Shown here: positions 1 through 64,000 of the stretch, in pieces
Layout of the letters: each line of letters opens with the position of its first letter
How positions within the stretch are numbered: the first letter of the stretch is position 1
Source: Brooklawnia cerclae
GTDB lineage: Bacteria; Actinomycetota; Actinomycetes; Propionibacteriales; Propionibacteriaceae
DNA: 64,000 nucleotides
Direction: 5' to 3'
Assembly (NCBI RefSeq): GCF_011758645.1
Contig: NZ_JAAMOZ010000001.1
Span: 2,418,001-2,482,000 of the forward strand
Made by a program: the position numbers and the translations under genes
The notes under the pieces: model-generated
Seen by the model: only the letters and a program-made list of their open reading frames with translations
Told to the model about the DNA's origin: nothing
The model's database searches: none

Positions 1-2
1 AG

Positions 3-1616
3 CTGATCCCGGCTGTGGCCGCGATCGCGCTTCTGGTGAGCAGCTGCACCAATTCAGGCGACACCAACACCACCACCGATGCCAGTGACTCCATCACGGT
101 CGCGATCGCGGCGATGCCGACGAGCTACGACCTCGAGGGCAACTGGGCCGCATCGAACGAGAACTACACCCTGTGGTCGCAGACCATGGTCGGACTCCTG
201 CGGTACAAGTACGTCGAGACCGACGGCGTGCTCGTGCAGGACTTCAACCAGTACGAGGGCGTCCTCGCCGACGAGGACGAGCCGTACACGGTGAGCGACG
301 ACGGGCAGGACTACACCTTCCACCTCCGCGAGGGCGTCGTCTCGCAGGCGGGCAACCCGTTCACCGCCCAGGACGTCTACTACTCGATCGACCGCAAGCT
401 CTCGGTCGACGGCGGCCGGCTCAACCAGATCAAGGACTACTTCTACTCGATCGACCAGCTCGAGATCGTGGACGACTACACGATCACGTTCCACCTGGAC
501 GACGTCGGCAACGACAACGTGTTCCTGCAGATGCTCACCGGTCAGATGGGCCGCATCTGGGACAGCACCGAGATGAAGGCGCACGCGACGACCGACGACC
601 CCTGGTCGGAGGACTGGGCCGCCCAGAACACCGGGGCCGGCTACGGCCCCTACGACGTCGACTCCGTCACCGCCGACCAGCAGGTCGTCCTGACCGCGAA
701 CGAGGACTACGTGCTCGGCGCTCCCGCGATCAAGACGGTCACACTGCAGGTGGTGTCGGATTCCGGGACGCGCGCGCAGATGCTGGCGTCGAGCGACGTC
801 CAGATCGCGGAGGCCCTGACGCCGACCGACCAGGAATCGATCCAGGACGACGAGAACGTGCAGATGGCCGAGGTCGACAACCCCATCGAGTTCGTCGATC
901 TCGCCCTGGTGCAGAACAAGGCTCCCTTCGACGACAAGCTCGTGCGTCAGGCGTTCATGTACGCGGTGCCCTACGACGAACTGATCGAGCAGATCTACCG
1001 CGGTCGCGCCACGACCAGCCCCGGATGGTTCACCCCGACCATGGGCGTTCCCGGTCTGTCCACCGATCCCGCCTACACCTACGACATCGACAAGGCCAAG
1101 GAGCTCCTCGCAGAGGCCGGCAAGTCGAGCGTGGACGTCACGCTGACCGTCTCGAACGCGATCCCTGACATCGTCGACGCGGCGATCATGATCGCGTCCT
1201 ACGCCAAGGACGCCGGCTTCAACGTCACGGTCGAACAGCTCGCACCGGCGGAGTTCGCCACCGGGCGTCTGGAGACGACGTTCGAGTCCATGTTGATGTC
1301 GAACCGCTCGCAGCAGCAGGCGCCGTCCTACGTCAGGAACTTCTTCCTCCCCGGTGACGTGAGCAACAGCGGCGCGTACGTGCCCACCGACGAGTGGCTC
1401 GCCCTGAACCAGGTCGCCATCGACGCGGGCACCGGCACGAGCGAGGAGGCGGCTCCGTACTGGGAGAAGGTTAACGAGTTCATCAACGACGACGCCAGCC
1501 AGCTGCCGATCCTGTACCGCCAGCCGAACCAGGCGTACGCCACGACGCTGGAGGGCATGTCGTACCGGTACGACAACACGGTCGACTACAGCGTCCTGAC
1601 GCCTGCCGGCTCCTAG
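3..1616 (+). CDS. ABC transporter substrate-binding lipoprotein, family 5 (5' partial)
   Basis: Extracytoplasmic solute-binding lipoprotein of the oligopeptide/nickel type, which would deliver a peptide-like substrate to an ABC permease. The visible reading frame begins inside a hydrophobic signal sequence ending in a lipobox-like V-S-S-C, followed by a Thr/Asp/Ser-rich linker, so the true start lies before base 1; a GTG at 15 is too short to give a full signal peptide. About 530 residues are visible, the normal size of the family, with a typical SBP_bac_5 layout. No permease or ATPase genes follow, so they must be upstream or elsewhere. It sits 39 bp before pxpA on the same strand, which suggests it feeds oligopeptides or a pyroglutamyl compound to that pathway. 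The substrate is inference. Confidence 0.85.
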   Translation: MIPAVAAIALLVSSCTNSGDTNTTTDASDSITVAIAAMPTSYDLEGNWAASNENYTLWSQTMVGLLRYKYVETDGVLVQDFNQYEGVLADEDEPYTVSDDGQDYTFHLREGVVSQAGNPFTAQDVYYSIDRKLSVDGGRLNQIKDYFYSIDQLEIVDDYTITFHLDDVGNDNVFLQMLTGQMGRIWDSTEMKAHATTDDPWSEDWAAQNTGAGYGPYDVDSVTADQQVVLTANEDYVLGAPAIKTVTLQVVSDSGTRAQMLASSDVQIAEALTPTDQESIQDDENVQMAEVDNPIEFVDLALVQNKAPFDDKLVRQAFMYAVPYDELIEQIYRGRATTSPGWFTPTMGVPGLSTDPAYTYDIDKAKELLAEAGKSSVDVTLTVSNAIPDIVDAAIMIASYAKDAGFNVTVEQLAPAEFATGRLETTFESMLMSNRSQQQAPSYVRNFFLPGDVSNSGAYVPTDEWLALNQVAIDAGTGTSEEAAPYWEKVNEFINDDASQLPILYRQPNQAYATTLEGMSYRYDNTVDYSVLTPAGS

Positions 1617-1655
1617 TGATCCACCCACCCGTCACCCAGTAGAAAGGCACTCGGC

Positions 1656-2417
1656 ATGGCCACCTCCGTGAATCTGGTCGCCGACATCGGCGAGAGTTTC
1701 GGCCCCTACGAGATCGGACAGGACGAGCAGTTGCTCGACTACCTGTCGTCGGCGAACGTGGCGTGCGGTTTCCATGGCGGCGATCCCGTCATCATGGATC
1801 GGACCGTGCGGCTGTGCGCCGAGAAGGGTGTCGCCGTCGGCGCGCACCCCGGTTTCCAGGACCGCCGGAACTTCGGGCGCGTGACGATCGAGCTGCCACC
1901 CGAGCAGCTCTTCGCCGACACGCTCTACCAGATCGGCGCCCTGAGGGCGTTCACGGACCGGTACGGCACGACGATCCACCACGTGGCTCCGCATGGTCGC
2001 CTCGGCAACCTGACGGCCGTCGATCCGCGCTATGCGGAGCCCGTGTTCGAGGCGATCCACGCGTTCGACCCGCATGTGCGCGTGTCGGCGACCGGCGGCT
2101 CGGTGCTGGGTGAACTGGCCGTCGCGGCGGGCCACGAGCTCGTCGCGACGGGCCTGCCGGATCGTGGCTACGACCCGGACGGGCACCTGACCAACCGCCG
2201 GAACCCGGGTGCCCTGGTCACCGATCCGGCCCAGATCGTCGCGCGGGCGATCACCATGATCGAGGACGGGTACGTGATCGCCGTCGACGGCTCCACCCGC
2301 GTCCCCGTGCCCTCCGGAACCATCCTGATCCACGGCGACAAGCCGTGGGCGCTCCCGGCCGCCAAACTGCTGAAAGCGGCGCTCGCCGAACGCGGGATGG
2401 AGATCAGGGCACTCTGA
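1656..2417 (+). CDS. pxpA: 5-oxoprolinase subunit A (LamB/YcsF family)
   Basis: Cytoplasmic LamB/YcsF-family protein of 253 residues, the usual length. In the PxpABC complex it acts with PxpB and PxpC to open 5-oxoproline (pyroglutamate) to L-glutamate with ATP. Family landmarks are visible: N-terminal NLVADIGESFGPY, then SSANVACGFHGGDP, GVAVGAHPGFQDRRNFGR and a late HVAPHGRLGN segment. ATG at 1656 follows an AGAAAGG ribosome site. pxpB starts two bases after the stop, and pxpC overlaps pxpB, so the three are translationally linked in the normal A-B-C order. Function is assigned from the family and this gene order. Confidence 0.93.
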   Translation: MATSVNLVADIGESFGPYEIGQDEQLLDYLSSANVACGFHGGDPVIMDRTVRLCAEKGVAVGAHPGFQDRRNFGRVTIELPPEQLFADTLYQIGALRAFTDRYGTTIHHVAPHGRLGNLTAVDPRYAEPVFEAIHAFDPHVRVSATGGSVLGELAVAAGHELVATGLPDRGYDPDGHLTNRRNPGALVTDPAQIVARAITMIEDGYVIAVDGSTRVPVPSGTILIHGDKPWALPAAKLLKAALAERGMEIRAL

Positions 2418-2419
2418 AC

Positions 2420-3163
2420 GTGATCGAACAGCTCCCCACCGTGCAAGGTCTGCGGTCGTACACAGTCGAGCCGCTCGGCGAGTCGTACGTGCTCATCACC
2501 TTCACCGACGAGTCCGAGGAGGATCGATGGCGGCACGCCCATTCGATCTGCCGGTCGCTCGAACATCTGGGCTACGACGCCGTCATATCGACGTACCCCG
2601 CCTACGACAGCGTCCTGGTCGAGTTCGACGCGTTGCGCATCGACACCGCCGGGATCACACGGATCCTCGACGGGTTGGCGGGCCGCTACTCGGAGGCGGA
2701 CGAGGCATGGCTGAGGGATGCCGTCGTCTATCGCTTCCCCATCCGGTTCGGTTTCGACATCGAGCCGATCGCGAGCGAGCTGGGCATATCGATCTCGGAA
2801 CTCATCGAGATGGAGGTGAGCGAGCCGATCCGGATACGGTGCCGAGCGGTGGGCGGCGGCCTGATGATGCGCAATCATCCGACCGTCCCGCCGGTCCGGC
2901 GGCTCGCCTCCCCCGTCATCCGGGAGACGCTTGGAGGCGAGTTCAACCTCGCCGGCCATCAGTGCTCGATCGGCCTGAGCACAGGACGGGCCACGACCGG
3001 GTGGAGGACCATCGGCCGCACCCCCGTGGACGTGGCGGCCGAGTTCCTGAAACCCGGCAGGAACTTCCACATCGGCGACCTCGTGAAGCTGGAGCCGATC
3101 TCCTCCGACGCGTGGTCGCAGCATGTGGGACGCCCCATCGACGTCATCGGGGCCGACTCATGA
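2420..3163 (+). CDS. pxpB: 5-oxoprolinase subunit B (KipI/AHS1 family)
   Basis: KipI-like (AHS1, carboxyltransferase C/D) subunit of about 247 residues. With PxpC it forms the ATP-using part of 5-oxoprolinase. The same fold makes up half of the carboxyltransferase domain of urea carboxylase. Conserved stretches seen are the central YRFPIRFGFD-like strand, a GGGLMMRN turn and the C-terminal CSIGLSTGRATTGWRTIGRTP region followed by GRNFHIGDLVKLEPI. I chose GTG 2420 because it directly follows the pxpA stop and makes a family-length product; an upstream start would overlap pxpA by about 70 bases. The stop overlaps the pxpC start (ATGA). Confidence 0.9.
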   Translation: MIEQLPTVQGLRSYTVEPLGESYVLITFTDESEEDRWRHAHSICRSLEHLGYDAVISTYPAYDSVLVEFDALRIDTAGITRILDGLAGRYSEADEAWLRDAVVYRFPIRFGFDIEPIASELGISISELIEMEVSEPIRIRCRAVGGGLMMRNHPTVPPVRRLASPVIRETLGGEFNLAGHQCSIGLSTGRATTGWRTIGRTPVDVAAEFLKPGRNFHIGDLVKLEPISSDAWSQHVGRPIDVIGADS

Positions 3164-4128
3164 CCGCCTCCCGCGCGGGCGTCAGCATCCGCGTGCTCGA
3201 GTCGTTCGGCGCCGTGGTCCAGGACCTCGGACGCGTCGGTCACGAGAAGGGCGGGATCAATCGGAGCGGTGCGTCCGACACCTTCTCGTCCCGCTTCGCT
3301 AACCTCGCGATCGGGAACCGGGCCGACGCCCCGTGCGTCGAGATCACCGGCACGCGCTTCGCGTTCGAGACCGCCGAAGCCGTGACCATCGCGGTGACCG
3401 GTGCCGGCTGCGAGGTGCGGGTCGACGAGGACGTGCGGATACCGCAATGGGAGCCGGTCACCGTCCCGCGTGGGGCCCGTGTCGACATCGGCCTGCCCAC
3501 CGCCGGCTACCGGGTCTACCTCGCACTCGCCGGAGGCCTCCGTGCGAGGAGTCTCTACGGAAGTGTCTCGCCGCTGCCTCCGTTCGGCTTCCTCAACGAG
3601 GTGCGGGCCGGCGACGAGTTGTCCCGCGATCCCCGCAACGCCGGATCCCCGGTGGCACCCGGATCGAGCGACCTCGCACGACCCTTCGTCGAGCGGACGC
3701 TCGGGGCGGAGCGGATCGGTGTGATCGAGACCGCCCAGACCGCGATGTTCGAGGGTATGGAACGCCTCTACTCGCATCAGTTCACGATGAGCCCGCGCAG
3801 CAACCCGGTCGGTGCCCGGTTCGCCGGCCCGACCCCGGTTCGCAAGGACAATCGTGAGCTCGTGAGCCGTTCGGTCCCGATCGGGTCCATCGAGATCCCG
3901 TCGGCCGGCGAACTCATCGCGCTGCTCCGCGGCCGGCTCATCACAGCGGGCTACCCCGTGCCGGCCGTCATCGCCAGGGCGGACATCGACGTCGTGGCGC
4001 AGCTGGCGCCGGGCGCGCGCGTCGGGTTCGAGCGCATCGACGAGTCCGAGGCCCGCTACCGACTCATGCAGACCGAGCTCGTCCTGCAGCGCCTGGCGGG
4101 ACGAGACACGTCCCGCCATCACCTCTGA
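3160..4128 (+). CDS. pxpC: 5-oxoprolinase subunit C (KipA/AHS2 family)
   Basis: AHS2/KipA-family protein, 322 residues, the partner of PxpB in ATP-dependent 5-oxoprolinase; databases often call it biotin-dependent carboxyltransferase. Typical features are an N-terminal FGAVVQDLGRVGHEKGGINRSGA-type motif (residues about 16-39), a YLALAGGLRA turn, and the SNPVGARFAGP and ITAGYPVPAVI motifs in the C-terminal half. The ATG at 3160 overlaps the pxpB stop by four bases, which fixes the start and implies coupled translation. A biotin carboxylase/BCCP gene follows after 29 bases. That association is known in other bacteria but its meaning is unresolved. Confidence 0.9.
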   Translation: MTASRAGVSIRVLESFGAVVQDLGRVGHEKGGINRSGASDTFSSRFANLAIGNRADAPCVEITGTRFAFETAEAVTIAVTGAGCEVRVDEDVRIPQWEPVTVPRGARVDIGLPTAGYRVYLALAGGLRARSLYGSVSPLPPFGFLNEVRAGDELSRDPRNAGSPVAPGSSDLARPFVERTLGAERIGVIETAQTAMFEGMERLYSHQFTMSPRSNPVGARFAGPTPVRKDNRELVSRSVPIGSIEIPSAGELIALLRGRLITAGYPVPAVIARADIDVVAQLAPGARVGFERIDESEARYRLMQTELVLQRLAGRDTSRHHL

Positions 4129-4157
4129 AGCCGTCGACCAGGAGCGATCCACCACAC

Positions 4158-5966
4158 ATGACAGCACCCATCGTCCACACCCCGGCCGTCTTCATCGCCA
4201 ACCGCGGCGAGATAGCCGTCCGCGTCATCCGTGCGGCCACCGACCTGGGCTACCGGACCGCGGTCGTGTACGTCGAGGCCGACTCGGACGCGCCCTACGT
4301 CGCGATGGCCACACATGCCGAGTTGGTCGGCTCCGGGGCGAATCCGTTCCTCGATGCGGAGTTGCTCGTCGCCGCCGCCGTCCGGGCCGGGGCCGAACTC
4401 CTGCACCCCGGGTACGGGTTCCTGGCAGAGGACGCGGACTTCGCCCGGCGCGTCGAGGCCGCCGGCCTGTGCTGGGTAGGCCCGGGCGCCGAGGCCATCG
4501 CCGCGCTGGGTGACAAGACCTCGGCCCGGACGATCGCCCGCGCGGTCGGGGCGCCACTCGTCCGGGGGAGCGACGGTCCGGTGGCCGGGCCGGACGACAT
4601 CCGGGATTTCGCCGACCGGGTCGGGTACCCGGTCGCCGTCAAGGCCTCGCACGGCGGAGGCGGACGAGGCATGCGTGTCATCGGCTCGCAGGCCGACATC
4701 GAACCGCTGTTCACCGCTGCGCGGAACGAGGCGCTCGCAGCCTTCGGCGACGCCGAGTGCTTCGTCGAGCAGTACCTCGACCGTCCCCGGCACGTCGAGA
4801 CGCAGTGTCTCGCCGACGCCCACGGGAACGTCTCGGTCGTCGGCACCCGCGACTGCTCACTCCAGCGCAGGCACCAGAAGCTCCTCGAGGAGGCCCCCGC
4901 ACCGGGCCTGACCGACGCGCAACTGGAGACGCTGACGACCGCGTCCCGCGACATCCTGCGGCACGTGGGCTACCGGGGCGCGGCGACCTGCGAGTTTCTC
5001 GTCTCGCGCGACGGCGTCGTGTCGTTCCTCGAGGTGAACACGCGCATCCAGGTCGAGCACACCGTGACCGAGGTCGTCTCCGGCATCGACCTGGTCGAAC
5101 AGCAGTTCCGCATCGCACGCGGCGAGCAGGTGCGCTTTCCCGACAACCGGTCGCGGGGCACGGCCTTCGAGTACCGCGTCAACAGCGAGGATCCGGCGAA
5201 CGGCTTCCTTCCCTCGACCGGTGTCATCACCCGATATGCCGAACCCTCCGGGCCGTGGGTCAGGGTCGACAGCGGCGTACGCGCGGGAAGCGACGTGTCG
5301 GGCATGTTCGACTCGATGCTCGCCAAGCTCGTCGTGACCGGTTCCACACGCGAGCAGGCCCTCGACCGCTCCCGCCGAGCCCTCGGCGAGTTCGTCGTCG
5401 AAGGAGTACGCACCACGCTGCCGCTGTTCACCGCGCTCGTGGACGACCCGGTGTTCCGCGCGCACGGCTCCGGAACCGGCGAGGGCATCCACACGAACTG
5501 GGTCGAGCGCGACTTCCTCACCGGAGGCGGGCTCGAACAGGTCGCGTCCCACCAGGACGACGCGTCCGAACCGCCGTCCGGCACGGGGCAGGCGACGCCG
5601 GCCGGCGTGGTGATCCGCGTCGACGGGCGCGAGATGAGTCTGGAGGTGCCCGATGCATTCCTCCGGCGGATCGCCTCGCTCGGATCGCCGGCACTCCGCC
5701 CGGCCCCGCGGCTCGCCGGTGTGAACGTCCGGGACGCCGCCTCGCCGCAGGTCACCGGGCGCGTCGTCAGCGCACCCGCCCAGGGCATCGTGGTGGCGGT
5801 GCACGTCTCGGAGGGCACCGACGTCCACGAGGGCGATCCCCTGGTCACGATCGAGGTCATGAAGATGGAGCACACGATCCGCGCCCCGGGCGACGGGCGC
5901 GTCGAGCACCTGGTGGGGCTCGGCGAGCAGGTGTCGCCGAGCACACCGCTCCTCCGGCTGGTCTGA
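4158..5966 (+). CDS. Biotin carboxylase fused to biotin carboxyl carrier domain
   Basis: Two-domain protein of 602 residues. The biotin carboxylase part (about residues 10-445) has the N-terminal IANRGEIAVRVIRA, an ATP-grasp Gly-rich loop (HGGGGRGMR), RDCSLQRRHQK with the catalytic Lys, and FLEVNTRIQVEH with the Glu/Arg/Glu residues. The C-terminal biotinyl domain (about 525-602) has EVMKMEH with Lys569 as the biotin site. All residues expected for ATP-dependent carboxylation of biotin are present, so it should be active. No intact carboxyltransferase lies nearby; the candidates are PxpB/PxpC (urea-carboxylase-like fold) upstream and the degenerate carboxyltransferase-like protein at 7217-8215. 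Acyl-CoA carboxylase alpha is the generic alternative, but the location argues for a dedicated role with the pxp genes. Confidence 0.93.
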   Translation: MTAPIVHTPAVFIANRGEIAVRVIRAATDLGYRTAVVYVEADSDAPYVAMATHAELVGSGANPFLDAELLVAAAVRAGAELLHPGYGFLAEDADFARRVEAAGLCWVGPGAEAIAALGDKTSARTIARAVGAPLVRGSDGPVAGPDDIRDFADRVGYPVAVKASHGGGGRGMRVIGSQADIEPLFTAARNEALAAFGDAECFVEQYLDRPRHVETQCLADAHGNVSVVGTRDCSLQRRHQKLLEEAPAPGLTDAQLETLTTASRDILRHVGYRGAATCEFLVSRDGVVSFLEVNTRIQVEHTVTEVVSGIDLVEQQFRIARGEQVRFPDNRSRGTAFEYRVNSEDPANGFLPSTGVITRYAEPSGPWVRVDSGVRAGSDVSGMFDSMLAKLVVTGSTREQALDRSRRALGEFVVEGVRTTLPLFTALVDDPVFRAHGSGTGEGIHTNWVERDFLTGGGLEQVASHQDDASEPPSGTGQATPAGVVIRVDGREMSLEVPDAFLRRIASLGSPALRPAPRLAGVNVRDAASPQVTGRVVSAPAQGIVVAVHVSEGTDVHEGDPLVTIEVMKMEHTIRAPGDGRVEHLVGLGEQVSPSTPLLRLV

Positions 5967-6035
5967 GGCGATTCCCGACCCGACGACCGACACGGCACCA
6001 CCACATCACATCCGCACCGCACACAGAGAGGCCAC

Positions 6036-7220
6036 ATGATGGCGACTTCCCCGGTATCGGCACGAGTGAGGCGCGTCCGGGACGTGTCCCGGCGCAACGA
6101 GGTGCCGGCTCACGCCGACCTCATCGAGCTGTCGAAGGGCGAGCCCGATCTGGACACGCCGCGTCCGGTCGTCGAGGCGATGACCGGGGCGATCGCGGCG
6201 GGCTGGACGCACTACGCCACGGTCAAGGGTGACCCCGAACTCCGTGAGGCACTGGTCACCGACGCGAACCGGAGGCACGGCACGTCCTATTCGGCGGCCG
6301 ACTGCGTGATCACCCACGGGGGCGCGGCCGCGATCACCGCGACCGTGCTCGCACTCGTCGACCACGGCGACCGGGTGGTCACCGCCGACCCGAGCTACTC
6401 GCTGTACCGGGACGCCGTCGCCCTGGCGGGCGGCGAGCTCGTCGAGGTCGAGATCCGGCCCGGGGACGAGAGCGCAGGGCTGCGGAGGCTCGCACAGCGT
6501 GCGATCGCCGAGGATGCGACGATGATCATGCTGTGCAACCCGGTCAACCCGAGCGGGGCCACCTACGATCGCACGGAGCTGGAGTCCCTCGCCGCGACGC
6601 TGACCGGCACCTCCATCCGGGTGTTCGTGGACGAGGCCTACGAGGCGTACGTCTACGAGGACGGCGCCTTCGCGACCGCGCTCGACGTCCCGTCCCTGAT
6701 CGAGCGGCTGATCTTCTGCCAGACCTTCTCGAAGACCTACGCGATGACAGGGTGGCGGATCGGATATGTCGTCTCGTCCGACGCGCAGGCACTGCAGGCG
6801 ATCCTGGACGTCCACAAGACGTTCAACGGGCCCCTCAACACCGCCGTGCAACGCGCGGCGATCGAGGCGATACGCACCCGCGACGACGTGATCCCCGCGA
6901 TGCTCGCCGAGTACGCGCAACGCCGGGCCTACGTCATGGACCGGCTCTCAGCCGTCCCGGGAGTGCGCTTCGTCGCCCCGGTCGGCGCCTTCTACGTGTT
7001 CTTCGAGTACGACCTCGACATCGGATCGGCCGAACTGCGCGACCTGCTCGTCCGCGAACACGGCATCGCGCTGCGGCCGGGATCGGAGTTCGGGGACGCC
7101 GGGGAACACCATCTGCGGCTCTCGTACACCTATTCGATGGACACGCTCGCCGCCGGGATCGACCGGCTCGAGAAGGCCTTCACGGAGCTCGCCGGTATGC
7201 GGGCGGTGACGGCCCCATGA
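6036..7220 (+). CDS. PLP-dependent aminotransferase, class I/II
   Basis: Fold-type I aminotransferase of 394 residues. It has the substrate-side SKGEPDLDTP start, LCNPVNPSGA, VDEAYEAYVY (the Asp that contacts PLP), the Schiff-base lysine Lys233 in SKTYAMTGWRIGY, and a C-terminal RLSYTYS with the carboxylate-binding Arg. It most resembles the aspartate/aromatic aminotransferase Ib group, but the donor and acceptor cannot be read from sequence. The neighbouring GDH-like gene suggests glutamate and 2-oxoglutarate as the amino-group pair. Two tandem ATGs (6036, 6039) follow a GAGAGG site. The stop overlaps the next start (ATGA at 7217), so it is coupled to the carboxyltransferase-like gene. Confidence 0.88.
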   Translation: MMATSPVSARVRRVRDVSRRNEVPAHADLIELSKGEPDLDTPRPVVEAMTGAIAAGWTHYATVKGDPELREALVTDANRRHGTSYSAADCVITHGGAAAITATVLALVDHGDRVVTADPSYSLYRDAVALAGGELVEVEIRPGDESAGLRRLAQRAIAEDATMIMLCNPVNPSGATYDRTELESLAATLTGTSIRVFVDEAYEAYVYEDGAFATALDVPSLIERLIFCQTFSKTYAMTGWRIGYVVSSDAQALQAILDVHKTFNGPLNTAVQRAAIEAIRTRDDVIPAMLAEYAQRRAYVMDRLSAVPGVRFVAPVGAFYVFFEYDLDIGSAELRDLLVREHGIALRPGSEFGDAGEHHLRLSYTYSMDTLAAGIDRLEKAFTELAGMRAVTAP

Positions 7221-8215
7221 GTGACGGCGCCCTCCCGTCCGGGTGGATGGAGCAGATCCGGTCCTGCGCGCTCCTCGACGACCTCTCCCCCGTGAACGGG
7301 ATCGTCCTGCGGAGCGGGTCGCGGCTGGAGCTCGCCGTCGGCTCGATCGCCGGGCGGCCGACGTTGGTCGGCGCTCTCGACGGCACCGAGGCGGACGCCG
7401 GCGACATCTGGGAGGTGGCACGCCGCGCGGAGGCGATGTCGATGCCCTCGGTCACGGTGACCACGGCCCGGCCGACCGGCGTGGCCATCGGTCAGGCCGG
7501 GCCTCCTCGCTCGCCCCACGTGGTCGTCGCGCCGCCCGCTCCCGACGACACCGAGGCCGCGTTCGGCGCCTGCCGGGCGTTGCGCGTGACGCTCACCGAC
7601 CGTCCCGACGGATCGGCCGTGCTCTCGGCGCCCGACACGGCGGCCGGGCTGGACCTCGCCTGCCTGCTCGTCAGCTGCCTCCCGGCGACCTGTGATCAGA
7701 CGCCGCCCTCGTATCGTCCCGTCGACAAGCCGGAGGCCGGCGAACTGGGCCCGGCAGCCGAACGGAACGCGACCGCGGTCCTGTTCGCCGTCTGCGACGA
7801 CATGCTCCGGCTGTTCCCCGACGAGACCGACGAGCTCGTCCTCGCTGCCGCCCACGTGCATGGCCACGGGATCGCCATGATCGCCCCGCAGTCGCTCTCG
7901 CGTCCCACCCTCACGCAGCGGTCGGTCGCCCGGCTCACCGGCCTGCTCAGGTTGTGCGCCCGGTACTCGTTGCCCGTCGCCGTCCTGGGCGGCCTGCCCG
8001 AGATGGTGTGCGAGCCGGCGGTGGCAAGATTCCTGCTCCGCGACCTCGCCGTCGCGGCCGCGGACCTCCACCGGCCCGTGATCCTCGTGCCGGACGACAC
8101 CCCGGGCTCCTCCGTGCAGCGGGTGCTGGGCTCGGCTCCCGCAGCCGTGGAACTGGCATCGTCCACGGGGCTACGCCGCGGCATCGCCGGCTGGATCGGC
8201 GCCGACCTGTCATGA
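7217..8215 (+). CDS. Degenerate acyl-CoA carboxylase carboxyltransferase-like protein
   Basis: A 332-residue protein that I align by eye, in order, to the beta (carboxyltransferase) subunit of propionyl/acetyl-CoA carboxylases, which is about 510-530 residues. SRLELAVGSIAGRPTLVGA matches the strand before the N-terminal active site. LVSCLPATCDQTPPSY matches the hinge LLSYLPSNNxSEPP. RLTGLLRLCARYSLPVAVL matches KAARFVRxCDAFNxPxLTx, and RDLAVAAADLHRPVILVPD matches the second oxyanion region. The segment holding the first oxyanion hole (GPCAGGAVYSP) is missing, and the second (KAFGGAYxxMGS) has become TPGSSVQRVLGS. It is therefore probably not an ordinary carboxyltransferase; it may be a pseudo-enzyme, an assembly factor or something with altered chemistry. 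It starts by ATGA overlap with the aminotransferase gene. Confidence 0.72.
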   Translation: MSDGALPSGWMEQIRSCALLDDLSPVNGIVLRSGSRLELAVGSIAGRPTLVGALDGTEADAGDIWEVARRAEAMSMPSVTVTTARPTGVAIGQAGPPRSPHVVVAPPAPDDTEAAFGACRALRVTLTDRPDGSAVLSAPDTAAGLDLACLLVSCLPATCDQTPPSYRPVDKPEAGELGPAAERNATAVLFAVCDDMLRLFPDETDELVLAAAHVHGHGIAMIAPQSLSRPTLTQRSVARLTGLLRLCARYSLPVAVLGGLPEMVCEPAVARFLLRDLAVAAADLHRPVILVPDDTPGSSVQRVLGSAPAAVELASSTGLRRGIAGWIGADLS

Positions 8216-8248
8216 CCCGAAACCGATGAGAAAAGGACACCTGAGCAC

Positions 8249-9004
8249 ATGACCTACAGCGACTATTCCACCGCCCTCGTGACCGGAGCATCGTCGGGCA
8301 TGGGCGAGGCAACCGTGCGGATGTTCGTCGCACGCGGACTCACCGTGCACGCCGTGGCCCGCGACGGGGCCCGGCTCGACGCGCTCGCCGACAGCCTCGG
8401 TGTGATCCCGCACGCCGTCGACCTTGCCGACACCGACGCGATCGAATCCGAACTCGGCGGTCTTCGCGTGGACGTCCTGGTGAACAGTGCGGGAGTGAGC
8501 CGGCAGGGCAACGTCCTCACGTCCACCCGATCCGACCTTGACGCGATGGTGGACGTCAACCTGCGCGCCGTACTGCACCTGACCAGGCTGTTCCTGCCCG
8601 GCATGGTGGATCGCGACCTCGGGCACATCGTCAACATCTCCAGCATCGCCGGGCACTACAACTTCTTCGGGCACACCGCCTACCACGCGACGAAGGCGGC
8701 GATCCACCAGGTCTCGCGCCAGCTGCGCAACGACACCCTGGGCAAGCGCATCCGCGTGACCGAGATCTCACCGGGACGTGTGGAGACCGAGATCTTCGGC
8801 CGCAACCTCGGGGGAAGCCCCGAGGCGATGAAGGAGGCCTGGGCGACCTACTTCGAGGGTTACGAATCGCTGACGACCGACGACATCGTGTCGGCGATCG
8901 ACTTCGCACTCAGCGCCCCACGACATGCCAACATCGGCCTCATCGAGATCATGCCCACCTTCCAGGTGCCCGGCGGCCTCACCTTCGACAGGAGGGCCGA
9001 ATGA
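8249..9004 (+). CDS. SDR-family NAD(P)-dependent oxidoreductase
   Basis: Classical short-chain dehydrogenase of 251 residues. It shows the cofactor motif TGASSGMG (residues about 10-17), NSAG, the catalytic Ser in NISSIAG and YHATK with the catalytic Tyr and Lys, then SPGRVETEIF. It resembles the YdfG/serine 3-dehydrogenase-like branch that oxidises hydroxy acids or amino-alcohols, but the substrate is not readable. ATG 8249 follows an AAAAGGA site. The stop overlaps the GDH start (ATGA at 9001), so the two enzymes are made together. Confidence 0.88.
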   Translation: MTYSDYSTALVTGASSGMGEATVRMFVARGLTVHAVARDGARLDALADSLGVIPHAVDLADTDAIESELGGLRVDVLVNSAGVSRQGNVLTSTRSDLDAMVDVNLRAVLHLTRLFLPGMVDRDLGHIVNISSIAGHYNFFGHTAYHATKAAIHQVSRQLRNDTLGKRIRVTEISPGRVETEIFGRNLGGSPEAMKEAWATYFEGYESLTTDDIVSAIDFALSAPRHANIGLIEIMPTFQVPGGLTFDRRAE

Positions 9005-10317
9005 GCGTCGGGGTCACGCAGGTTCCCACCTCGGCCCGGCCCGGCGGTCCCATCGGCGCCCCGCACGATCTCGGGCCCGGCACCGGCCCGTTGGGCGCGG
9101 CGATCCGCCAGCTGCGCGACGCGGCCCGGTCGCTGGAGCTTCCATGCGCACTCTTCGAGACGCTGGCGCGACCTCAGCAGGAGGTGACCGTCCACTTCCC
9201 CGTGATGATGGACGACGGCTCCGTCGTGACGCTCGAGGGACACCGCGTGCAGCACAACCTCGCTCGCGGGCCGGGAAAGGGAGGCATCCGGTACGCACCC
9301 GGGGTCGACCTCGACGAGGTCCGGGCACTGGCGATGTGGATGACCTGGAAGTGCGCGCTCATGGACATCCCGTTCGGCGGGGCGAAGGGGGGCGTCGCGT
9401 TCGACCCGGCGGAGCGCACCGATCACGAGGTCGAGCGGATCACGCGGGCGTTCACCCATGCGATCAGCCACTTCATCGGGCCGGACACCGACATACCGGC
9501 TCCCGACGTGGGCACCGACGAACGCACGATGGCGTGGATGATGGACGCGTACGCCCGGAGCACCGGGCAGTTCGCACCCGCCGTCGTGACGGGCAAGCCG
9601 CTCGCCATGGGCGGCTCGCACGGACGGGCCAGTTCGACCTCCGACGGCCTCGGCTTCATCACGATGGCGCTCCTCCAGGACCTCGGCATCGAGGCAGGGA
9701 AGGCGTCGGCATCGATCCAGGGGTTCGGCAAGGTCGGCGGGGGGCTCGCCGCGTTCTACGAGAAGGCCGGCATCGCCGTGCACGCGGTCTCGGACCGCTA
9801 CGGAGCCATCCGCAACGACCGGGGCATCGACATCCAGCACCTCCGCCGGCATGTGGCACAGACCGGATCCGTGGTCGGCTTCCCCGGTGCCGAACGCACC
9901 GATCCCGCCGACGTGCTGGCGGCCGACGTGACGATCGTCGTCCCCGCCGCGATCGAGGGCGTGGTCACCGGCGCGAATGCGACCTCGATCCGGGCCACCG
10001 TGCTCCTCGAGGGTGCGAACGGGCCGACGACCCCCGAGGCCGACGAGATCCTGGCGGACCGTGGCACGCTCGTGGTGCCCGACATCCTGGCCAACTCGGG
10101 CGGCGTGGTGGTCAGCTACTTCGAATGGGTGCAGGCTCGCCAGCAGCACCGATGGACCGAGCATCGCGTCCGGCAGGATCTGCGCGAACGCATGCTCCGG
10201 GCCTGGGAGATGGTGCGCCGCGATGCCGCCGGGCGGGGCCGTACCCTCCGGGAGTCGGCCACCGCCATCGCCGTGGGGCGGGTCGCCGACACGCAGCGCA
10301 TGCGGGGGATGATGTGA
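9001..10317 (+). CDS. Glu/Leu/Phe/Val dehydrogenase (glutamate dehydrogenase family)
   Basis: Hexameric-type glutamate dehydrogenase family member, 438 residues. The N-terminal domain holds RVQHNLARGPGKGGIRY and PFGGAKGGV with catalytic Lys129, then the D of PAPDVGTDE. The Rossmann domain begins near IQGFGKVGGG and ends in DILANSGGVVVSYFEWVQ. It would deaminate glutamate to 2-oxoglutarate and ammonia, a logical step after 5-oxoprolinase releases glutamate. The dehydrogenase could also prefer another amino acid. A strong AGGAGGG site lies just before ATG 9001, inside the end of the SDR gene. Confidence 0.9.
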   Translation: MSVGVTQVPTSARPGGPIGAPHDLGPGTGPLGAAIRQLRDAARSLELPCALFETLARPQQEVTVHFPVMMDDGSVVTLEGHRVQHNLARGPGKGGIRYAPGVDLDEVRALAMWMTWKCALMDIPFGGAKGGVAFDPAERTDHEVERITRAFTHAISHFIGPDTDIPAPDVGTDERTMAWMMDAYARSTGQFAPAVVTGKPLAMGGSHGRASSTSDGLGFITMALLQDLGIEAGKASASIQGFGKVGGGLAAFYEKAGIAVHAVSDRYGAIRNDRGIDIQHLRRHVAQTGSVVGFPGAERTDPADVLAADVTIVVPAAIEGVVTGANATSIRATVLLEGANGPTTPEADEILADRGTLVVPDILANSGGVVVSYFEWVQARQQHRWTEHRVRQDLRERMLRAWEMVRRDAAGRGRTLRESATAIAVGRVADTQRMRGMM

Positions 10318-10354
10318 TGCGCCCCCGCCTCGCGAGTCGTTGACCGGGGGAACG

Positions 10355-11650
10355 ATGTCTGTGCACTCGCGAGGACGCGGGCCCGGCCTGGCCGAACGGG
10401 ATCACGGGGACGGCTGGGTGTGGGTCGTCGTCAGCACGTTTATCGTGTTCCTCGTCGTCGGGGCGCTGATCACGATCATCCCCGTCCACGTGGTGGACGA
10501 GCTGGGCGTGTCGACCGAGGCCATCGGCGTCGCCTCCCTGGCGACGGGCATCGGCGGGGCGGCCGGACGGCTGGCCAGCGGGCCGCTGCTGCGCGGGTTC
10601 GCCTGGCGGCGGGTGGCGCTGTGGGCGCTGGTGACCTGCATCGTCTCGCTCGTCGGCACCGCGGTGGTGGCCGATCTCGTGTGGTTCGACGTCTGCCGGG
10701 CCGTGCAGGGCGTGGCGACGGCGCTCTTCCACACCGCGATCACCAGCGGCACGCTCCTCGAGGCGGGGCCCGAACGGGGGGCCACTGCGCTGGCGGTGAC
10801 CTCGGCTCCGCTCTACGTCGGCACCGCGCTCGGCCCCGGATTCGGCGAGTTGCTCGCGACGCGGGCAGGCGCCGAGCCCTGGCTGCTGCTCGCCGCGATG
10901 GTCGCCGTGGCCCTGGCTCTCATGGTCGTGTCCGCGGTACGCGGTCCCCGTGCGGTTCCGACCGGGGCACGGAGCCCGGACGAGACCCCTGAGCGAGCGC
11001 ACGGCACCGCCGGGCCTCTGCGAGCCCTGCATGCGATCGTCTACCCGGCGGCCATCGTGCCGGGTCTGATCTGGGTGCTCATGGCGTCCCAGTGGATCGC
11101 GCTGCAGACGTACCTGCCGCTCCTCTCGGGACATTTCGGGCTCGAGCGGGTCGGCGCCGTCTACGCCACGTTCGCGGGCTGCGTCGTCGTCATCAGGGGC
11201 GCGGGCGCCCGGTGGCTCAACCGGGTGCCGAACCGGCGCATCGTCGCCGTGAGCTGCGCGAGTGCGCTGGCCGGTAGCCTCGTGCTCCTGCTCGTCCGCA
11301 ACGCGGCCGGACTGTATGCCGGGGTCGTGCTGCTCGCCGTCTGCGCGGCGCTCGGGTACGGGGCCCTGCTGCAGCTCGCCCTGGCGCTCGTGCGACCCCA
11401 GGAGCACGGGGCCGCGGTCAGCACGTTCTCGCTGATGCTCGACGCGACCTCCGGCACGGTCGTGGCCGTCATCGGCTTCTACTCGGCGGGAGGCACACAG
11501 GCCACGAGCCTCGTGTCGCTCGGGCTGGGCTGTGTGGCACTCGGCACCGTGTTGTTCGCGGGCTGGGCCGCCGTCAGGAGCCGTGGCCTGCACGCACAGG
11601 CGCGCAGGCCGGGCATCCTGATCGACGGCCCCGGGGACGCGATCGGGTGA
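10355..11650 (+). CDS. MFS transporter
   Basis: Major facilitator superfamily membrane protein of about 431 residues with roughly 12 predicted transmembrane segments in two halves, separated by a polar loop at about residues 195-225. A DGWVW segment precedes helix 1, and an RAVQGVATALFHT-like helix 4/5 motif is present. The substrate is unknown; as last gene of the cluster it could export an amino acid or import a carboxylate. I prefer ATG 10355, with GGGGGA four bases upstream, over a TTG at 10340. Its stop lies only 7 bases from the end of the convergent gene, with no obvious terminator between. Confidence 0.85.
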   Translation: MSVHSRGRGPGLAERDHGDGWVWVVVSTFIVFLVVGALITIIPVHVVDELGVSTEAIGVASLATGIGGAAGRLASGPLLRGFAWRRVALWALVTCIVSLVGTAVVADLVWFDVCRAVQGVATALFHTAITSGTLLEAGPERGATALAVTSAPLYVGTALGPGFGELLATRAGAEPWLLLAAMVAVALALMVVSAVRGPRAVPTGARSPDETPERAHGTAGPLRALHAIVYPAAIVPGLIWVLMASQWIALQTYLPLLSGHFGLERVGAVYATFAGCVVVIRGAGARWLNRVPNRRIVAVSCASALAGSLVLLLVRNAAGLYAGVVLLAVCAALGYGALLQLALALVRPQEHGAAVSTFSLMLDATSGTVVAVIGFYSAGGTQATSLVSLGLGCVALGTVLFAGWAAVRSRGLHAQARRPGILIDGPGDAIG

Positions 11651-11657
11651 TCCGCCC

Positions 11658-11903
11658 TCACTCCTCGATCTCGTCGGGGACGTACGTCGGCCTCAGCGCC
11701 GCCCACAACGCGAACAGGCCACCGACCACCAGGAGGGTGATGCCCGCCCACAGGTTGGCGTTCACTCCCCCGGTCTTGTCCAGTTCCGGGTCACGGATCA
11801 GCCCGGTGAGCAACAGGATCACCCCGTAGAGACCCAGCAGCAGCCCGATCACGTTGCGGATGTCGAAGATGCCGCCGGTTGGTTTTGCAGAACGATCAGA
11901 CAT
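11658..11903 (-). CDS. Small two-helix membrane protein next to SSS symporter
   Basis: An 81-residue protein with two clear hydrophobic segments (about residues 17-36 and 51-69) and a short charged tail (DEIEE). It begins 10 bases after the symporter stop and must be cotranscribed with it. I do not recognise a named family beyond small actinobacterial membrane proteins of this type. It may be an accessory subunit of the transporter, which is inference from position only. A GAGG-like site precedes the start. Confidence 0.7.
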   Translation of the reverse strand: MSDRSAKPTGGIFDIRNVIGLLLGLYGVILLLTGLIRDPELDKTGGVNANLWAGITLLVVGGLFALWAALRPTYVPDEIEE

Positions 11904-11913
11904 GTGCAGCCTC

Positions 11914-13617
11914 CTAGAAGGCGATGTTGAGGACGATGACCATCACGAGCGCGATGATGGCCAGCGGACCGGGGCGGCTGTACCAGGGCATGGTGGCCAG
12001 CTTGGGATCCGCGAAGTGCGACTTCGGCGTCTCCGAGTACACGAAGCCGACCAGTTCCTCGGCGGGCTTGGGCTTGGTCACCTGCGAGACCAGGAGGCTG
12101 ACGATCACGTCCATCACGAAACCCGCGGACGCGGCGACGAAGGCTGTTCCCTGGCCGGGCAGGTTGACGACGCCCACCAGGCTCAGCACCCACACGCACA
12201 CGGCCGACAGCGTGCCGGTCACCAGACCGACCCAACCGGCGGTGGGGGTGAGCTTCTTCCAGAACATCCCGACGATGAACGTGGCGAACAGCGGCGCGTT
12301 GAAGAATCCGAACAGCGTCTGGAGGTAGTCCATGATGTTGGAGAACTGCCCGGCGATCAGCGCGGTGAAGATGGCGATGATCGTGGCGGCCAGCGTCGCC
12401 ACCCGCCCCACGGTCACGTAGTACTGGTCGTCCCGGTCCTTGGCGACGTAGGTCTGCCACAGATCGACGGAGATGACGGTGTTGAAGGCGGAGATGTTGG
12501 CTGCCATGCCGGCCATGAAGGCGGCCAGCAGGCCCGCGATCGCCAGCCCCAGCAGGCCGTTGGGCAGCAGGTCGCGCATCAGGTACAGGATCGAGTCGTT
12601 GTAGGTGACGCCCTGGCCCGAAGCTCCTCCGGCCACCTCGGCACCGGCCTTGACCTGGCCGATCTCGGGGACCAGTACGGCTGCCAGCATGCCCGGGAGG
12701 ATGGTGATGAAGGGAACCAGCATCTTCGGGAAGGCACCGATGATCGGGGTCTTGCGCGCCGAGGTGATGGAGTCGGACGCCATGGCGCGCTGCACCTCGA
12801 CGAAGTTCGTCGTCCAGTAGCCGAACGACAGCACGAAGCCGAGGCCGAAGACGATGCCGATCACCGACAGCACCGGCGAGCCGAAGCCCGACAGCGCCTG
12901 GCCGGGCCACGAGTGCAACTGCTCGGCCGCCGGGGCGATCTGGCCGGGGTTGGCCGCGGCCATCTCCGTGATCTTGTCCTTGAGCCCGGACCAGCCGCCG
13001 ACCTTGTGGAGGCCGAGCAGCGACAGCGGCAGCAGCGAGGCGACGATGACGAAGAACTGCAGCACCTCGTTGTAGATGGCCGCCGACAGGCCGCCGAAGG
13101 TGATGTAGGCCAGGACGATGACCGCCGCGACGATCAGCGCGACCCACAGCGGCCAGCCGAGCAGGGCATGCACGATGCTGCCGAGCAGATACAGGTTGAT
13201 GCCCGCGATGAGCAGCTGCGCCAGCGCGAAGGAGATCGCATTCACCAGGTGGGCGCCGGTGCCGAACCGCAGTCGCATGAACTCGGGCACCGAGCGCACC
13301 TTCGAGCCGTAGTAGAACGGCATCATGACGATGCCGAGGAACAGCATCGCCGGCACCGCGCCGATCCAGAAGTAGTGGACGGTGGGCATACCGATCTGCG
13401 CACCGGTCGCGGACATGCCCATGATCTCGACCGCGCCGAGGTTGGCCGAGACGAATGCGAGTCCGGTGACCCATGCGGGTAGCGAGCGTCCCGACAGGAA
13501 GAAGTCGAGGGATCCGGAAACCTGCCGGCGGGCCAGCAGACCGATCCCGATGACGGCTGCGAAGTAGATCACGATGATCACGTAATCAATCGCATTGGTC
13601 TGGATAAGCGTATCCAT
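11914..13617 (-). CDS. Sodium:solute symporter (SSS/SGLT family), probable galactose transporter
   Basis: Sodium/solute symporter of about 567 residues with 13-14 predicted transmembrane helices. SSS landmarks are an early YFAAVIGIGLLARR helix, a FFLSGRSLPAWVTGLAFVSANLGA segment (residues about 35-60), and the FGYWTTNFVEVQRAMAS region of the family signature. It most resembles the SGLT/YidK sugar branch. Divergent galK-galM-lacI supports galactose as substrate. ATG 13617 is chosen because it has GAGAGGA upstream and the protein then starts at the first helix; an earlier ATG at 13662 adds 15 non-conserved residues. A LacI-type operator lies in its leader. Confidence 0.88.
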   Translation of the reverse strand: MDTLIQTNAIDYVIIVIYFAAVIGIGLLARRQVSGSLDFFLSGRSLPAWVTGLAFVSANLGAVEIMGMSATGAQIGMPTVHYFWIGAVPAMLFLGIVMMPFYYGSKVRSVPEFMRLRFGTGAHLVNAISFALAQLLIAGINLYLLGSIVHALLGWPLWVALIVAAVIVLAYITFGGLSAAIYNEVLQFFVIVASLLPLSLLGLHKVGGWSGLKDKITEMAAANPGQIAPAAEQLHSWPGQALSGFGSPVLSVIGIVFGLGFVLSFGYWTTNFVEVQRAMASDSITSARKTPIIGAFPKMLVPFITILPGMLAAVLVPEIGQVKAGAEVAGGASGQGVTYNDSILYLMRDLLPNGLLGLAIAGLLAAFMAGMAANISAFNTVISVDLWQTYVAKDRDDQYYVTVGRVATLAATIIAIFTALIAGQFSNIMDYLQTLFGFFNAPLFATFIVGMFWKKLTPTAGWVGLVTGTLSAVCVWVLSLVGVVNLPGQGTAFVAASAGFVMDVIVSLLVSQVTKPKPAEELVGFVYSETPKSHFADPKLATMPWYSRPGPLAIIALVMVIVLNIAF

Positions 13618-13683
13618 CCCCGTTGATGTCCTCTCAAAAGGTGCGACGCGCACACCGTTCATCTTTGTCGCGGAGCGGCCCGG

Positions 13684-13697
13684 TGTTCACGTCAACA
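13684..13697. promoter_or_regulatory. LacI-family operator 1 (TGTTCACGTCAACA)
   Basis: A 14-base near-palindrome with the central CG typical of LacI-family sites; six of seven positions of the half-sites pair. The same TGTTCACGTCAWCA motif recurs at 13762-13775, 78 bases away, in the same divergent region. The nearby LacI-family gene (16005-17038) is the obvious candidate regulator. Confidence 0.6.
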
Positions 13698-13713
13698 TTG
13701 TGATAGCGGAGCT

Positions 13714-13742
13714 ATGCTTACACGACGGATAACCCCTGTCAA
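13714..13742 (-). promoter_or_regulatory. Promoter of the symporter gene
   Basis: On the minus strand TTGACA (13742-13737) is followed after 17 bases by AAGCAT (13719-13714), a good -35 and an acceptable -10. The predicted transcript would start near 13707, placing operator 1 (13684-13697) just downstream of the start point, where a bound repressor would block elongation or open-complex formation. Confidence 0.6.
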
Positions 13743-13761
13743 ACAGTTTGCTATTTTTTGA

Positions 13762-13775
13762 TGTTCACGTCATCA
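13762..13775. promoter_or_regulatory. LacI-family operator 2 (TGTTCACGTCATCA)
   Basis: Second copy of the operator-like motif, 13 of 14 bases identical to operator 1 and 49 bases before galK. Five of seven half-site positions pair. It is followed by a separate small palindrome (ATCATC TAGT GATGAT) that may extend the regulator contact. The spacing of the two copies would allow looping between the symporter and galK promoters. Confidence 0.5.
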
Positions 13776-13823
13776 TCTAGTGATGATCGGGACGCTGGAG
13801 CCCCGGCACGCCAAGGAGTAGCA

Positions 13824-15053
13824 ATGGTCGAAATCCTCAACAGCTGGAGTCACGCCGACGGCGCCGCCCGCGCGAGCGCCCTGTTCAGGTCGCGGTTCGA
13901 CACCGAACCCGACGGGGTCTGGGCGGCACCCGGCCGGGTGAACGTGATCGGCGAACACGTCGACTACAACGGCGGGCCCTGCCTGCCGATCGCGCTGCCC
14001 CATCGCACCTACGTCGCTCTGCGCGCACGGCCCGACGACCGCGTCCGCCTGACGACCAGGCAGGCCGACCCGCCGACCTGGGAGGGCCGCCTGGCCGACA
14101 TCGCCCCCGGCCTGGCCGACGACTGGGTCGCCTACGCCGCCGGGGCAGCACGCGTCCTGCTCGACGACGGGTACCCCATCGGCGGGTTCGACGCCGCCAT
14201 CGACTCGTGCGTCCCTCTCGGTGCCGGGCTGTCGTCCTCGGCGGCGATCGAATGCGCCGTGGCGATCGCGCTCGACGACGTGAACCGGCTCGGGCTCGCG
14301 GCCAGCGACCAGGGCCGGGCCCGGCTGGCGGGCGTCTGCGCCCGCGCCGAGAACGAGATCGTCGGCGCCCCGACCGGCGGCATGGACCAGGCCGCGTCGT
14401 TGCGCACCGCCGACGGGAAGGCGATCCTCCTCGACACCCTGGACAACTCCGTGCGCCAGGTGCCGCTGGGGCTGGACGATGCCGGGCTGGCCCTGCTCGT
14501 CATCGACACCCGGGCGCACCACGCCCTGGTCGACGGGCAATACGCGGCTCGCCGCCGCACGTGCGAACAGGTCGCGGCCAGGCTCGGCGTGCGGACGCTG
14601 CGCGAGGTCGCCGACCCGCAGGCCGCCCTGGCGACGCTGACCGACGACGTCGAGCTTCGCCGCGTGCGTCACGTCTTCACAGAGATCGCCCGAGTGGGCA
14701 CCGTGGTCTCCCTGGTGGAGGCCGGCCGGGTGGCCGAGATCGGGCCGGTACTGGACGCCTCGCACGCGTCCCTGCGGGACGACTACGAGGTCAGCTGCCC
14801 CGAACTGGACGTCGCGGTGGAGGCATCCCGTGCCGCCGGGGCCCTCGGCGCCCGGATGACCGGGGGCGGCTTCGGCGGGTCGGCGATCGCCTTGGTTCCC
14901 AGCGATCTCACCGGGATCGTGATGGATGCCGTCGCGGCGGCGTTCGGCGACCACGGCATGGGGCACCCCGCCTTCCTGGTGGCCCGTGCCGCCGGACCTG
15001 CGGAACGGGTCGCGGGCAGCCCGGTCGCGCGTCCCGCGGGGGTACTGGCGTGA
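13824..15053 (+). CDS. galK: Galactokinase
   Basis: GHMP-family kinase of 409 residues that phosphorylates galactose at C1 with ATP. The galactokinase signature GRVNVIGEHVDYNGG is near residues 38-52. The GHMP phosphate loop PLGAGLSSSAAIE and the C-terminal GGGFGGSAI are present, as is GAPTGGMDQAAS. ATG 13824 has AAGGAG five bases upstream. No galT or galE lies in the window, so the rest of the Leloir pathway must be elsewhere, or galactose-1-phosphate has another fate. galM follows after 34 bases. Confidence 0.95.
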   Translation: MVEILNSWSHADGAARASALFRSRFDTEPDGVWAAPGRVNVIGEHVDYNGGPCLPIALPHRTYVALRARPDDRVRLTTRQADPPTWEGRLADIAPGLADDWVAYAAGAARVLLDDGYPIGGFDAAIDSCVPLGAGLSSSAAIECAVAIALDDVNRLGLAASDQGRARLAGVCARAENEIVGAPTGGMDQAASLRTADGKAILLDTLDNSVRQVPLGLDDAGLALLVIDTRAHHALVDGQYAARRRTCEQVAARLGVRTLREVADPQAALATLTDDVELRRVRHVFTEIARVGTVVSLVEAGRVAEIGPVLDASHASLRDDYEVSCPELDVAVEASRAAGALGARMTGGGFGGSAIALVPSDLTGIVMDAVAAAFGDHGMGHPAFLVARAAGPAERVAGSPVARPAGVLA

Positions 15054-15087
15054 ACCCGTGCCGGTCGCCACGCGCTACGGTGCTGAC

Positions 15088-16008
15088 ATGACTCCCACCG
15101 GCGCACAGTACGCGCTCGCCCATGGTGATCAGGAAGCGATCGTCACCGAGCGCGGGGCAAGTCTGCGCTCCTATCGGGTCGGTGGGCGCGACGTCGTCGT
15201 CACGTACGCCGAGACAGATCTTCCCCCCGCCTTCCACGGGGCTCTGCTGGCGCCGTGGCCCAACAGGCTCCGGGACGCGAGCTACTCCGTCGAGGGGGTC
15301 GTCCACCAGCTGCCGGTGACCGAGCCCGATCGCCACAATGCCCTCCACGGCCTGGTCTTCGACCTGCCGTGGCGGCCCCTCAGCCGGACGGCGAGCACGA
15401 TCGTCCTCGGCCTCGATCTGGAGGCCCGCGAAGGCTACCCGTTCCCCCTGCGGCTGGAAGCCGAGTACGCGCTCGGCGACGAGGGCCTGCAGGTGAGCGT
15501 CCGGGCCGCCAACGCCGGGACGCGGATCGCCCCTTACGGCATCGGCTTCCACCCGTGGCTGTCGCCCGGGGACGCCACGGTCGACGAGTGCGTCCTGTCC
15601 GTCGACGCGGATCACTGGTTCCGCGCCGACGAGCGCCTCATACCGGTGAGCGTCGAGCCACTGCCCGCCGACCTCGACTTCCGGCAGCCCCGCGTCATCG
15701 GGTCCGCGTCGTTCGACGACGCGTTCACGGCGACGATGCCCCCCGGGGGCAGGTCCTGGGTCCGCCTGGACTCCCCCGACGGCTGGCGGGCAGCGATCTG
15801 GACGGCCGCACCCATGACCACGTGGCAGGTGTGCACGGGAGACTTCCCCGAACTGGGCCGCTACGCGCGCAGCGGGGTCGCCGCCGAGCCGATGAGCTGC
15901 CCGGCCGATGCCTTCAACTCCGGCCGCGGCCTCGTCCTCCTCGCGCCGGGCGACGAGCACGTGGCCCGATGGGGGTTGTGTGCCGACAGGCCGGGCGCCG
16001 GCAGATGA
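15088..16008 (+). CDS. galM: Aldose 1-epimerase
   Basis: Mutarotase of 306 residues interconverting the alpha and beta anomers of galactose or glucose. Motifs seen are HGALLAPWPNRL (sugar contacts), NALHGLVFDLPW with the catalytic His, GIGFHPWL with the second His, and EPMSCPADAFNSG carrying the general-base Glu. ATG 15088 gives family length. The final ATGA overlaps the lacI start at 16005, so galM and lacI are translationally linked. Confidence 0.92.
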   Translation: MTPTGAQYALAHGDQEAIVTERGASLRSYRVGGRDVVVTYAETDLPPAFHGALLAPWPNRLRDASYSVEGVVHQLPVTEPDRHNALHGLVFDLPWRPLSRTASTIVLGLDLEAREGYPFPLRLEAEYALGDEGLQVSVRAANAGTRIAPYGIGFHPWLSPGDATVDECVLSVDADHWFRADERLIPVSVEPLPADLDFRQPRVIGSASFDDAFTATMPPGGRSWVRLDSPDGWRAAIWTAAPMTTWQVCTGDFPELGRYARSGVAAEPMSCPADAFNSGRGLVLLAPGDEHVARWGLCADRPGAGR

Positions 16009-17038
16009 CCGACGCGGGGCCGGGCGTCCGGCAGCCGCAGCGGACGACCACCTCGATAGCCGACGTCGCGAAGCTGGCAGGCGTCTCCAACCAGACGGTG
16101 TCGCGCGTGGCCCGTGGCGAGGACACCGTGCGCCCGGAGACGGCACTGCGGGTGCGCGAGGCGATGCACAAGCTCAACTACGTGCCCAATCGGGCGGCCC
16201 GCGCGCTGCGCTCGGGCCGCTCCCACACGATCGGGATCATCGCCCACCGCATCTCCCGCACCGGCGAGGCGCACATCGTCCAGTCGGTGATCGACGCCGC
16301 CCGTGAGGCGGGCTACAGCGTGACCCTGGTGGACGCGCCCAGCACCTCGCCCATCGACCTCAACACCGCCATGGGCCACGTTGGCCAGGCGGTCGACGGG
16401 ATCGTGCTGGTCACCCTCGAGACCGCCGAGCCCAGCGGCATCACGCTGCCGCGCGACCTGCCGACGGTGGTGGGCGACTTCCGCTGGGCGGGCAGTCACA
16501 CCGCGATCGGCTCCGATCAGGCGGACGGCACCCGCCAGGCGGTGGAGCATCTGCTCGGCCTGGGCCACCGCACCGTCCATCACCTGCGCGGGCCTTCCAC
16601 CTCGGTGCAGAGCACCGCGCGTGAGGACGCGTGGCGCGCCACCCTGCGGCTCGCAGGACGCGAGATCCCCGAGCCGCTGACCGGCGACTGGTCGCCCGCC
16701 TCGGGCTACCTGGCCGGCCGCCGGATCGCGCGCGACCCGTCGGTGACCGCGGTCTTCTCGGCCAACGACGAGATGGCCCTGGGCATGTTGCGCGCCCTGC
16801 ACGAGGCGGGACGACGCGTCCCCAGGACGTGTCGGTCGTCGGCTTCGACGACCTGATCGCCGAGTACATGTGGCCCCCGCTGACCACCGTCTCCCAGGAT
16901 TTCGCCGCGACGGGCCGTGAACTGGTCGCCGCCCTGCTGGGACTCATCGCCGCGCCGGAGACGACGCCGATCAGCCGTACCCTCGTTCCCACCCGTCTCG
17001 TGGTGCGCGCGAGCACGGGGCCTGCCCCCACAGCCTAG
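16005..17038 (+). pseudogene. LacI-family regulator with a 1-base frameshift
   Basis: Encodes an N-terminal LacI helix-turn-helix (TTTSIADVAKLAGVSNQTVSR, residues about 11-31) with the hinge NRAARALRSGRS and a periplasmic-binding-like core. The frame breaks at a C run at 16820-16823, where GTCCCCAGGAC would need one more C. The first frame then adds nine unrelated residues (RTCRSSAST region) and stops at 16856. The other frame carries the expected continuation QDVSVVGFDDLIAEYMWPPLTTVSQDF to the stop at 17038. With one C added the protein would be about 344 residues, normal for LacI. Either the sequence has an error or the strain has lost effector binding by the regulator. The start overlaps the galM stop. 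Confidence 0.85.
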
Positions 17039-17188
17039 GGGCCGGCCCCACCACCGCGGCCGAGCCCGCATTCGCCGGGCTTGTCGAAGCCGACTTGCCG
17101 CGAACACGCCCCGAGGAACCCGGCAGGCACGATCGGCCTCCCACGGAACGGAGCGAAGTACCCCGGAGACGCCACCTGAGCAGCGTTC

Positions 17189-17204
17189 GTAACATGTTTG
17201 AAAC
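17189..17204 (+). promoter_or_regulatory. GlnR-type operator before glnA
   Basis: GTAAC, six bases, then GAAAC matches the GlnR half-box pair (gTnAC-n6-GaAAC) of actinobacterial nitrogen regulation. It lies 97 bases before the glnA start. The following six bases and GCAAT may be a weak further half-site. GlnR itself is not in the window. Confidence 0.65.
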
Positions 17205-17300
17205 AGAACTGCAATATCTCGTGCCGGACTCCGGATAGCCTTTCACCATCACATCAGTCGTTCGGCCGCGCCCTTGCGGCTGTCGTTTGGAGGAAAGCCC

Positions 17301-18722
17301 ATGTTCCAAGGCGCCGATGACCTTCTGGCGTATGTCAAGGACGAGGGTGTCGAGAACATCGACGTCCGGTTCTCCGACCTGCCCGGTGTTCAGCAGCACT
17401 TCACCGTCCCATCCGGTTCGTTTGGCCCCGAGGTCTTCGAAAACGGATTGGCGTTCGACGGCTCGTCCGTCACTGGCTTCCAGAAGATCAACGAGTCGGA
17501 CATGGCACTGCTGCCCGACCCGACGACCGCATACGTGGATCCCTTCCGCAAGGCCAAGACCCTCATCGTCAACTTCTTCGTCCACGACCCGCTGACGAAG
17601 GAGCCCTACAGCCGCGACCCGCGCAACGTGGCTCGCAAGGCCGAGAACTACCTGGCGACCACGGGCATCGGCGACACCGCCTACTTCGCCCCGGAGGCCG
17701 AGTTCTACGTCTTCGACGACGTTCGCTACGAGACCACCGGTCACAGCTCCTTCTACTCGGTGGACGCCGAGTCGGCGAACTGGAACACCGCCCGCGTCGA
17801 GGAGCGCGGAAACCTCGGCTACAAGGTGAAGACGAAGGGCGGCTACTTCCCGGTCGCTCCCGCCGACCACTACGGCGACCTGCGTGACGAGATCGTCAAG
17901 TACTCCGAGGACGCCGGGCTGATCATCGAGCGCGCTCACCACGAGGTCGGCGCAGCCGGCCAGGCCGAGATCAACTGGCAGTACGACACCCTGCTGGCCA
18001 GCGCCGACAACGTGCTGAAGTTCAAGTACCTGGTGAAGAACACCGCGTACGCGAACGGCAAGACCGCCACCTTCCTGCCGAAGCCGGTCTTCGGCGACAA
18101 CGGCTCGGGCATGCACGTGCACTCGTCCCTCCGCAAGGACGGCGAGGCCCTCTTCTACGACGAGGCCGGCTACGCACAGCTGTCCGACACCGCACGCTGG
18201 TACATCGGTGGCCTGCTGCACCACGCCCCGGCCATCCTCGCCTTCACCAACCCGACGGTGAACAGCTACCACCGCCTGGTGCCGGGCTTCGAGGCTCCGG
18301 TCAACCTGGTGTACTCGGCCCGCAACCGTTCGGCCGCGATCCGCATCCCGATCACCGGCTCGAACCCCAAGGCCAAGCGCGTGGAGTTCCGCTGCCCCGA
18401 CCCGTCGTCCAACCCGTACCTGGCCTTCTCGGCCCTGCTGCTGGCCGGCCTCGACGGCATCCAGAACCGCATCGAGCCCCCGGCGCCGGTCGACAAGGAC
18501 CTCTACGAGTTGCCTCCGGAAGAGCACGCCAACATCGCACAGGTGCCGGGCTCGCTCGACGAGGTGCTCCTGGCCCTGGAGAACGACAAGGACTTCCTCC
18601 TGGCCGGCGACGTGTTCACCCCCGACCTGATCGACACCTGGATCAGCCTGAAGCAGGACGAGATCGCGGCCCTGCGCCAGCGTCCGCACCCCTACGAGTT
18701 CGAGCTCTACTACGGGATCTGA
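17301..18722 (+). CDS. glnA: Glutamine synthetase type I, adenylylated form
   Basis: GSI-beta glutamine synthetase of 473 residues, the main ammonium-assimilating enzyme (glutamate + NH4 + ATP to glutamine). Visible are [23 protein letters not shown], the metal-site region [10 protein letters not shown], the [14 protein letters not shown] segment, [14 protein letters not shown] and NRSAAIRIP. The adenylylation Tyr402 is in [10 protein letters not shown], so GlnE at 30314-33280 should control it. ATG 17301 has GGAGGAAA upstream. A GlnR box precedes it and a strong hairpin terminator follows. Confidence 0.96.
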
Positions 18723-18752
18723 TCCTCGGAGCCCGATCGAGGAACTCGTCAC

Positions 18753-18789
18753 GACGGCGGGCCGCGGCCATTGGCTGCGGCCCGCCGTC
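18753..18789 (+). terminator. glnA terminator hairpin
   Basis: Perfect 13-base-pair stem (GACGGCGGGCCGC and its complement) with an 11-base loop, 31 bases after the glnA stop. There is no long T run, as is common in high-GC genomes. Confidence 0.8.
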
Positions 18790-18815
18790 CGCGTCCATCG
18801 GACCGGGACCACAAC

Positions 18816-18844
18816 TTGACATGAGAATAATTATCAATAACTAT
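18816..18844 (+). promoter_or_regulatory. Promoter overlapped by a Fur/Zur-type box
   Basis: TTGACA at 18816-18821 is followed after 16 bases by TAACTA(T) at 18838-18844. The spacer contains TGAGAATAATTATCA (18822-18836), which matches the 7-1-7 Fur consensus TGATAATnATTATCA in 13 of 14 defined positions. This AT-rich island stands out sharply in GC-rich surroundings. It faces away from glnA and into the candidate RNA at 18850-18975. Confidence 0.65.
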
Positions 18845-18849
18845 GGACT

Positions 18850-18975
18850 TTGCACGGCGGTCCGTGCCTCTTCACGAGCACCGCTGACGACCCATACGTC
18901 CTGACGGCCCCTCCTCATCGTCGTCAGGTACCAGGCCCGCCCGGGACGAAGCCAGCCCCTCGTCCCGGGCGAGTC
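18850..18975 (+). ncRNA. Candidate Fur-controlled small RNA
   Basis: The predicted transcript from the promoter at 18816-18844 would run through three hairpins: 18852-18867 (6-bp stem, tetraloop), 18900-18928 (7-bp stem) and 18938-18971 (perfect 12-bp stem, 10-base loop). The last would serve as a terminator. No well-supported coding frame is present; a 92-codon frame from 18850 runs on into the next gene antisense and has no family look. The last hairpin could instead, or also, end transcription of the minus-strand phosphatase gene. The RNA is inferred, not observed. Confidence 0.4.
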
Positions 18976-19040
18976 ACGTCCGGGCACAACCGATCTTCGC
19001 CGCCCAGACGGGTCGTCACGGCTCTGCCAGGCCGAGGAAA

Positions 19041-19628
19041 TCACTCCGGCCCGACGCCGCCGTCCCACGCCAGCTCCCTGACCTCGCCGTGCGCCAGCCC
19101 CGCCGACGACCAGTCGACCTCACGATGACCGCGTCCGTCCACGACAGCCCGCAGGACGCGAAGGCAGTCCCCGTGTCCCACCAGCACGACCACCGGCGAG
19201 AGGCCGCCCGGCCGGGAAGCCAGATGGGCGAGAAAGCGCCGCAAGCGCGCGTGCACGGTGGCGATGGACTCCCCGCCGCCCCAGGCGACCTCGCTGATGT
19301 CGAGCCCGCCGGGCACCGGAAGCGCACGCAGCCGGGACGTCGGCTGCCCTTCGAGGTCACCGAGACCCTGCTCACGCAACAAAGGTGTCACCTCGGGTGT
19401 CAGCCCCAGCCGTTCCGCGATCGGAGCAGCGGTCTGCCGCGCCCTCAGCGCGTCCGAGCTGAACAGGAGCGCGCTCTGTTCCCCGACCGACTCGGCCACG
19501 CGCTCGGCGGCCCCGGCGGCCTGGGATCGTCCCCGATCGGTCAACGGCACCCCGAGCGACCAGCCGGGGACGAGATGGTCGCGATTCGCGGTAGATTCCC
19601 CGTGCCGGACGAGCAGCAGCCTGGTCAT
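19041..19628 (-). CDS. Histidine phosphatase family protein
   Basis: Phosphoglycerate-mutase-like phosphatase of 195 residues with the catalytic LLLVRHGESTAN at the N-terminus, a second Arg in SSDALRARQTA, LLREQGLGDLEGQ and the second His in VVLVGHGDC. The substrate cannot be read. Because cobT-cobU-cobS lies 2.5 kb away, alpha-ribazole phosphatase (CobC) is a possible role, but the cluster is on the other strand and the assignment is weak. It lies downstream of the GntR regulator gene on the same strand. Confidence 0.82.
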   Translation of the reverse strand: MTRLLLVRHGESTANRDHLVPGWSLGVPLTDRGRSQAAGAAERVAESVGEQSALLFSSDALRARQTAAPIAERLGLTPEVTPLLREQGLGDLEGQPTSRLRALPVPGGLDISEVAWGGGESIATVHARLRRFLAHLASRPGGLSPVVVLVGHGDCLRVLRAVVDGRGHREVDWSSAGLAHGEVRELAWDGGVGPE

Positions 19629-19665
19629 CCCGGCCGCCCCTCACCAGCGAAGCGACCCCACCGGG

Positions 19666-20388
19666 TCACCGGGCTCCCGCGGTGAGCGTCTCCGCCCCGG
19701 CGTCGGCGAGCAGCTCGTGTCTCAGCTCGGCCAGCATCCGCGCCGACGCGTCGAAGGCCGCGTCGCTGTCGCCAGCATCGACCGATCGCGACACCTCCAG
19801 GTGCGCCGCGATCGAGGACGGGTAGGCATGACTGGGCATCATCCCGAACTCGGTGCGGGCCGACAGCGCGGCCGCCAGGGTCTCTCCGAGCGCGGCGAAG
19901 AACTCGTTGCGGCTGGCCTCCAGCAGAAGTTGATGGAAGCGGATGTCGGCGTCGAGGTACTCGCGAACCGTCGACGCGTCCGCCAGGCGGGCGAGCGTGC
20001 GCGCCGTGGCCCCCAACTCGGCCTTCTGCTCCGGCGTCGCGTTCAGCGCGGCCGAGGCCGCGGCCATGGGCTCGATCCCCAGCCGCAGTTCGGTGAGGGC
20101 CCGCACCTGTTCCTGGCGCCCCGGGCCGGCCATGCGCCACCGGATGACGCGGGGGTCCAGCACGCTCCACGACGACGCGGGCAGCACGACGATGCCCACC
20201 TTGCGTCGCGACTCGACCACACCGAACGACTCGAGCACCCGCATCACGTCACGCGCCACGGTCCGGGAGACACCGAACTCCTCCTGCACCTGGGCCAGGG
20301 ACAGCGAACTCCCCGGCGGCACCTGGCCGAAGACGATGCGCTTGGCCAGTGACTCCACGATCGCCTCGTGGAGTGTCGGTGCTCCCAT
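19666..20388 (-). CDS. GntR-family regulator, FadR/FCD subfamily
   Basis: A 240-residue FadR-type repressor. The winged helix at about residues 4-70 includes LHEAIVESLAKRIVFGQVPPGSSLS and VSRTVARDVMRVLESFGVVESRRKVGIVV. The FCD ligand domain (about 95-230) shows LRLGIEPMAAASAA, DIRFHQLLLEASRN with the metal-binding Asp/His, and later AAHLEV. ATG 20388 has GAGGAGGA three bases upstream; an earlier in-frame ATG at 20463 lacks a site. It lies directly downstream of a G6PD-like gene, so gluconate or a sugar acid is a plausible effector. Confidence 0.85.
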   Translation of the reverse strand: MGAPTLHEAIVESLAKRIVFGQVPPGSSLSLAQVQEEFGVSRTVARDVMRVLESFGVVESRRKVGIVVLPASSWSVLDPRVIRWRMAGPGRQEQVRALTELRLGIEPMAAASAALNATPEQKAELGATARTLARLADASTVREYLDADIRFHQLLLEASRNEFFAALGETLAAALSARTEFGMMPSHAYPSSIAAHLEVSRSVDAGDSDAAFDASARMLAELRHELLADAGAETLTAGAR

Positions 20389-20471
20389 GAATCCTCCTCG
20401 ATTCGCGAAGCCAAGCACAGGCCGCCGGTCTTGTTCCGAGCCCTCGGCGAGTGGGCGACGCATGCATGAGT

Positions 20472-20489
20472 CTAGGTTCTTCAGCCTAG
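20472..20489. promoter_or_regulatory. Possible operator before the GntR gene
   Basis: CTAGG, eight bases, then CCTAG, an inverted repeat in the 149-base gap between the G6PD-like stop and the GntR start. It could be an autoregulatory site. The arms are short, so confidence is low. Confidence 0.3.
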
Positions 20490-20537
20490 TTCACCGTCGA
20501 ATTGGTAATATCTTTTCCCACTCCTTGGGCCATGACC

Positions 20538-21938
20538 TCATGCCGGGACGTCGTCCCATCCCCGCGGCCCCGCGCTGCCCGCCGGATACTCCTCCAGCGG
20601 GACGCCACCGTCACCGAACCCGGCGAGGATCGGCTCGACCAACCGCCAGCACCGGACGGCAGCCTCGGTGGACACGGACAGCGTACGGTCACCGTCGAGG
20701 ACCGCCTTCAGCACCCTGCCGTAGATGGCCGCCTCCGAGGCGGTCACCACGGCGTGTTCGTCGGGCCCGCCCGGCGATGACGGGGTGCCGATCCCTCCCG
20801 TCAGCCTCACGCGTACCGGCGTCCGTGGCTCCGCGGGGTCGGCCGTCACGAGGTCGAGTTCCAGGGCCCCGGTCAGCATGTCGATGCGCAGCACGTCGCC
20901 CGGCGTCGCGCGCCCGTCGGCGTCCGCGAGCATTCCGGGCGCCCGGAACCGGATCTCGACATAGCGCCGGTCCGCGTCCAGCCCCTTGCCCGACCTCAGG
21001 ACGAGCGGCACCCCGCGCCAGCGGGGCAGGTCGGAGCGCATCACCACCTGGGCGAGCGTCTCGGTCTCCCGCGAGGCGACGACGCCGGGCTCGTCGGCAT
21101 AGGCACGCGCGGGTTCCCCGCCGATCGTCCCGCTCGTCCAGCGTGCCCTGCGCAGGGCACGGGGATCGTCCCAGACGCTCAGCGAATCCAGGGCCTCGCG
21201 CACGGCGCGTTCCTGACCGCCCTCACCTGCCGCGGGCTCCATGATCACCGCCGCCAGCACCTGCAGCAGGTGCGACTGGATCATGTCGCGCACCGCGCCG
21301 GTCGCGTCGTAGAACTCCCCGCGTCCGGCCAGCCCGAGCGCCTCGTCCCACAGCACCGTCACCCGCTCGATGTGCTCGGCGTCCCACACCGCGGCCAGCA
21401 CCCGGTTGCCGAACCGCAGCACGGGCGAGGCGAGGACGACGGGTGTCGCCAGGAAGTGGTCGACGCGGAACACGTTCGCCTCGCCCACGAGGCCGATCGC
21501 CAGCTCGTTCAGTGTGACCGCAGCGGCCGCCCCGCGTCCGAACGGCTTCTCGAACACCAGTCGTGTGCCCGCGGGAACCCCGATCCGCGACAGGGCCTCG
21601 CAGGCGGCGTGCGCCTGCACCGGCCCGAGCGCGAGATAGATCGTCGCCGGTTCCCCGGCGGCTTCCAGGATCTGCCGCCAGCCGTCGGGACGCGCGACGT
21701 CGGCCGCCACCCATGCCGCGGATGCCTGTGTCGCCACCACGGCCGGCCCGTCCTGGGCCGCGAACGCGGTGGCGACGATCTGTCCCCACCCGGGATCCCG
21801 ACGCCTGGATGCGCCCACCAGACGCACGCGCCGATCGGGTTCGGTGGCCAACAGGTGGCCGAGCGCCGGAAGGAGGAAGCGACGGCTCAGGTCGCCGCCC
21901 GCCCCGACGATCACGAGTGTGGATTCCTGCCCTGGCAT
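20538..21938 (-). CDS. Divergent glucose-6-phosphate dehydrogenase-like enzyme
   Basis: G6PD-fold protein of 466 residues. It keeps the dinucleotide motif (GAGGDLSRR), VFEKPFG, the catalytic-base region RDMIQSHLLQ with its His, and RSGKGL with the late Lys. The substrate motif normally written RIDHYLGKE reads RVDHFLATP here: the His stays, but Tyr becomes Phe and the phosphate-binding Lys is lost. It may therefore be weak on glucose-6-phosphate or use another sugar. ATG 21938 gives a product beginning at the Rossmann fold, with a TACTGT -10-like box 7 bases upstream. The gene starts back to back with the cobalamin riboswitch region. Confidence 0.75.
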   Translation of the reverse strand: MPGQESTLVIVGAGGDLSRRFLLPALGHLLATEPDRRVRLVGASRRRDPGWGQIVATAFAAQDGPAVVATQASAAWVAADVARPDGWRQILEAAGEPATIYLALGPVQAHAACEALSRIGVPAGTRLVFEKPFGRGAAAAVTLNELAIGLVGEANVFRVDHFLATPVVLASPVLRFGNRVLAAVWDAEHIERVTVLWDEALGLAGRGEFYDATGAVRDMIQSHLLQVLAAVIMEPAAGEGGQERAVREALDSLSVWDDPRALRRARWTSGTIGGEPARAYADEPGVVASRETETLAQVVMRSDLPRWRGVPLVLRSGKGLDADRRYVEIRFRAPGMLADADGRATPGDVLRIDMLTGALELDLVTADPAEPRTPVRVRLTGGIGTPSSPGGPDEHAVVTASEAAIYGRVLKAVLDGDRTLSVSTEAAVRCWRLVEPILAGFGDGGVPLEEYPAGSAGPRGWDDVPA

Positions 21939-21989
21939 GCCCCAACAGTAGTGCCCGGGGTCGGCCGACCGGCCCCCAACCCACGTGCC

Positions 21990-22085
21990 ATGATGGTCGG
22001 GCGACAGCGAGGAATCCGGTCGAACTCCGGAGCGGTCCCGCCACTGTGGTTGCGTCCCCACGCACGAGCCAGGAACATCGTTCGC
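21990..22085 (+). promoter_or_regulatory. Cobalamin (AdoCbl) riboswitch
   Basis: Conserved cobalamin-riboswitch segments occur in order: GAGGAATCCGGTCGAACTCC (the GGGAA/AATCC region), AGCGGTCCCGCCACTGT, and the B12-box form GAGCCAGGAACA at 22066-22077. Hairpins between 22101 and 22139 then precede the GAAGGGG ribosome site of cobT, so control is probably translational. Boundaries are approximate. Confidence 0.88.
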
Positions 22086-22154
22086 CGCAGCCGTACGCCC
22101 GTTCGGGCCGGCTCCACTCGACGCGGGCGCGCGACCCGCAGAAGGGGCGTCATC

Positions 22155-23231
22155 ATGACCCTTGCCGCAACCTCACTCCTGTCCACCACCCTCCATGCCG
22201 TCCGGCCCGTCGACGAGCAGGTTCGCATCGCCGCGCAGCAGCGGCAGGCGCAACTGACCAAGCCCGAGGGCTCGCTCGGCCTCCTGGAGGCGATCGGGAA
22301 CCAACTGGCCGCCATCCACGGCGCGGTGCCCGCCCCCGTGCCCTCCCACGGCGTGCTGGGGGTCTTCGCGGCCGACCACGGCGTCTACGATCAGGGCATC
22401 ACCCCGTGGCCGCAGGAGGTCACCGTGCAGATGCTGGTGAACATCTGTTACGGCGGAGCGTCGGTCAACGCGCTGGCGCCCGAGACCGGCACGCAGGTGT
22501 GGCCGATCGACGTCGGTGTGGCCGCTCCCGTTCCGGATGCCCCGGGGTTGCGTCGCATGCGGGTACGCAGCGGGTCCGACGACTTCACCCGTGGCCCCGC
22601 GATGAGCCGGGACGAGGCCCGCACCGGCCTGGAGGCGGGCATCTCCGTGGCCCAGGAGGCCGTCGCGGGAGGGGCCGACATCCTGCTCACCGGCGAGGTG
22701 GGGCTGGGCAACACGACGGTCGCGGCCGCGGTGATCGCGGCGATGACCGGCTCCGACCCCGCCGCCACCACGGGCCGCGGGGCGGGCGCCGACGAGGCCA
22801 TGCTGGCACGCAAGGTGGACGCCGTGCACCGCGCCATCGCGGTCAACCGTCCCGATCCCGCCGATCCCCTCGGAGTGCTGTCCCAGGTCGGCGGGCTGGA
22901 CATCGCGGGCATGGCCGGGCTGATGATCGGCGGGGCGGCCGCGGGGGTCCCGGTCGTCCTCGACGGGGTGATCAGCTGCGCGGCGGCGCTCATCGCCGTC
23001 GGCCTGGCGCCCGAGGTCCGGGGCTACCTGTTCGCCGGCCACAACGGCAGGGAGCCGGGCATCCGCGTCGCGCTCGACGCTCTCGGGCTGCCCGCACTCG
23101 TCGACCTAGGCCTGCGGCTCGGCGAGGGCAGCGGCGCGCTGGTCGCGCTCCCCATCGTCCGCAGCGGTGCTCGTATCCTCAAGGACATGGCTACTTTCGC
23201 CGAGGCCGGGGTCTCCGGCAAGAGCGCATGA
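22155..23231 (+). CDS. cobT: Nicotinate-nucleotide--dimethylbenzimidazole phosphoribosyltransferase
   Basis: CobT, 358 residues, forms alpha-ribazole-5'-phosphate from nicotinate mononucleotide and dimethylbenzimidazole for the lower ligand of cobalamin. Seen are KPEGSLGLLE near residue 35, FAADHGVYDQGITPWPQEVT, TGEVGLGNTT, GGLDIAGMAG, and the C-terminal RLGEGSGA with the catalytic Glu. ATG 22155 follows the riboswitch and a GAAGGGG site. Its stop overlaps the cobU start. Confidence 0.95.
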   Translation: MTLAATSLLSTTLHAVRPVDEQVRIAAQQRQAQLTKPEGSLGLLEAIGNQLAAIHGAVPAPVPSHGVLGVFAADHGVYDQGITPWPQEVTVQMLVNICYGGASVNALAPETGTQVWPIDVGVAAPVPDAPGLRRMRVRSGSDDFTRGPAMSRDEARTGLEAGISVAQEAVAGGADILLTGEVGLGNTTVAAAVIAAMTGSDPAATTGRGAGADEAMLARKVDAVHRAIAVNRPDPADPLGVLSQVGGLDIAGMAGLMIGGAAAGVPVVLDGVISCAAALIAVGLAPEVRGYLFAGHNGREPGIRVALDALGLPALVDLGLRLGEGSGALVALPIVRSGARILKDMATFAEAGVSGKSA

Positions 23232-23779
23232 TGCCGCACGACAGCCTGACCGGGCGCGTGCTCGTCCTCGGCGGCGCCCGCTCGGGCAAGTCGACCCACG
23301 CCGAGGGGCTGCTCGCGGGTCCCGGCCCGGTCGACTACCTGGCCACCTCACAGCGCGTCCCCGGGGACGCCGAATGGGACGCCCGGATCGCGAAGCATCG
23401 CGCCCGCAGACCGGCGCACTGGACGACGATCGAGACCATCGACGTGGCCTCCGAGCTCGTGCGGCACACCGATCGTCCATTGCTGGTCGACTGCCTCACC
23501 GTGTGGCTCACCCGGCAGATGGACGAGGCCGGGGTCTGGGACGGCGGGCCCGGCACCGACGAACGGCTGGCCGCCGCAACCGACGAACTCGTCGCCGCCT
23601 TCACGGCGGCGCGGCGACCGGTCGTCGCGGTGAGCAACGAGGTCGGCCAGGGTATCGTCCCCTCCGCCCCGTCGGTGCGACGCTTCCGCGACGAGATGGG
23701 CGTCCTCAACATGCGGGTCGCCGCCGCCGTCGACGAGGTCTGGTTCTGTGTCGCGGGCCTCCCCCAGAGGCTGAAGTGA
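23228..23779 (+). CDS. cobU: Adenosylcobinamide kinase / adenosylcobinamide-phosphate guanylyltransferase
   Basis: CobU, 183 residues, phosphorylates adenosylcobinamide and then transfers GMP to it. It has the P-loop GGARSGKS near residues 15-22, the guanylylated-His region (IAKHRARRP), LLVDCLTVWLT and VSNEVGQGIVP. Tandem ATGs at 23228 and 23231 overlap the cobT stop, and its own stop overlaps the cobS GTG, so cobT-cobU-cobS forms a coupled trio. Confidence 0.93.
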   Translation: MMPHDSLTGRVLVLGGARSGKSTHAEGLLAGPGPVDYLATSQRVPGDAEWDARIAKHRARRPAHWTTIETIDVASELVRHTDRPLLVDCLTVWLTRQMDEAGVWDGGPGTDERLAAATDELVAAFTAARRPVVAVSNEVGQGIVPSAPSVRRFRDEMGVLNMRVAAAVDEVWFCVAGLPQRLK

Positions 23780-24609
23780 GCGATCCGGAGGCCCGACCGC
23801 GCGGTGACGATCGGCGGATTCCCGGTCTGGTGCTCGCCGCGGGCCTGTTCAGCGTCGTCCCCGTCCCACCCGCCGTCATCGGACGCGACGATGCGCGCCG
23901 CGCCATCGGATGGTTCCCGGTGCTCGGTGCTCTGGTGGGGCTGGTCTCCGGAACGGCCGGTGCGCTCGTCCGGCTGGTGGCCGACGCCCCGCTCCTGGCT
24001 GCGGCGATCGTGCTCGTCGTCGCCCAGGCGCTGGTGGGGGCGATGCATCTCGACGGCCTGGCGGACGCCTTCGACGGGCTGGCGGCGCTGGGCAGCCGCA
24101 AGCAGGGACGCGACACCACCAACGCCCTCGACATCATGCGTAAGCCCGACATCGGTGCGATGGGGGTGGCCGCCATCGTCCTGGTGCTGTCGACCCAGCT
24201 GGCCGCACTCGCCGCCATGCCGGACGCCGGCGACCTCGTCGCGACGGCCGTCGTCGCCGCTGCCACCGGCCGGCTCGCCATCTCGTTCGCCACTCGCCCG
24301 TCGGTGCCCTCGGCGCGGCCGGGTGGCTTCGGGGCCCTGTTCCAGGGGGTCACGCCCGTGAGTGCCTGCGTCGTGTCCCTCGTGGTCGTTCTCGGCCTGT
24401 CCGCCGGGCTCGGCTGGTGGTCCGCCGGGGTGCCCGGGGCCGTCGGTCTCCCCATGGCGGTGCTCGTGGCGATCGGCGTCGCGGTCGGGTGGACGCGCCG
24501 CCTGGTGACCAGGCTCGGTGGGCTCACGGGCGACATGATGGGAGCCCTCGTCGAGGTGACGACGGCCGTGGTCCTCGTGGGAGGCGCGCTCGCGCTTCGA
24601 GCCGGGTAG
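23776..24609 (+). CDS. cobS: Adenosylcobinamide-GDP ribazoletransferase (cobalamin synthase)
   Basis: Integral membrane CobS, 277 residues with about 6-7 helices, joins adenosylcobinamide-GDP and alpha-ribazole at the membrane. The signature AMHLDGLADAFDGLAAL is followed by RKPDIGAMG and later GGLTGDMMGALVE. GTG 23776 overlaps the cobU stop (GTGA). With cobT and cobU this completes nucleotide-loop assembly; no corrin-ring genes are in the window. Confidence 0.93.
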   Translation: MSDPEARPRGDDRRIPGLVLAAGLFSVVPVPPAVIGRDDARRAIGWFPVLGALVGLVSGTAGALVRLVADAPLLAAAIVLVVAQALVGAMHLDGLADAFDGLAALGSRKQGRDTTNALDIMRKPDIGAMGVAAIVLVLSTQLAALAAMPDAGDLVATAVVAAATGRLAISFATRPSVPSARPGGFGALFQGVTPVSACVVSLVVVLGLSAGLGWWSAGVPGAVGLPMAVLVAIGVAVGWTRRLVTRLGGLTGDMMGALVEVTTAVVLVGGALALRAG

Positions 24610-24675
24610 GCTCCCAGACGGGTCCGGCATCCAGGGCCGGGCCCCGGAGTGATCCCGAGATCGCGGGAGGCGCAC

Positions 24676-27600
24676 ATGCCTGGTACGGCCGGTCCGAGGC
24701 TCACGCCGGACGCGGGCCCGGATCACGCGCCGAGCGGGACGCCGCACACCGGGCTGTGGCCCGGGCAGGTGTGGCGCTACGAGTTGGGCGCACAGCCCGG
24801 AACCCTGCCGGTCGTCCCCTCCTTCGTGGTCGATCCGGCCGTGACGGTCCAGCTGGCGATCTTCCCGGAGCTGGGTCCCGGCTTCGATGCCTGCCGTGCG
24901 GGAGTGGTCGGGCTGCCCCGGGAGCAGTCCGGTGACCGGATGATCGTCGTCCGCGATCAGCACCGCCACGATCTGGTGCCGGGGCGCCTCGGCTGCCTGG
25001 TCGCCGACCAGTGGAACCTGCTGGCACTCGACCTGACCGCGTCGGCCGGACGCACCCTCGACCGCATCGATCTGGCGTTGCCCGCAGGGACGGGACGCGG
25101 GTGGCTCCAGGCCAGGCGCGTGCCCGACCGGGGCGAGCCGGACGACGTCGTGGGCCGGGTGGACATGCGCCGGGGAGCCAACAGCGGGTTCGCGTTCAGC
25201 CGCGGCAGCACCTTCCCGGCGGTCTGTCTGCCGGGCGGCTTCGTCCTGTGTACCCCGGTGACCGACGCCCGCACCGACGCGTGGCTGTATCGCTGGTCCC
25301 ACGGCGGTCCCGAGCCACGGCTGCAGGGCTTCTCGCTCGCCCACGAGCCCAGCCCGTGGATGCGCGACCGCAGTGCCTGCCAGGTGATGCCCTGGTTCGG
25401 CATGCCGCGGGCCGATCCGCGCGACCGGGCCCTGGCGTTCGACCACGACGTCGAGGCCGCCCGGCCCGACCGCTACCAGGTGCTGCTGCGCGACCCCGCA
25501 CCCACGGGACAGGTGGCCAACCGCGTCCTCGCCACACTGGTGCCCACCACACACGGTGCCGTGATGTCGTTCGCCTTCGACGGACCGTTGCGCATGCGCG
25601 GCGTGCTGCTCGACCAACCGGGGGACGCCGACCTCGACCTGGATCCCCTGCCCGACGGGCGAGTGGCGATCCGCTGGTGGCTACGCTCCCCCGACGGTCA
25701 CCTGTCCGGGCCAGGGGCTCCGACCTCGCCTGTCCCCGGGGCCTGGGTGTACGGCGAGACGATGCAGCCCGCCGCGATCTGGCCCGACGACAGACCTGGG
25801 CCGTTACGCAGGCTGTTCCGTCGTCCGGCCCACGATTCCGGACGGCCCCGGGCGCTGTGGCTGCGGGACGGCCTGCAACTGGAGATCCGGCTCGCCCAGA
25901 GCCATATCGGGATCGCCCAGGCGAAGCACACGTTCGAGCTGGAACTGGCGGGCAGGAGCCAGGGCGAGGTGACAGCGGCGGCCCACCAGGCGTGGGAGCA
26001 CCTGCTCGGGCGATTGGAGATCACCGGCGGCACCCGGGAGCAGCGCACCGCCGCATGGTCGGGCCTGGCCCGCGTGCTCATGTGGCCCAGCGCCCACCAC
26101 GAGAACGCCGGATCATCGGACCACCCGCGATGGGTGTACGCGAGCCCGTACCACCGGCGGCTCCGCCCCGACGACGCCGAACTGGGCGGGCTGCCCACCG
26201 GCGAGGGCCGCCTGATGGTCAACAACGGCTACTGGGACACCTACCGCACCGCCTGGCCCCTCTACCACCTGCTCGCGCCCGAGCTCGCGTCCGGGCTGCT
26301 CGACGGCATCACACAGGCCTACCGGGACTCGGGCTGGATGAGCCGCTGGGCGGCCCCCGGCCACCAGGACTGCATGGTGGGGACCAGTTCGGACGCCGTC
26401 GGGGCCGATGCCGCCGCCCACCGCCTCGCCTTCGACGAGCAGTCGTTCCTCGACTCGGCGCTGCGCGACTGCCTGGTGCCGAGCGAGGACCCCCGCACAG
26501 GACGCAAGGGGCTCGCCCGCGGCCGGTTCGCCGGCTGGATCGACCGCGACACGCCGGAGGGGTTCAGCTGGTCGATCGAGAACGCCAACTGCGACGCCGC
26601 CGTCGCGCTGTGGACGGCGCGCCTGTCGGCGGGAGGCGGCGCCCGGGCCACCGAGTACTCGGCGTGTGCCGCCTACCTCGCGAACCGCGCGCTGGCCTGG
26701 CGGTGTCTGTGGGATCCCGCGACCGGTTTCCTGCGCGGCCGCGACGCGTCCGGCGGCTTCGGGGAACACTTCGACCCGCTCGACTGGGGCGGCGACTACG
26801 CCGAGACCGACGCCTGGGGCATGGCCTTCTCTGTCGTGTGGGACGGCGCGGGGCTCGCCGACGCCCTCGGCGGGCCGGACGCACTCGCGGCGCGGCTCGA
26901 CGAGGCGCGGGCCACCCCCGAGAACGCCGACCACCCGGGAGCCTACGGCGGCATCATCCACGAGATGGCCGAGGCCAGGGCGTTGCGGCTGGGCCAGTTC
27001 GGGGTCTCCAACCAGCCGGCCCACCACACACCGTTCATGTACCTGCACGCGGGACGCCCGGACGCGACGCAGGCGCTCGTCCGCGAGCTGTGCGATCGGG
27101 TCTTCGTCGGCAGCGAGATCGGCCAGGGCTATCCCGGGGACGAGGACAACGGCGAGATGTCCGCCTGGCAGCTGTTCTGTCTGATGGGCCTGTATCCGCT
27201 CCAGGTGGGCTCGGGACAGTTCGTCCTCACGACACCGACCTTCGACGAGGTGGCCTGGCGGCGCCCCGACGGCACCAGGCTGTGCGTCCGGGCCCACGGC
27301 GACGGCGACTACATCGCCTCGGTGAGCCTCGACGGCCGGCCATGGGACGAGGTGTGGATCGATGTCGCCACCCTGCATCGTGACTGCACGATCGAGGTGG
27401 AGCGGAGCACGATCCCGACCGGCTGGGGCCGGTCGTCACGGCCGCTGTCGCTCAGCCGGCTCGCCGGCCGGCCCGCCGGGGGCCGGTTCCCCCCGCTTCC
27501 ACCCGATTCCCCCGGCCGGGCCTGGCAGCCTGACCGCAGCGGGTCCGCCCACCTCGTGGGTGGGCCGGCGTCGCTGGTGGACGACACCGGCGCCACGGCA

Positions 27601-27870
27601 TGGACGCTGACCGCCGGCGCCGTGATCGAACTGGCATGGGACGAACCCTTCGTCCCGCTGTGCGCCACCGTGACGTTCGCGGCGGTCCCCGGCGGCGACG
27701 CATGGCACCTGGACGTGCACGGTCCGTCCGGCTGGGCTCGGGCAGCGGATCCGGTGATGCCCCGCTGGCCCGGGCAGACCACACCCCAGGCACTGCCCGA
27801 GCGTCAGATCGATCGTGTTCGCCTCGTGGGCGACGTCGACCTCGACCTCCTGCAGCTCGAGGTGTTCTGA
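24676..27870 (+). CDS. Glycoside hydrolase family 92 (alpha-mannosidase type), apparently cytoplasmic
   Basis: A protein of about 1064 residues with a beta-sandwich N-terminal half and an (alpha/alpha)6 C-terminal catalytic half. GH92 landmarks are [18 protein letters not shown], a GTSSDAV segment, [11 protein letters not shown], and [23 protein letters not shown] with the acidic catalytic residues. The family removes mannose from alpha-linked mannosides with calcium. ATG 24676 has GGGAGG five bases upstream; an earlier GTG at 24649 is less likely. No signal peptide or anchor is visible, unlike most described members, so it probably acts on imported oligosaccharides or internal mannosides. 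A poorly conserved beta-rich tail (about residues 940-1064) follows. Confidence 0.85.
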
Positions 27871-27997
27871 CAGCTGCGCGCAGACGCCCGTCCGTGCCCC
27901 GATGGCGGCGTGATCGTCTGATCGTGAGCACGCGCCCGGCCGTCCCGGCATCCGATTCGCCTCCCGGGGTGTCGGGGTCCGGTCCGGGTCGCGCCGC

Positions 27998-28003
27998 TAG
28001 ACT
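27998..28003 (+). promoter_or_regulatory. -10 box before mgsA
   Basis: TAGACT lies 35 bases before the mgsA start and fits the TANNNT -10 form used across the window. No convincing -35 is visible. Confidence 0.4.
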
Positions 28004-28037
28004 GTGTGATACCCCCAGTCGGAGAAGGGACGTGCAC

Positions 28038-28478
28038 ATGTCCGGTATCTCGCACAGGATCGCCCTGGTGGCGCACGACAACAAGAAGGCCGAACTCCTC
28101 AGTTGGGCGAGCTTCAACCGGGGCACGCTCAGTGATCACACGTTGTACGCGACGGGTACGACCGGCACCATGCTCGAGTACGAGCTCGGCCTGCACGTCA
28201 CCCGCCTGCTGTCGGGCCCTGTCGGTGGCGACCAGCAGATCGGCGCGATGATCGCCGAGGGCAGGCTCGACATGCTGATCTTCTTCTGGGATCCCCTGGA
28301 GCCCCAGCCGCACGACCCCGACGTGAAGGCCCTGCTCCGCATCGGAGCGGTCTGGAACGTGCCCATGGCCTGCAACACGGCCACTGCCGATCTGCTGATC
28401 TCCTCCCCGCTGCTCCGCGAGGAATGGACGAACCGTCCGCAGATCACCCCGCGTGACTGGGAGCCGGCCGGCAGCTGA
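28038..28478 (+). CDS. mgsA: Methylglyoxal synthase
   Basis: MgsA, 146 residues, converts dihydroxyacetone phosphate to methylglyoxal and phosphate, bypassing lower glycolysis when phosphate is short. Motifs are [10 protein letters not shown] at the start, [18 protein letters not shown] with the catalytic Asp, [17 protein letters not shown], and [11 protein letters not shown] 28038 has GGAGAAGGGA upstream. The gene stands alone; nothing near it suggests detoxification of methylglyoxal. Confidence 0.95.
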
Positions 28479-28555
28479 CGCGGAACCGGTCGTCCGGGAA
28501 CGGGCCTGGTGGCGCGCCGCCACGTAGGCTGGGCGCCACGGACGAAGGAGGCGCG

Positions 28556-29527
28556 GTGAGCCTGGACGCAGCAGGGGTTCCTCCATGGGGCCCCGCGCGC
28601 TGTTCCTTGGCATCGCGCGCCGCGGGCGAGCCCGCGATCGGTACCGCCGCCGTGGCACGTGGCTTCCTCGTGCTGGAGCAAGCTGGCTCCTGGGGACGCG
28701 CCGCAGCTGTCGAATCGCAACTCGATCCCCTGCTGGGCAAGGCCCTCGACACGGTGTTGTCCGCTGTGGGAGGCAGGTTCGCGCTCCTGCGGATTCCCGG
28801 GGAGTCGACCGGCTCGGCGACCGGCCGGCCTCGCATCGCACTGGTCGCCGGCGGGCTGACCACCCCGACTCCCTGGCTCCTGCGCGGAACCGTGTCAGAC
28901 CCCGGGGAACTGGCCGTCCTGCCGTGGGAGGCGCTGGACGATGCCACCCCCGGCAGGCTCCGGGTGGACGCACCCTGGCTGTTTCCCACCGAGGAACCCG
29001 TGATGCTCGTCTGCACGAACGGGCGTCGCGACCGATGCTGCGCGATCGCCGGACGCGGCGTCGCCGCCGAGGCGAGCGGGGACCGGCCCGGCCAGGTCTA
29101 CGAGACCACCCACACCGGAGGTCACCGGTTCGCGCCGACCGGCGTCCTGCTGCCCTTCGGCCAAGGGTTCGCCCGCCTCGACGCGTCCCTCGTGGAGGCA
29201 GCCCTGGACGCGGCACGTTCCGGGCGGCTGGCACCGGAGCTGATGGACGAGACTCACAACCGCGGTTGCAGCGCACTGCCGAAACCGGCGCAGGCGGCGT
29301 TGGCGACCGTGCAGTCACGGTTCGGCGTCCCCGCCCTCACCGGCTGGGAGGTCGAGGCGACCAGGGAGGACGACGGCTGGACGGTGAGGCTGCGGCTCGG
29401 AGACGACACCTGGCATACCCGCGTGACCGAGTCCGTCGACCGGTCGGCGTCGCGTCCCGTCTCGTGCGGCGGGCCACCCGAGCCCGTGACCAGCTGGCAG
29501 GTCGAGCTCGTGTCCGCGGACACCTGA
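28556..29527 (+). CDS. Sucrase/ferredoxin-like family protein (thioredoxin-fold 2Fe-2S type)
   Basis: A 323-residue protein with CTNGRRDRCCAIAGR (residues about 152-166) and THTGGHRFAPT (about 183-193), the pattern of the sucrase/ferredoxin-like family, which has a thioredoxin fold and may bind an iron-sulfur cluster. A further conserved RGCSALPKPAQAAL block lies near residue 238. The biochemical role of actinobacterial members is not established. GTG 28556 follows AAGGAG, and a TAGGCT -10-like box lies about 25 bases upstream of that. Confidence 0.75.
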   Translation: MSLDAAGVPPWGPARCSLASRAAGEPAIGTAAVARGFLVLEQAGSWGRAAAVESQLDPLLGKALDTVLSAVGGRFALLRIPGESTGSATGRPRIALVAGGLTTPTPWLLRGTVSDPGELAVLPWEALDDATPGRLRVDAPWLFPTEEPVMLVCTNGRRDRCCAIAGRGVAAEASGDRPGQVYETTHTGGHRFAPTGVLLPFGQGFARLDASLVEAALDAARSGRLAPELMDETHNRGCSALPKPAQAALATVQSRFGVPALTGWEVEATREDDGWTVRLRLGDDTWHTRVTESVDRSASRPVSCGGPPEPVTSWQVELVSADT

Positions 29528-29546
29528 GTCGGCCCGGCGGCCCGGT

Positions 29547-30317
29547 TCAGAAGGCGAGCCGCTTCGCCACGGACGCGGGCAGGTGCCGGTAGACACCCAT
29601 GATCGGGCCGAACAGTGCCGGCACCCGGATCATCCGCCGGCCCCGCCGCATCGCCGCCACGGTGGCGCGGGCCACCCGCTCCGGCGTCGTCGACAGCGGG
29701 ACGCGGCGTCCGGCCGTCATGCGTCCCCGCACCGCACCGGGCCGCACGACCAGCACCCGCACACCCGAGCCCTCCAGCAGCACCCCCAGCTGCAGGTAGA
29801 ACCCGTCCATGCCCGCCTTCGACGAGCCGTAGACGGGGTTCGAACGCCGCACCCGTTCCCCGGCCACCGAGCTCAGTGCCACCACCTGCCCGTGTCCCTG
29901 AGCGCGCATCGCCTGACCGAGCAGCACCCCCACGCTCAGAGCCCCCGTGTAGTTGGTCTGGGCCACGCGCACGGCCTCGGCGTGGTCACGCCAGGTGCCG
30001 GCGTCCCCCAGCAGCCCGAACGCCACGATCACGATGTCGACCGGGCGCGTGAACACCTGCGCGATCACCTGGGGATGGGACGCCGGTTCGGCCGCGTCGA
30101 AGTCGATCCACTCGACGCCGCGAGCACCGGCGCGCCGCACGGCGAGTTCGGCATCGGCCCGATGGGGTGAGGACGCCCGGCCGGCGAGCACCACATCCGC
30201 CGCGCCGTCCCGCAGACACTCGGCCACGATCGCCAGCCCGATCTCGCTCGCCCCGCCGAGCAGCAGGATCCGCCTCACCCCTGATCCCCCGTTCCGTTCG
30301 GGCACGCGCCTCGTCAT
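29547..30317 (-). CDS. SDR-family oxidoreductase, DprE2-like
   Basis: Short-chain dehydrogenase of 256 residues. It has the cofactor loop LLLGGASEIGLAI, FGLLGD, SSVAGER with the catalytic Ser, and VYGSSKAGMD with Tyr and Lys. It resembles the decaprenylphosphoryl-2-keto-ribose reductase (DprE2) group used in arabinan precursor synthesis, but a partner DprE1 is not in the window, so the role is uncertain. The ATG overlaps the glnE stop (ATGA at 30314-30317), so translation is coupled to glnE. Confidence 0.78.
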   Translation of the reverse strand: MTRRVPERNGGSGVRRILLLGGASEIGLAIVAECLRDGAADVVLAGRASSPHRADAELAVRRAGARGVEWIDFDAAEPASHPQVIAQVFTRPVDIVIVAFGLLGDAGTWRDHAEAVRVAQTNYTGALSVGVLLGQAMRAQGHGQVVALSSVAGERVRRSNPVYGSSKAGMDGFYLQLGVLLEGSGVRVLVVRPGAVRGRMTAGRRVPLSTTPERVARATVAAMRRGRRMIRVPALFGPIMGVYRHLPASVAKRLAF

Positions 30318-33280
30318 CTGCTCCCCCAGAACAGCCGGTCGACCACCTGGCCGGCATGCCGGGCCGCCTTCGCCCAGTCGTCCTGCAGCGACGAGGCGTG
30401 GGCGGGCTCGTAGCCGAGGAGCATCGCGACCGACGCCGTCTCCCGCGTGTCGGAGGGCAGTTGATCGGACGCCCGGCCCCGCACCAGCATCGTCTTGTTG
30501 CGCAGCTGGCTTGCCAGCCGCCAGGCGCATCGCAGGGCATCGGCGTCGTCGGCACCGATGAGGCCCTCGTCCTGGGCCGCGGCCAGGGCGACCATGGTGC
30601 CGGTGCATCGCAGCGCGGGCACGGTGCCCGCCATGCGCAACTGCAGCAACTGCACCGTCCACTCGACGTCGCTCAGCCCACCGCGACCGAGCTTGAGGTT
30701 CCGGCGCGTCCTCTCGGGCCCCATCCGCTCGTGCTCCATGCGCCCCTTGAGCCGCCGTATCTCGGCCACCTGCGCCGCCGAGACACCGCCGGGCGGATAG
30801 CGGCGGAAGGCGAGCCGGTCGAGCAGACCGGTGACCAGTTCCTCGTCCCCCGCCCCGAAGGACGCACGCAACAGCGCCTGCGACTCCCAGGTGTCGCTCC
30901 ACGAGCGGTAGTAGGCGACATGGCTCCCGAGCGTGCGGACGAGGGGCCCGCTGCGTCCCTCGGGACGCAGGTCGGCATCGATCCACAGCGGCGGCTCGGG
31001 CCCGGCCGCCCCCAGCGTGTCACGGACGCGGGCCAGCACACGCTCGGCGACCTGGATGCCCTCCGGGCCGGCGTCGTCCGGCACGACGAACATCGCATCG
31101 GCGTCCGAGGCGTAGCTCATCTCGGCCCCACCCCAGCGCCCCATGGCAACCACGCCGATGCCGGGCACATGCACCCCGGCTGCCTCCTCGGTGCCCCGGG
31201 CGACGGCAAGCGCGGCGTCGATGGTCGCCCCGGCCAGGTCGGACAGGCCTCGTCCGAGGCTGTCAAGGTCGATCGTGCCCAGGACGTCGCCCGCGGCCAG
31301 CCGGAACAGTTCGCGCCGCCGCAGTTCCCTGATGGCGGTGACGGCACGGCCCGGGTCGTCCTCGTGGCGCTCGACGACATTGGCCATCGACTCCGCGAGG
31401 TCCGCACGGGTGCGGGGCACCAGCTCGTCGTCGCGTCCCAGCATCTGCACCACCGACGGGTCGCGCCGCAACAGGTCACCGATGTAGCGGGACGCCGACA
31501 GTATGCGCGCGAGCCGCTCGGCCATCCATCCCTCGTCCCGGAGCGCCCGGATGTACCAGGTGGTCGACCCCATCTCGTCCGACAACCGGCGGAACGACAG
31601 CAGCCCCAGGTCGGGGTTGGGGCCTTCGCTCAGCCATTGCAGCATCGCGGGCATGAGCTGGCGCTGGATCTCTGCGGTACGCGACAGCCCCGACCCGAGA
31701 GCACCGATGTGGCGCAGCGCCGCGCCGGGATCGCTGAAGCCCAGGGCACGCAGCCGGTCCGCGGCCGCATCGGGCGACATGCGCAACTCGTCGCTGGTCA
31801 GCCGACTGACCGCTTCGAGCAGCGGGGAGTAGAAGACGCGCTGCTGCAGCCGCTGCACCTCGCGGGTCACCCGGCGCCAGGCGTCCCAGAGCTCACTGCC
31901 GCTGTCCTGACCGACCTGGCGCGCGAGCCGGTCGAGATCCCCTGGATCGTCGGGCATCAGATGGGTCCGGCGCAGGCGGAAGAGTTGCTCACGATGCTCC
32001 AGCACGCGTTCGAACCGGTAGGCCTCGCCCAACCGTGCCCCGTCCGCCCGCCCGATGTAGCCGTGGGCCACGAGTGCGTCGAGCGCCGGCAACGTGGTCG
32101 GTATCCGCAGCCGCTCGTCGACGCGGCCGTGCACGAGCTGCAGCAGCTGGACGCTGAACTCCACATCGCGCAGGCCGCCCGCCCCCAGCTTGATCTCCCG
32201 GTCGCGTTCCTTGGCGGGGATCAGCGACACGACCCTCTGGCGCATCGCCTGTGTGTCGGACATGAAGTTGGGCTGACCACCCACCTGCCACACCAGCGGG
32301 GAGACCATGTCGCAGAACGCCTGGCCCAGTTCCTGGTCCCCGGCCATCGGCCGGGCCTTCAGCATCGCCTGGAACTCCCAGTTCTTCGCCCATTTCTCGT
32401 AGTAGGAACGATGACTGGCGAGGGTGCGGACGAGGGGGCCGTGCTTGCCGTCGGGACGAAGGGCCGCGTCCACCTGCCAGATCGTCCCCGCCGTGGTGTG
32501 TGCCGAGCAGACCCGGGCCGAGGCCGCCGCGACCTTCTCGGCGACGTGCAGCGCCGCCTCCACGGTGACGTCGGGGGACGCGGGCTCGGCCACGTAGAGC
32601 ACATCGACGTCCGACAGGTAGTTGAGCTCGCGGGCCCCGCACTTGCCCAGCGCGACGATCGCCAGCCGCGCGGTGGCCGCGCCGGGCACCTGCCCGCGAG
32701 CGATGGCCAGCGCATAACCCATGACCGCGTCGGCCAGCTCGGTGAGTTCTCCGGCGACCCGGTCGACGACGGACGCGGGCTGCGGGTGGCTCAGGTCGCG
32801 GGCGGCGATGCGCAGCAACTCACGTCTGTTCGCCCGACGCAGCAGATCGGCGGCCTCCGGATCGTCCAGCACCAGGCCGTCAGGCCCGTCGGGAACCCCC
32901 AGCACCGCTCCGACCCGGTGGGCGACGTCGCGGCCCTGCCCGTCGATCTGCTCGTCCGACAGCACGCGCAGGTCGTCGGGGTGCACCCGCGCGTATTCGT
33001 TCAGCGCCCGGCTGCCGCCCAGCACGGCGACGACGCGGCCGAGCCAGCCACGCGAGGCGAACACCTCGGCCATCAACGCGGGAGCCGATTCGTGGATGGT
33101 GGCGAGGCCCTGCAGTGCGAGATCCGGATCGGCAGCATCGGCCACCAGCGCGAGCCAGTCGCGACCGGGGCCCGACGGGTGGTACTCCTGAACGAAATCG
33201 ACGAGTCCGGCGGCCCGGACGACATCGGTGAAACCCCTTCTGGCAAGGTCGCCGACCGGGGTACTGGTGCGGTCACTCAT
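30314..33280 (-). CDS. glnE: Bifunctional glutamine synthetase adenylyltransferase/adenylyl-removing enzyme
   Basis: GlnE, about 988 residues, adds AMP to and removes it from the tyrosine of GlnA to tune nitrogen assimilation. Two nucleotidyltransferase domains are visible: the N-terminal adenylyl-removing one with GKCGARELNYLSDVDVLYV, and the C-terminal adenylyltransferase with GRWGGAEMSYASDADAMFV. ATG 33280 is preferred because GAGGAGGA lies four bases upstream; an ATG at 33322 adds 14 residues. Its partner glnA1 lies 12 kb upstream and glnA2 1 kb away. Confidence 0.95.
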   Translation of the reverse strand: MSDRTSTPVGDLARRGFTDVVRAAGLVDFVQEYHPSGPGRDWLALVADAADPDLALQGLATIHESAPALMAEVFASRGWLGRVVAVLGGSRALNEYARVHPDDLRVLSDEQIDGQGRDVAHRVGAVLGVPDGPDGLVLDDPEAADLLRRANRRELLRIAARDLSHPQPASVVDRVAGELTELADAVMGYALAIARGQVPGAATARLAIVALGKCGARELNYLSDVDVLYVAEPASPDVTVEAALHVAEKVAAASARVCSAHTTAGTIWQVDAALRPDGKHGPLVRTLASHRSYYEKWAKNWEFQAMLKARPMAGDQELGQAFCDMVSPLVWQVGGQPNFMSDTQAMRQRVVSLIPAKERDREIKLGAGGLRDVEFSVQLLQLVHGRVDERLRIPTTLPALDALVAHGYIGRADGARLGEAYRFERVLEHREQLFRLRRTHLMPDDPGDLDRLARQVGQDSGSELWDAWRRVTREVQRLQQRVFYSPLLEAVSRLTSDELRMSPDAAADRLRALGFSDPGAALRHIGALGSGLSRTAEIQRQLMPAMLQWLSEGPNPDLGLLSFRRLSDEMGSTTWYIRALRDEGWMAERLARILSASRYIGDLLRRDPSVVQMLGRDDELVPRTRADLAESMANVVERHEDDPGRAVTAIRELRRRELFRLAAGDVLGTIDLDSLGRGLSDLAGATIDAALAVARGTEEAAGVHVPGIGVVAMGRWGGAEMSYASDADAMFVVPDDAGPEGIQVAERVLARVRDTLGAAGPEPPLWIDADLRPEGRSGPLVRTLGSHVAYYRSWSDTWESQALLRASFGAGDEELVTGLLDRLAFRRYPPGGVSAAQVAEIRRLKGRMEHERMGPERTRRNLKLGRGGLSDVEWTVQLLQLRMAGTVPALRCTGTMVALAAAQDEGLIGADDADALRCAWRLASQLRNKTMLVRGRASDQLPSDTRETASVAMLLGYEPAHASSLQDDWAKAARHAGQVVDRLFWGSR

Positions 33281-33441
33281 CGCGTCCTCCTCGCCGCTGG
33301 CACCCTGCACCGGGTGCGACACAGACTACCCCGGCTAAGATGCGCCCAGGGATGACGTGAGTTGTGCGCGAGTTCCCGCGACATTAACCCCACGGTTACC
33401 CTGTGACAAGAGCCGATGCATAGCCTCAAGGAGTGACAGTC

Positions 33442-34182
33442 TTGGCAGCCAGGGCAAACCAGTCCTTGCGCCGGGCATGCGCGGCCTTTCTCCGGCAGGT
33501 GACGTCCCTGGCCACCGATGCGAGCCCCATCGCCCGCGACGGTCTCGGCTGCCTGCTGTTCCTCACCACCGACACCCTCCAGACGCTGGGATCGGCCACT
33601 CGTGGCACGCCCGGCACTCTCGGGGATCATCTCCGCCAGCGCGAACTCGCCGCCGAGGCCGTCGCTGAGCGGATCGAGGGTTTCATGGGCTCGGACGACA
33701 CGATCACGCTCCGGCGTCAGCTCGACCCGCTGGTCAGCGAACTCGCCACGGCGTTCGTCCAGACGGAACTCCCGAACACCGTGGCCACACCGCTCGGTGC
33801 GGTGCGGCTCATCGACTACGTGCGTGCCAACACGCTGTTCGCGGTCGACCTCGCCATCGACGCCGGCAGTGTCCCCGACCCGGACGCGCTGGCGTCCGCT
33901 GTGCGCGCGCTGGCGACGGTGCTGGCCGAACGCTACCCGGGGCAGACGATCGAGGTCCGCGTCCCACCGTTCGCCGCCGTCCAGGTCGGCGCCTTCGGCG
34001 ACGGCCCCACCCACACGCGCGGCACCCCGCCCAACGTCGTCGAGATGGATCCGTCCACGTTCTTCGCCCTCGCGATCGGTCGTCTGACCTGGCCGGACGC
34101 CAGGAGCCAGGCGCGACTCACGAGTTCGGGGGCGCACGCCGACGAGGCGGCACGCATGTTCCCGATCTACGCGATGCACTGA
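33442..34182 (+). CDS. Sterol carrier family protein (actinobacterial MDMPI/SCP-like)
   Basis: A 246-residue protein of a family conserved in actinobacteria and often named sterol carrier family protein. The C-terminal half shows the family block VRVPPFAAVQ, GPTHTRGTPPNVVEMDPSTFF and a PIYAMH end. The molecular role is unknown. I choose TTG 33442, eight bases after AAGGAG; a GTG at 33433 would overlap that ribosome site. Confidence 0.72.
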   Translation: MAARANQSLRRACAAFLRQVTSLATDASPIARDGLGCLLFLTTDTLQTLGSATRGTPGTLGDHLRQRELAAEAVAERIEGFMGSDDTITLRRQLDPLVSELATAFVQTELPNTVATPLGAVRLIDYVRANTLFAVDLAIDAGSVPDPDALASAVRALATVLAERYPGQTIEVRVPPFAAVQVGAFGDGPTHTRGTPPNVVEMDPSTFFALAIGRLTWPDARSQARLTSSGAHADEAARMFPIYAMH

Positions 34183-34192
34183 TCACTCCTCG

Positions 34193-34228
34193 GGGCCCGC
34201 GTCCGGGGCCCTCGGCCCTCGCGGGCCC
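34193..34228. terminator. Bidirectional terminator between convergent genes
   Basis: GGGCCCGCG and its complement form a 9-bp stem between the sterol-carrier gene (+) and glnA2 (-), 10 bases past the first stop and 30 bases from the second. Confidence 0.6.
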
Positions 34229-34258
34229 GAGCCGGGACGCGGATCGCCGCCCGGGCCC

Positions 34259-35590
34259 TCAGAGCCGGGGAAGCAGGGTCTCGAGTTCCTGGGGCGTCAC
34301 CTGACGGCGGTACTCGTCGAACTCCGCCCGCTTGTTGCGCAGGAAGTAGTCGAAGACGTGTTCGCCGAGGGTCTCGGCGACCAGTTCGCTCTCCTCCATC
34401 ACCGCGATCGCGTTCTCCAGGTTGCGCGGAAGGGTATCGATGCCCATGGACGACCGCTCCCGATCGGTGAGCGACCACACGTCGTCCTCGGCCTCGGGGG
34501 GAAGCGGCATCTCCTTGTCGATGCCGTCGAGTCCGGCGTTCAGCAGCAGCGCGTAGGCGAGGTAGGGGTTGCAGGCCGAGTCGATGGCCCGGTACTCCAC
34601 ACGCGCCGAACTGGCCTTGTCGGGCTTGAACAGCGGGACGCGGACGAGCGCGGACCGGTTGTTGCGTCCCCAGCAGACGTAACTGGGCGCCTCGCCGCCC
34701 CAGGCGAGGCGCTTGTACGAGTTGACCCACTGGTTGGTCACGGCGGTGATCTCGTGGGAGTGCGCGAGCAGGCCGGCGATGAAGTGCTTGCCGATCTTCG
34801 ACAGGCGCACCTCGTCCGTGGCGTCGTAGAACGCGTTCTGGTCGCCCTCGAAGAGGCTGACGTGGGTGTGCATGCCCGACCCCGGATGCTCCGTGAACGG
34901 CTTGGGCAGGAAGGAAGCCCGGATGCCCTGCCCGACCGCGACCTCCTTCAGCACGACCTTGAAGGTCATGATGTTGTCGGCCATGCTCAGCGCGTCCGCG
35001 TACCTCAGGTCGATCTCGTGCTGGCCGGGAGCACCCTCGTGGTGGCTGAACTCCACGGAGATGCCCATCTGCTCCAGCATCGTGATGGCGTCGCGGCGGA
35101 AGTCGGTGCCCTCGTCCAGGGTCGTGTGGTCGAAGTAGCCGCCGGAGTCGAGCGGCTCGGGCGCGTTCCACGGCGCATCGGCGCGCAGCAGGAAGAACTC
35201 GATCTCGGGATGGGTGTAGAAGGTGAAGCCCTTGTCGGCCGCCTTCTTGAGTGCCCGCTTCAGCACGTGCCGGGGATCGGCCATGGCCGGGGAGCCATCG
35301 GGCATCGTGATGTCGCAGAACATGCGTGCGGTGCCGGCCTTCGTCCGCCAGGGCAGCAACTGGAAGGTCGTGGGATCGGGATGGGCGATCATGTCGGCCT
35401 CGTACACCCGCGCGTAGCCCTCGATGGCCGAACCGTCGAAGCCGATGCCCTCGCTGAACGCGCCCTCGAGCTCCGCGGGGGCGATCGCGACCGATTTCAG
35501 GAAACCGAGCACATCGGTGAACCACAGGCGGATGAACTTGACGTTGCGGTCCTCGACGGCCCGCAGGACGAACTCGGTCTGACGATCCAT
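34259..35590 (-). CDS. glnA2: Glutamine synthetase-like, GlnA2 type
   Basis: GSI-alpha-like glutamine synthetase of 443 residues. It has FIRLWFTDVLG, FDGSAIEGYAR, PEIEFFLL, HHEGAPGQHEIDL, GSGMHTHVSL and RVPLFKP. The adenylylation motif NLYxLPPEE of GlnA1 is replaced by a segment lacking the Tyr (EMPLPPEAEDD), so GlnE probably does not act on it. ATG 35590 matches the usual MDRQxEFVLR start. Actinobacterial GlnA2 enzymes vary in activity; glutamine synthesis or a gamma-glutamyl substrate are both possible. Confidence 0.88.
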   Translation of the reverse strand: MDRQTEFVLRAVEDRNVKFIRLWFTDVLGFLKSVAIAPAELEGAFSEGIGFDGSAIEGYARVYEADMIAHPDPTTFQLLPWRTKAGTARMFCDITMPDGSPAMADPRHVLKRALKKAADKGFTFYTHPEIEFFLLRADAPWNAPEPLDSGGYFDHTTLDEGTDFRRDAITMLEQMGISVEFSHHEGAPGQHEIDLRYADALSMADNIMTFKVVLKEVAVGQGIRASFLPKPFTEHPGSGMHTHVSLFEGDQNAFYDATDEVRLSKIGKHFIAGLLAHSHEITAVTNQWVNSYKRLAWGGEAPSYVCWGRNNRSALVRVPLFKPDKASSARVEYRAIDSACNPYLAYALLLNAGLDGIDKEMPLPPEAEDDVWSLTDRERSSMGIDTLPRNLENAIAVMEESELVAETLGEHVFDYFLRNKRAEFDEYRRQVTPQELETLLPRL

Positions 35591-35721
35591 GGTTCCAGTG
35601 TGCCAGTTGGTGACGACTGACACACCGTCCGATCACCGCATGATGCCATCCGAACCGCCGATCGCCCACACAATGACCATGCCGTTCGATCGGGCACCCG
35701 CGTCCACGTAGACTCCGATTC

Positions 35722-36618
35722 ATGTCGATGCCCGGATGGTACCCAGACCCAGCAGGCGTTGCGGGCCGCTACCGCTACTGGGACGGCACCTCGTGGTCGA
35801 ACGAGACGACGACCACTCCCGGTCAGTCGGTTCCGAGCGGCCCGACCGGTCCCGGTGGGCCCGCTCGTCCCGGTAATCGGGGTGGTGGCGGACGACGCAA
35901 CTGGACCTGGCTCATCGTGGCCGTCGTCGGCGTCGCCGTCATCGCTGTGGTGATCTGGCTGCTCACCGGGGGAGGCGGGGGCGGGTTCACACCCGTCCCG
36001 GAGGACACGAACTCGTCGACCCCCACCGTCAGCGGGTGGGACGAGACGTCCACCCCGACACCGCCGCCCACCACGCAGGCCAGCCTGACGGCCTGCCCCA
36101 CCACGGCCGTCAGCAACGAGACGAAACAGTCCGACGACGGCCGGTTGCACGGCGGCGGCATCTCCGTGCAGGAGATCGACGGCTGGGTCAACGACGACAT
36201 GTACCTGCAGTGGGTCTCCGACTTTCACACCCAGGTCGACCAGGTGCGAACCGGCTGGATCAGCAACATCGGCGTCGGGCAGTTGAACGCGGAGGACGGT
36301 TTCACCGACCCCCAGACCTCCGCCCAGCAGTCGATGGAGTGCTACGCGTCGTCCGGCTACTACCTGAACTTCACCAACCGGATCGACCTGGTGAGCGAGT
36401 CCACGACCGTCAGCGGATACCCCGCCTGGCACATGCGCTCCGAGGTGCACGTCAGCAGCATCGACATGCCCGAGATCGACGGCGACGTCGTCGACATCTA
36501 CGTCGTCGACCTGGGCGATCCCGAACGGATGGGCATCTTCGTCTCCAGCGTCACGATCGGCGACACCACCCGCCAGGCGCTGGTGGACGAGTCGATCTCG
36601 ACGCTGTCGGTCGGCTGA
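35722..36618 (+). CDS. DUF2510 membrane protein
   Basis: A 298-residue protein with an N-terminal DUF2510 motif (PGWYPDPAGVAGRYRYWDG, residues 4-22), a Pro/Gly-rich linker, one transmembrane helix (about 62-84) and a Thr/Pro-rich stalk leading to an extracellular domain with two or three Cys. The topology suggests a cytoplasmic DUF2510 with a secreted sensor-like domain. The function is unknown. A TAGACT -10 box seven bases before ATG 35722 implies a leaderless transcript. Confidence 0.8.
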   Translation: MSMPGWYPDPAGVAGRYRYWDGTSWSNETTTTPGQSVPSGPTGPGGPARPGNRGGGGRRNWTWLIVAVVGVAVIAVVIWLLTGGGGGGFTPVPEDTNSSTPTVSGWDETSTPTPPPTTQASLTACPTTAVSNETKQSDDGRLHGGGISVQEIDGWVNDDMYLQWVSDFHTQVDQVRTGWISNIGVGQLNAEDGFTDPQTSAQQSMECYASSGYYLNFTNRIDLVSESTTVSGYPAWHMRSEVHVSSIDMPEIDGDVVDIYVVDLGDPERMGIFVSSVTIGDTTRQALVDESISTLSVG

Positions 36619-36630
36619 GACCGGCCCCGA

Positions 36631-36822
36631 ACGCCCGTTGAGCCCGCCCGAACGCCCGTTGAGCCCGTCGAAACGACGACCACGTTGAGCCCGTCGAAAC
36701 GACAACCAGACCCCCAAACGATCGTTGAGCCTGTCGAAACGATGGCCAACCCCCAAACGATCGTTGAGCCTGTCGAAACGCCAACCAGACCCCCAAACGC
36801 CCGTTGAGCCTGTCGAAACGAC
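36631..36822. repeat. REP-like array 1 (CGTTGAGCCYGTCGAAACG units)
   Basis: Six copies of CGTTGAGCC(C/T)GTCGAAACG, the first degenerate, all in one orientation and separated by short AC-rich spacers. The array fills the gap between the DUF2510 gene and the -10 box of map. The core TGAGCCTGTCGAA is shared with arrays at 42.8 and 51.2 kb. Confidence 0.85.
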
Positions 36823-36889
36823 AACCAAGCCCTCGGCGAGCTCGGCCGTCCTCGTCCGGCCGCCTCTGCCCCGTCCGAAGGACAGCGCC

Positions 36890-36895
36890 TAGAAT
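36890..36895 (+). promoter_or_regulatory. -10 box of map (leaderless)
   Basis: TAGAAT lies 7 bases before the GTG start of the methionine aminopeptidase gene. Transcription should begin at or next to the start codon, so no Shine-Dalgarno site is needed. Confidence 0.6.
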
Positions 36896-36902
36896 CGGCG
36901 GG

Positions 36903-37814
36903 GTGAGTGATCCCATCCGGCCCTATACCGTCAGTCCCATGCGCCACGTGCCCGCCGGGGTCGTGCGTCCCCCGTACGTGGGAGACATGGGTTCCGAGAA
37001 CTACGACGGTCCCGACGTGCAGTCCCCCGAGATCGTGGAGGCGATGCGCCTGGCAGGCCGCATCGCGGCGGACGCGCTGCTGGTCGCCGCCGCGGAGATC
37101 GCCCCCGGGGTCACCACCGATCGGCTCGATGCGATCGCCCACGAGTACATGTGCGACCACGGCGCCTACCCTGCGTCCCTCGACTACCGCGGATTCCCCA
37201 AGAGCATCTGCACCTCGGTCAACGAGGTCATCTGTCACGGCATCCCCGACGGACGCCCCCTCGAGGACGGCGACATCGTCAAGCTGGACGTCACCGCCTA
37301 CGCCGACGGCGTCCACGGCGACAACTGCGCCACGTTCTACGTGGGCGAGGTGGACGAGGCGTCCCGCCTGTTGTCGGAGCGCACCCGCGAGGCGATGTAC
37401 CGGGGTATCCGTGCGGTCAGGCCCGGGCGGCCCATCTCGGTCATCGGCCGGGTGATCGGCGCCTACGCCAAGAGGTTCGGCTATGGCGTCGTCCGCGAGT
37501 ACACCGGCCACGGTGTGCACACGGCCTTCCACTCGGGGCTCGTGATCCTGCACTACGACGAGCCGCGGCTCGACACGCCCATGCGGCCGGGGATGACGTT
37601 CACCATCGAGCCGATGCTGACCCTCGGCGGGGCGGCCACGCGGCAGTGGGACGACGGCTGGACCGTCGTGACGCAGGACCGCTCACGGTGCGCGCAGTTC
37701 GAGCAGACTCTCGTGGTGACCGACGACGGCGCCGAGATCCTGACCGTGCCGAGTTCGGGTGAGCTCATCGTCGGCGGTGACCCCCGGGCCGTCGACCTGT
37801 CCGGGGTGCACTGA
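36903..37814 (+). CDS. map: Methionine aminopeptidase, type I
   Basis: MetAP of about 303 residues, which removes the initiator methionine. All metal ligands are present in order: [19 protein letters not shown] (two Asp), GHGVHTAFH (His), FTIEPM (Glu) and AQFEQTLVV (Glu). The Pro-rich N-terminal extension of about 35 residues ([14 protein letters not shown]) is like the type Ic enzymes of actinobacteria. GTG 36903 is fixed by the leaderless -10 box. Confidence 0.95.
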
Positions 37815-37899
37815 CCCGCGGCCCCCGCTCTCCCTCCTCCGCCCGCCGCGCCGCCGCGCCACCGCCCGCATCGTCCTCACGGACGCGGTCGGTCCCCAC

Positions 37900-37965
37900 A
37901 GGCGCGGACGGAATCCTTTGTCGCGGACGAGATCTCGTCCGCAGGAACAGATTTCATCCGCGCCT
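37900..37965. repeat. Nested palindrome downstream of map and rnpB
   Basis: The outer arms AGGCGCGGA (37900-37908) and TCCGCGCCT (37957-37965) enclose a perfect 20-base palindrome centred on AGATCT (37923-37942) with no loop. It lies between the convergent 3' ends of map and RNase P RNA and may act as a bidirectional terminator, although a loopless core is unusual for one. Confidence 0.75.
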
Positions 37966-37987
37966 GCGCGAGAAACGGTGCATGGGG

Positions 37988-38394
37988 GGACGAGCCGGCC
38001 TGTAAGCCGGATTCTGTGCCCTTGCGGGCGGTGATCATCCATCTGCGACCACCGTTGCCGGCGGCCTTCCCCCGGTGCTCGCGCACCGGGCGTGCGGCCT
38101 ACCCGGAAGCTCGGGCGGGCCGCCCTCGAACGCTTCCGCAGACGCCGTGGCGTCCTTGTGGCCTTGCTCCGGGTGGGGTTTGCCGTGCCGCACCTGTCAC
38201 CAGGTGCGCGGTGGTCTCTTGCACCGCCGTTTCACCCTTACCCGAACCTGTCCCCGTCTGGGGACGGTTTCCGGGCGGTCTGTTCTCTGTGGCACTGTCC
38301 CGCGGGTCACCCCGGGTGGGCGTTGCCCACCACCCTGCCCTGTGGAGTCCGGACTTTCCTCAGCTTGCGCCGCGATCACCCGGCCGACTCGTCC
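37988..38394 (-). ncRNA. rnpB: RNase P RNA, bacterial type A
   Basis: The catalytic RNA of RNase P, which matures tRNA 5' ends. On the minus strand the highly conserved 5' segment GAGGAAAGTCCGGACTCC is followed by ACAGGGCAGGG. The 3' segment ACAGAATCCGGCTTACAGGC also matches. The ends pair as helix P1 (GGACGAGTCGGCC with GGCCGGCTCGTCC), which sets the boundaries. The length of about 407 bases is normal for a high-GC type A RNA. Exact ends could differ by a few bases. Confidence 0.96.
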
Positions 38395-38403
38395 AAGTGG
38401 ACG

Positions 38404-38409
38404 ATTGTA
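38404..38409 (-). promoter_or_regulatory. -10 box of rnpB
   Basis: TACAAT on the minus strand lies about 10 bases before the predicted rnpB 5' end. No clear -35 was found. Confidence 0.5.
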
Positions 38410-38482
38410 CGCCCGGGAGCGCTCCGGAAGCCACGAGCCGGCGAGCCACACGTGCTCGGCCTCGGAGTCACGCGTCATGAGC

Positions 38483-38579
38483 GTGACACAGTTCCTTCAA
38501 TTCGCCCGGCGACCGCCCATCCCGAAGCGTTCTCAGCAGACTTCACGTGCTGATGCCCGAATTGAAGGAACTGTGTCAC
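38483..38579. repeat. 97-bp element with perfect 22-bp inverted arms
   Basis: The arms at 38483-38504 and 38558-38579 are exact complements (start GTGACACAGTTCC, end GGAACTGTGTCAC), around a 53-base centre that contains a second small inverted repeat (TCAGCA and TGCTGA). It sits between the rnpB promoter and the 3' end of the RNB gene. No clear flanking target duplication is seen. It may be a MITE remnant or a terminator for the RNB gene's convergent side. Confidence 0.8.
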
Positions 38580-38614
38580 GGCACCTCGCCCTGACCTCGC
38601 GAACAGGCTCGCGC

Positions 38615-40057
38615 TCAGGCCAACTCGAAGAGCACCCGGCCCTGCTCGAGGTCGGCCAGGCGCAGCAGGAGCGCCTGCTCGGCGCCCAGCCGAAGCCCCT
38701 GCCCCTCGACGGGCGCCTCCACCGCCACACGGCGGATGGACGCGACGCCCCGCTCGGTGCGGCGGTCGTCCACGTCGATGATCGTGCCGTCGAACCGCTG
38801 GCCCACGCGGTCGTGCAGCACCAGCGCCTCGACCAGGTCGATCGTCCCGCGTTCGAACTTCTTTGCCCGCCGGTCGGAATCGGTCATCTCGTCCGGAAGC
38901 GCACCGAACGCGGAGGCTACCCACTCCCCCACCGGGCGACCCGCCGCCAGGTCGGCGCAGGCATTGCCGGTGTAGCGATCGATGAGCCTCCTCAAAGGAG
39001 CCGTGGTGTGCGCGTACGGCGTGGCCAGAGCCGCGTGCTGGCTGTTGCGGTCGGAGTGCGACGAGTCGATGACCGTGTACCCGGCCCCCCGGAACAGCAG
39101 TGTGCAGGCGTTCAGCATGGCCTGCCCATCGGGGTCGACAGGGTCGAGCGAGCGGACGAAGTCCGGATATCCCACCGATCCCGGCCACGACAAGCCCAGT
39201 GATCTCGCGATGTGCCGCAACCGGTCGACGTCACGCTGCTGGGCGGGCGGCAGAGTACGCAGGACGCCGACGCCGGCGTCCAGCATCATCCGGGCGGCAC
39301 AGATGCCGGTGAGCAGCGAGATCTGGGCGTTCCAGCCCTCGACGGGCTGCGGCGCACGGAACCTCAGGTGCCAGGTGTCCTGCTCGGGGACGACCTCCTG
39401 CTCGGGCAGGTTCAGGCTCACCCCGCCCCGTTCGGCCTCGGCCCGCTGACGCAGCTGCCCGACCTCACGTAGCAAGCCGAGCACGCCTTCGTCACGTCCG
39501 GCATCGAGATCGGCCTGGGCGCCGGTGTACGACAGCTGTGCGCGACTGCGCACCAGGGACCGCTCGACATGCCACGAGACCATGACGCCGTCCGCGTCGA
39601 GGTCGATACACCAAGTGATGGCGGGGCGTTCGCGCCCGTCGGCGAGCAGGCTCGCGGCGCCCTCGCTCAGCACCGCCGGATGCAGGGGGACGCGGGTGGT
39701 GGGCGCGTAGTACGTCTGACCGCGCCGGTGTGCCTCACTGTCGATCGCTCCCCCGGGCCGCACCCACGCGGCCACGTCGGCGATCGCGTACCAGACGCGG
39801 TAGCCGTGCGGCAGTCTTTCGATGTGCACGGCCTGGTCGAGATCGGTGGAACCTGCGGGATCGATCGTGACGAACGGGATCTCCGTGCGATCGCTGCGTG
39901 CCAGGCCGTCCCGGGGCCCGGAGTGCGCGGTCTCCTCGGCCTCGGCGAGTACGTCCTCGGGAAAGTCGCCGGGCAGTTCCAGGGAGTCGGCGAGCCTCTG
40001 CAGGCCCGAGACGAGCGGGGCGGGTGCGTCGCGGACGACGACTCGGCGAGTTGGCAT
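38615..40057 (-). CDS. RNB-domain exoribonuclease (RNase II/R family)
   Basis: A 480-residue 3'-5' exoribonuclease built around the RNB catalytic domain. The magnesium-binding block is VTIDPAGSTDLDQAVH (residues about 63-78), followed by YRVWYAIADVAAW, YYAPTTRVPLHP and the downstream YAHTTAPLRRLIDRYTG. It lacks the cold-shock domains of E. coli RNase R and is close to the short actinobacterial form. ATG 40057 has AAGGAG four bases upstream. A TAGGTT -10-like box lies at 40111-40116. Confidence 0.92.
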   Translation of the reverse strand: MPTRRVVVRDAPAPLVSGLQRLADSLELPGDFPEDVLAEAEETAHSGPRDGLARSDRTEIPFVTIDPAGSTDLDQAVHIERLPHGYRVWYAIADVAAWVRPGGAIDSEAHRRGQTYYAPTTRVPLHPAVLSEGAASLLADGRERPAITWCIDLDADGVMVSWHVERSLVRSRAQLSYTGAQADLDAGRDEGVLGLLREVGQLRQRAEAERGGVSLNLPEQEVVPEQDTWHLRFRAPQPVEGWNAQISLLTGICAARMMLDAGVGVLRTLPPAQQRDVDRLRHIARSLGLSWPGSVGYPDFVRSLDPVDPDGQAMLNACTLLFRGAGYTVIDSSHSDRNSQHAALATPYAHTTAPLRRLIDRYTGNACADLAAGRPVGEWVASAFGALPDEMTDSDRRAKKFERGTIDLVEALVLHDRVGQRFDGTIIDVDDRRTERGVASIRRVAVEAPVEGQGLRLGAEQALLLRLADLEQGRVLFELA

Positions 40058-40363
40058 GGCTCTCCTTCACCGTGGAACCGTGGCGCAGCGGCCCTGGGTC
40101 TGTGCCCCCGAACCTACCCGCTGCTCGCGCCTGGCGCCCGCATCCACCCCATTGCCCCGCATCCGTATTGCCCCGCATCCGCCGGACGCGTCCTCCTGCG
40201 GCGCCGTGTCGGCTCCGCCTTGCCTTCCCGCGCGCTGAATCGCTTGCCGCGATCGAAATTTCGCGCGCGAGAGACGATTTGGCGCGCGGAAAAGGTCGGG
40301 GCCCGCTTGCCATGCCGACGGGGCAGGTGGCCGGAGCGGGACGGGCAGCCGGGGGCGGGACGC
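40058..40363. other. 306-base intergenic region with a short tandem repeat
   Basis: It holds the RNB promoter region (a TAGGTT -10-like box on the minus strand at 40111-40116), two exact copies of ATTGCCCCGCATCCG at 40151-40165 and 40167-40181, and a patch richer in A and T around a CGAAATTTCG palindrome near 40253. I see no gene in it. Confidence 0.6.
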
Positions 40364-42217
40364 TCAGCCGGCGATCGCCACCGGGGCGGGCTCGGAATCC
40401 TGTTCCCCGGCGAGATGCGCGTAGCGTCCGTGGAAGGCCATCAGCTGCGCGTGCGTGCCGTGCTCGACGATGTGGCCACCCTCGAGGACGACGATCTCGT
40501 CCGCGTCCTGCACGGTGCTCAGGCGATGGGCGATCGTCAAGGTGGTGCGTCCCTGCGTCAGGGCGTCCAGCGCGGCCTGCAGTTCACGCTCGGTCTCGTT
40601 GTCCAGCGCGCTGGTCGCCTCGTCCAGGACGAGGACGCGGGGGTCGCGCAGCAGCGTCCGGGCGACCGCGATGCGCTGGCGCTCGCCGCCACTGAACCGG
40701 TGCCCGCGTGCGCCCACGACGGTGTCGAGGCCGTCGGGCAGGGCGCGGACGACGTCGTCGACCCGCGCCGTGGTCAGTGCCGACCACAGCTGATCATCGT
40801 GTGCTCCGGGGCGCGCGAGCAGCAGGTTCTCCCGGATGGTGTCGTGGACGAGGTAGGTCTCCTGGCTGACGACGCCCACGATGGACGCGAGGTCGTCCGG
40901 CGCGAGGTCGCGCAGGTCGATGCCGTCGATCGTGATCCGCCCGGAGGTGGGGTCTGCCAGGCGCGACACGAGCGAGGCCGCGGTCGACTTCCCCGAGCCG
41001 GTGGCGCCCACCAATCCGATCGAACCGCCCGCCGGTATCCGCAGGTCGATGTCGCTGAGCACCTCGACGTCGCCGTCGGGGTAGCGGTATCCGACGTGGT
41101 CGAACCGCACCTCGCCACGCACGGACGCGACGTCCACCTCCACCGGGTCGGCCGGAGGGGCGACCTCCACCGGGAGGTCGAGGTAGCCGAAGATGCGGCT
41201 CAGCAGGGCCAGGGACGACACCCACTGCGCGCCCACTCCCATGAGGCCCATGATCGGGCGGAAGATGCTCGTCTGGAGCGTCGTGAAGGCCACGATGGTG
41301 CCGATCGACAGTTCGCCCGCGGTGTTGGTCAGGCCTGCGGCCAGGTAGATCAGGGCAGGTAGCGCGGCGAAGACGACGTTCATCGTCGCCATGCGCCAGC
41401 GTCCGGCCAGCTGGGAGCGCATGTCGAGGTCGACGAGGCTGTCGGAGGTCTGGGCGAAATCAGCCGACCTCAGGGCGCTCACGCCGAGGGTCTTGCCGAG
41501 GAGTGCGCCGTTGACGCTGAGAGCCTCGTCCACCTGAGCATGCAGGTTGGCCATCATGCGCTGCCGCTGTGTGGTGATGTCGCGGCGCACGAGCGCCACG
41601 CGCCGGGTGAGCCAGATGGCCGGTGGCAGGACGATCAGGCTGAGCAGCGAGAGCCGCCAGTCGAGGGCCACCATGGCCACGGCGGTGGCGATGGCGCTGG
41701 TGAAGTTCGTGGCGACCGAGGTGGCGGCCGTCGTGAGCATGGACTGCAGGCCGGCGATGTCGTTCACCAGCCGCGATTGGATCTCGCCACCGCGCGTGCG
41801 CTTGAAGAAGGCCATGGACTGGCTCTGCACATGATCGAAGACCCGGACGCGCAAGCCGTGCATGACGCGTTGCCCGACGGCGTTGGCCAGCCAGGTCTGC
41901 CACACACCGAGCACCGCGGTCACCAAGGCGATCGCGACCATCCCGACGACCGACCACACGAGCAGCCGGACGTCGCGGTCGGGCAGCGCCTCGTCGATCA
42001 CCGTGCGGGTCAGGAAGGGCTGCGCCATACCGATCACGGCGGCGACGACGATGATCACGAGCAGCACCAGCATGCTGCCCGAGTGGGGGGCGAAGAGCGC
42101 GAACACACGGCGGGCGGGGACGGGCGATTCGGCCAGCTGGGCACGATCTGCCGGATCGATGCGCTGGGGACCGCGCGGCGGCCCGCCGCCGTTCGATGAA
42201 TCAATGAAATCTGACAA
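40364..42217 (-). CDS. ABC exporter, fused permease and ATPase
   Basis: Half-size ABC exporter of about 617 residues with six transmembrane helices in the first 330 residues and a C-terminal ATPase. It has Walker [11 protein letters not shown]-loop VSQETYL, signature FSGGERQR, Walker [14 protein letters not shown] and the switch His in IAHRLS. It resembles multidrug/lipid exporters of the MsbA/LmrA type. I choose the TTG at 42217 because AAGGAGG stands five bases before it. An ATG at 42292 would put the start inside the divergent promoter region and lacks a site. The divergent MarR gene probably controls it. Confidence 0.88.
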
Positions 42218-42283
42218 GGGAACCTCCTTGAATTCGCTCGGGTGTTCCCGATCCCTATATGCTGGGGTTAGCACACTGAGCGT

Positions 42284-42315
42284 CTTACTCATTGAGAGTT
42301 TACCTCATTAAATGG
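42284..42315. promoter_or_regulatory. Likely MarR operator region
   Basis: Two direct repeats (TTACTCATT and TTACCTCATT) and the small palindrome CTCATTGAG lie in the AT-rich divergent gap between the ABC exporter and marR genes. This is where a MarR dimer usually binds to repress both directions. Confidence 0.45.
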
Positions 42316-42330
42316 TCAAGGACAAGACAG

Positions 42331-42786
42331 ATGCCTGACACGAACACGACACCCACCGCGACGCCGGACGCCGACCCGATCGAGCAACTAGTGCGCATCT
42401 CGCGGCGCCTGCGGCACTCGAACGCCCGGGCGCTGGCACCCCTGGGGCTGTCACCCCACCAGGCTCGCGCGCTCAGGCTCGTCGCCCGGGAGGCACCCAT
42501 CCGCCCGTCCGTCCTGGCCGAATGCCTGCACATCGTCCCAAGGTCGGCCACCCAGGTGGTCGACGACCTCGTCAACGCCGGATGGGTGGCGCGCTCTCCT
42601 GACCCGGACGATCGGCGCGCGACCCTGCTCACCCTCACCGAGGCCGGCACCGAGGTGGCCCGGCAGAGCGCCGAGATCCGTGCGGCCGAGCAGCACCGGC
42701 TCCTCGAACCCCTGACCCCGGAGGACCGCGACCGCCTCAAGCACCTCCTCGACCTGATCGAGGCACGTCAGACGATCGACCGGTGA
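42331..42786 (+). CDS. MarR-family transcriptional regulator
   Basis: A 151-residue winged-helix regulator. The core reads LGLSPHQARALRLVAREAPIRPSVLAECLHIVPRSATQVVDDLVNAGWVARSPDPDDRRATLLTLTEAG, with the recognition helix and the DPDDRR wing typical of MarR. It is divergent from the ABC exporter it presumably represses; the ligand is unknown. ATG 42331 has AAGGA eight bases upstream. Confidence 0.9.
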   Translation: MPDTNTTPTATPDADPIEQLVRISRRLRHSNARALAPLGLSPHQARALRLVAREAPIRPSVLAECLHIVPRSATQVVDDLVNAGWVARSPDPDDRRATLLTLTEAGTEVARQSAEIRAAEQHRLLEPLTPEDRDRLKHLLDLIEARQTIDR

Positions 42787-42792
42787 ACCAGG

Positions 42793-42946
42793 CACAACAC
42801 CGACTGAGCCGGTCGAAACCCTTTCGACAAGCTCAAGGACCACCAGGCGAGCCCACCACAACCCCGACTGAGCCCGTCGAAACCCTTTCGACAAGCTCAA
42901 GGACCACCGGGCGAGCCCACCACAACGCCGGCTGAGCCTGTCGAAG
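42793..42946. repeat. REP-like array 2, 64-bp tandem units
   Basis: About 2.4 copies of a 64-base unit starting CACAACACCGACTGAGCC. Each full unit holds TGAGCCxGTCGAAA and its inverse TTTCGACAAGCTCA as a hairpin with a CCC loop. It follows the marR stop directly and may end its transcription. Confidence 0.85.
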
Positions 42947-42987
42947 CCCTGGCACACGTCCTCTCGACCGGTTCGAGGAGCGCCGAC

Positions 42988-43707
42988 CTACCGCACGAGG
43001 ATGCGTCCGCACTCCTCGCAGGTGACGACCTCGTCCGCCGATGCGGAAGCGATGCGTTTGAGTTCGGTGTTGTCCAGTTCCAGGCCGCAGCCGCCGCAGC
43101 GGCGGCCCCGCAGTTCGGCGGCCCCCGTGCCCGACCGCGCCGCGATCCGTTCGTAGAGCGCGACGAGGTCCGCGGGCAGCTTCCCCACCTGGACGGAGCG
43201 CCTGGTCTCGAGCCCGGTCAGCTCGGCGTCCACCTCGCGCGCCTTCACGTCGCGCGTGGCCAGTAGGCCCCGCATCTCGTCCTCGACCTGCGCCCGCTCG
43301 GTGGTCAGACGGTCACGGTCGGCGGTCGCGTCCTCGACGATCTGCATGACGTCGAGTTCCTGGTCCTCCAGGTTCGAGATGCGCCCGAGCAGGTGGTCGG
43401 TCTCGTCGATCATCGCGCGCAGCGCCTTCGCGCCGATCTTGCCCTCGTCGATCGTCTTGCGATTGCGCTCCAGCCGCGCCCGCGCCGGGGTCAGATCCGA
43501 TTCCACCCGGGCCTGATCGACCTCGGCGTCGCTGATCCGCGTCTGCACGGCGACGATCTGCTCACCCAGCCTGGCTCGTCTCGTGGCCAGTTCCTTGAGT
43601 TCCACGTTCCCGGGCAGCGTCGCCTTGCGATGCCGCAGTTGCGCGGCCTGCTTGTCGAGTTCGGCGATCTGCAACAGCGCTTTCTGGGCGCCCGGGTCAG
43701 CATGCAT
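42988..43707 (-). CDS. Zinc-ribbon coiled-coil protein (CT398-like)
   Basis: A 239-residue protein of the zinc-ribbon/coiled-coil hairpin family. Residues about 10-180 are heptad-rich helices. The C-terminus carries two Cys pairs (CGGCG and CEECG) that would bind one zinc. The family is conserved in actinobacteria beside Nif3-like and phosphatase genes, with no settled function. A TAGGCT -10 box seven bases before ATG 43707 suggests a leaderless message. Confidence 0.85.
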   Translation of the reverse strand: MHADPGAQKALLQIAELDKQAAQLRHRKATLPGNVELKELATRRARLGEQIVAVQTRISDAEVDQARVESDLTPARARLERNRKTIDEGKIGAKALRAMIDETDHLLGRISNLEDQELDVMQIVEDATADRDRLTTERAQVEDEMRGLLATRDVKAREVDAELTGLETRRSVQVGKLPADLVALYERIAARSGTGAAELRGRRCGGCGLELDNTELKRIASASADEVVTCEECGRILVR

Positions 43708-43762
43708 GGAGTGCAGCCTACCCAGCCGTCCGAGCGGGTGCGTCAATGCCCGTCCCGGCGTC

Positions 43763-44335
43763 TTAGGCCCCGGGGGCGGCGTTCCAGCGGACGATGGCCG
43801 GAGTCTCCTTCTCGTACCCCAGGATCGACACCGTCCCGGTCTGCAGCGGCAGCGACGCGCCCTTGGCGATGGGCAACCCGATCCAGCATGTCGCGAGGAC
43901 GCGCATCGCATGCCCATGGCCGAACGCGATCACCTTGCGATGGCCGGAGAACCTCGTCCGGTTCATCACGCGCGTCATCCGCGCGACCACATCGGTCTGT
44001 TGTTCCCCGCCGGGGACGAAATCCGTCCAGATTCGCCATCCGGGGACGAGCTGGCGGATCTCGGCGCTCGTCCGCCCCTCAAGATCGCCGTAGTCCCACT
44101 CGGCCAGGTCTTCGTCGATCTCGAAGCTGTCGAACCCGGCCAGCCGGGCGGTCTGCTGGGCCCGCGTGCGAGGCGAGCACAGGATGAGGTCGAAATCCGC
44201 CGGATCAAGCCATCCGTTCAGCCGGGACGCCTGCTCGCGCCCGGCCGAGGTGAGCTCCAACTCGGTCACCGAGGTGTGCTGACCGCTCTTGCTCCACTCC
44301 GTCTCGCCGTGCCGGACGATGTACAGGTCTGTCAT
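43763..44335 (-). CDS. Histidine phosphatase family protein
   Basis: A 190-residue phosphatase with the N-terminal LYIVRHGETEW, a second Arg in CSPRTRAQQTA, EWDYGDLEG with the catalytic acid, and AFGHGHAMRVLA. It is like the acid-phosphatase domain found with RNase H in mycobacteria and may act on sugar phosphates or alpha-ribazole phosphate. It lies upstream of the zinc-ribbon gene on the same strand, a pairing common in actinobacteria. A TAGGGT box seven bases before the ATG makes it another leaderless candidate. Confidence 0.88.
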   Translation of the reverse strand: MTDLYIVRHGETEWSKSGQHTSVTELELTSAGREQASRLNGWLDPADFDLILCSPRTRAQQTARLAGFDSFEIDEDLAEWDYGDLEGRTSAEIRQLVPGWRIWTDFVPGGEQQTDVVARMTRVMNRTRFSGHRKVIAFGHGHAMRVLATCWIGLPIAKGASLPLQTGTVSILGYEKETPAIVRWNAAPGA

Positions 44336-44423
44336 GGGCTAGACCCTAGCGTTTGCGGTGCGCCTAGGATCGAACCGTGATCCCGACGCGGGCGTCGGGT
44401 GTCGAGACTGAAGCGGAGGCGAC

Positions 44424-45887
44424 ATGGTGAGCGAGCGACGTTCGGCACTGCCGAATCGTCAGGTGCCATTCTCGGAGGAGTTCAAGCAGTTCATCTGCAA
44501 GGACTGGGCGCCCTACGACCCGGAACTGCCCACGGCTCTTCCCGGTGCGGTGGCCGCGGCGTCCCATCGCAGACGCCTCTCGCAGCGCTACCCGGGGCAA
44601 CGGCTGATCGTCCCGGCGGGTGGCCTGAAGGTGCGCAACAACGACTGCGACTTCCGATTCCGCCCCCACTCGGCGTTCACGTGGCTCACCGGCCTGGGCA
44701 CCGACCGTGAGCCGGACGCCGTGCTGGTGCTGGAGCCGGCCGCGGGCGGGCACGAGGCGACGCTCTACTTCCACCCGCGGGTGCCGCGCACCGATCCGGA
44801 GTTCTACGCCGACGCACGCTACGGCGAGATGTGGGTGGGCCAGCGCGAGTCGCTCGAGGAGATGTCGGCCCTCGGTCAGTTGCGCTGCGCCGACATCGCC
44901 GACCTCGAGCTCGAGATCCAGAAGATGGCCTCCCAGACCCCGATCCACATCCTGCGCGAGGCGAATCCGGCGCTGGCCGACCGGCTCGACAAATGGCGGG
45001 GACGCGACGACACCGGCGACGCCGAGTTCGCGACCACCTTGTCGGAGCTCCGGATGGTCAAGGACGACTTCGAGATCGATCAGCTGCGGCAGGCGTGTCT
45101 GGCCACCGCGGCGGGCTTCGAGGCCGTCGTCCGCGAGCTTCCCAACGCCGTCGCGTACGGACGCGGCGAACGCTGGGTCGAGGGCATCTTCGGGTTGCAC
45201 GCACGCCATCAGGGCAACGCGGTCGGTTACGACACCATCGCCGCGGCCGGCGACCACGCCAACACGCTGCACTGGATCCGCAACGACGGCGAGCTCCACG
45301 AGGGCGAGCTGATGCTGATGGACGCCGGCGTCGAGCTCGACAGCCTGTTCACGGCCGACGTCACCCGCACGCTGCCGGTCAGCGGCACCTTCACCCCTGC
45401 CCAGCGGAAGGTCTACGACGCCGTCCTGGAGGCCCAGCAGGCCGGCATCGAGGCGGCCGGGCCGGGCGTGCCGTTCAGGGCGGTCCACGACGCCGCCGTC
45501 GCCGTGGTCGCCCGACATCTCGAGGAGTGGGGGCTGCTCCCGGTGAGCGCCGAGCAGGCGCTCGATCCCGAGACCGGCGGCCAGTACCGCCGTTGGATGG
45601 TGCACGGGACGAGCCATCACCTCGGCCTCGACGTGCACGACTGCGCGCAGGCCCGCCGTGAGAACTATCGCGAGGGCATCCTGCAGCCCGGCATGGTCAT
45701 CACCGTCGAGCCGGGCATCTACCTCAAGTCGACAGACCTGCTCGTCCCGGACGAGTTGCGTGGCATCGGGGTGCGCATCGAGGACGACATCGTCATCACG
45801 GACGACGGCTGCGCGGTCCTGTCCGATCAGCTTCCGCGTTCGGCGGACGACGTGGAGGCATGGATGGCGGGGCTGCTGGGGCGCTGA
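44424..45887 (+). CDS. Xaa-Pro aminopeptidase (aminopeptidase P family)
   Basis: M24B metallopeptidase of 487 residues that removes N-terminal residues preceding proline. The N-terminal creatinase-like domain (about 1-230) is followed by a pita-bread domain with both metal Asp (MDAGVE, TADVTRT), HHLGLDVHD (His), TVEPGIY (Glu) and VRIEDD (Glu). ATG 44424 has CGGAGG four bases upstream. It is divergent from the phosphatase gene. Confidence 0.93.
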   Translation: MVSERRSALPNRQVPFSEEFKQFICKDWAPYDPELPTALPGAVAAASHRRRLSQRYPGQRLIVPAGGLKVRNNDCDFRFRPHSAFTWLTGLGTDREPDAVLVLEPAAGGHEATLYFHPRVPRTDPEFYADARYGEMWVGQRESLEEMSALGQLRCADIADLELEIQKMASQTPIHILREANPALADRLDKWRGRDDTGDAEFATTLSELRMVKDDFEIDQLRQACLATAAGFEAVVRELPNAVAYGRGERWVEGIFGLHARHQGNAVGYDTIAAAGDHANTLHWIRNDGELHEGELMLMDAGVELDSLFTADVTRTLPVSGTFTPAQRKVYDAVLEAQQAGIEAAGPGVPFRAVHDAAVAVVARHLEEWGLLPVSAEQALDPETGGQYRRWMVHGTSHHLGLDVHDCAQARRENYREGILQPGMVITVEPGIYLKSTDLLVPDELRGIGVRIEDDIVITDDGCAVLSDQLPRSADDVEAWMAGLLGR

Positions 45888-45897
45888 GCCGACGGAA

Positions 45898-45915
45898 CGT
45901 CCGCCCCGGCGGACG
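45898..45915. terminator. Short hairpin between convergent genes
   Basis: CGTCCGCC, a two-base CC loop, then GGCGGACG, 11 bases after the aminopeptidase stop and 42 bases before the end of the convergent stress-protein gene. Confidence 0.5.
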
Positions 45916-45956
45916 GCCCTCGGCTCTCTCCTTCGCGGAGGGGCTGGGGGCCCGGC

Positions 45957-46976
45957 TCAGGCCTGGCCGGTCCCCTGCTGGCCGGCCGACTCGTCCCGGG
46001 GACGATCCTCACCGCTGGAGGCGGGGGTGTCGTCCTCCTCGTCCGGCGTCTCATCGTGTCCACGCAGGCTCTCCGGCAGATCGCCGATGCCCTGGGAACC
46101 CTGCGCGTTCCAGTACTGGCCGTAGGGCAGTTCCGCCGCATTCGGACGAGCGGAGTCCTGGCCCGTCGCCGGAGCGGACGGTTCCGGCGGAGCCGGTTGG
46201 GCTCCGGCGGGCTGCGGTGCGGCGGTCTGGGCGCCGGGCACCGGGGCCGACTGTGCCGGCGCACCCCACTGCCCCCACCCCGACACCGATCCGGTCTGGG
46301 CGCCCACGACCGGCTGCTGGGGCGCGGTTCCCCACGCCCCGACTCCGGATGCCGGATCGCTCGGCCGCTGGCCGAAGGGTGGCGGCAGGGTACCGAGATC
46401 GACCGGAGCCGCCTGCGCGGTCTGGGCCGTCGGCTGCGGGGCGGGTTGTGCCTGCGGGGACGACGAGACCTCCCGCGTCCGGCGGGCCTGGCCACCACTG
46501 AGCAGATGCCGTGCGCGGTCGGCGAAGTCCGACTCGGCCAGCACCTCGTAATGCGTGGCGATGATGCCGGTCATCGAGGTGTAGTCGCGGGCTCCGCCGC
46601 GCATGCGGTACTGGATCGCCGACATGCCCATACCGACCAGACCAAAGCCGACAAGGGCGATGATCAGGGCGTTGACGAGGCTCATCGAGGGGTTGAGCAT
46701 CCACATGATGATCGCGAACATGCCCGCCCACATGATGCCGTTGAGGAATCCCGCGAGCAGGATGCGTCCCCATGTCATGCGACCGGTGACCTTCTCGAAG
46801 CTCTTCAGGTCGGTGCCGACGATGGCCAGGTTGGCCACAGGGAACTGCCGGTCGGCCAGGTAGTCGACCGCACGCTGGGCGTCCGCGTACTCGTCGTAGA
46901 TGGCGACCGACATCGGGCGCCTCAGCTTGAGCACATCGCTCGCGGAAGGAAGAGATGATGCCTGATTCATCGACAT
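45957..46976 (-). CDS. General stress protein-like membrane protein (YflT domain)
   Basis: A 339-residue protein whose first 100 residues resemble the YflT/general stress 17M domain (SVAIYDEYADAQRAVDYLADRQFP, NLAIVGTDLKSFEKVTG). Two transmembrane helices follow, then a long Pro/Gln/Ala-rich disordered tail ending in acidic residues. The tail looks low-complexity and likely varies between strains. ATG 46976 has GGAGG seven bases upstream. Role unknown. Confidence 0.78.
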   Translation of the reverse strand: MSMNQASSLPSASDVLKLRRPMSVAIYDEYADAQRAVDYLADRQFPVANLAIVGTDLKSFEKVTGRMTWGRILLAGFLNGIMWAGMFAIIMWMLNPSMSLVNALIIALVGFGLVGMGMSAIQYRMRGGARDYTSMTGIIATHYEVLAESDFADRARHLLSGGQARRTREVSSSPQAQPAPQPTAQTAQAAPVDLGTLPPPFGQRPSDPASGVGAWGTAPQQPVVGAQTGSVSGWGQWGAPAQSAPVPGAQTAAPQPAGAQPAPPEPSAPATGQDSARPNAAELPYGQYWNAQGSQGIGDLPESLRGHDETPDEEDDTPASSGEDRPRDESAGQQGTGQA

Positions 46977-47079
46977 GGGCGGACCTCCGTGTTCTTATCC
47001 AGCCTACGCGGCGGGTTCGGACCCCCGTGGAGTCCGTAGATGTGGAATCTCTGTGCGTTGCGCGAACGCGGCCCGGTCG

Positions 47080-48012
47080 TCAGTCCCTGCCGCCCTTCGC
47101 CAGGATGGCGCGAGCGAGCCTGACGCCCGCCTCGTCGACCATCTCGTCGTCCACGACGATCGCACCCACCGCCCCACCGGCGACGTCGGTGGCCCGTGCA
47201 TAGGCCTCGATGATGCGCCGGGCGCGGACCACCTGGGCCTCGTCCGGCGTGAAGATCTCGTTGCCCGCGGCCACCTGGTCGGGATGCAACACCCACTTGC
47301 CGTCGTAGCCGAGCGCCGCAGCCCGGGCGGCCGACGTACGGAACCCCTCGGCGTCGCGAATCGACACGTACGGCCCGTCGATGGCCTGCAGGCCGCAGGC
47401 CCGCGCGGCCACGAGGATCCGCGACAGCACGTAGTGGAAGGCATCGGCGTCGTACCCGTCGAGCCGGCTGCCCACCGACAGGCCCCGCATGCCCATGGAC
47501 GCCATGAAATCGCCGGGGCCGAACACCAGCGATTCGAGACGCGGGCTCGACGCGGCGATCGCGTCCGCCTCCCGCAGGCCCAGCGCGTCCTCGATCTGCA
47601 CCTCGATGCCGATGTCACCCACCGGCAGGCCCGCGGAGGCCTCAGCCTGCCCGAGCACGAGGTCGAGCGCGACCACCTGGGCAGCCGACTGCACCTTGGG
47701 CAGCACGATCGCGTCGATGTGCCGGCCCGCGCCCGCGACGACCTCGAGCACGTCGGCCGTCGTCCACGGCGTGCCCCAGTCGTTGACGCGGACGGTCAGG
47801 GTCGGGCATCGCCAGCCGCCCGCGTTGAGCTCACGGATGATCCGGGCCCGCGCCTCCTGCTTGGCGGCCGGCGCCACGGCGTCCTCCAGGTCGAGGAACA
47901 GCGCGTCGACGTCGAGCCCCCGGGACTTCGCGATGAACCTGTCGGAGCTGCCGGGCACCGCGAGGACGGTGCGCCTGGCACGGAACTGACGAGGCGATCG
48001 TTGGCTTGTCAC
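47080..48012 (-). CDS. HpcH/HpaI aldolase family, CitE-like lyase
   Basis: TIM-barrel CoA-lyase of 310 residues, resembling free-standing CitE (malyl-CoA or citramalyl-CoA lyase type). It has VPGSSDRFI with the substrate Arg, ALFLDLEDAVAP with a metal Glu, VRVND, IEVQIEDALGL with the second acidic metal ligand, and GKWVLHPDQV. With no citrate lyase partners present, cleavage of a malyl-type CoA ester is more likely than citrate lyase. A TAGACT box six bases before GTG 48012 indicates a leaderless transcript. Confidence 0.85.
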   Translation of the reverse strand: MTSQRSPRQFRARRTVLAVPGSSDRFIAKSRGLDVDALFLDLEDAVAPAAKQEARARIIRELNAGGWRCPTLTVRVNDWGTPWTTADVLEVVAGAGRHIDAIVLPKVQSAAQVVALDLVLGQAEASAGLPVGDIGIEVQIEDALGLREADAIAASSPRLESLVFGPGDFMASMGMRGLSVGSRLDGYDADAFHYVLSRILVAARACGLQAIDGPYVSIRDAEGFRTSAARAAALGYDGKWVLHPDQVAAGNEIFTPDEAQVVRARRIIEAYARATDVAGGAVGAIVVDDEMVDEAGVRLARAILAKGGRD

Positions 48013-48110
48013 CCGATCAGTCTAGGGGCGCCGGGGCAACCGGCGTCCGACCGGGGCGCGCAGGGCGTCGGCCGAAGCCCATCGCGGGCGCGCGTCGCTA
48101 GGCTTGCCTC

Positions 48111-49388
48111 GTGAACAGCGCGTCTTCGGTCTTCATCAGCCGGCTGCAGGGAATGCAGGTCATGGATGCCGCTGGCGACCCCGTCGGCAAGGTGCGCGAC
48201 GTGGTCGTACAGCCCAGGCTGGGGGCCCGGCCACGAGTGCGGGGACTGACCATCGAACTGTTCGCGCAACGCCGGATCTTCGTCCCCATGCTCCGGGTGC
48301 ATGCCATCGACGCCGCGCAGGTGACCATCACCGGCCAGGTCGACACGCGCCGGTTCCAGCGTCGCTCCAGCGAGGTGCTGGTGATCGACGACCTGTTCGA
48401 CCGCGAGGTGGTGCGCAGCGGCAAGAAGTCGACGATCTTCGACGTGTCCATCCACCAGGTGCGCAACCGCGAGTGGGAGCTCCACGAGGTGGCTCTGCGT
48501 GAGGTGCCGACCGGACGGCGCCTGCGCATCGGCGCCAAGGGGCCGATGGTGATCGTCGGCTGGGCAGAGGTCGGCGACCTGGTGCAGGGCGCCGAGCAGG
48601 CCAACGACACCAAGCTCGCCCAACTCGTCGACATGAAGCCCGCCGACGTCGCCCGCGAGCTCCACGACATGGAGCCCGAGCGCCGCGCCGAGGTGGCCAG
48701 TGCCCTGGACGACCAGCAGCTGGCCGACGCCTTCCAGGAGCTGCCCGAGGACGAGCAGGTCAACCTGTTGCGGGCTCTCGAAGTGGAACGCGCCGCCGAC
48801 GTGCTCGACGAGATGGACCCGGACGACGCCGCCGACCTCATCCACGACCTGCCCGACGAGCTGGCCGAGGAACTCCTCAGCCGCATGGAGCCCGAGGAGG
48901 CCGCCGACGTCCGCAATCTTCTGATGTACGAGGAGCTGACCGCGGGCGGCATGATGACTCCCGAGCCGGTGGTCACCGGCGCCGACGCCACGGTGGCCGA
49001 CGCCCTGTCGCGGCTCCGCAACCCGGAACTGACACCGGCACTGGCGTCCATGGTGTTCATCACCCGCCCGCCCCACGACACGCCTTCGGGCCGATATATC
49101 GGCGCCGTCCACGTCCAGCGTCTCTTGAGAGAGCCGCCCAGCCTGCTGCTGGGCTCCCTCGTCGACGCCGACCTGGAGCCGCTGCCCCCCGACGCCGATC
49201 TGTACCGGGTGAGTCGCTTCTTCGCCACGTACAACCTCGTCATCGCGCCGGTGGTGAACCCTCAGGGCCAGCTGGTGGGTGCCGTGACGGTGGACGATGT
49301 GCTCGACCACATGTTGCCCCCCGACTGGCGCGGTGAACAGATGGACGGGCAGGACGGCGCCATGGCCGGGGAGGTGAACGGTGGCTGA
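48111..49388 (+). CDS. MgtE N-domain / CBS-pair protein without a transport domain
   Basis: A 425-residue cytoplasmic protein. It has an N-terminal PRC-barrel-like stretch (about 5-150), an MgtE intracellular N domain of acidic helical repeats (about 190-290: ELPEDEQVNLLRALEVE, MDPDDAADLIHDL) and two CBS motifs (about 290-410). It lacks the membrane channel of MgtE, as in the actinobacterial homologues next to DUF1003 proteins. It may sense magnesium or nucleotides. A TAGGCT box six bases before GTG 48111 implies no leader. It overlaps the next gene by eight bases. Confidence 0.85.
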   Translation: MNSASSVFISRLQGMQVMDAAGDPVGKVRDVVVQPRLGARPRVRGLTIELFAQRRIFVPMLRVHAIDAAQVTITGQVDTRRFQRRSSEVLVIDDLFDREVVRSGKKSTIFDVSIHQVRNREWELHEVALREVPTGRRLRIGAKGPMVIVGWAEVGDLVQGAEQANDTKLAQLVDMKPADVARELHDMEPERRAEVASALDDQQLADAFQELPEDEQVNLLRALEVERAADVLDEMDPDDAADLIHDLPDELAEELLSRMEPEEAADVRNLLMYEELTAGGMMTPEPVVTGADATVADALSRLRNPELTPALASMVFITRPPHDTPSGRYIGAVHVQRLLREPPSLLLGSLVDADLEPLPPDADLYRVSRFFATYNLVIAPVVNPQGQLVGAVTVDDVLDHMLPPDWRGEQMDGQDGAMAGEVNGG

Positions 49389-49905
49389 CGACAAGTGGGC
49401 GGACGACGACCGCCTGAGCACGCCCGGGCCCCGCTCGGGCTTCCAGTGGCCGCGCCGGATGCGATTCGATCAGGAGTCGTTCGGACGCTTCGCCGAGTGG
49501 ATCGCCCGCTACATGGGCAGCCCGGCGTTCATCATGTGGATGACGGTGTTCATCGCCGCCTGGATCGTGTTCAACGCCGTCGCCCCGGCCTCGATCCGGT
49601 TCGACGAGAACCCGTTCATCCTCCTGACCCTCATGCTGTCGATCGAGGCGGCCTACTCGGCTCCGCTGATCCTGCTCGCGCAGAACCGGCAGGAGGACCG
49701 CGACCGGATGAGCCTGGACGAGGACCGGCGCATCTCGGCCCAGAGCCGGGCAGACATGGACTACCTCGCGCGCGAGATCGCGTCCCTGCGCAGCGGTGTC
49801 GGCGAGCTCGCGACGCGCGACTTCATCCGATCCGAGATCCGTGACCAACTGCGCGACCTGCTGGAGGAGCTGGAACGGGCCGACGAGCCGCCGGACGAGC
49901 ACTAG
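49381..49905 (+). CDS. DUF1003 membrane protein
   Basis: A 174-residue protein with two transmembrane helices (about 55-75 and 82-102) and the DUF1003 look: FGRFAEWIARYMGSPAFI, then PFILLTLMLSIEAAYSAPLILLAQNRQ. A charged helical tail follows. GTG 49381 overlaps the end of the MgtE-N/CBS gene, suggesting a shared complex. Function unknown. Confidence 0.85.
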   Translation: MADDKWADDDRLSTPGPRSGFQWPRRMRFDQESFGRFAEWIARYMGSPAFIMWMTVFIAAWIVFNAVAPASIRFDENPFILLTLMLSIEAAYSAPLILLAQNRQEDRDRMSLDEDRRISAQSRADMDYLAREIASLRSGVGELATRDFIRSEIRDQLRDLLEELERADEPPDEH

Positions 49906-50009
49906 CTCGCCCGACCCCGGACGGAGCGTCACGCCGGGTCCGGAACACGACGTGACGCCGATGGGCAACAACTTGAAATCGGCGCCCGGGTTGGCGTAGT
50001 CATGTGGGC

Positions 50010-51194
50010 GTGACCCACGAACACCCGCTGCGCCCCGCCGTGATGGCCGCGCTCGAGACCGTCATCGATCCCGAGATCCGCCGTCCCATCACCGACCTGG
50101 GCATGGTCGACGAACTGGAGATCGACGGCGAGGGTGTCGTCCACCTGTCCGTGCTGCTGACCGTGTCGGGGTGCCCGCTGCGCAGCACGATCGAACGTGA
50201 CGTACAGACGGCGTTGGCGAAGGTCGATGGCGTTGCCGGGGTGCAGTTGCAGATCGGGTCGATGAACGCCGAACAGCGCGCACAGCTCACCGCCAAACTG
50301 CGCGGCGGGCACCCCGAGCCCGTGATCGCGTTCGCGCAGCCCGGCAGCCTGACGAAGGTCATCGCCATCGCGTCCGGCAAGGGCGGGGTCGGGAAGAGTT
50401 CGGTCACCGTCAACCTCGCCCTCGCCCTCGCCCGGCTCGGGCACTCGGTGGGTCTGCTGGACGCGGACATCTACGGCCATTCGGTGCCCGACCTGCTCGG
50501 TCTGTCCGAGGACGCGCGCCCGACCGTCGTCGACTCGATGATCCTGCCCGTGCCGGTGGAGTTCGTGTCGGCCGACGGCAAGACCGCGGTGCTCAAGGTC
50601 ATCAGCATGGGCATGCTGAAGGAGTCCCGCGACCAGGTGATCGCCTGGCGTGGCCCGATCCTCGACCGCGCTCTCACCCAACTGCTCAGCGACGTGTTCT
50701 GGGGAGACCTGGACTTCTTCCTTATCGACCTGCCCCCGGGCACGGGTGACGTCGCCCTGTCCATCGGCCAGAAGCTCCCGGGCAGCGACATGATCGTCGT
50801 CACCACCCCGCAGCCCAGCGTCGCCGTGGTCTCGGAGCGGGCCGGGACGATGGGCTCGATGGTGCACCAGAACGTCATCGGCGTCGTCGAGAACATGAGC
50901 TGGTACGAGACGACCTGCCCCCACTGCGGCAAGCAGCATCGCATCGAGTTGTTCGGGGCCGGTGGCGGCCAGCAGACCGCGGACGCGCTCACCGACCGCC
51001 TCGCCCGTGAGGTGCCGCTGCTCGCGCAGATCCCGATGGACACCGCCATGGGCGCCGACACCGAACATCAGGCCCCGATAGTCGTCGCCTTCCCCGACCT
51101 GCCCGCCGCGCAGGCGATCGGCTCGCTGGCCGAGCGGATCGCCGCCGCCCGTCCCTCACTGGTGGGTCGCCCGCTCAACCTGATGACCTCCTGA
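50010..51194 (+). CDS. mrp: Mrp/NBP35-family iron-sulfur carrier ATPase
   Basis: A 394-residue protein with an N-terminal MIP18/DUF59 domain (about 1-95) and a P-loop ATPase (ASGKGGVGKSS near residues 120-130) carrying the CPHC iron-sulfur motif. It loads Fe-S clusters onto apoproteins. A promoter TTGAAA (49973-49978), 18 bases, TAGTCA (49997-50002) predicts a start point near 50009, so I take the leaderless GTG 50010 over GTG 50004. Confidence 0.93.
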   Translation: MTHEHPLRPAVMAALETVIDPEIRRPITDLGMVDELEIDGEGVVHLSVLLTVSGCPLRSTIERDVQTALAKVDGVAGVQLQIGSMNAEQRAQLTAKLRGGHPEPVIAFAQPGSLTKVIAIASGKGGVGKSSVTVNLALALARLGHSVGLLDADIYGHSVPDLLGLSEDARPTVVDSMILPVPVEFVSADGKTAVLKVISMGMLKESRDQVIAWRGPILDRALTQLLSDVFWGDLDFFLIDLPPGTGDVALSIGQKLPGSDMIVVTTPQPSVAVVSERAGTMGSMVHQNVIGVVENMSWYETTCPHCGKQHRIELFGAGGGQQTADALTDRLAREVPLLAQIPMDTAMGADTEHQAPIVVAFPDLPAAQAIGSLAERIAAARPSLVGRPLNLMTS

Positions 51195-51210
51195 TGCCGC
51201 CCACCACGAC

Positions 51211-51457
51211 CCCTGAGCCTGTCGAAGGGACGATCCCTGAGCCTGCTCCACACGACCCCTGAGCCTGTCGAAGGGACGACCCCTGAGCCTGTCGAAGGGA
51301 TCACCACCCACCCCCACACGATCCCTGAGCCTGTCGAAGGGGTCGCCACCTCCCCCGCATCCGTCGTTTCGACAAGCTCAACGACCCACGGCCAGAGCGG
51401 GAAGCCCGATCCGGACGACAACCCGCCGGGCATCCGTCGCTTTTCGACAAGCTCAAC
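51211..51457. repeat. REP-like array 3, mixed orientation
   Basis: Four full and one partial copy of CCCTGAGCCTGTCGAAGGG, then two reverse copies (TTTCGACAAGCTCAACG). The array fills most of the 333-base gap between mrp and the AAA ATPase gene. I see no gene in the gap. Confidence 0.85.
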
Positions 51458-51527
51458 GGCCCACGGCCGGCACAACTCGACCAGCGTCTCGGGCCGGACG
51501 ACCGGATGCTGATGCGAGAATGTCGCC

Positions 51528-52664
51528 ATGACCGCCTCCGACCTGGCCCGGCTGGAATCAGCGAAGGCGTTGCGGCCGCGTCCGGCGACCCCCGCGCTCC
51601 TCGGCTTCTACCACGTGACTTTCGACGCGCTCACGGGAAAGCGCGGCGTCGAGGCCCGGCTCCGCCGTGATCTGCTGCGGCAACGGCAGGTGGCGCTGGT
51701 CGGGGCGATGGGGTCGGGGAAGACCAGCGTCATCGAGTACGTGCTCGGCCCCGAGGGCGAGGGGTCGGCCAACGAGAACTCCCGCGTCTTCCTGCCGATC
51801 GTCTTCCCCGTCCGTGACGAACGCATGGCGTTGCTCACCGACCCGGGCGAGTTCGTCGAGCAGCTCGGTGATGTCATCCGGGACGCGGCCCAGCGCAACT
51901 TCGCGGGCGACCGCACGTTCACCCGTCCCAAGCCGCGGACGCGGAGCCGTTCGTCCCGCAAGACGATCGTGGCACCCTCGGTGATCGACCCGACGACCGG
52001 GCTCCAGCTACGGCTGGAACTTGCCCGCGAGGTCGTCGACGCGCTGTCCGGCGATCGTCCGTCGAGCCGCGACCGGCTCGCGGAGCTTCGGGGCGTGCTG
52101 CAACTCGTCCGCGATCGCGGGCTCGAACCGGTGCTCGTGTTCGACGACCTCGACCAGTGGCTGGGCAGCGGTGGCGAGGCCCGGGACGCCCGGACGCGGT
52201 TCTGGCGCCAGGTGCCGCGCATTCTCGCCGAATCGCTGTCGGTCGCCGCCGTTCTCGCCGTCCAGCCCGATGCCCTGGACGAGACGTTCGAACCAGCCCG
52301 CGACGTCGTGCGGCCCATCGTCCTGCCACGTGTCCCGGATGCCTCCGGGCTCGGACGCGTCCTCGACCGGCGGATCGGGTTCGAGCTGAGCCCGGGCCAC
52401 GATCGCACCACCGTGGTGACCGCGGACGCGCTACAGGAACTCTTCGAGTACTACCGTCAGGGTTCGGGCAGCATCCGCCTCGACGTGCTGCGACCGCTCG
52501 AACTCGCCCTGGACGCGGCCCTCGACGCCGGGGACACGGGGCCGGTCACGGCCGCGGGACTGCGTGACGTGCTGGGGCTCAGCCCAGGCCGCGCAGCACC
52601 GCCACCGCGTCTTCCCGCTGGTCCCAGCCGACGAGCAGGTGATCATGGAACGCCCCCGCGATGA
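51528..52664 (+). CDS. Orphan AAA-type ATPase, function unknown
   Basis: A 378-residue P-loop ATPase with Walker A GAMGSGKTS (about residues 60-68), Walker B VLVFDDLDQWL (about 204-214) and a middle basic stretch (RPKPRTRSRSSRK). The C-terminal part resembles an ORC/Cdc6- or KAP-like lid. No partner gene is evident. Its last 29 codons overlap the convergent ACT-domain gene, and the Pro/Arg-rich tail there looks like read-through of antisense sequence. It is preceded by REP array 3. Compared with the conserved mrp-tatB block this is probably an inserted gene. Confidence 0.75.
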   Translation: MTASDLARLESAKALRPRPATPALLGFYHVTFDALTGKRGVEARLRRDLLRQRQVALVGAMGSGKTSVIEYVLGPEGEGSANENSRVFLPIVFPVRDERMALLTDPGEFVEQLGDVIRDAAQRNFAGDRTFTRPKPRTRSRSSRKTIVAPSVIDPTTGLQLRLELAREVVDALSGDRPSSRDRLAELRGVLQLVRDRGLEPVLVFDDLDQWLGSGGEARDARTRFWRQVPRILAESLSVAAVLAVQPDALDETFEPARDVVRPIVLPRVPDASGLGRVLDRRIGFELSPGHDRTTVVTADALQELFEYYRQGSGSIRLDVLRPLELALDAALDAGDTGPVTAAGLRDVLGLSPGRAAPPPRLPAGPSRRAGDHGTPPR

Positions 52665-52971
52665 CGTTGCAACTGATGCCCGCCTCTGCCAGGGCCGTGG
52701 CGACGGCCGCGGTCAGCCCGACCGCCTCGAGTGCGGAATGCACCTGAAGGGTGATGAGCGCGGCCACGTAGTCGTGGGCGAAGCCGAGGGCATCCGCCTC
52801 GTCCCTGGTCAGCACGAGTGTCAGCCCCTCGGGCTCGCGAACCGTCGCGAACGGTAGGCATCCGCTCGGCACATCGTCCGTCACGGCGTACACCATCGGA
52901 TCGGGTGACAGCACGGGGGTCATGTCGCGCAGCAGGACGCCCAGGTCGGTGATTCCGCGTGTGTCGCTCAT
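52579..52971 (-). CDS. ACT-domain protein
   Basis: A 130-residue cytoplasmic protein with a two-part ACT-like fold: strand-helix blocks at about 45-85 (LTLVLTRDEADALGF) and 75-128 (LQVHSALEAVGLTAAVATALAEAGISCNVIAG). Members bind amino acids or act as small regulators; the ligand is unknown. Its ATG overlaps the tatB stop (ATGA), so the two are cotranslated. Its 3' end overlaps the convergent ATPase gene by 86 bases. Confidence 0.82.
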   Translation of the reverse strand: MSDTRGITDLGVLLRDMTPVLSPDPMVYAVTDDVPSGCLPFATVREPEGLTLVLTRDEADALGFAHDYVAALITLQVHSALEAVGLTAAVATALAEAGISCNVIAGAFHDHLLVGWDQREDAVAVLRGLG

Positions 52972-53423
52972 GTTGCCTCCGAGTCCCAGGCCACCAGCGG
53001 TGTCACCGTGGCAGGTGCGGCCGGTTCACTGCCTGTCGCCTGCGATTGTGTGGTGGAGCCGACGATGGTCTTCACCTCGGACCTCGCCTGGCCGACGTCG
53101 GCGGCCGAGCCGTTGAGGTCGGCCTTGACCCCGTCGAGCTCGCGTTTGATGTCGTTGAGGTCGTTCTCCACGTCGGCCAGCAGCAGCTTGCTCACCAACG
53201 TCTTGGGGTTGAGGTCGGACGGCTTGAGATCCTTGTACTCGGGCCCCAACTCGTCCTTCAACTGGTTGGTGGCCTGGTTGGCGAAAGCCCGCACGAAGTG
53301 GACGATCCGCGCCGCCCTCCGTGATACCTCGGGAAGCTTCTCGGGCCCGAACATGATGACCGCGAGCACCAGCAGCAGCACGAACTCGGCGCTGCCGATG
53401 CCAAAGATCTCCATCGGAACCAC
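52968..53423 (-). CDS. tatB: Sec-independent translocase protein TatB
   Basis: TatB of about 151 residues: a single N-terminal transmembrane helix (FGIGSAEFVLLLVLAVIMFGPEKLPEV), an amphipathic helix and a long acidic tail. It binds twin-arginine signal peptides with TatC. GTG 53423 has a TAGCCT -10 box six bases upstream, suggesting a leaderless start; ATG 53414 is the alternative and gives a start nearer the helix. TatA and TatC are not in the window. Confidence 0.88.
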   Translation of the reverse strand: MVPMEIFGIGSAEFVLLLVLAVIMFGPEKLPEVSRRAARIVHFVRAFANQATNQLKDELGPEYKDLKPSDLNPKTLVSKLLLADVENDLNDIKRELDGVKADLNGSAADVGQARSEVKTIVGSTTQSQATGSEPAAPATVTPLVAWDSEAT

Positions 53424-53486
53424 TCTGACAGGCTAGCCCGGCAGACCGAACCTGGCCAAGAAGGGCCACCGACGCGGCCCGGCATC

Positions 53487-53538
53487 GTCAACGTGGAAAG
53501 TTGTGGTTCGACTACGCACCACAACTTTCCACGTTGAC
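53487..53538. repeat. Hairpin element A (21-bp perfect stem, ACTA loop)
   Basis: Perfect complementary arms (53487-53507 and 53518-53538, start GTCAACGTGGAAAG), then a T-C mismatch, a CG/CG inner stem and the loop ACTA. It lies between the tatB start and the dapA stop. The same arms occur, inverted, at 59394-59441. Confidence 0.85.
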
Positions 53539-53560
53539 GCTGATCTCCCCGATCCGGCGC

Positions 53561-54442
53561 TCAGAGGTCGGCGGCGTCCAGGACGGCGGCGAACGCCGCG
53601 GCCTGCTCGTCCGACGCGGGACGCAACGGCTCGCGCAGCCCGCCCACCGGGAAGCCCTGGTGCGCCAGCCCGGCCTTGACCAGCATCACGCCCTGGGTCG
53701 CGAACACCCCGGTGTACACCGGCAGCAGAGCGCGGTAGACGCGCAGGGCCTCGTCCCTGTCGCCTGCCAGCCAGGCGTCGAGCAACTGCCGGGTGCGGCG
53801 TCCGGTGAAGTGGGTCGACGTGCCGACGACGCCCACGGCGCCGACCGCGAGCAGCGGCAGCACCTTGGCGTCGTCCCCGGCGTAGTAGGCCAGGTCGGTC
53901 TGCGCCATCACCTGGGCGGACGCGACGATGTCGTTCTTGGCGTCCTTGACGCCGACGATGTTGCGGTGCCGGGCGAGTTCCAGCAGCGAGGCGGTCTCGA
54001 TGGGACGCCCGGCGCGGTGGGGAATGTCGTAGAGCACCATGGGCAGGTCGGTCGCACCGGCGAGGGTCTGGAAGTGCGCCACCAGCGCGTCCTGCGGGGG
54101 CAGCGAGTAGTACGGGGTGACCGCCAGCAGGCCGTCGGCCCCGGCCATCGCTGCCTGCCTGCAGAGTTCCACCGAGTGCGCCGTGTCGAACGTACCGACA
54201 CCGGCGAGCACCTTCGCCCGATCGCCGATGGCCTCCTTCACCGCCGAAACCAGCGCGGCCTTCTCCTCGTCCGACGTCGTCGGGGCCTCCCCCGTCGTCC
54301 CGTTCACCAGGACGCAGTCGTTGCGCTGTTCGTCCACCAGCCTGCTCGCCAGTTGCTGCGCCCGCTTGAGGTCGACGGCCCCGTCGCCATCGAGGGGCGT
54401 CACCATGGCGGTCATCAGCCGACCAAGTATCGGTTCGCTCAT
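53561..54442 (-). CDS. dapA: 4-hydroxy-tetrahydrodipicolinate synthase
   Basis: DapA, 293 residues, condenses pyruvate and aspartate semialdehyde in lysine/DAP synthesis. Seen are TAMVTPLD, VNGTTGEAPTTSDEEK, the Tyr in TPYYS, DIPHRAG and the Schiff-base Lys in VGVKDAKND. A TAGCAT box seven bases before ATG 54442 indicates a leaderless message, which favours this start over an ATG at 54460. With dapE, dapD and dapC it supplies meso-DAP or LL-DAP for the wall. Confidence 0.93.
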   Translation of the reverse strand: MSEPILGRLMTAMVTPLDGDGAVDLKRAQQLASRLVDEQRNDCVLVNGTTGEAPTTSDEEKAALVSAVKEAIGDRAKVLAGVGTFDTAHSVELCRQAAMAGADGLLAVTPYYSLPPQDALVAHFQTLAGATDLPMVLYDIPHRAGRPIETASLLELARHRNIVGVKDAKNDIVASAQVMAQTDLAYYAGDDAKVLPLLAVGAVGVVGTSTHFTGRRTRQLLDAWLAGDRDEALRVYRALLPVYTGVFATQGVMLVKAGLAHQGFPVGGLREPLRPASDEQAAAFAAVLDAADL

Positions 54443-54524
54443 GGGAACCATGCTAGGCATTCACCACCATCGCCCGTTCCTCGTCCACTCCGGCCCGGGA
54501 AGCGATCGGGCGCACCGGCACGCG

Positions 54525-55568
54525 CTATGAGGCCGATCCGCGATGGGTGCGAACCGGTCCGAGCTTGTCCTCGATCCGCGCGTAGGCGTGCCGGGCCGCG
54601 ACCTCGAGCATGTGCCCGGGCCGTTTGGTCTGTTGCTTGGCGAGGGTGAGGCGGCGGCTGGTCTCCGGGTCGATCTTCATCCCGTAACGAGCGAGAAGGT
54701 ACTTCCAGGTGATCGAGGCCGCGGCGCTCGTCGAGACCAATCCCGGCTGCACCACCTCACGCATGGTGGCCCACTTCGGACTGGTCTGGCGCCATTCGGT
54801 CTCCTCCATGTCGTTGCGGGCGTCCCACAGAAGCACCCTCTTCTTGTCGTATCTCGCGACGTGCTCGTCTCTCACCACGCTCTTGGCCTGGACGCCGATG
54901 ACCTGGCCGTCCGTCATGCGAAGGACGAGGAAGTCGACGTTGTACTTGGCGTTCCAGTCCTCGAACTGCGCCGGGGCCGCCATGACGAGATACTCGGGAT
55001 GCTTCATGCACATGTACTGGAGCGAGATGATGGTGTCGAACTCCGTCAGCAGGCCCTGCCGGAAGCCGCGGACGCCCTCGCTCTCCTTCGAGAAGTACTC
55101 GGGGTGATTCGACGCGTCACGCTGGATGTCAGCGAACTTCGCGGCCCTGAGCGCCGTCTCCGTCCAGGCGCTCCGCCAATCGGCGCTCGTGGGGCGCCGC
55201 GTCATGACCTGCGTGTGCCACTGAACGAGGACGTCGAAGGCCCATAGCTGCTCCTGGCTGAGTTGCACGAAGAAGAACTGCCCGAGACGACGGTTCCGCA
55301 GATCCTCCGAGTCGGCCGGCACGTTCTCGATGCGGCGTATGAGTTCCCCGCTCACCGGCCTGGCCTCCAGCAGGTACTGCTCCCACATGCACATCTCGTC
55401 GATCAACGCGGCGGGCACGGTCATACCCCGGAAGACCAGCCATACCACCTCTCCGTACATCGCGTTCATCTCGTGCAACGGCGCCAGGTAGCGCTCGACG
55501 AACTCGTCGGGATCGGGCTTGCGGCTGTGAAAACGCAAGTGGACATCGGTGTACGGGCGATGATGCAT
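54525..55568 (-). CDS. Uncharacterised protein with a PD-(D/E)XK-like nuclease motif
   Basis: A 347-residue protein I cannot place in a named family. The N-terminal two thirds are helical. At about residues 215-235 it has NVDFLVLRMTDGQVIGVQAKS, where Asp, the following strand and Gln-x-Lys fit the D...(E/Q)xK active site of Mrr-like restriction endonucleases. A basic C-terminus follows. It stands alone with no methyltransferase. Tandem 19-base repeats lie 75-126 bases upstream of ATG 55568. It interrupts a normally conserved core block, so an acquired defence-related gene is plausible but unproven. Confidence 0.55.
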   Translation of the reverse strand: MHHRPYTDVHLRFHSRKPDPDEFVERYLAPLHEMNAMYGEVVWLVFRGMTVPAALIDEMCMWEQYLLEARPVSGELIRRIENVPADSEDLRNRRLGQFFFVQLSQEQLWAFDVLVQWHTQVMTRRPTSADWRSAWTETALRAAKFADIQRDASNHPEYFSKESEGVRGFRQGLLTEFDTIISLQYMCMKHPEYLVMAAPAQFEDWNAKYNVDFLVLRMTDGQVIGVQAKSVVRDEHVARYDKKRVLLWDARNDMEETEWRQTSPKWATMREVVQPGLVSTSAAASITWKYLLARYGMKIDPETSRRLTLAKQQTKRPGHMLEVAARHAYARIEDKLGPVRTHRGSAS

Positions 55569-55643
55569 GGGTCGTACCCCTGGGGGTCGGTTGTATCAGA
55601 CCAGACGTGCCGCTACCGCCTAATCCATCGCGCCTCGCCCGAA

Positions 55644-55695
55644 GCGTTGCACAACAATCCATGCGTTGCACAACAGCCGATGCGTTGCGTCATGG
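55644..55695. repeat. Tandem 19-base repeats upstream of the nuclease-like gene
   Basis: Two near-identical 19-base units starting GCGTTGCACAACA and a partial third (GCGTTGCGTCATGG). They lie between the nuclease-like gene and the divergent methyltransferase and look like binding sites for a regulator or iteron-like protein. Confidence 0.7.
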
Positions 55696-55772
55696 AACAG
55701 GGTTCACGCCGGATATTAGCGACCGGTCCGGCGGAAGCCAACTCCGCGCCGAGGTACGGCTAGGCTGGCCGC

Positions 55773-56414
55773 GTGAGTGAGATCTTTCTGCTCAACGAGC
55801 GTTCGCTGGCCACCGCCGAGGACTTCGTGCCCGCACCGGAGCCGGTGCGCTCCGCACGCGACGAAGCTCTCGCCGCCGGTGCACCGACTCCGTCCAACGG
55901 GGTGACCACCGCGCTGACGTTCCTGTGCCGCGTGCTCGACGCGAAGGCCGTCGTCGAGGTCGGCACCGGCACCGGCACCTCGGGCCTGGCGATGTTCGCC
56001 GGCATGAATCCCGACGGCGTCCTCACCAGCATCGACTCGGAGGCCGATTGGCAGTTGTCGGCCAAGCAGGCGTTCGGCGCCCAGGGCATCGCCACGCGGC
56101 GGTTCCGGCTCATCCCGGGTTCGCCGCTCGACGTGCTCAACAACCTGCGCGACAGCGCTTACGATCTCGTCCTCATCAACGGCGACAAGCTCGAATACGT
56201 CGAGTACATCGCCCAGGCCGAGCGCCTGCTGCGCCGCGGCGGGGTTGTCGTCGCCAACGACGCACTGTGGCACAACCTCGTGGCCGACCCCACCGACGAG
56301 TCCGACGAGTCCGTCATCATCCGCGAGGCGCTCGCGGCCGTCACCGGCAACGACGCCTTCACCCCTGTGTTGCTGCCCCTGGGTGAGGGCCTGCTCGCAG
56401 CCGTCAGGAACTGA
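55773..56414 (+). CDS. SAM-dependent O-methyltransferase
   Basis: A 213-residue class I methyltransferase of the caffeoyl-CoA/catechol O-methyltransferase-like group. VVEVGTGTGTSGLAM is the SAM loop, SIDSEADWQ the acidic ribose contact, and DLVLINGDKLEYVEYI aligns with the metal-binding segment, with Asn in place of the usual Asp. VVANDALWHN follows. A TAGGCT box six bases before GTG 55773 implies a leaderless mRNA. From memory it corresponds to the conserved gene next to sigE in other actinobacteria, but sigE is absent here. Confidence 0.87.
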   Translation: MSEIFLLNERSLATAEDFVPAPEPVRSARDEALAAGAPTPSNGVTTALTFLCRVLDAKAVVEVGTGTGTSGLAMFAGMNPDGVLTSIDSEADWQLSAKQAFGAQGIATRRFRLIPGSPLDVLNNLRDSAYDLVLINGDKLEYVEYIAQAERLLRRGGVVVANDALWHNLVADPTDESDESVIIREALAAVTGNDAFTPVLLPLGEGLLAAVRN

Positions 56415-56426
56415 CCACCACCGGGC

Positions 56427-56464
56427 GAACGGCGCCGGCCCCCACAAGAGGGTCGGCGCCGTTC
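56427..56464. terminator. Bidirectional terminator
   Basis: An 11-bp GC-rich stem (GAACGGCGCCG and its complement) between the convergent stops of the methyltransferase and glgC. Confidence 0.75.
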
Positions 56465-56487
56465 ATCGTTGTGCGTCCCCGATGGGC

Positions 56488-57714
56488 CTATCCCGCGAGG
56501 GTGACCTCGGCGTTCTTGGGCACCACGGTCACCCCGTTGGGCGACACGTGGAAGCCGCGGGCCTCGTCCGCCTCCCGGTCGATCCCGATGTGCACCCCGT
56601 CGGCCACCACGACGTGTTTGTCGAGGATGACATTGCGCAGGATGCAGTTGCGGCCGATGCGCGCCTGGCTCATCACGATGCAGCGATCGAGGGACGCGTG
56701 GTCCTCGACCCTCACCCCCGGGCTCAGGACGCTGTGGTCGACGTCCCCACCCGAGATGATGCAGCCGCTGGTGACGATCGAGCTCTCGGCGGTGCCGTGC
56801 AGGGTGAACTTGGCACCGGGCAGTTGCATCTGCGAGGTCAGGATCGGCCAGTCGTTGTTGTAGAGGTTGAACTCCGGCACGACCGAGATGAGGTCCATGT
56901 GCGCGTCGAAGAATGCGTCGATGGTGCCGACGTCGCGCCAGTAGTTGCGGTCCTTCTCCGTGGCGCCCGGTACCTCGTTGTCGGTGAAGTCGTAGACGCC
57001 GCAGTCCCCCTTCGTGACGAAGGCGGGAATGATGTTGCCGCCCATGTCGTGCTTGGACTCCTGGTTGTGCGCATCGAACTCGAGCATGTCGACCAGGGCT
57101 TTGCGGGTGAACACGTAGTTACCCATGGACGCGAACGACTCGTCGGGCGAGTCGACCAGGCCCGGCGGGTCGGACGGCTTCTCCAGGAAGCGCTCGATGA
57201 CCCGGTCGGCGCCGGAGTCGATGATGCCGAACGCGGACGCCTCGGAGCGCGGGACGCGGATGGCGGCGACCGTCGCGTCCAGGCCGGAGTCGATATGGGC
57301 ATGGACCATCTGCATGAAGTCCATGCGGTAGATGTTGTCGGCCCCGACGACCACGATGTAGTCGGGGTCCTCGTCGTTGATCAGGTTCATCGACTGGTAG
57401 ATCGCATCGGCACTTCCCTGGAACCAGTGGGGCCCGCGACGCTGCTGGGCCGGAACCGGCGTGATGTAGTTACCGAGCATGTTCGACATGCGCCAGGCGA
57501 TCGAGATGTGTCGGTCGAGCGAATGCGACTTGTACTGGGTGAGGACCGCGACCTTGGTCAGGTTGGAGTTGACCATGTTCGACAAGGCGAAATCGATGAG
57601 CCGGTAGGTGCCCCCGAAAGGGACTGCGGGCTTGGCCCGGTCTGCAGTGAGGGGCATCAGGCGCTTCCCCTCACCGCCGGCCAGGATGATGGACAGGATC
57701 TTGGGCGTGGCCAT
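56488..57714 (-). CDS. glgC: Glucose-1-phosphate adenylyltransferase
   Basis: ADP-glucose pyrophosphorylase of 408 residues supplying ADP-glucose for glycogen or maltosyl precursors. It has [43 protein letters not shown], the EKPSDPP segment with the sugar-binding Lys, and a left-handed beta-helix C-terminus. A TAGGTT box six bases before ATG 57714 suggests a leaderless transcript. It is divergent from the glycosyltransferase glgA/glgM, the classical actinobacterial pair. Confidence 0.95.
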
Positions 57715-57837
57715 GGCACGAACCTAGGGGGTTGAGGCTGGGACCACAAGCGAATGCGCAAATTGCCAAGACTCCGGAGCCAACGTGCCGGGTGAGGCTG
57801 ATTCCATCGGGTGCGCACGGTGTGCGAGCATCGAGGC

Positions 57838-59034
57838 ATGCGCGTTTCCGTCCTCACCCGCGAATACCCTCCTTCCATCTATGGCGGCGCCGGTGTCCAT
57901 GTGGGGCAGCTCGTCCCCCGGCTCGCACAGCTCGTCGATGTCGACGTGCAGTGCATGGGCGACGACAGGCCCGGCGCGACTGCCCACCGCGAGGAGTACC
58001 CGCCCGGCGCCAACAATGCGCTGAAGGTCTTCGGCGCCGACCTGTCGATGGTGGCGTCTCTGCCCGACGTCGACGTCGTCCACTCACACACGTGGTACGC
58101 GAACCTGGCCGGCCTGCTGGGCGGGGTCTACAAGTCGGTGCCGCACGTCATCACGGCGCACTCGCTGGAGCCGTTGCGCCCCTGGAAGCGCGAGCAGCTG
58201 GGTGGCGGGTACGAGCTGTCGAGCTGGGCCGAGCGCACCGCCTACGAGCAGGCCGACGCGATCATCGGCGTGAGCTCCGCGATGCGGGACGACATCCTGC
58301 GCTGCTACCCGCAACTCGACCCGGGCAAAGTGCACGTCGTCCTCAACGGCATCGACACCACCGAGTTCTACCTGGACGAGGCACACGATTTCTGCGATCG
58401 GTTCGGGATCGACCTCGATCGTCCCTCGGTCGTGTTCGTCGGGCGCATCACCCGCCAGAAAGGGCTCGTGCATCTGGTGAGAGCCGCCACCCGGCTGGAC
58501 GAGGGTACCCAGGTCGTGCTGATGGCCAGTTCCCCCGACACCGAGGAGATCAAGCAGGAGTTCGCGACGGCATTCGACCGGCTGAAACAGGTCAAGGGGG
58601 ACGACGCCATCTGGGTGAGCGAGATGACCCCCCGCGAAGGGGTTCGTCAGGTGCTCAGCCACGCGACCGTCTTCGCCTGCCCATCGATCTACGAGCCACT
58701 GGGCATCGTGAACCTGGAGGCCATGGCGGCGCAGACCCCGGTCGTGGCCTCGGCGGTGGGCGGCATCCCCGAGGTCGTGGCCGACGGGAAGACCGGGCTG
58801 CTCGTCGGTTACGACCCGGCGCAGGCCGACGACGCCGACTACGTGGCGCGGTTCGAGGAGGAGTTCGCCGACCGCATCAACGAGTTGACCCGCGATCCGC
58901 AGCGCGCGGCGGCCATGGGCAGAGCCGGCCGGCAGCGCTGCATCGACGAGTTCAGCTGGGAGAAGATCGCCAAGCAGACGGTCGAGGTGTACGAGGCGGC
59001 CATCGCCCGATACCACGACCGTCCCGGCCACTGA
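57838..59034 (+). CDS. GT4 glycosyltransferase, glycogen/maltose-1-phosphate synthase (GlgA/GlgM)
   Basis: A 398-residue GT-B protein of the actinobacterial GlgA/GlgM (Rv1212c-like) type that uses ADP-glucose to extend glucan or make alpha-maltose-1-phosphate. It shows TREYPPSIYGGAGVHV, HSHTWYANLAG, VGRITRQKGL and the donor motif PSIYEPLGIVNLEAMA. ATG 57838 starts at the family's conserved MRVSVLTREYPP; an upstream frame adds nine residues. GlgM and GlgA roles cannot be separated from sequence alone. Confidence 0.9.
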   Translation: MRVSVLTREYPPSIYGGAGVHVGQLVPRLAQLVDVDVQCMGDDRPGATAHREEYPPGANNALKVFGADLSMVASLPDVDVVHSHTWYANLAGLLGGVYKSVPHVITAHSLEPLRPWKREQLGGGYELSSWAERTAYEQADAIIGVSSAMRDDILRCYPQLDPGKVHVVLNGIDTTEFYLDEAHDFCDRFGIDLDRPSVVFVGRITRQKGLVHLVRAATRLDEGTQVVLMASSPDTEEIKQEFATAFDRLKQVKGDDAIWVSEMTPREGVRQVLSHATVFACPSIYEPLGIVNLEAMAAQTPVVASAVGGIPEVVADGKTGLLVGYDPAQADDADYVARFEEEFADRINELTRDPQRAAAMGRAGRQRCIDEFSWEKIAKQTVEVYEAAIARYHDRPGH

Positions 59035-59051
59035 GCCCCGCCGGATAACAC

Positions 59052-59086
59052 GGCGGGCGGGACCAACCTGAGTGGTCCCGCCCGCC
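59052..59086. terminator. Terminator after the glycosyltransferase gene
   Basis: Perfect 14-bp stem starting GGCGGGCGGGACCA with a 7-base loop, 17 bases after the stop and 27 bases from the convergent DUF3117 stop; probably bidirectional. Confidence 0.8.
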
Positions 59087-59112
59087 AAGGCCGATCGTGG
59101 GGAAGATCCGCT

Positions 59113-59280
59113 TCAGCCGACTACGCCTTTCAGGCATTCCAGCAGCGAAGCAGCCTCTTCGGCGTTGAGCTCGACCACCAACCGGCCGCCGCCATCGACG
59201 GGCACGCGCATGACGATCCCGCGGCCCTCTTTGGTGACTTCCATCGGTCCGTCGCCCGTACGCGGCTTCATCGCGGCCAT
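59113..59280 (-). CDS. DUF3117 small protein
   Basis: A 55-residue protein beginning MAAMKPRTGDGPMEV and continuing with TKEGRGIVMRVP and LVVELNAEEAASLLECL, nearly the whole DUF3117 family pattern. It is strongly conserved in actinobacteria beside glgC/glgM and has no known function. The ATG at 59280 has GAGG seven bases upstream. The gene is short enough to be missed by length-limited gene callers. Confidence 0.93.
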   Translation of the reverse strand: MAAMKPRTGDGPMEVTKEGRGIVMRVPVDGGGRLVVELNAEEAASLLECLKGVVG

Positions 59281-59393
59281 TACCATCCTCGTTTCTGTCG
59301 TCCGACGAACGTACGGATTCCATTATTCCGCATTTCGAGCACAGGCGGCAGGCTCGAAACCCGGTCCCCGGTGCCGCCGCGGGCCACCGGCAT

Positions 59394-59441
59394 CAACGTG
59401 GAAAGTTGTGGTGCGTACTCGAACCACAACTTTCCACGTTG
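59394..59441. repeat. Hairpin element B (19-bp stem, TACT/AGTA loop)
   Basis: The same arm sequence as element A (CAACGTGGAAAGTTGTGGT), in inverted orientation of the loop. Structure: 19-bp perfect stem, a G-A mismatch, CG/CG and loop TACT, which reads AGTA on the other strand. It lies between DUF3117 and the DivIVA-domain gene. Confidence 0.85.
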
Positions 59442-59456
59442 TTCGGCCGCACGCGT

Positions 59457-59840
59457 TCAGTCGCCGGGAATGTCGTCCGGATCGTCCCACCGGGGCGTGT
59501 CGTCGGCCCCCGACTGGGCGCGGCGCGGCGCCGAGAACTCGGTCGCCGCTCCGCCCTCGTCGGAGGGGGCGTCCGCCTCGGTGTTCTCATCGGGTGTTCG
59601 GCCGGTCATCTCGTCGCGCAGGCGGGCCACGAAGGCATCGACCTGATCCATGGAGTATCCACGTGTGACCACCGCGAACCGCAGGTCGTCGAGGTCGTCG
59701 GCGCGCAGTGGGCGATCCTGAGGCAGCGCGGGCACCGGCCGATCGTCCACCTGGGCGGGCATCTCACCCAACCGGCCCGCGGAGGCGACGAACGCCAGAC
59801 CGATGACGACCACGATCAGCGCGGCGAAGACCCAACCCAT
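59457..59840 (-). CDS. DivIVA-domain membrane protein
   Basis: A 127-residue protein with an N-terminal transmembrane helix (WVFAALIVVVIGLAFVA), then a DivIVA-domain motif (LRADDLDDLRFAVVTRGYSMDQVDAFVARL) and an acidic, disordered tail. A role in polar or cell-wall organisation is likely from the domain. ATG 59840 puts the helix at the start; a GTG at 59858 would overlap the dapE stop (GTGA) and is possible. It follows dapE by 14 bases. Confidence 0.82.
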   Translation of the reverse strand: MGWVFAALIVVVIGLAFVASAGRLGEMPAQVDDRPVPALPQDRPLRADDLDDLRFAVVTRGYSMDQVDAFVARLRDEMTGRTPDENTEADAPSDEGGAATEFSAPRRAQSGADDTPRWDDPDDIPGD

Positions 59841-59854
59841 GACTCCCAATCGTG

Positions 59855-60940
59855 TCACACAAGCCTGTGCGCCGGGGCGAGCCAGCGCGCGAGAGCCGCG
59901 GCACAGGCGTCGAGATCGGACACCGGGCAGAACTCGTCCACCGCGTGTGCCTTGCCCGAGTCCGCCGGGCCGAAATTCACCGCCGGAATCCCGAGGGACG
60001 AGAACCTGGCCACATCCGTCCAGCCGTACTTGGGCCGCGGCTCGCCGCCGACCGCCGCGACGAAGTCGGCCGCAGCGGGCTCGTCCAGCCCCGGACGGGC
60101 GGCGGGCGACAGGTCGAGCACGTTCAGCGTCCAGCGGTCGAACCACCGCGTCATGAGCGCGAGCGCCTCGTCGGCGGTCTTGTCGGGGGCGAAGCGGTAG
60201 TTGATCTGCACCTCGCACGAGTCGGGAATCACGTTGCCGGCCAATCCGCCCTGGATCATCGTGGCGTTGAGCCCCTCCCGGAAGACGAGCCCGTCGACCT
60301 CGACCTCGCCGCAATCGAACTCCCGTACCCGGTCGATGACCTCGGCCATGTCGTGGATGGCGTTGTGCCCGAGCCACGAGCGCGCGCTGTGCGCGGCAAG
60401 GCCGGTCGTGGTGATGTCGAAGCGCATCGTGCCCTGACAGCCACCCTCGATCAGCGCACTGGTCGGCTCCATGAGCACGGCCAGGCTCGCGCCCGCCACC
60501 CAATCGGGGTGATGGGCGACGAGGCGTCCCAGCCCGTTGGACGCGACGTCGATCTCCTCGCAGTCGTAGAAGATCCAGGTCACGTCGCGGGCGGGCGCGT
60601 CCAGGCGGCGGGCGAGCCAGAGCATGACCGTCACCCCGCCCTTCATGTCGGCGGTCCCGCGGCCGTGGACGATCACCCCGCCGGGTCCGTCGGAGACCTG
60701 ACTGGGCAGGTTGCCTGCCACGGGCACCGTGTCGAGGTGCCCGGCGATGATCACGCGCTCGGGACGTCCGAGGTTCGTACGGGCCACGACCGCGTTGCCG
60801 TCGCGGAGCACCTCGAGGTGGTCGAGCCCTCCGAGTGTGGCCTCGACCTCGTCGGCGAGCCTCGCCTCGTCCCGGCTGACCGATTCGATGTCGACGACGG
60901 CCCGGAACAGGGCGAGCAGGTTGTCGGTGGGCAATGCCAT
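59855..60940 (-). CDS. dapE: Succinyl-diaminopimelate desuccinylase
   Basis: M20 metallo-amidohydrolase, 361 residues, removing succinate from N-succinyl-LL-DAP. Motifs: IIAGHLDTVPVAGN (metal His/Asp), GRGTADMKGG (bridging Asp), YDCEEID (catalytic and metal Glu), MEPTSA (Glu) and the C-terminal GKAHAVDEFCP (His). A TAGGCT box seven bases before ATG 60940 marks a leaderless start. Confidence 0.94.
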   Translation of the reverse strand: MALPTDNLLALFRAVVDIESVSRDEARLADEVEATLGGLDHLEVLRDGNAVVARTNLGRPERVIIAGHLDTVPVAGNLPSQVSDGPGGVIVHGRGTADMKGGVTVMLWLARRLDAPARDVTWIFYDCEEIDVASNGLGRLVAHHPDWVAGASLAVLMEPTSALIEGGCQGTMRFDITTTGLAAHSARSWLGHNAIHDMAEVIDRVREFDCGEVEVDGLVFREGLNATMIQGGLAGNVIPDSCEVQINYRFAPDKTADEALALMTRWFDRWTLNVLDLSPAARPGLDEPAAADFVAAVGGEPRPKYGWTDVARFSSLGIPAVNFGPADSGKAHAVDEFCPVSDLDACAAALARWLAPAHRLV

Positions 60941-60950
60941 GACCGACAGC

Positions 60951-61187
60951 CTACGCAGGCCGGGGCGCCGGGCTGACCACCAGCAGATCCCCGACCTCGC
61001 ATCCCAGGGCCTCGCAGATGGCGGTCAGGGTCGAGAACTTGATGGCCCGAGCACGGTCGTTCTTCAGGATCGACAGGTTGACCACAGTGATGCCCACCAT
61101 GTCCGCGAGCGCGGTCAGGGTCAGGCCGCGCTCGGCCAGCAGTTCGTCCAGGCGACAATGCACCCGGCCCCCGGTCTCCACCGGCAT
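60951..61187 (-). CDS. XRE-family helix-turn-helix regulator
   Basis: A 78-residue Cro/CI-type DNA-binding protein. The helix-turn-helix covers DELLAERGLTLTALADMVGITVVNLSILKNDRARAIKFSTLTAICEALGCEVGDLL. It resembles the YozG group that pairs with DUF2975 proteins. ATG 61187 overlaps the DUF2975 stop (TGATG), so the two are cotranslated. It probably binds the twin palindromes at 61912-61942. Confidence 0.9.
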   Translation of the reverse strand: MPVETGGRVHCRLDELLAERGLTLTALADMVGITVVNLSILKNDRARAIKFSTLTAICEALGCEVGDLLVVSPAPRPA

Positions 61188-61873
61188 CAGACGAGCCCCT
61201 CCGCGTCCTCGGTCAGTTCGAGCCCGCGAGCGTAGATCGCCTGTGCCAGGGCGAGGACGACTGCCCCGAGCACCATCGGCCACACTGTGATGTCACGGAA
61301 GCTGAATGCGACCGCGAACTCCTTACGTGTCTGCCCGAGAAGGACGATCAAGAACCAGAACCGGACAACCGGTAGGACCAATCCGTAGACCACAAGCATG
61401 ATTCCGGTCCATCGCGCGTCGACCAGCGACCTGCGGGTGAACGGCTGACCGTCTTCCGCGCGGCGCAGAAGCCGCAGGACGAGCACGGCGATCACCGCCA
61501 GCACTACCCACGAGATCGCCTTCGGGCCGAGATATGCTAGCCGCTGCAGCACCGAAGGGTCGGTGACTGTGAAGATCGCCTCGCCCGTATAGACGGCAGT
61601 GGTACCGGGACCGAGCATCGGATCGTCCATCGCAGGCGCGTCGACGAGAGCGTAGGTGGTGAACCGCAGAGGTTCGCCGCCGATCCACTCGCCGATTCCC
61701 ACGACCAACCTATACAGGGGCCAAGTGGCGACGACCAGGATCACCCACATGCTCAACTTCCAGTAGTCCGACTCACCTGTCCGATAGCCCCGGAACAACC
61801 ATGAGCACTCCTCACGCGTTTGGTCGACAGTGCGCCGGAGTCGCCCGACACCTATTCCTCGCTCCCCGGCCAT
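61187..61873 (-). CDS. DUF2975 membrane protein
   Basis: A protein of about 228 residues with four transmembrane helices (about 40-60, 120-138, 155-180, 195-215) typical of DUF2975. It could sense a signal at the membrane and hold or release its XRE partner, an inference from the conserved pairing. I prefer ATG 61873, six bases after GAGGGG, over ATG 61879. Confidence 0.82.
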   Translation of the reverse strand: MAGERGIGVGRLRRTVDQTREECSWLFRGYRTGESDYWKLSMWVILVVATWPLYRLVVGIGEWIGGEPLRFTTYALVDAPAMDDPMLGPGTTAVYTGEAIFTVTDPSVLQRLAYLGPKAISWVVLAVIAVLVLRLLRRAEDGQPFTRRSLVDARWTGIMLVVYGLVLPVVRFWFLIVLLGQTRKEFAVAFSFRDITVWPMVLGAVVLALAQAIYARGLELTEDAEGLV

Positions 61874-61911
61874 ACCCATCCCCTCGTGCCGCCCGCGGCT
61901 TCCGACATGCG

Positions 61912-61952
61912 TATCGACTTTCGATACTATCGATTTTCGATAATATCGTCAA
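61912..61952 (-). promoter_or_regulatory. Promoter of the DUF2975/XRE operon with twin operators
   Basis: On the minus strand TTGACG (61952-61947), 17 bases, then TAGTAT (61929-61924). Two perfect palindromes TATCGA-nTT-TCGATA at 61912-61926 and 61928-61942 overlap the -10 and the spacer, 16 bases centre to centre. Occupation would directly block RNA polymerase, so autorepression by the XRE protein is expected. The same sites lie 56-86 bases upstream of dapD on the other strand. Confidence 0.75.
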
Positions 61953-61984
61953 TCAATACGCCGCACTGATTCGCCAAGTCTCGA

Positions 61985-61990
61985 TAGAGT
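61985..61990 (+). promoter_or_regulatory. -10 box of dapD (leaderless)
   Basis: TAGAGT seven bases before the dapD ATG. Transcription should begin at the start codon. Confidence 0.55.
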
Positions 61991-61997
61991 TGGCCCC

Positions 61998-62966
61998 ATG
62001 AGCGAGCTCGACGAAACGCAGGACGACCCCACGACCGCATCCGGAACGACCGCTTGGGGATGGGGGCTGGCCAGCGTCCACACGTCGGGGCAGGTGCTCG
62101 ACACATGGTTTCCCGAGCCCCGGCTCGGACGCCCCGATGCCGGCTCGGAGCCGCCCGCGATGCTGCGGGCCCATCGGAGCTTCGACCAGTCGCGCGAGGT
62201 GACCACCCAGGTCATCGAGAAGGTCATCGAGTTGGACGCGCCGCCGGCCGACACCGTGGACGCCTACCTGCGTCTTCATCTGCTCAGCCATCGTCTGCGC
62301 AAGCCGCGCAGCATCAACCTCGACGGCATCTTCGGCGCCCTGCCCAACGTGGTGTGGACGACAGCCGGCCCCTGCCACGCGGAGACCTTCGAGACCGTCC
62401 GCGCCACCCTGCGGGGCCACCGCGGCGGCCTGACGGTGTTGTCGGTCGACAAGTTCCCCCGCATGCTCGACTACGTCGTCCCTGGTGGTGTACGTGTCGC
62501 CGACGGGGCCCGCGTCCGGCTCGGTGCGCATCTGGCCGAGGGCACCACCGTCATGCACGAGGGATTCTGCAACTACAACGCGGGCACGCTCGGACGCTCG
62601 ATGGTCGAGGGACGCATCAGCCAGGGTGTCGTCGTCGGCGAGGGCACCGACATCGGCGGCGGCGCGTCCATCATGGGGACGCTCAGCGGCGGCGGCAGGG
62701 AGATGGTGACGATCGGGCGGGACTGCCTGCTCGGCGCGGAATCGGGCCTGGGCATCTCGCTCGGCGACAACTGTGTGGTCGAGGCCGGGCTGTATGTGAC
62801 GGCCGGGACGAAGGTGGGGTTGCCCGACGGTGTCGTCGTCAAGGCTCGTGAGCTCAGCGGCGTCCCGAATCTCCTGTTCCTGCGCGATTCCCAGTCCGGA
62901 GCTGTGGTCGTCAGGCCACGCCAGGGGCAGGGGATCGTCCTGAACGACGCGTTGCACAGCAACTAG
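61998..62966 (+). CDS. dapD: Tetrahydrodipicolinate N-succinyltransferase
   Basis: Actinobacterial-type DapD, 322 residues, transfers succinyl from succinyl-CoA in DAP synthesis. The N-terminal domain includes [22 protein letters not shown]. The left-handed beta-helix includes [25 protein letters not shown] (active site) and [14 protein letters not shown], followed by [20 protein letters not shown]. It is divergent from DUF2975/XRE and next to dapE and dapC in the usual arrangement. Confidence 0.95.
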
Positions 62967-62974
62967 CGGCGACG

Positions 62975-63850
62975 ATGAGCAGCCAGCGCCGCGGCACGAC
63001 CTCCTTCAGCAGGTGGTCGGGGCTCGCGACGGTCGCGTTCTTCGTCGCGCTGGCCGCGATCATCGCCACTATCGTCACGCGCATGGCGAGCAACCAGACA
63101 CAGACCACTCCCTTCCTGCCGGAGCAGGGCTGCCAGGTCACCGTCGACGGCTTCACGACGTTCCTCAACCAGGAACAGGCCGCCAACGCCTCCATCATCG
63201 TCGGTGAGTCGATCCGGCGCGGGCTGCCGGCCCGGGCGGCGACGATCGCACTGGTAACCGCTTACCAGGAGTCCGACCTCCACAACCTCGACTACGGTGA
63301 CCGCGACTCCATCGGCTTGTTCCAGCAGCGGCCGTCGCAGGGCTGGGGCACCGTCGAGGAGATCATGGATCCCTGGTACGCCGCGGGGAAGTTCTACGAA
63401 GCCCTGGTCAAGGTGCCCGACTGGGACACCGGCGTCATCAACGACGTCGCCCAGGCGGTGCAGTTGTCGGGACATCCGGACGCCTACGCCCAGCACGAGA
63501 CCAAGGGACGCGCGTGGGCCAGCGCCCTCACCGGCTACTCCCCCGCGTCGGTCAGTTGCATCGACCGGTCGGAGACGCCGGCCGCCGCCTCGGAGATCAC
63601 GGACTTCCTCGCGCGCGTCTACGGTGAGGCCGTCACCTGGACGCTGGACGGCCTCACCTTGCAGCTGACCACGCCGGGAGACCCGATCACCTGGTCGGTC
63701 GCGCACCTGGCCATGCTCCGCGGGGCTCTGGCGGGCGTGGAGACCGTGCAGGTCGCCGACATGATGTGGATCAACGCGGACGGTGAGTACACCATGTGGC
63801 AGACGGTCGAGCCCGCCGTCGCGTCCGTCGTCATCACCTTGCGGGGTTGA
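62975..63850 (+). CDS. Membrane protein with a lysozyme/transglycosylase-like region
   Basis: A 291-residue protein with one N-terminal transmembrane helix (about 18-38). The external part has ALVTAYQESDLHNLDYGDRDSIGLFQQRPSQGWG-like sequence, where the Glu of YQES and the GLFQQRPSQGWG turn recall the lytic-transglycosylase fold. Similar actinobacterial proteins are often misnamed heavy-metal transporters. Peptidoglycan cleavage is a guess from that motif. It starts eight bases after dapD and is probably cotranscribed. Confidence 0.72.
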   Translation: MSSQRRGTTSFSRWSGLATVAFFVALAAIIATIVTRMASNQTQTTPFLPEQGCQVTVDGFTTFLNQEQAANASIIVGESIRRGLPARAATIALVTAYQESDLHNLDYGDRDSIGLFQQRPSQGWGTVEEIMDPWYAAGKFYEALVKVPDWDTGVINDVAQAVQLSGHPDAYAQHETKGRAWASALTGYSPASVSCIDRSETPAAASEITDFLARVYGEAVTWTLDGLTLQLTTPGDPITWSVAHLAMLRGALAGVETVQVADMMWINADGEYTMWQTVEPAVASVVITLRG

Positions 63851-63868
63851 GCCCGGCCCTTCGGAAAT

Positions 63869-63916
63869 CATTGGGGTGGATCGTAGGTCGACTACGACCC
63901 ACGATCCACCCCAATG
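63869..63916. repeat. Hairpin element C (16-bp stem, ACTA loop)
   Basis: Perfect arms (CATTGGGGTGGATCGT and complement), then an A-C mismatch, a 5-bp inner stem GGTCG/CGACC and the loop ACTA. The long stem is unrelated to elements A and B, but the mismatch, CG closing pairs and loop are the same. It lies between the convergent stops of the membrane protein and dapC. Confidence 0.82.
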
Positions 63917-63935
63917 TCTGTGAGAGCCTTTGCCG

Positions 63936-64000
63936 TCAGCCCTTGAGCCGGTCGGCGGCGGCATCGACGCGCTCGTCGGTCGCCGTCAGGGCCACGCGCA
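63936..64000 (-). CDS. dapC: Succinyldiaminopimelate transaminase, C-terminal end (partial)
   Basis: The last 20 or so codons of a minus-strand gene running off the window, reading RVALTATDERVDAAADRLKG before the TGA at 63938-63936. This matches the C-terminus of actinobacterial DapC aminotransferases, which commonly neighbour dapD. The rest of the gene is outside the window. Confidence 0.75.
   Translation of the reverse strand, partial: RVALTATDERVDAAADRLKG

Follow-up and report, generated by a model that had tools for sequence, protein, structure and literature searches.

A divergent pxpABC operon with a linked biotin carboxylase in Brooklawnia cerclae: a candidate biotin-dependent pathway of lactam degradation

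Organization of the operon

The window analyzed here is a stretch of 64,000 nucleotides from Brooklawnia cerclae (assembly GCF_011758645.1, contig NZ_JAAMOZ010000001.1, positions 2,418,001 to 2,482,000). ORF calls combined with Pfam and NCBIfam profile searches showed a run of genes, all on the + strand and never more than 69 bases apart, from pxpA at 1656 to a transporter gene at about 11650. The pxpABC, biotin carboxylase, aminotransferase, dehydrogenase and GDH-type genes named in an initial annotation were thereby confirmed. The features are as follows.

15..1616, +: extracellular solute-binding protein (SBP), family 5 (peptide/nickel/opine type); PF00496, 216 bits; the true start may precede the window; counterpart in a related MAG (L174) 75% identical, at the same place
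1656..2417, +: PxpA-like lactamase subunit, PHGRLGN variant; PF03746, 266 bits; NF003814, 281.9 bits (cut-off 226); PHGRLGN where PHGALYN is expected
2420..3163, +: divergent PxpB-like carboxyltransferase subdomain C/D, GTG start; PF02682, 62.8 bits; TIGR00370, 16 bits (cut-off 145.55); Arg at the urea carboxylase Lys column
3160..4128, +: divergent PxpC-like carboxyltransferase subdomain A/B (RGRLITAGYP); PF02626, 191.5 bits; NF045499, 135 bits (cut-off 500); alignment and tree
4158..5966, +: BC-BCCP, fused biotin carboxylase (BC) and biotin carboxyl carrier protein (BCCP), 602 aa; BC and biotin_lipoyl Pfam domains; catalytic motifs and biotin site EVMKM; tree
6036..7220, +: PLP aminotransferase, class I/II; PF00155, 195 bits; L174 counterpart 73% identical
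7217..8215, +: degenerate, probably non-catalytic carboxyltransferase of acyl-CoA carboxylase type, 332 aa; PF01039 match of the L174 ortholog; hhalign; no Pfam or NCBIfam match of its own
8249..9004, +: short-chain dehydrogenase (SDR), YdfG-like, strongly conserved partner of the divergent PxpABC subfamily; PF00106, 148 bits; counterparts of 60-82% identity in 68 of 80 clusters
9001..10317, +: glutamate-dehydrogenase-type (GDH-type) enzyme; PF00208 and PF02812; L174 counterpart 69% identical
about 10340..11650, +: MFS transporter, operon membership uncertain; PF07690, 98 bits; its place is taken by a BioY gene in L174

The operon starts earlier than pxpA, with the solute-binding protein gene. 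Further upstream, outside the window, come ABC transporter genes (ATPase and permease) and a divergent LysR gene; the gene order there matches that of the related MAG. Four ATGA overlaps had been proposed. An ATGA string is indeed found at the end of four genes, yet genes overlap at just three of them (pxpB/pxpC, aminotransferase/7217 gene and SDR/GDH). The ATGA at the end of the 7217-8215 gene opens a five-codon frame only, and the SDR gene starts at 8249. The 7217-8215 gene, missing from the list of genes initially named, encodes a putative degenerate carboxyltransferase and hence a rival partner for BC.

The related MAG shares the whole operon, with 68-79% identity (about 40% for the 7217 gene), in the order SBP-pxpA-pxpB-pxpC-BC-aminotransferase-7217 gene-SDR-GDH, followed by a gene for a BioY biotin transporter at the position of the MFS gene. 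Since this order is kept from SBP to GDH, the operon is more than a chance grouping. Chance adjacency was also rejected on the basis of the recurrent BC linkage described below.

PxpABC belongs to a divergent subfamily with a conserved gene cluster

Judged by sequence, the operon is real and its PxpABC represents a divergent subfamily, not a plain 5-oxoprolinase. Like the prokaryotic 5-oxoprolinase PxpABC, the window has a three-subunit set of the same Pfam families, in the order pxpA-pxpB-pxpC. PxpA falls within its family (PF03746, PRK05406 subfamily, above the NF003814 cut-off) and scored below the three equivalog models and NF003816 in the NCBIfam search, while neither PxpB nor PxpC reached its 5-oxoprolinase equivalog cut-off (TIGR00370 and NF045499). 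The canonical PxpA loop PHGALY(N) was found in 61 of 77 canonical loci and in none of 80 divergent relatives, whereas the signature PHGxLGN, carried by the window, was present in 79 of these 80 and in none of the 77. From 167 relatives, the best 80 were taken as the divergent loci; 13 of their stretches are shorter than 20.8 kb, and three of them (L245, L200 and L204) come from the same records as query rows L040, L041 and L042. A PxpC signature occurs in all 80 but is largely circular, RGR..TAG having been part of one of the two patterns used in the scan; this does not apply to the PxpA signature.

The divergent PxpABC is surrounded by a conserved cluster comprising one SDR (the 68 clusters listed above), an aminotransferase, an RraA aldolase and a LysR regulator. 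The SDR, aminotransferase, LysR and MFS neighbours were labelled by tblastn against reference proteins from broad families. The window thus differs from PxpABC 5-oxoprolinase by its subfamily, its PxpA signature and its PxpB and PxpC scores, and adds a linked SDR, aminotransferase and BC-BCCP. A plain 5-oxoprolinase with extra genes would agree with the PxpA score and the presence of all three subunits, but PxpB and PxpC lie far below their cut-offs, PHGALYN is lost, and two further pxp sets occur in the same genome, one a canonical pxpA-pxpBC-BC operon (L037), the other divergent and without BC. We consider this explanation improbable, and the initial doubt that the locus encodes an ordinary 5-oxoprolinase was well placed.

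The biotin carboxylase looks active and dedicated

BC-BCCP contains the motifs GDK, KASHGGGGRGM, QRRHQKLLEEAP, EVNTRIQVEH, EYRVNSED and EVMKM, covering what we take to be the catalytic residues and the biotinyl-lysine. On these motifs the protein looks active, as had been proposed. Its pN/pS of 0.41, within the range of 0.28-0.42 for eight operon genes including BC, fits purifying selection. A further BC-BCCP-sized match was detected elsewhere in the window genome and in 5/5 searched genomes with linked BCs; in the window genome this further copy is found at 610 kb, with a full-length carboxyltransferase (PF01039, 635 bits) 3.6 kb away. The window BC therefore looks like a dedicated extra copy, and the idea that it is the sole biotin carboxylase of the cell was rejected.

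The 7217-8215 protein as a rival carboxyltransferase partner

BC-BCCP could instead form an acyl-CoA or related carboxylase with the 7217-8215 protein, PxpABC being a separate enzyme of the same pathway. The protein had no Pfam or NCBIfam match at E 0.01. Its L174 ortholog (39-40% identical) matched part of PF01039 with 29.3 bits (cut-off 22.3), and an hhalign comparison with seven PF01039 proteins gave a probability of 97.4% (E 1.3e-11). This homology favours such a partnership, as does the presence of the gene in both complete operon copies found (window and L174). Against it, the protein is short and fast-evolving (39% identity, pN/pS 0.72). The motifs K-A/G-Y-G and D-V/T-P-G were each found in 7/7 compared AccD-type proteins; the first occurs in neither copy, and the second is absent from the L174 copy and from the aligned place in the window protein, where LGGLPEM stands and DTPG is found only elsewhere. 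The linked BCs of Rothia and Brachybacterium also have neither a 7217-type gene nor an AccD match beside them in the stretches fetched. We regard the partnership as fairly unlikely, and the protein as a probably non-catalytic, degenerate carboxyltransferase of the acyl-CoA type. No intact PF01039 carboxyltransferase was detected among the operon proteins tested with Pfam, and plasmids gave no match to the 7217 protein at E 0.01.

BC genes recur beside pxp genes in distant bacteria

To judge from gene neighbourhoods, BC genes are recurrently tied to PxpBC across distant bacteria. A linked BC was present in 4/80 divergent loci, in stretches of up to 10 kb on each side, and in 2/77 canonical actinobacterial pxpBC loci. 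None was seen in the stretches fetched for the other 76 and 75 loci; most divergent clusters therefore do not require one. Urea-carboxylase-type places, fragments and the two divergent copies of the window genome had been left out before the 77-locus count, in which 17 stretches were shorter than 13.6 kb and some linked BCs may be missed. In Brachybacterium and Rothia, BC stands at the end of the cluster.

Among 15 plasmid regions (L050-L057, L274-L280), which were chosen and not random, 10 contained BC. Eleven of the 15 are proteobacterial clusters holding a related SDR (53-58% identical), including three close Paracoccus copies and two close Shinella/Roseateles copies; in nine of the eleven, accC is present together with a BCCP that has the lysine. 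These accB-accC-pxpB-pxpC-pxpA-SDR clusters resemble the window in having BC beside pxpABC and an aminotransferase. Unlike the window, they have separate accB and accC genes, several with a second BCCP-like protein lacking the lysine, and 7/11 stretches contain RraA, which was not seen in the window operon.

Mapped on a PxpC tree built from 36 chosen rows, BC linkage required seven changes, which may be gains or losses; well-supported branches force six of them. A Bradyrhizobium copy was labelled unlinked in this analysis although a BC lies in the same locus. The label was more clustered than in most shuffles (mean 11.3 changes; 5/500 as low). For the seven linked BCs of actinobacteria, a common origin was rejected (p-AU 0.0002), the group having been defined once the tree was in view. 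A common origin is compatible with the test for the five in the divergent subfamily (p-AU 0.062).

Comparison with known systems

Every domain type of urea carboxylase (BC-CT-BCCP) is present in the window as separate genes, which had suggested the chemistry of a split urea carboxylase. This part of the initial annotation was not supported. K1605 is described as the general-base lysine of the yeast enzyme in the accessible portion of one report (PMC5770610). At this column, 3/3 aligned actinobacterial urea carboxylases have Lys, whereas Arg stands in the PxpB of the window and L174 and in 16/18 PxpB rows compared, BC-linked or not; for the window the column rests on one alignment because the protein is divergent. 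The window further differs by having PxpA and no single chain, no match in its genome exceeded the cut-off of TIGR02712, and PxpC falls outside the urea carboxylase group in the PxpC tree. The gene set would suit a split urea or guanidine carboxylase, having BC, BCCP and the two halves of the carboxyltransferase, but we consider one very improbable. In the Acinetobacter mumTLUHC operon, the mumC gene is reported to be needed for urea use (PMC5050338). Compared with Bacillus, the gene order suggests that MumC may be a PxpC homologue rather than a BC.

A BC-BCCP chain (alpha3 subunit) and PxpB/PxpC homologues (allophanate hydrolase subunits 1 and 2) also occur together in one solved entry, PDB 9yx5. 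We take its chains to be mycobacterial AccA3 and MSMEG proteins; no paper on it was found in the open literature searched. Caprolactamase CapAB resembles the system proposed here in opening a lactam with ATP and bicarbonate, and a carboxylated lactim is among the three mechanisms that its authors consider, but its proteins are unrelated and biotin is absent from the mechanisms in the part of the article available (PMC8453981).

A biotin-dependent route is proposed for a cyclic amide

The gene set, the divergent PxpABC with its conserved SDR, the BC-BCCP with its motifs and with codon changes that agree with purifying selection, and the recurrent BC linkage are all read from sequence. A lactam as substrate, the action of BC-BCCP on PxpBC, and carboxylation of the lactam itself before ring opening are what we infer. 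The operon would import and degrade a cyclic amide related to, but other than, 5-oxoproline. BC would carboxylate biotin with ATP and bicarbonate, and the BCCP arm would carry carboxybiotin to PxpBC, of carboxyltransferase fold, forming a biotin-dependent activation unit. The activated lactam would be opened by PxpA, and the SDR, aminotransferase and GDH-type enzyme would pass the product into central metabolism. We hold this reading tentatively, at somewhat less than an even chance. Counted in its favour were the L174 conservation, the pN/pS values, BioY, the BC motifs, the extra BC copies, the recurrent linkage, 9yx5 and the lack of AccD beside the Rothia and Brachybacterium BCs. Counted against it were the BC-less loci (76/80 and 75/77), Arg for Lys, the 7217 protein, a possible single origin of the linked BCs in the divergent subfamily, pxpTABC of Corynebacterium glutamicum, a species with a BC elsewhere in the cell, and Bacillus subtilis PxpA, PxpB and PxpC, from which 5-oxoprolinase has reportedly been reconstituted in vitro. 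Growth of C. glutamicum on 5-oxoproline is reported to need pxpTABC, described without BC in the accessible part of the source, where PxpBC is assumed to phosphorylate 5-oxoproline (PMC13274462).

That assumption favours a rival in which the divergent PxpABC opens the lactam alone by direct ATP-dependent phosphorylation, BC-BCCP serving another step, such as bicarbonate capture for a later acid, or being a co-regulated passenger. The 76 BC-less clusters and the Arg in the window PxpB also speak for it. On the other side, BC linkage recurs in distant groups, 9yx5 unites PxpBC homologues with BC-BCCP, no intact PF01039 partner was found among the operon proteins tested, and clusters without BC could be served by one encoded elsewhere and shared, as 9yx5 suggests. 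We judge this rival unlikely, though deserving real weight. The initial proposal of a biotin-dependent variant is partly supported, in that BC genes recur with PxpBC and 9yx5 holds both, but is weakened by the many clusters with no BC in the stretch.

More speculatively, and with some doubt, the biotin-dependent reading may be extended. PxpBC with BC-BCCP would be a biotin-dependent lactam carboxylase and PxpA would hydrolyse the carboxylated ring, carboxybiotin instead of phosphate activating the amide; BC-less PxpABC, including some canonical actinobacterial 5-oxoprolinases, may borrow a shared BC-BCCP as in 9yx5, and linked BCs would be this borrowing made permanent several times. If PxpBC takes carboxybiotin, the phosphorylation assumption would have to be revised for part of the family at least. 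No printed explanation of why BC genes recur beside 5-oxoprolinase genes was found in the open literature searched, subscription papers being mostly outside it. Given the recurring pairings in distant bacteria, biotin-driven opening of cyclic amides is worth a bench test, for which the window offers a compact operon. Its genome adds two genomic controls, a divergent set without BC and a canonical set with a linked BC.

Among the genomes examined here, the conserved pathway occurs in actinobacteria, one Sporosarcina and proteobacteria; no relative was found in viral contigs. If PxpBC takes carboxybiotin, this pathway would gain a first handle. One candidate substrate is a pyroglutamate that is hydroxylated or linked to a sugar, which would be in keeping with the family 5 SBP importer, the RraA aldolase, the aminotransferase and the neighbours of idonate/gluconate type.

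Organization of the window operon and its conservation

The window operon is transcribed from the forward strand with intergenic gaps of no more than 69 bases, and its genes are arranged as follows (window positions).

15-1616, + strand: solute-binding protein (SBP)
1656-2417, + strand: pxpA
2420-3163, + strand: pxpB
3160-4128, + strand: pxpC
4158-5966, + strand: biotin carboxylase-biotin carboxyl carrier protein (BC-BCCP)
6036-7220, + strand: aminotransferase
7217-8215, + strand: 332-aa gene of no named family (7217 gene)
8249-9004, + strand: SDR
9001-10317, + strand: GDH-type enzyme
After the GDH-type enzyme, + strand: MFS gene, last in the run

The initial annotation had described a pxpABC cluster extended by BC-BCCP, aminotransferase, SDR and GDH genes, a gene set that is right in the main and needed corrections. 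Three of the junctions it had marked with ATGA start/stop sequences are true overlaps, and the fourth ATGA opens no gene. The operon reaches beyond the upstream edge of the window, where ABC permease and ATPase genes are followed by a LysR gene read in the opposite direction. Downstream, the genes at 11914-16856 resemble by eye a sodium:solute symporter, a galactokinase, an aldose epimerase and a LacI regulator, and are unrelated to the present finding.

A species-genome collection was scanned with an alignment of window-type PxpC, which yielded 167 relatives, and the best 80 were retained. One among these best 80 of 167, L174 (a metagenome-assembled genome, Actinomycetales bacterium bin_16), reproduces the window operon gene for gene, with identities of 75% for the SBP, 79% for pxpA, 70% for pxpB, 69% for pxpC, 70% for BC, 73% for the aminotransferase, 40% for the 7217 gene, 78% for SDR and 69% for GDH. 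There, a BioY biotin-transporter gene (123.6 bits) comes next after GDH. Between the window and L174, eight genes had pN/pS values of 0.28-0.42, and the 7217 gene had 0.72.

A divergent PxpABC subfamily

The window set is built like a 5-oxoprolinase, but it does not reach the curated PxpB and PxpC scores and lacks the canonical PxpA loop, so it does not qualify as a 5-oxoprolinase. The PxpA motif PHGxLGN was found in 79 of the best 80 of 167 relatives (divergent loci) versus 0/77 canonical actinobacterial pxpBC loci, while PHGALY was found in none of those 80 versus 61/77 canonical loci. In the PxpC tree, the divergent subfamily including the window forms a single branch (100/99), separate both from the canonical PxpC proteins and from urea carboxylase. 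A lactamase-type pathway other than plain use of 5-oxoproline is, in our judgement, probable.

Neighbouring genes were called by tblastn (>55 bits) in the best 80 of the 167 relatives. The counts were pxpA (79), pxpB (80), pxpC (80), aminotransferase (76), SDR (76), MFS (70), LysR (69), RraA (69), 2-hydroxyacid dehydrogenase (51), Zn-alcohol dehydrogenase (37), BC (4), GDH (3) and the 7217 gene (1). The SDR was 60-82% identical to that of the window over more than 200 aa in 68 of these best 80. Genes annotated as 2-hydroxyacid dehydrogenase, L-idonate 5-dehydrogenase, SDR and gluconokinase adjoin the SDR-pxp module in two further loci (L277:10934-14741 and L278), and homologues of the first three lie near it in many actinobacterial loci (L040 and many of L174-L253; L040 and L245 represent a single Rhodococcoides record). 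Such idonate/gluconate-type neighbours may point to a pathway substrate linked to sugar acids. On an Arthrobacter plasmid (L054:7404-10007), the pxpA and pxpC frames appear broken, reflecting pseudogenes or sequencing errors.

The window genome holds two further pxp loci. L038 is a second divergent set, with RraA, M24, AKR, aminotransferase and SDR genes, and no BC match was found in the 19.5 kb fetched. L037 (95-113 kb of the window genome) carries at 6406-10527 a canonical pxpA, then a fused pxpBC gene, then an overlapping BC-BCCP gene. This second BC-linked pxp operon of the genome offers a minimal test object.

Linkage of biotin carboxylase to pxp genes

The window BC retains its motifs and appears active, as initially annotated. 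BC was seen in 2/77 canonical actinobacterial loci (L037 and L147) and in 4 of the best 80 of 167 divergent relatives, a rarity that counts against BC as a part of the operon. In its favour, a linked BC sits tightly and on the same strand. It follows pxpC in the window operon and in L174; in Brachybacterium (L178) and Rothia (L194, L210) the gene before it is the aminotransferase or the hydroxyacid dehydrogenase, and the stretches of these three gave no match to an AccD protein. The linked BC-BCCP frame of the Rothia santali draft contig (L210:15168-16906) appears broken, by pseudogenization or sequencing error. Among 11 proteobacterial plasmid clusters with a related SDR, nine have accC together with a lysine-bearing BCCP (MKM, MKV or MKT); the two lacking accC, from Rahnella and Neorhizobium, likewise showed no BCCP of that kind in the stretch fetched. 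Proteobacterial pxp clusters also encode a second small protein without the MK biotin site (L050:10006-10479, L051:6807-7205, L052:12247-12663, L276:5704-6129, L277:1785-2252), annotated in some as BCCP or biotin/lipoyl-containing; Pfam was blank for the two tested. The annotated BCCP subunit of Rahnella (L053:6648-7088) is of this type.

On the PxpC tree, BC linkage requires seven changes, six of them forced by starred branches. Placing all seven of the linked BCs from actinobacteria in a single clade was rejected (p-AU 0.0002), and placing the five from divergent clusters in one was not (p-AU 0.062); both groupings were defined after the BC tree was seen. Another BC-BCCP-sized match was present in all five searched genomes with a linked BC; the window genome has further such matches, one of which has a full carboxyltransferase 3.6 kb away.

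In the PDB, the window BC has its best match in entry 9yx5, in a BC-BCCP chain that bears the name biotin-dependent acyl-CoA carboxylase alpha3 subunit. The sequence search showed that the same entry also contains chains designated allophanate hydrolase subunits 2 and 1, which are close to those of 3mml, homologues of PxpC and PxpB. We take the 9yx5 chains to be mycobacterial; a literature search returned no publication on the entry. Read from chain names and search scores, 9yx5 makes an encounter between BC-BCCP and PxpBC more likely and hints that a shared BC may serve the loci that have no BC gene of their own. Our best reading, which supports the initial interpretation in part, is a divergent PxpABC-type lactamase in a BC-linked form.

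Carboxylation chemistry

PMC5770610 gives a conserved lysine, K1605, as the general base of urea carboxylase. We aligned 18 PxpB rows with three actinobacterial urea carboxylases. Lys occupies the K1605 column in these three and in the PxpB of an Agrobacterium (BC-linked) and of a Paenarthrobacter (whose stretch gave no BC match); the remaining 16/18 PxpB rows, the window and L174 among them, carry Arg. The urea carboxylase mechanism is therefore not simply transferable. In L056:3726-7969 and L055:6082-7948, PxpB-like proteins carry a lysine of the urea-carboxylase type (PKY), and the PxpC proteins paired with them fall with urea carboxylase in the tree at moderate support (84/84); these sets are possibly a third kind of enzyme.

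Caprolactamase, an enzyme unrelated to PxpABC, depends on bicarbonate; its authors count a carboxylated lactim among the mechanisms that they weigh (PMC8453981). For 5-oxoprolinase, PxpBC is assumed to carry out a phosphorylation (PMC13274462). From sequence, lactam carboxylation by the window set is plausible, and not favoured by the sole active-site residue that could be checked; we put forward the full mechanism tentatively.

The 7217 protein as a possible rival partner for BC

The 7217 protein, missing from the initial annotation, is a rival carboxyltransferase partner for BC. The window protein had no match in a family search; its ortholog in L174 gave a PF01039 match that covers part of the model. 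Among eight genomes of the genus, the gene occurs in the window genome only. Across 394 genomes of the class, 13 gave a match: the window genome itself and 12 others with weak matches (best E 8.1e-6). The seven of these weak matches that were tested are PF01039 carboxyltransferases. The window and L174 pair aligned with these seven with a probability of 97.4% over 161 columns. The K-A/G-Y-G motif is present in 7/7 of the compared PF01039 proteins and in neither copy of the 7217 protein, which has LGGLPEM at the place of their D-V/T-P-G. We infer a pseudo-carboxyltransferase, perhaps serving as a scaffold for BC. The products of 7217-8215 and L174:14032-15039 appear to be a fast-evolving, degenerate acyl-CoA-type carboxyltransferase, which we know from these two operons only.
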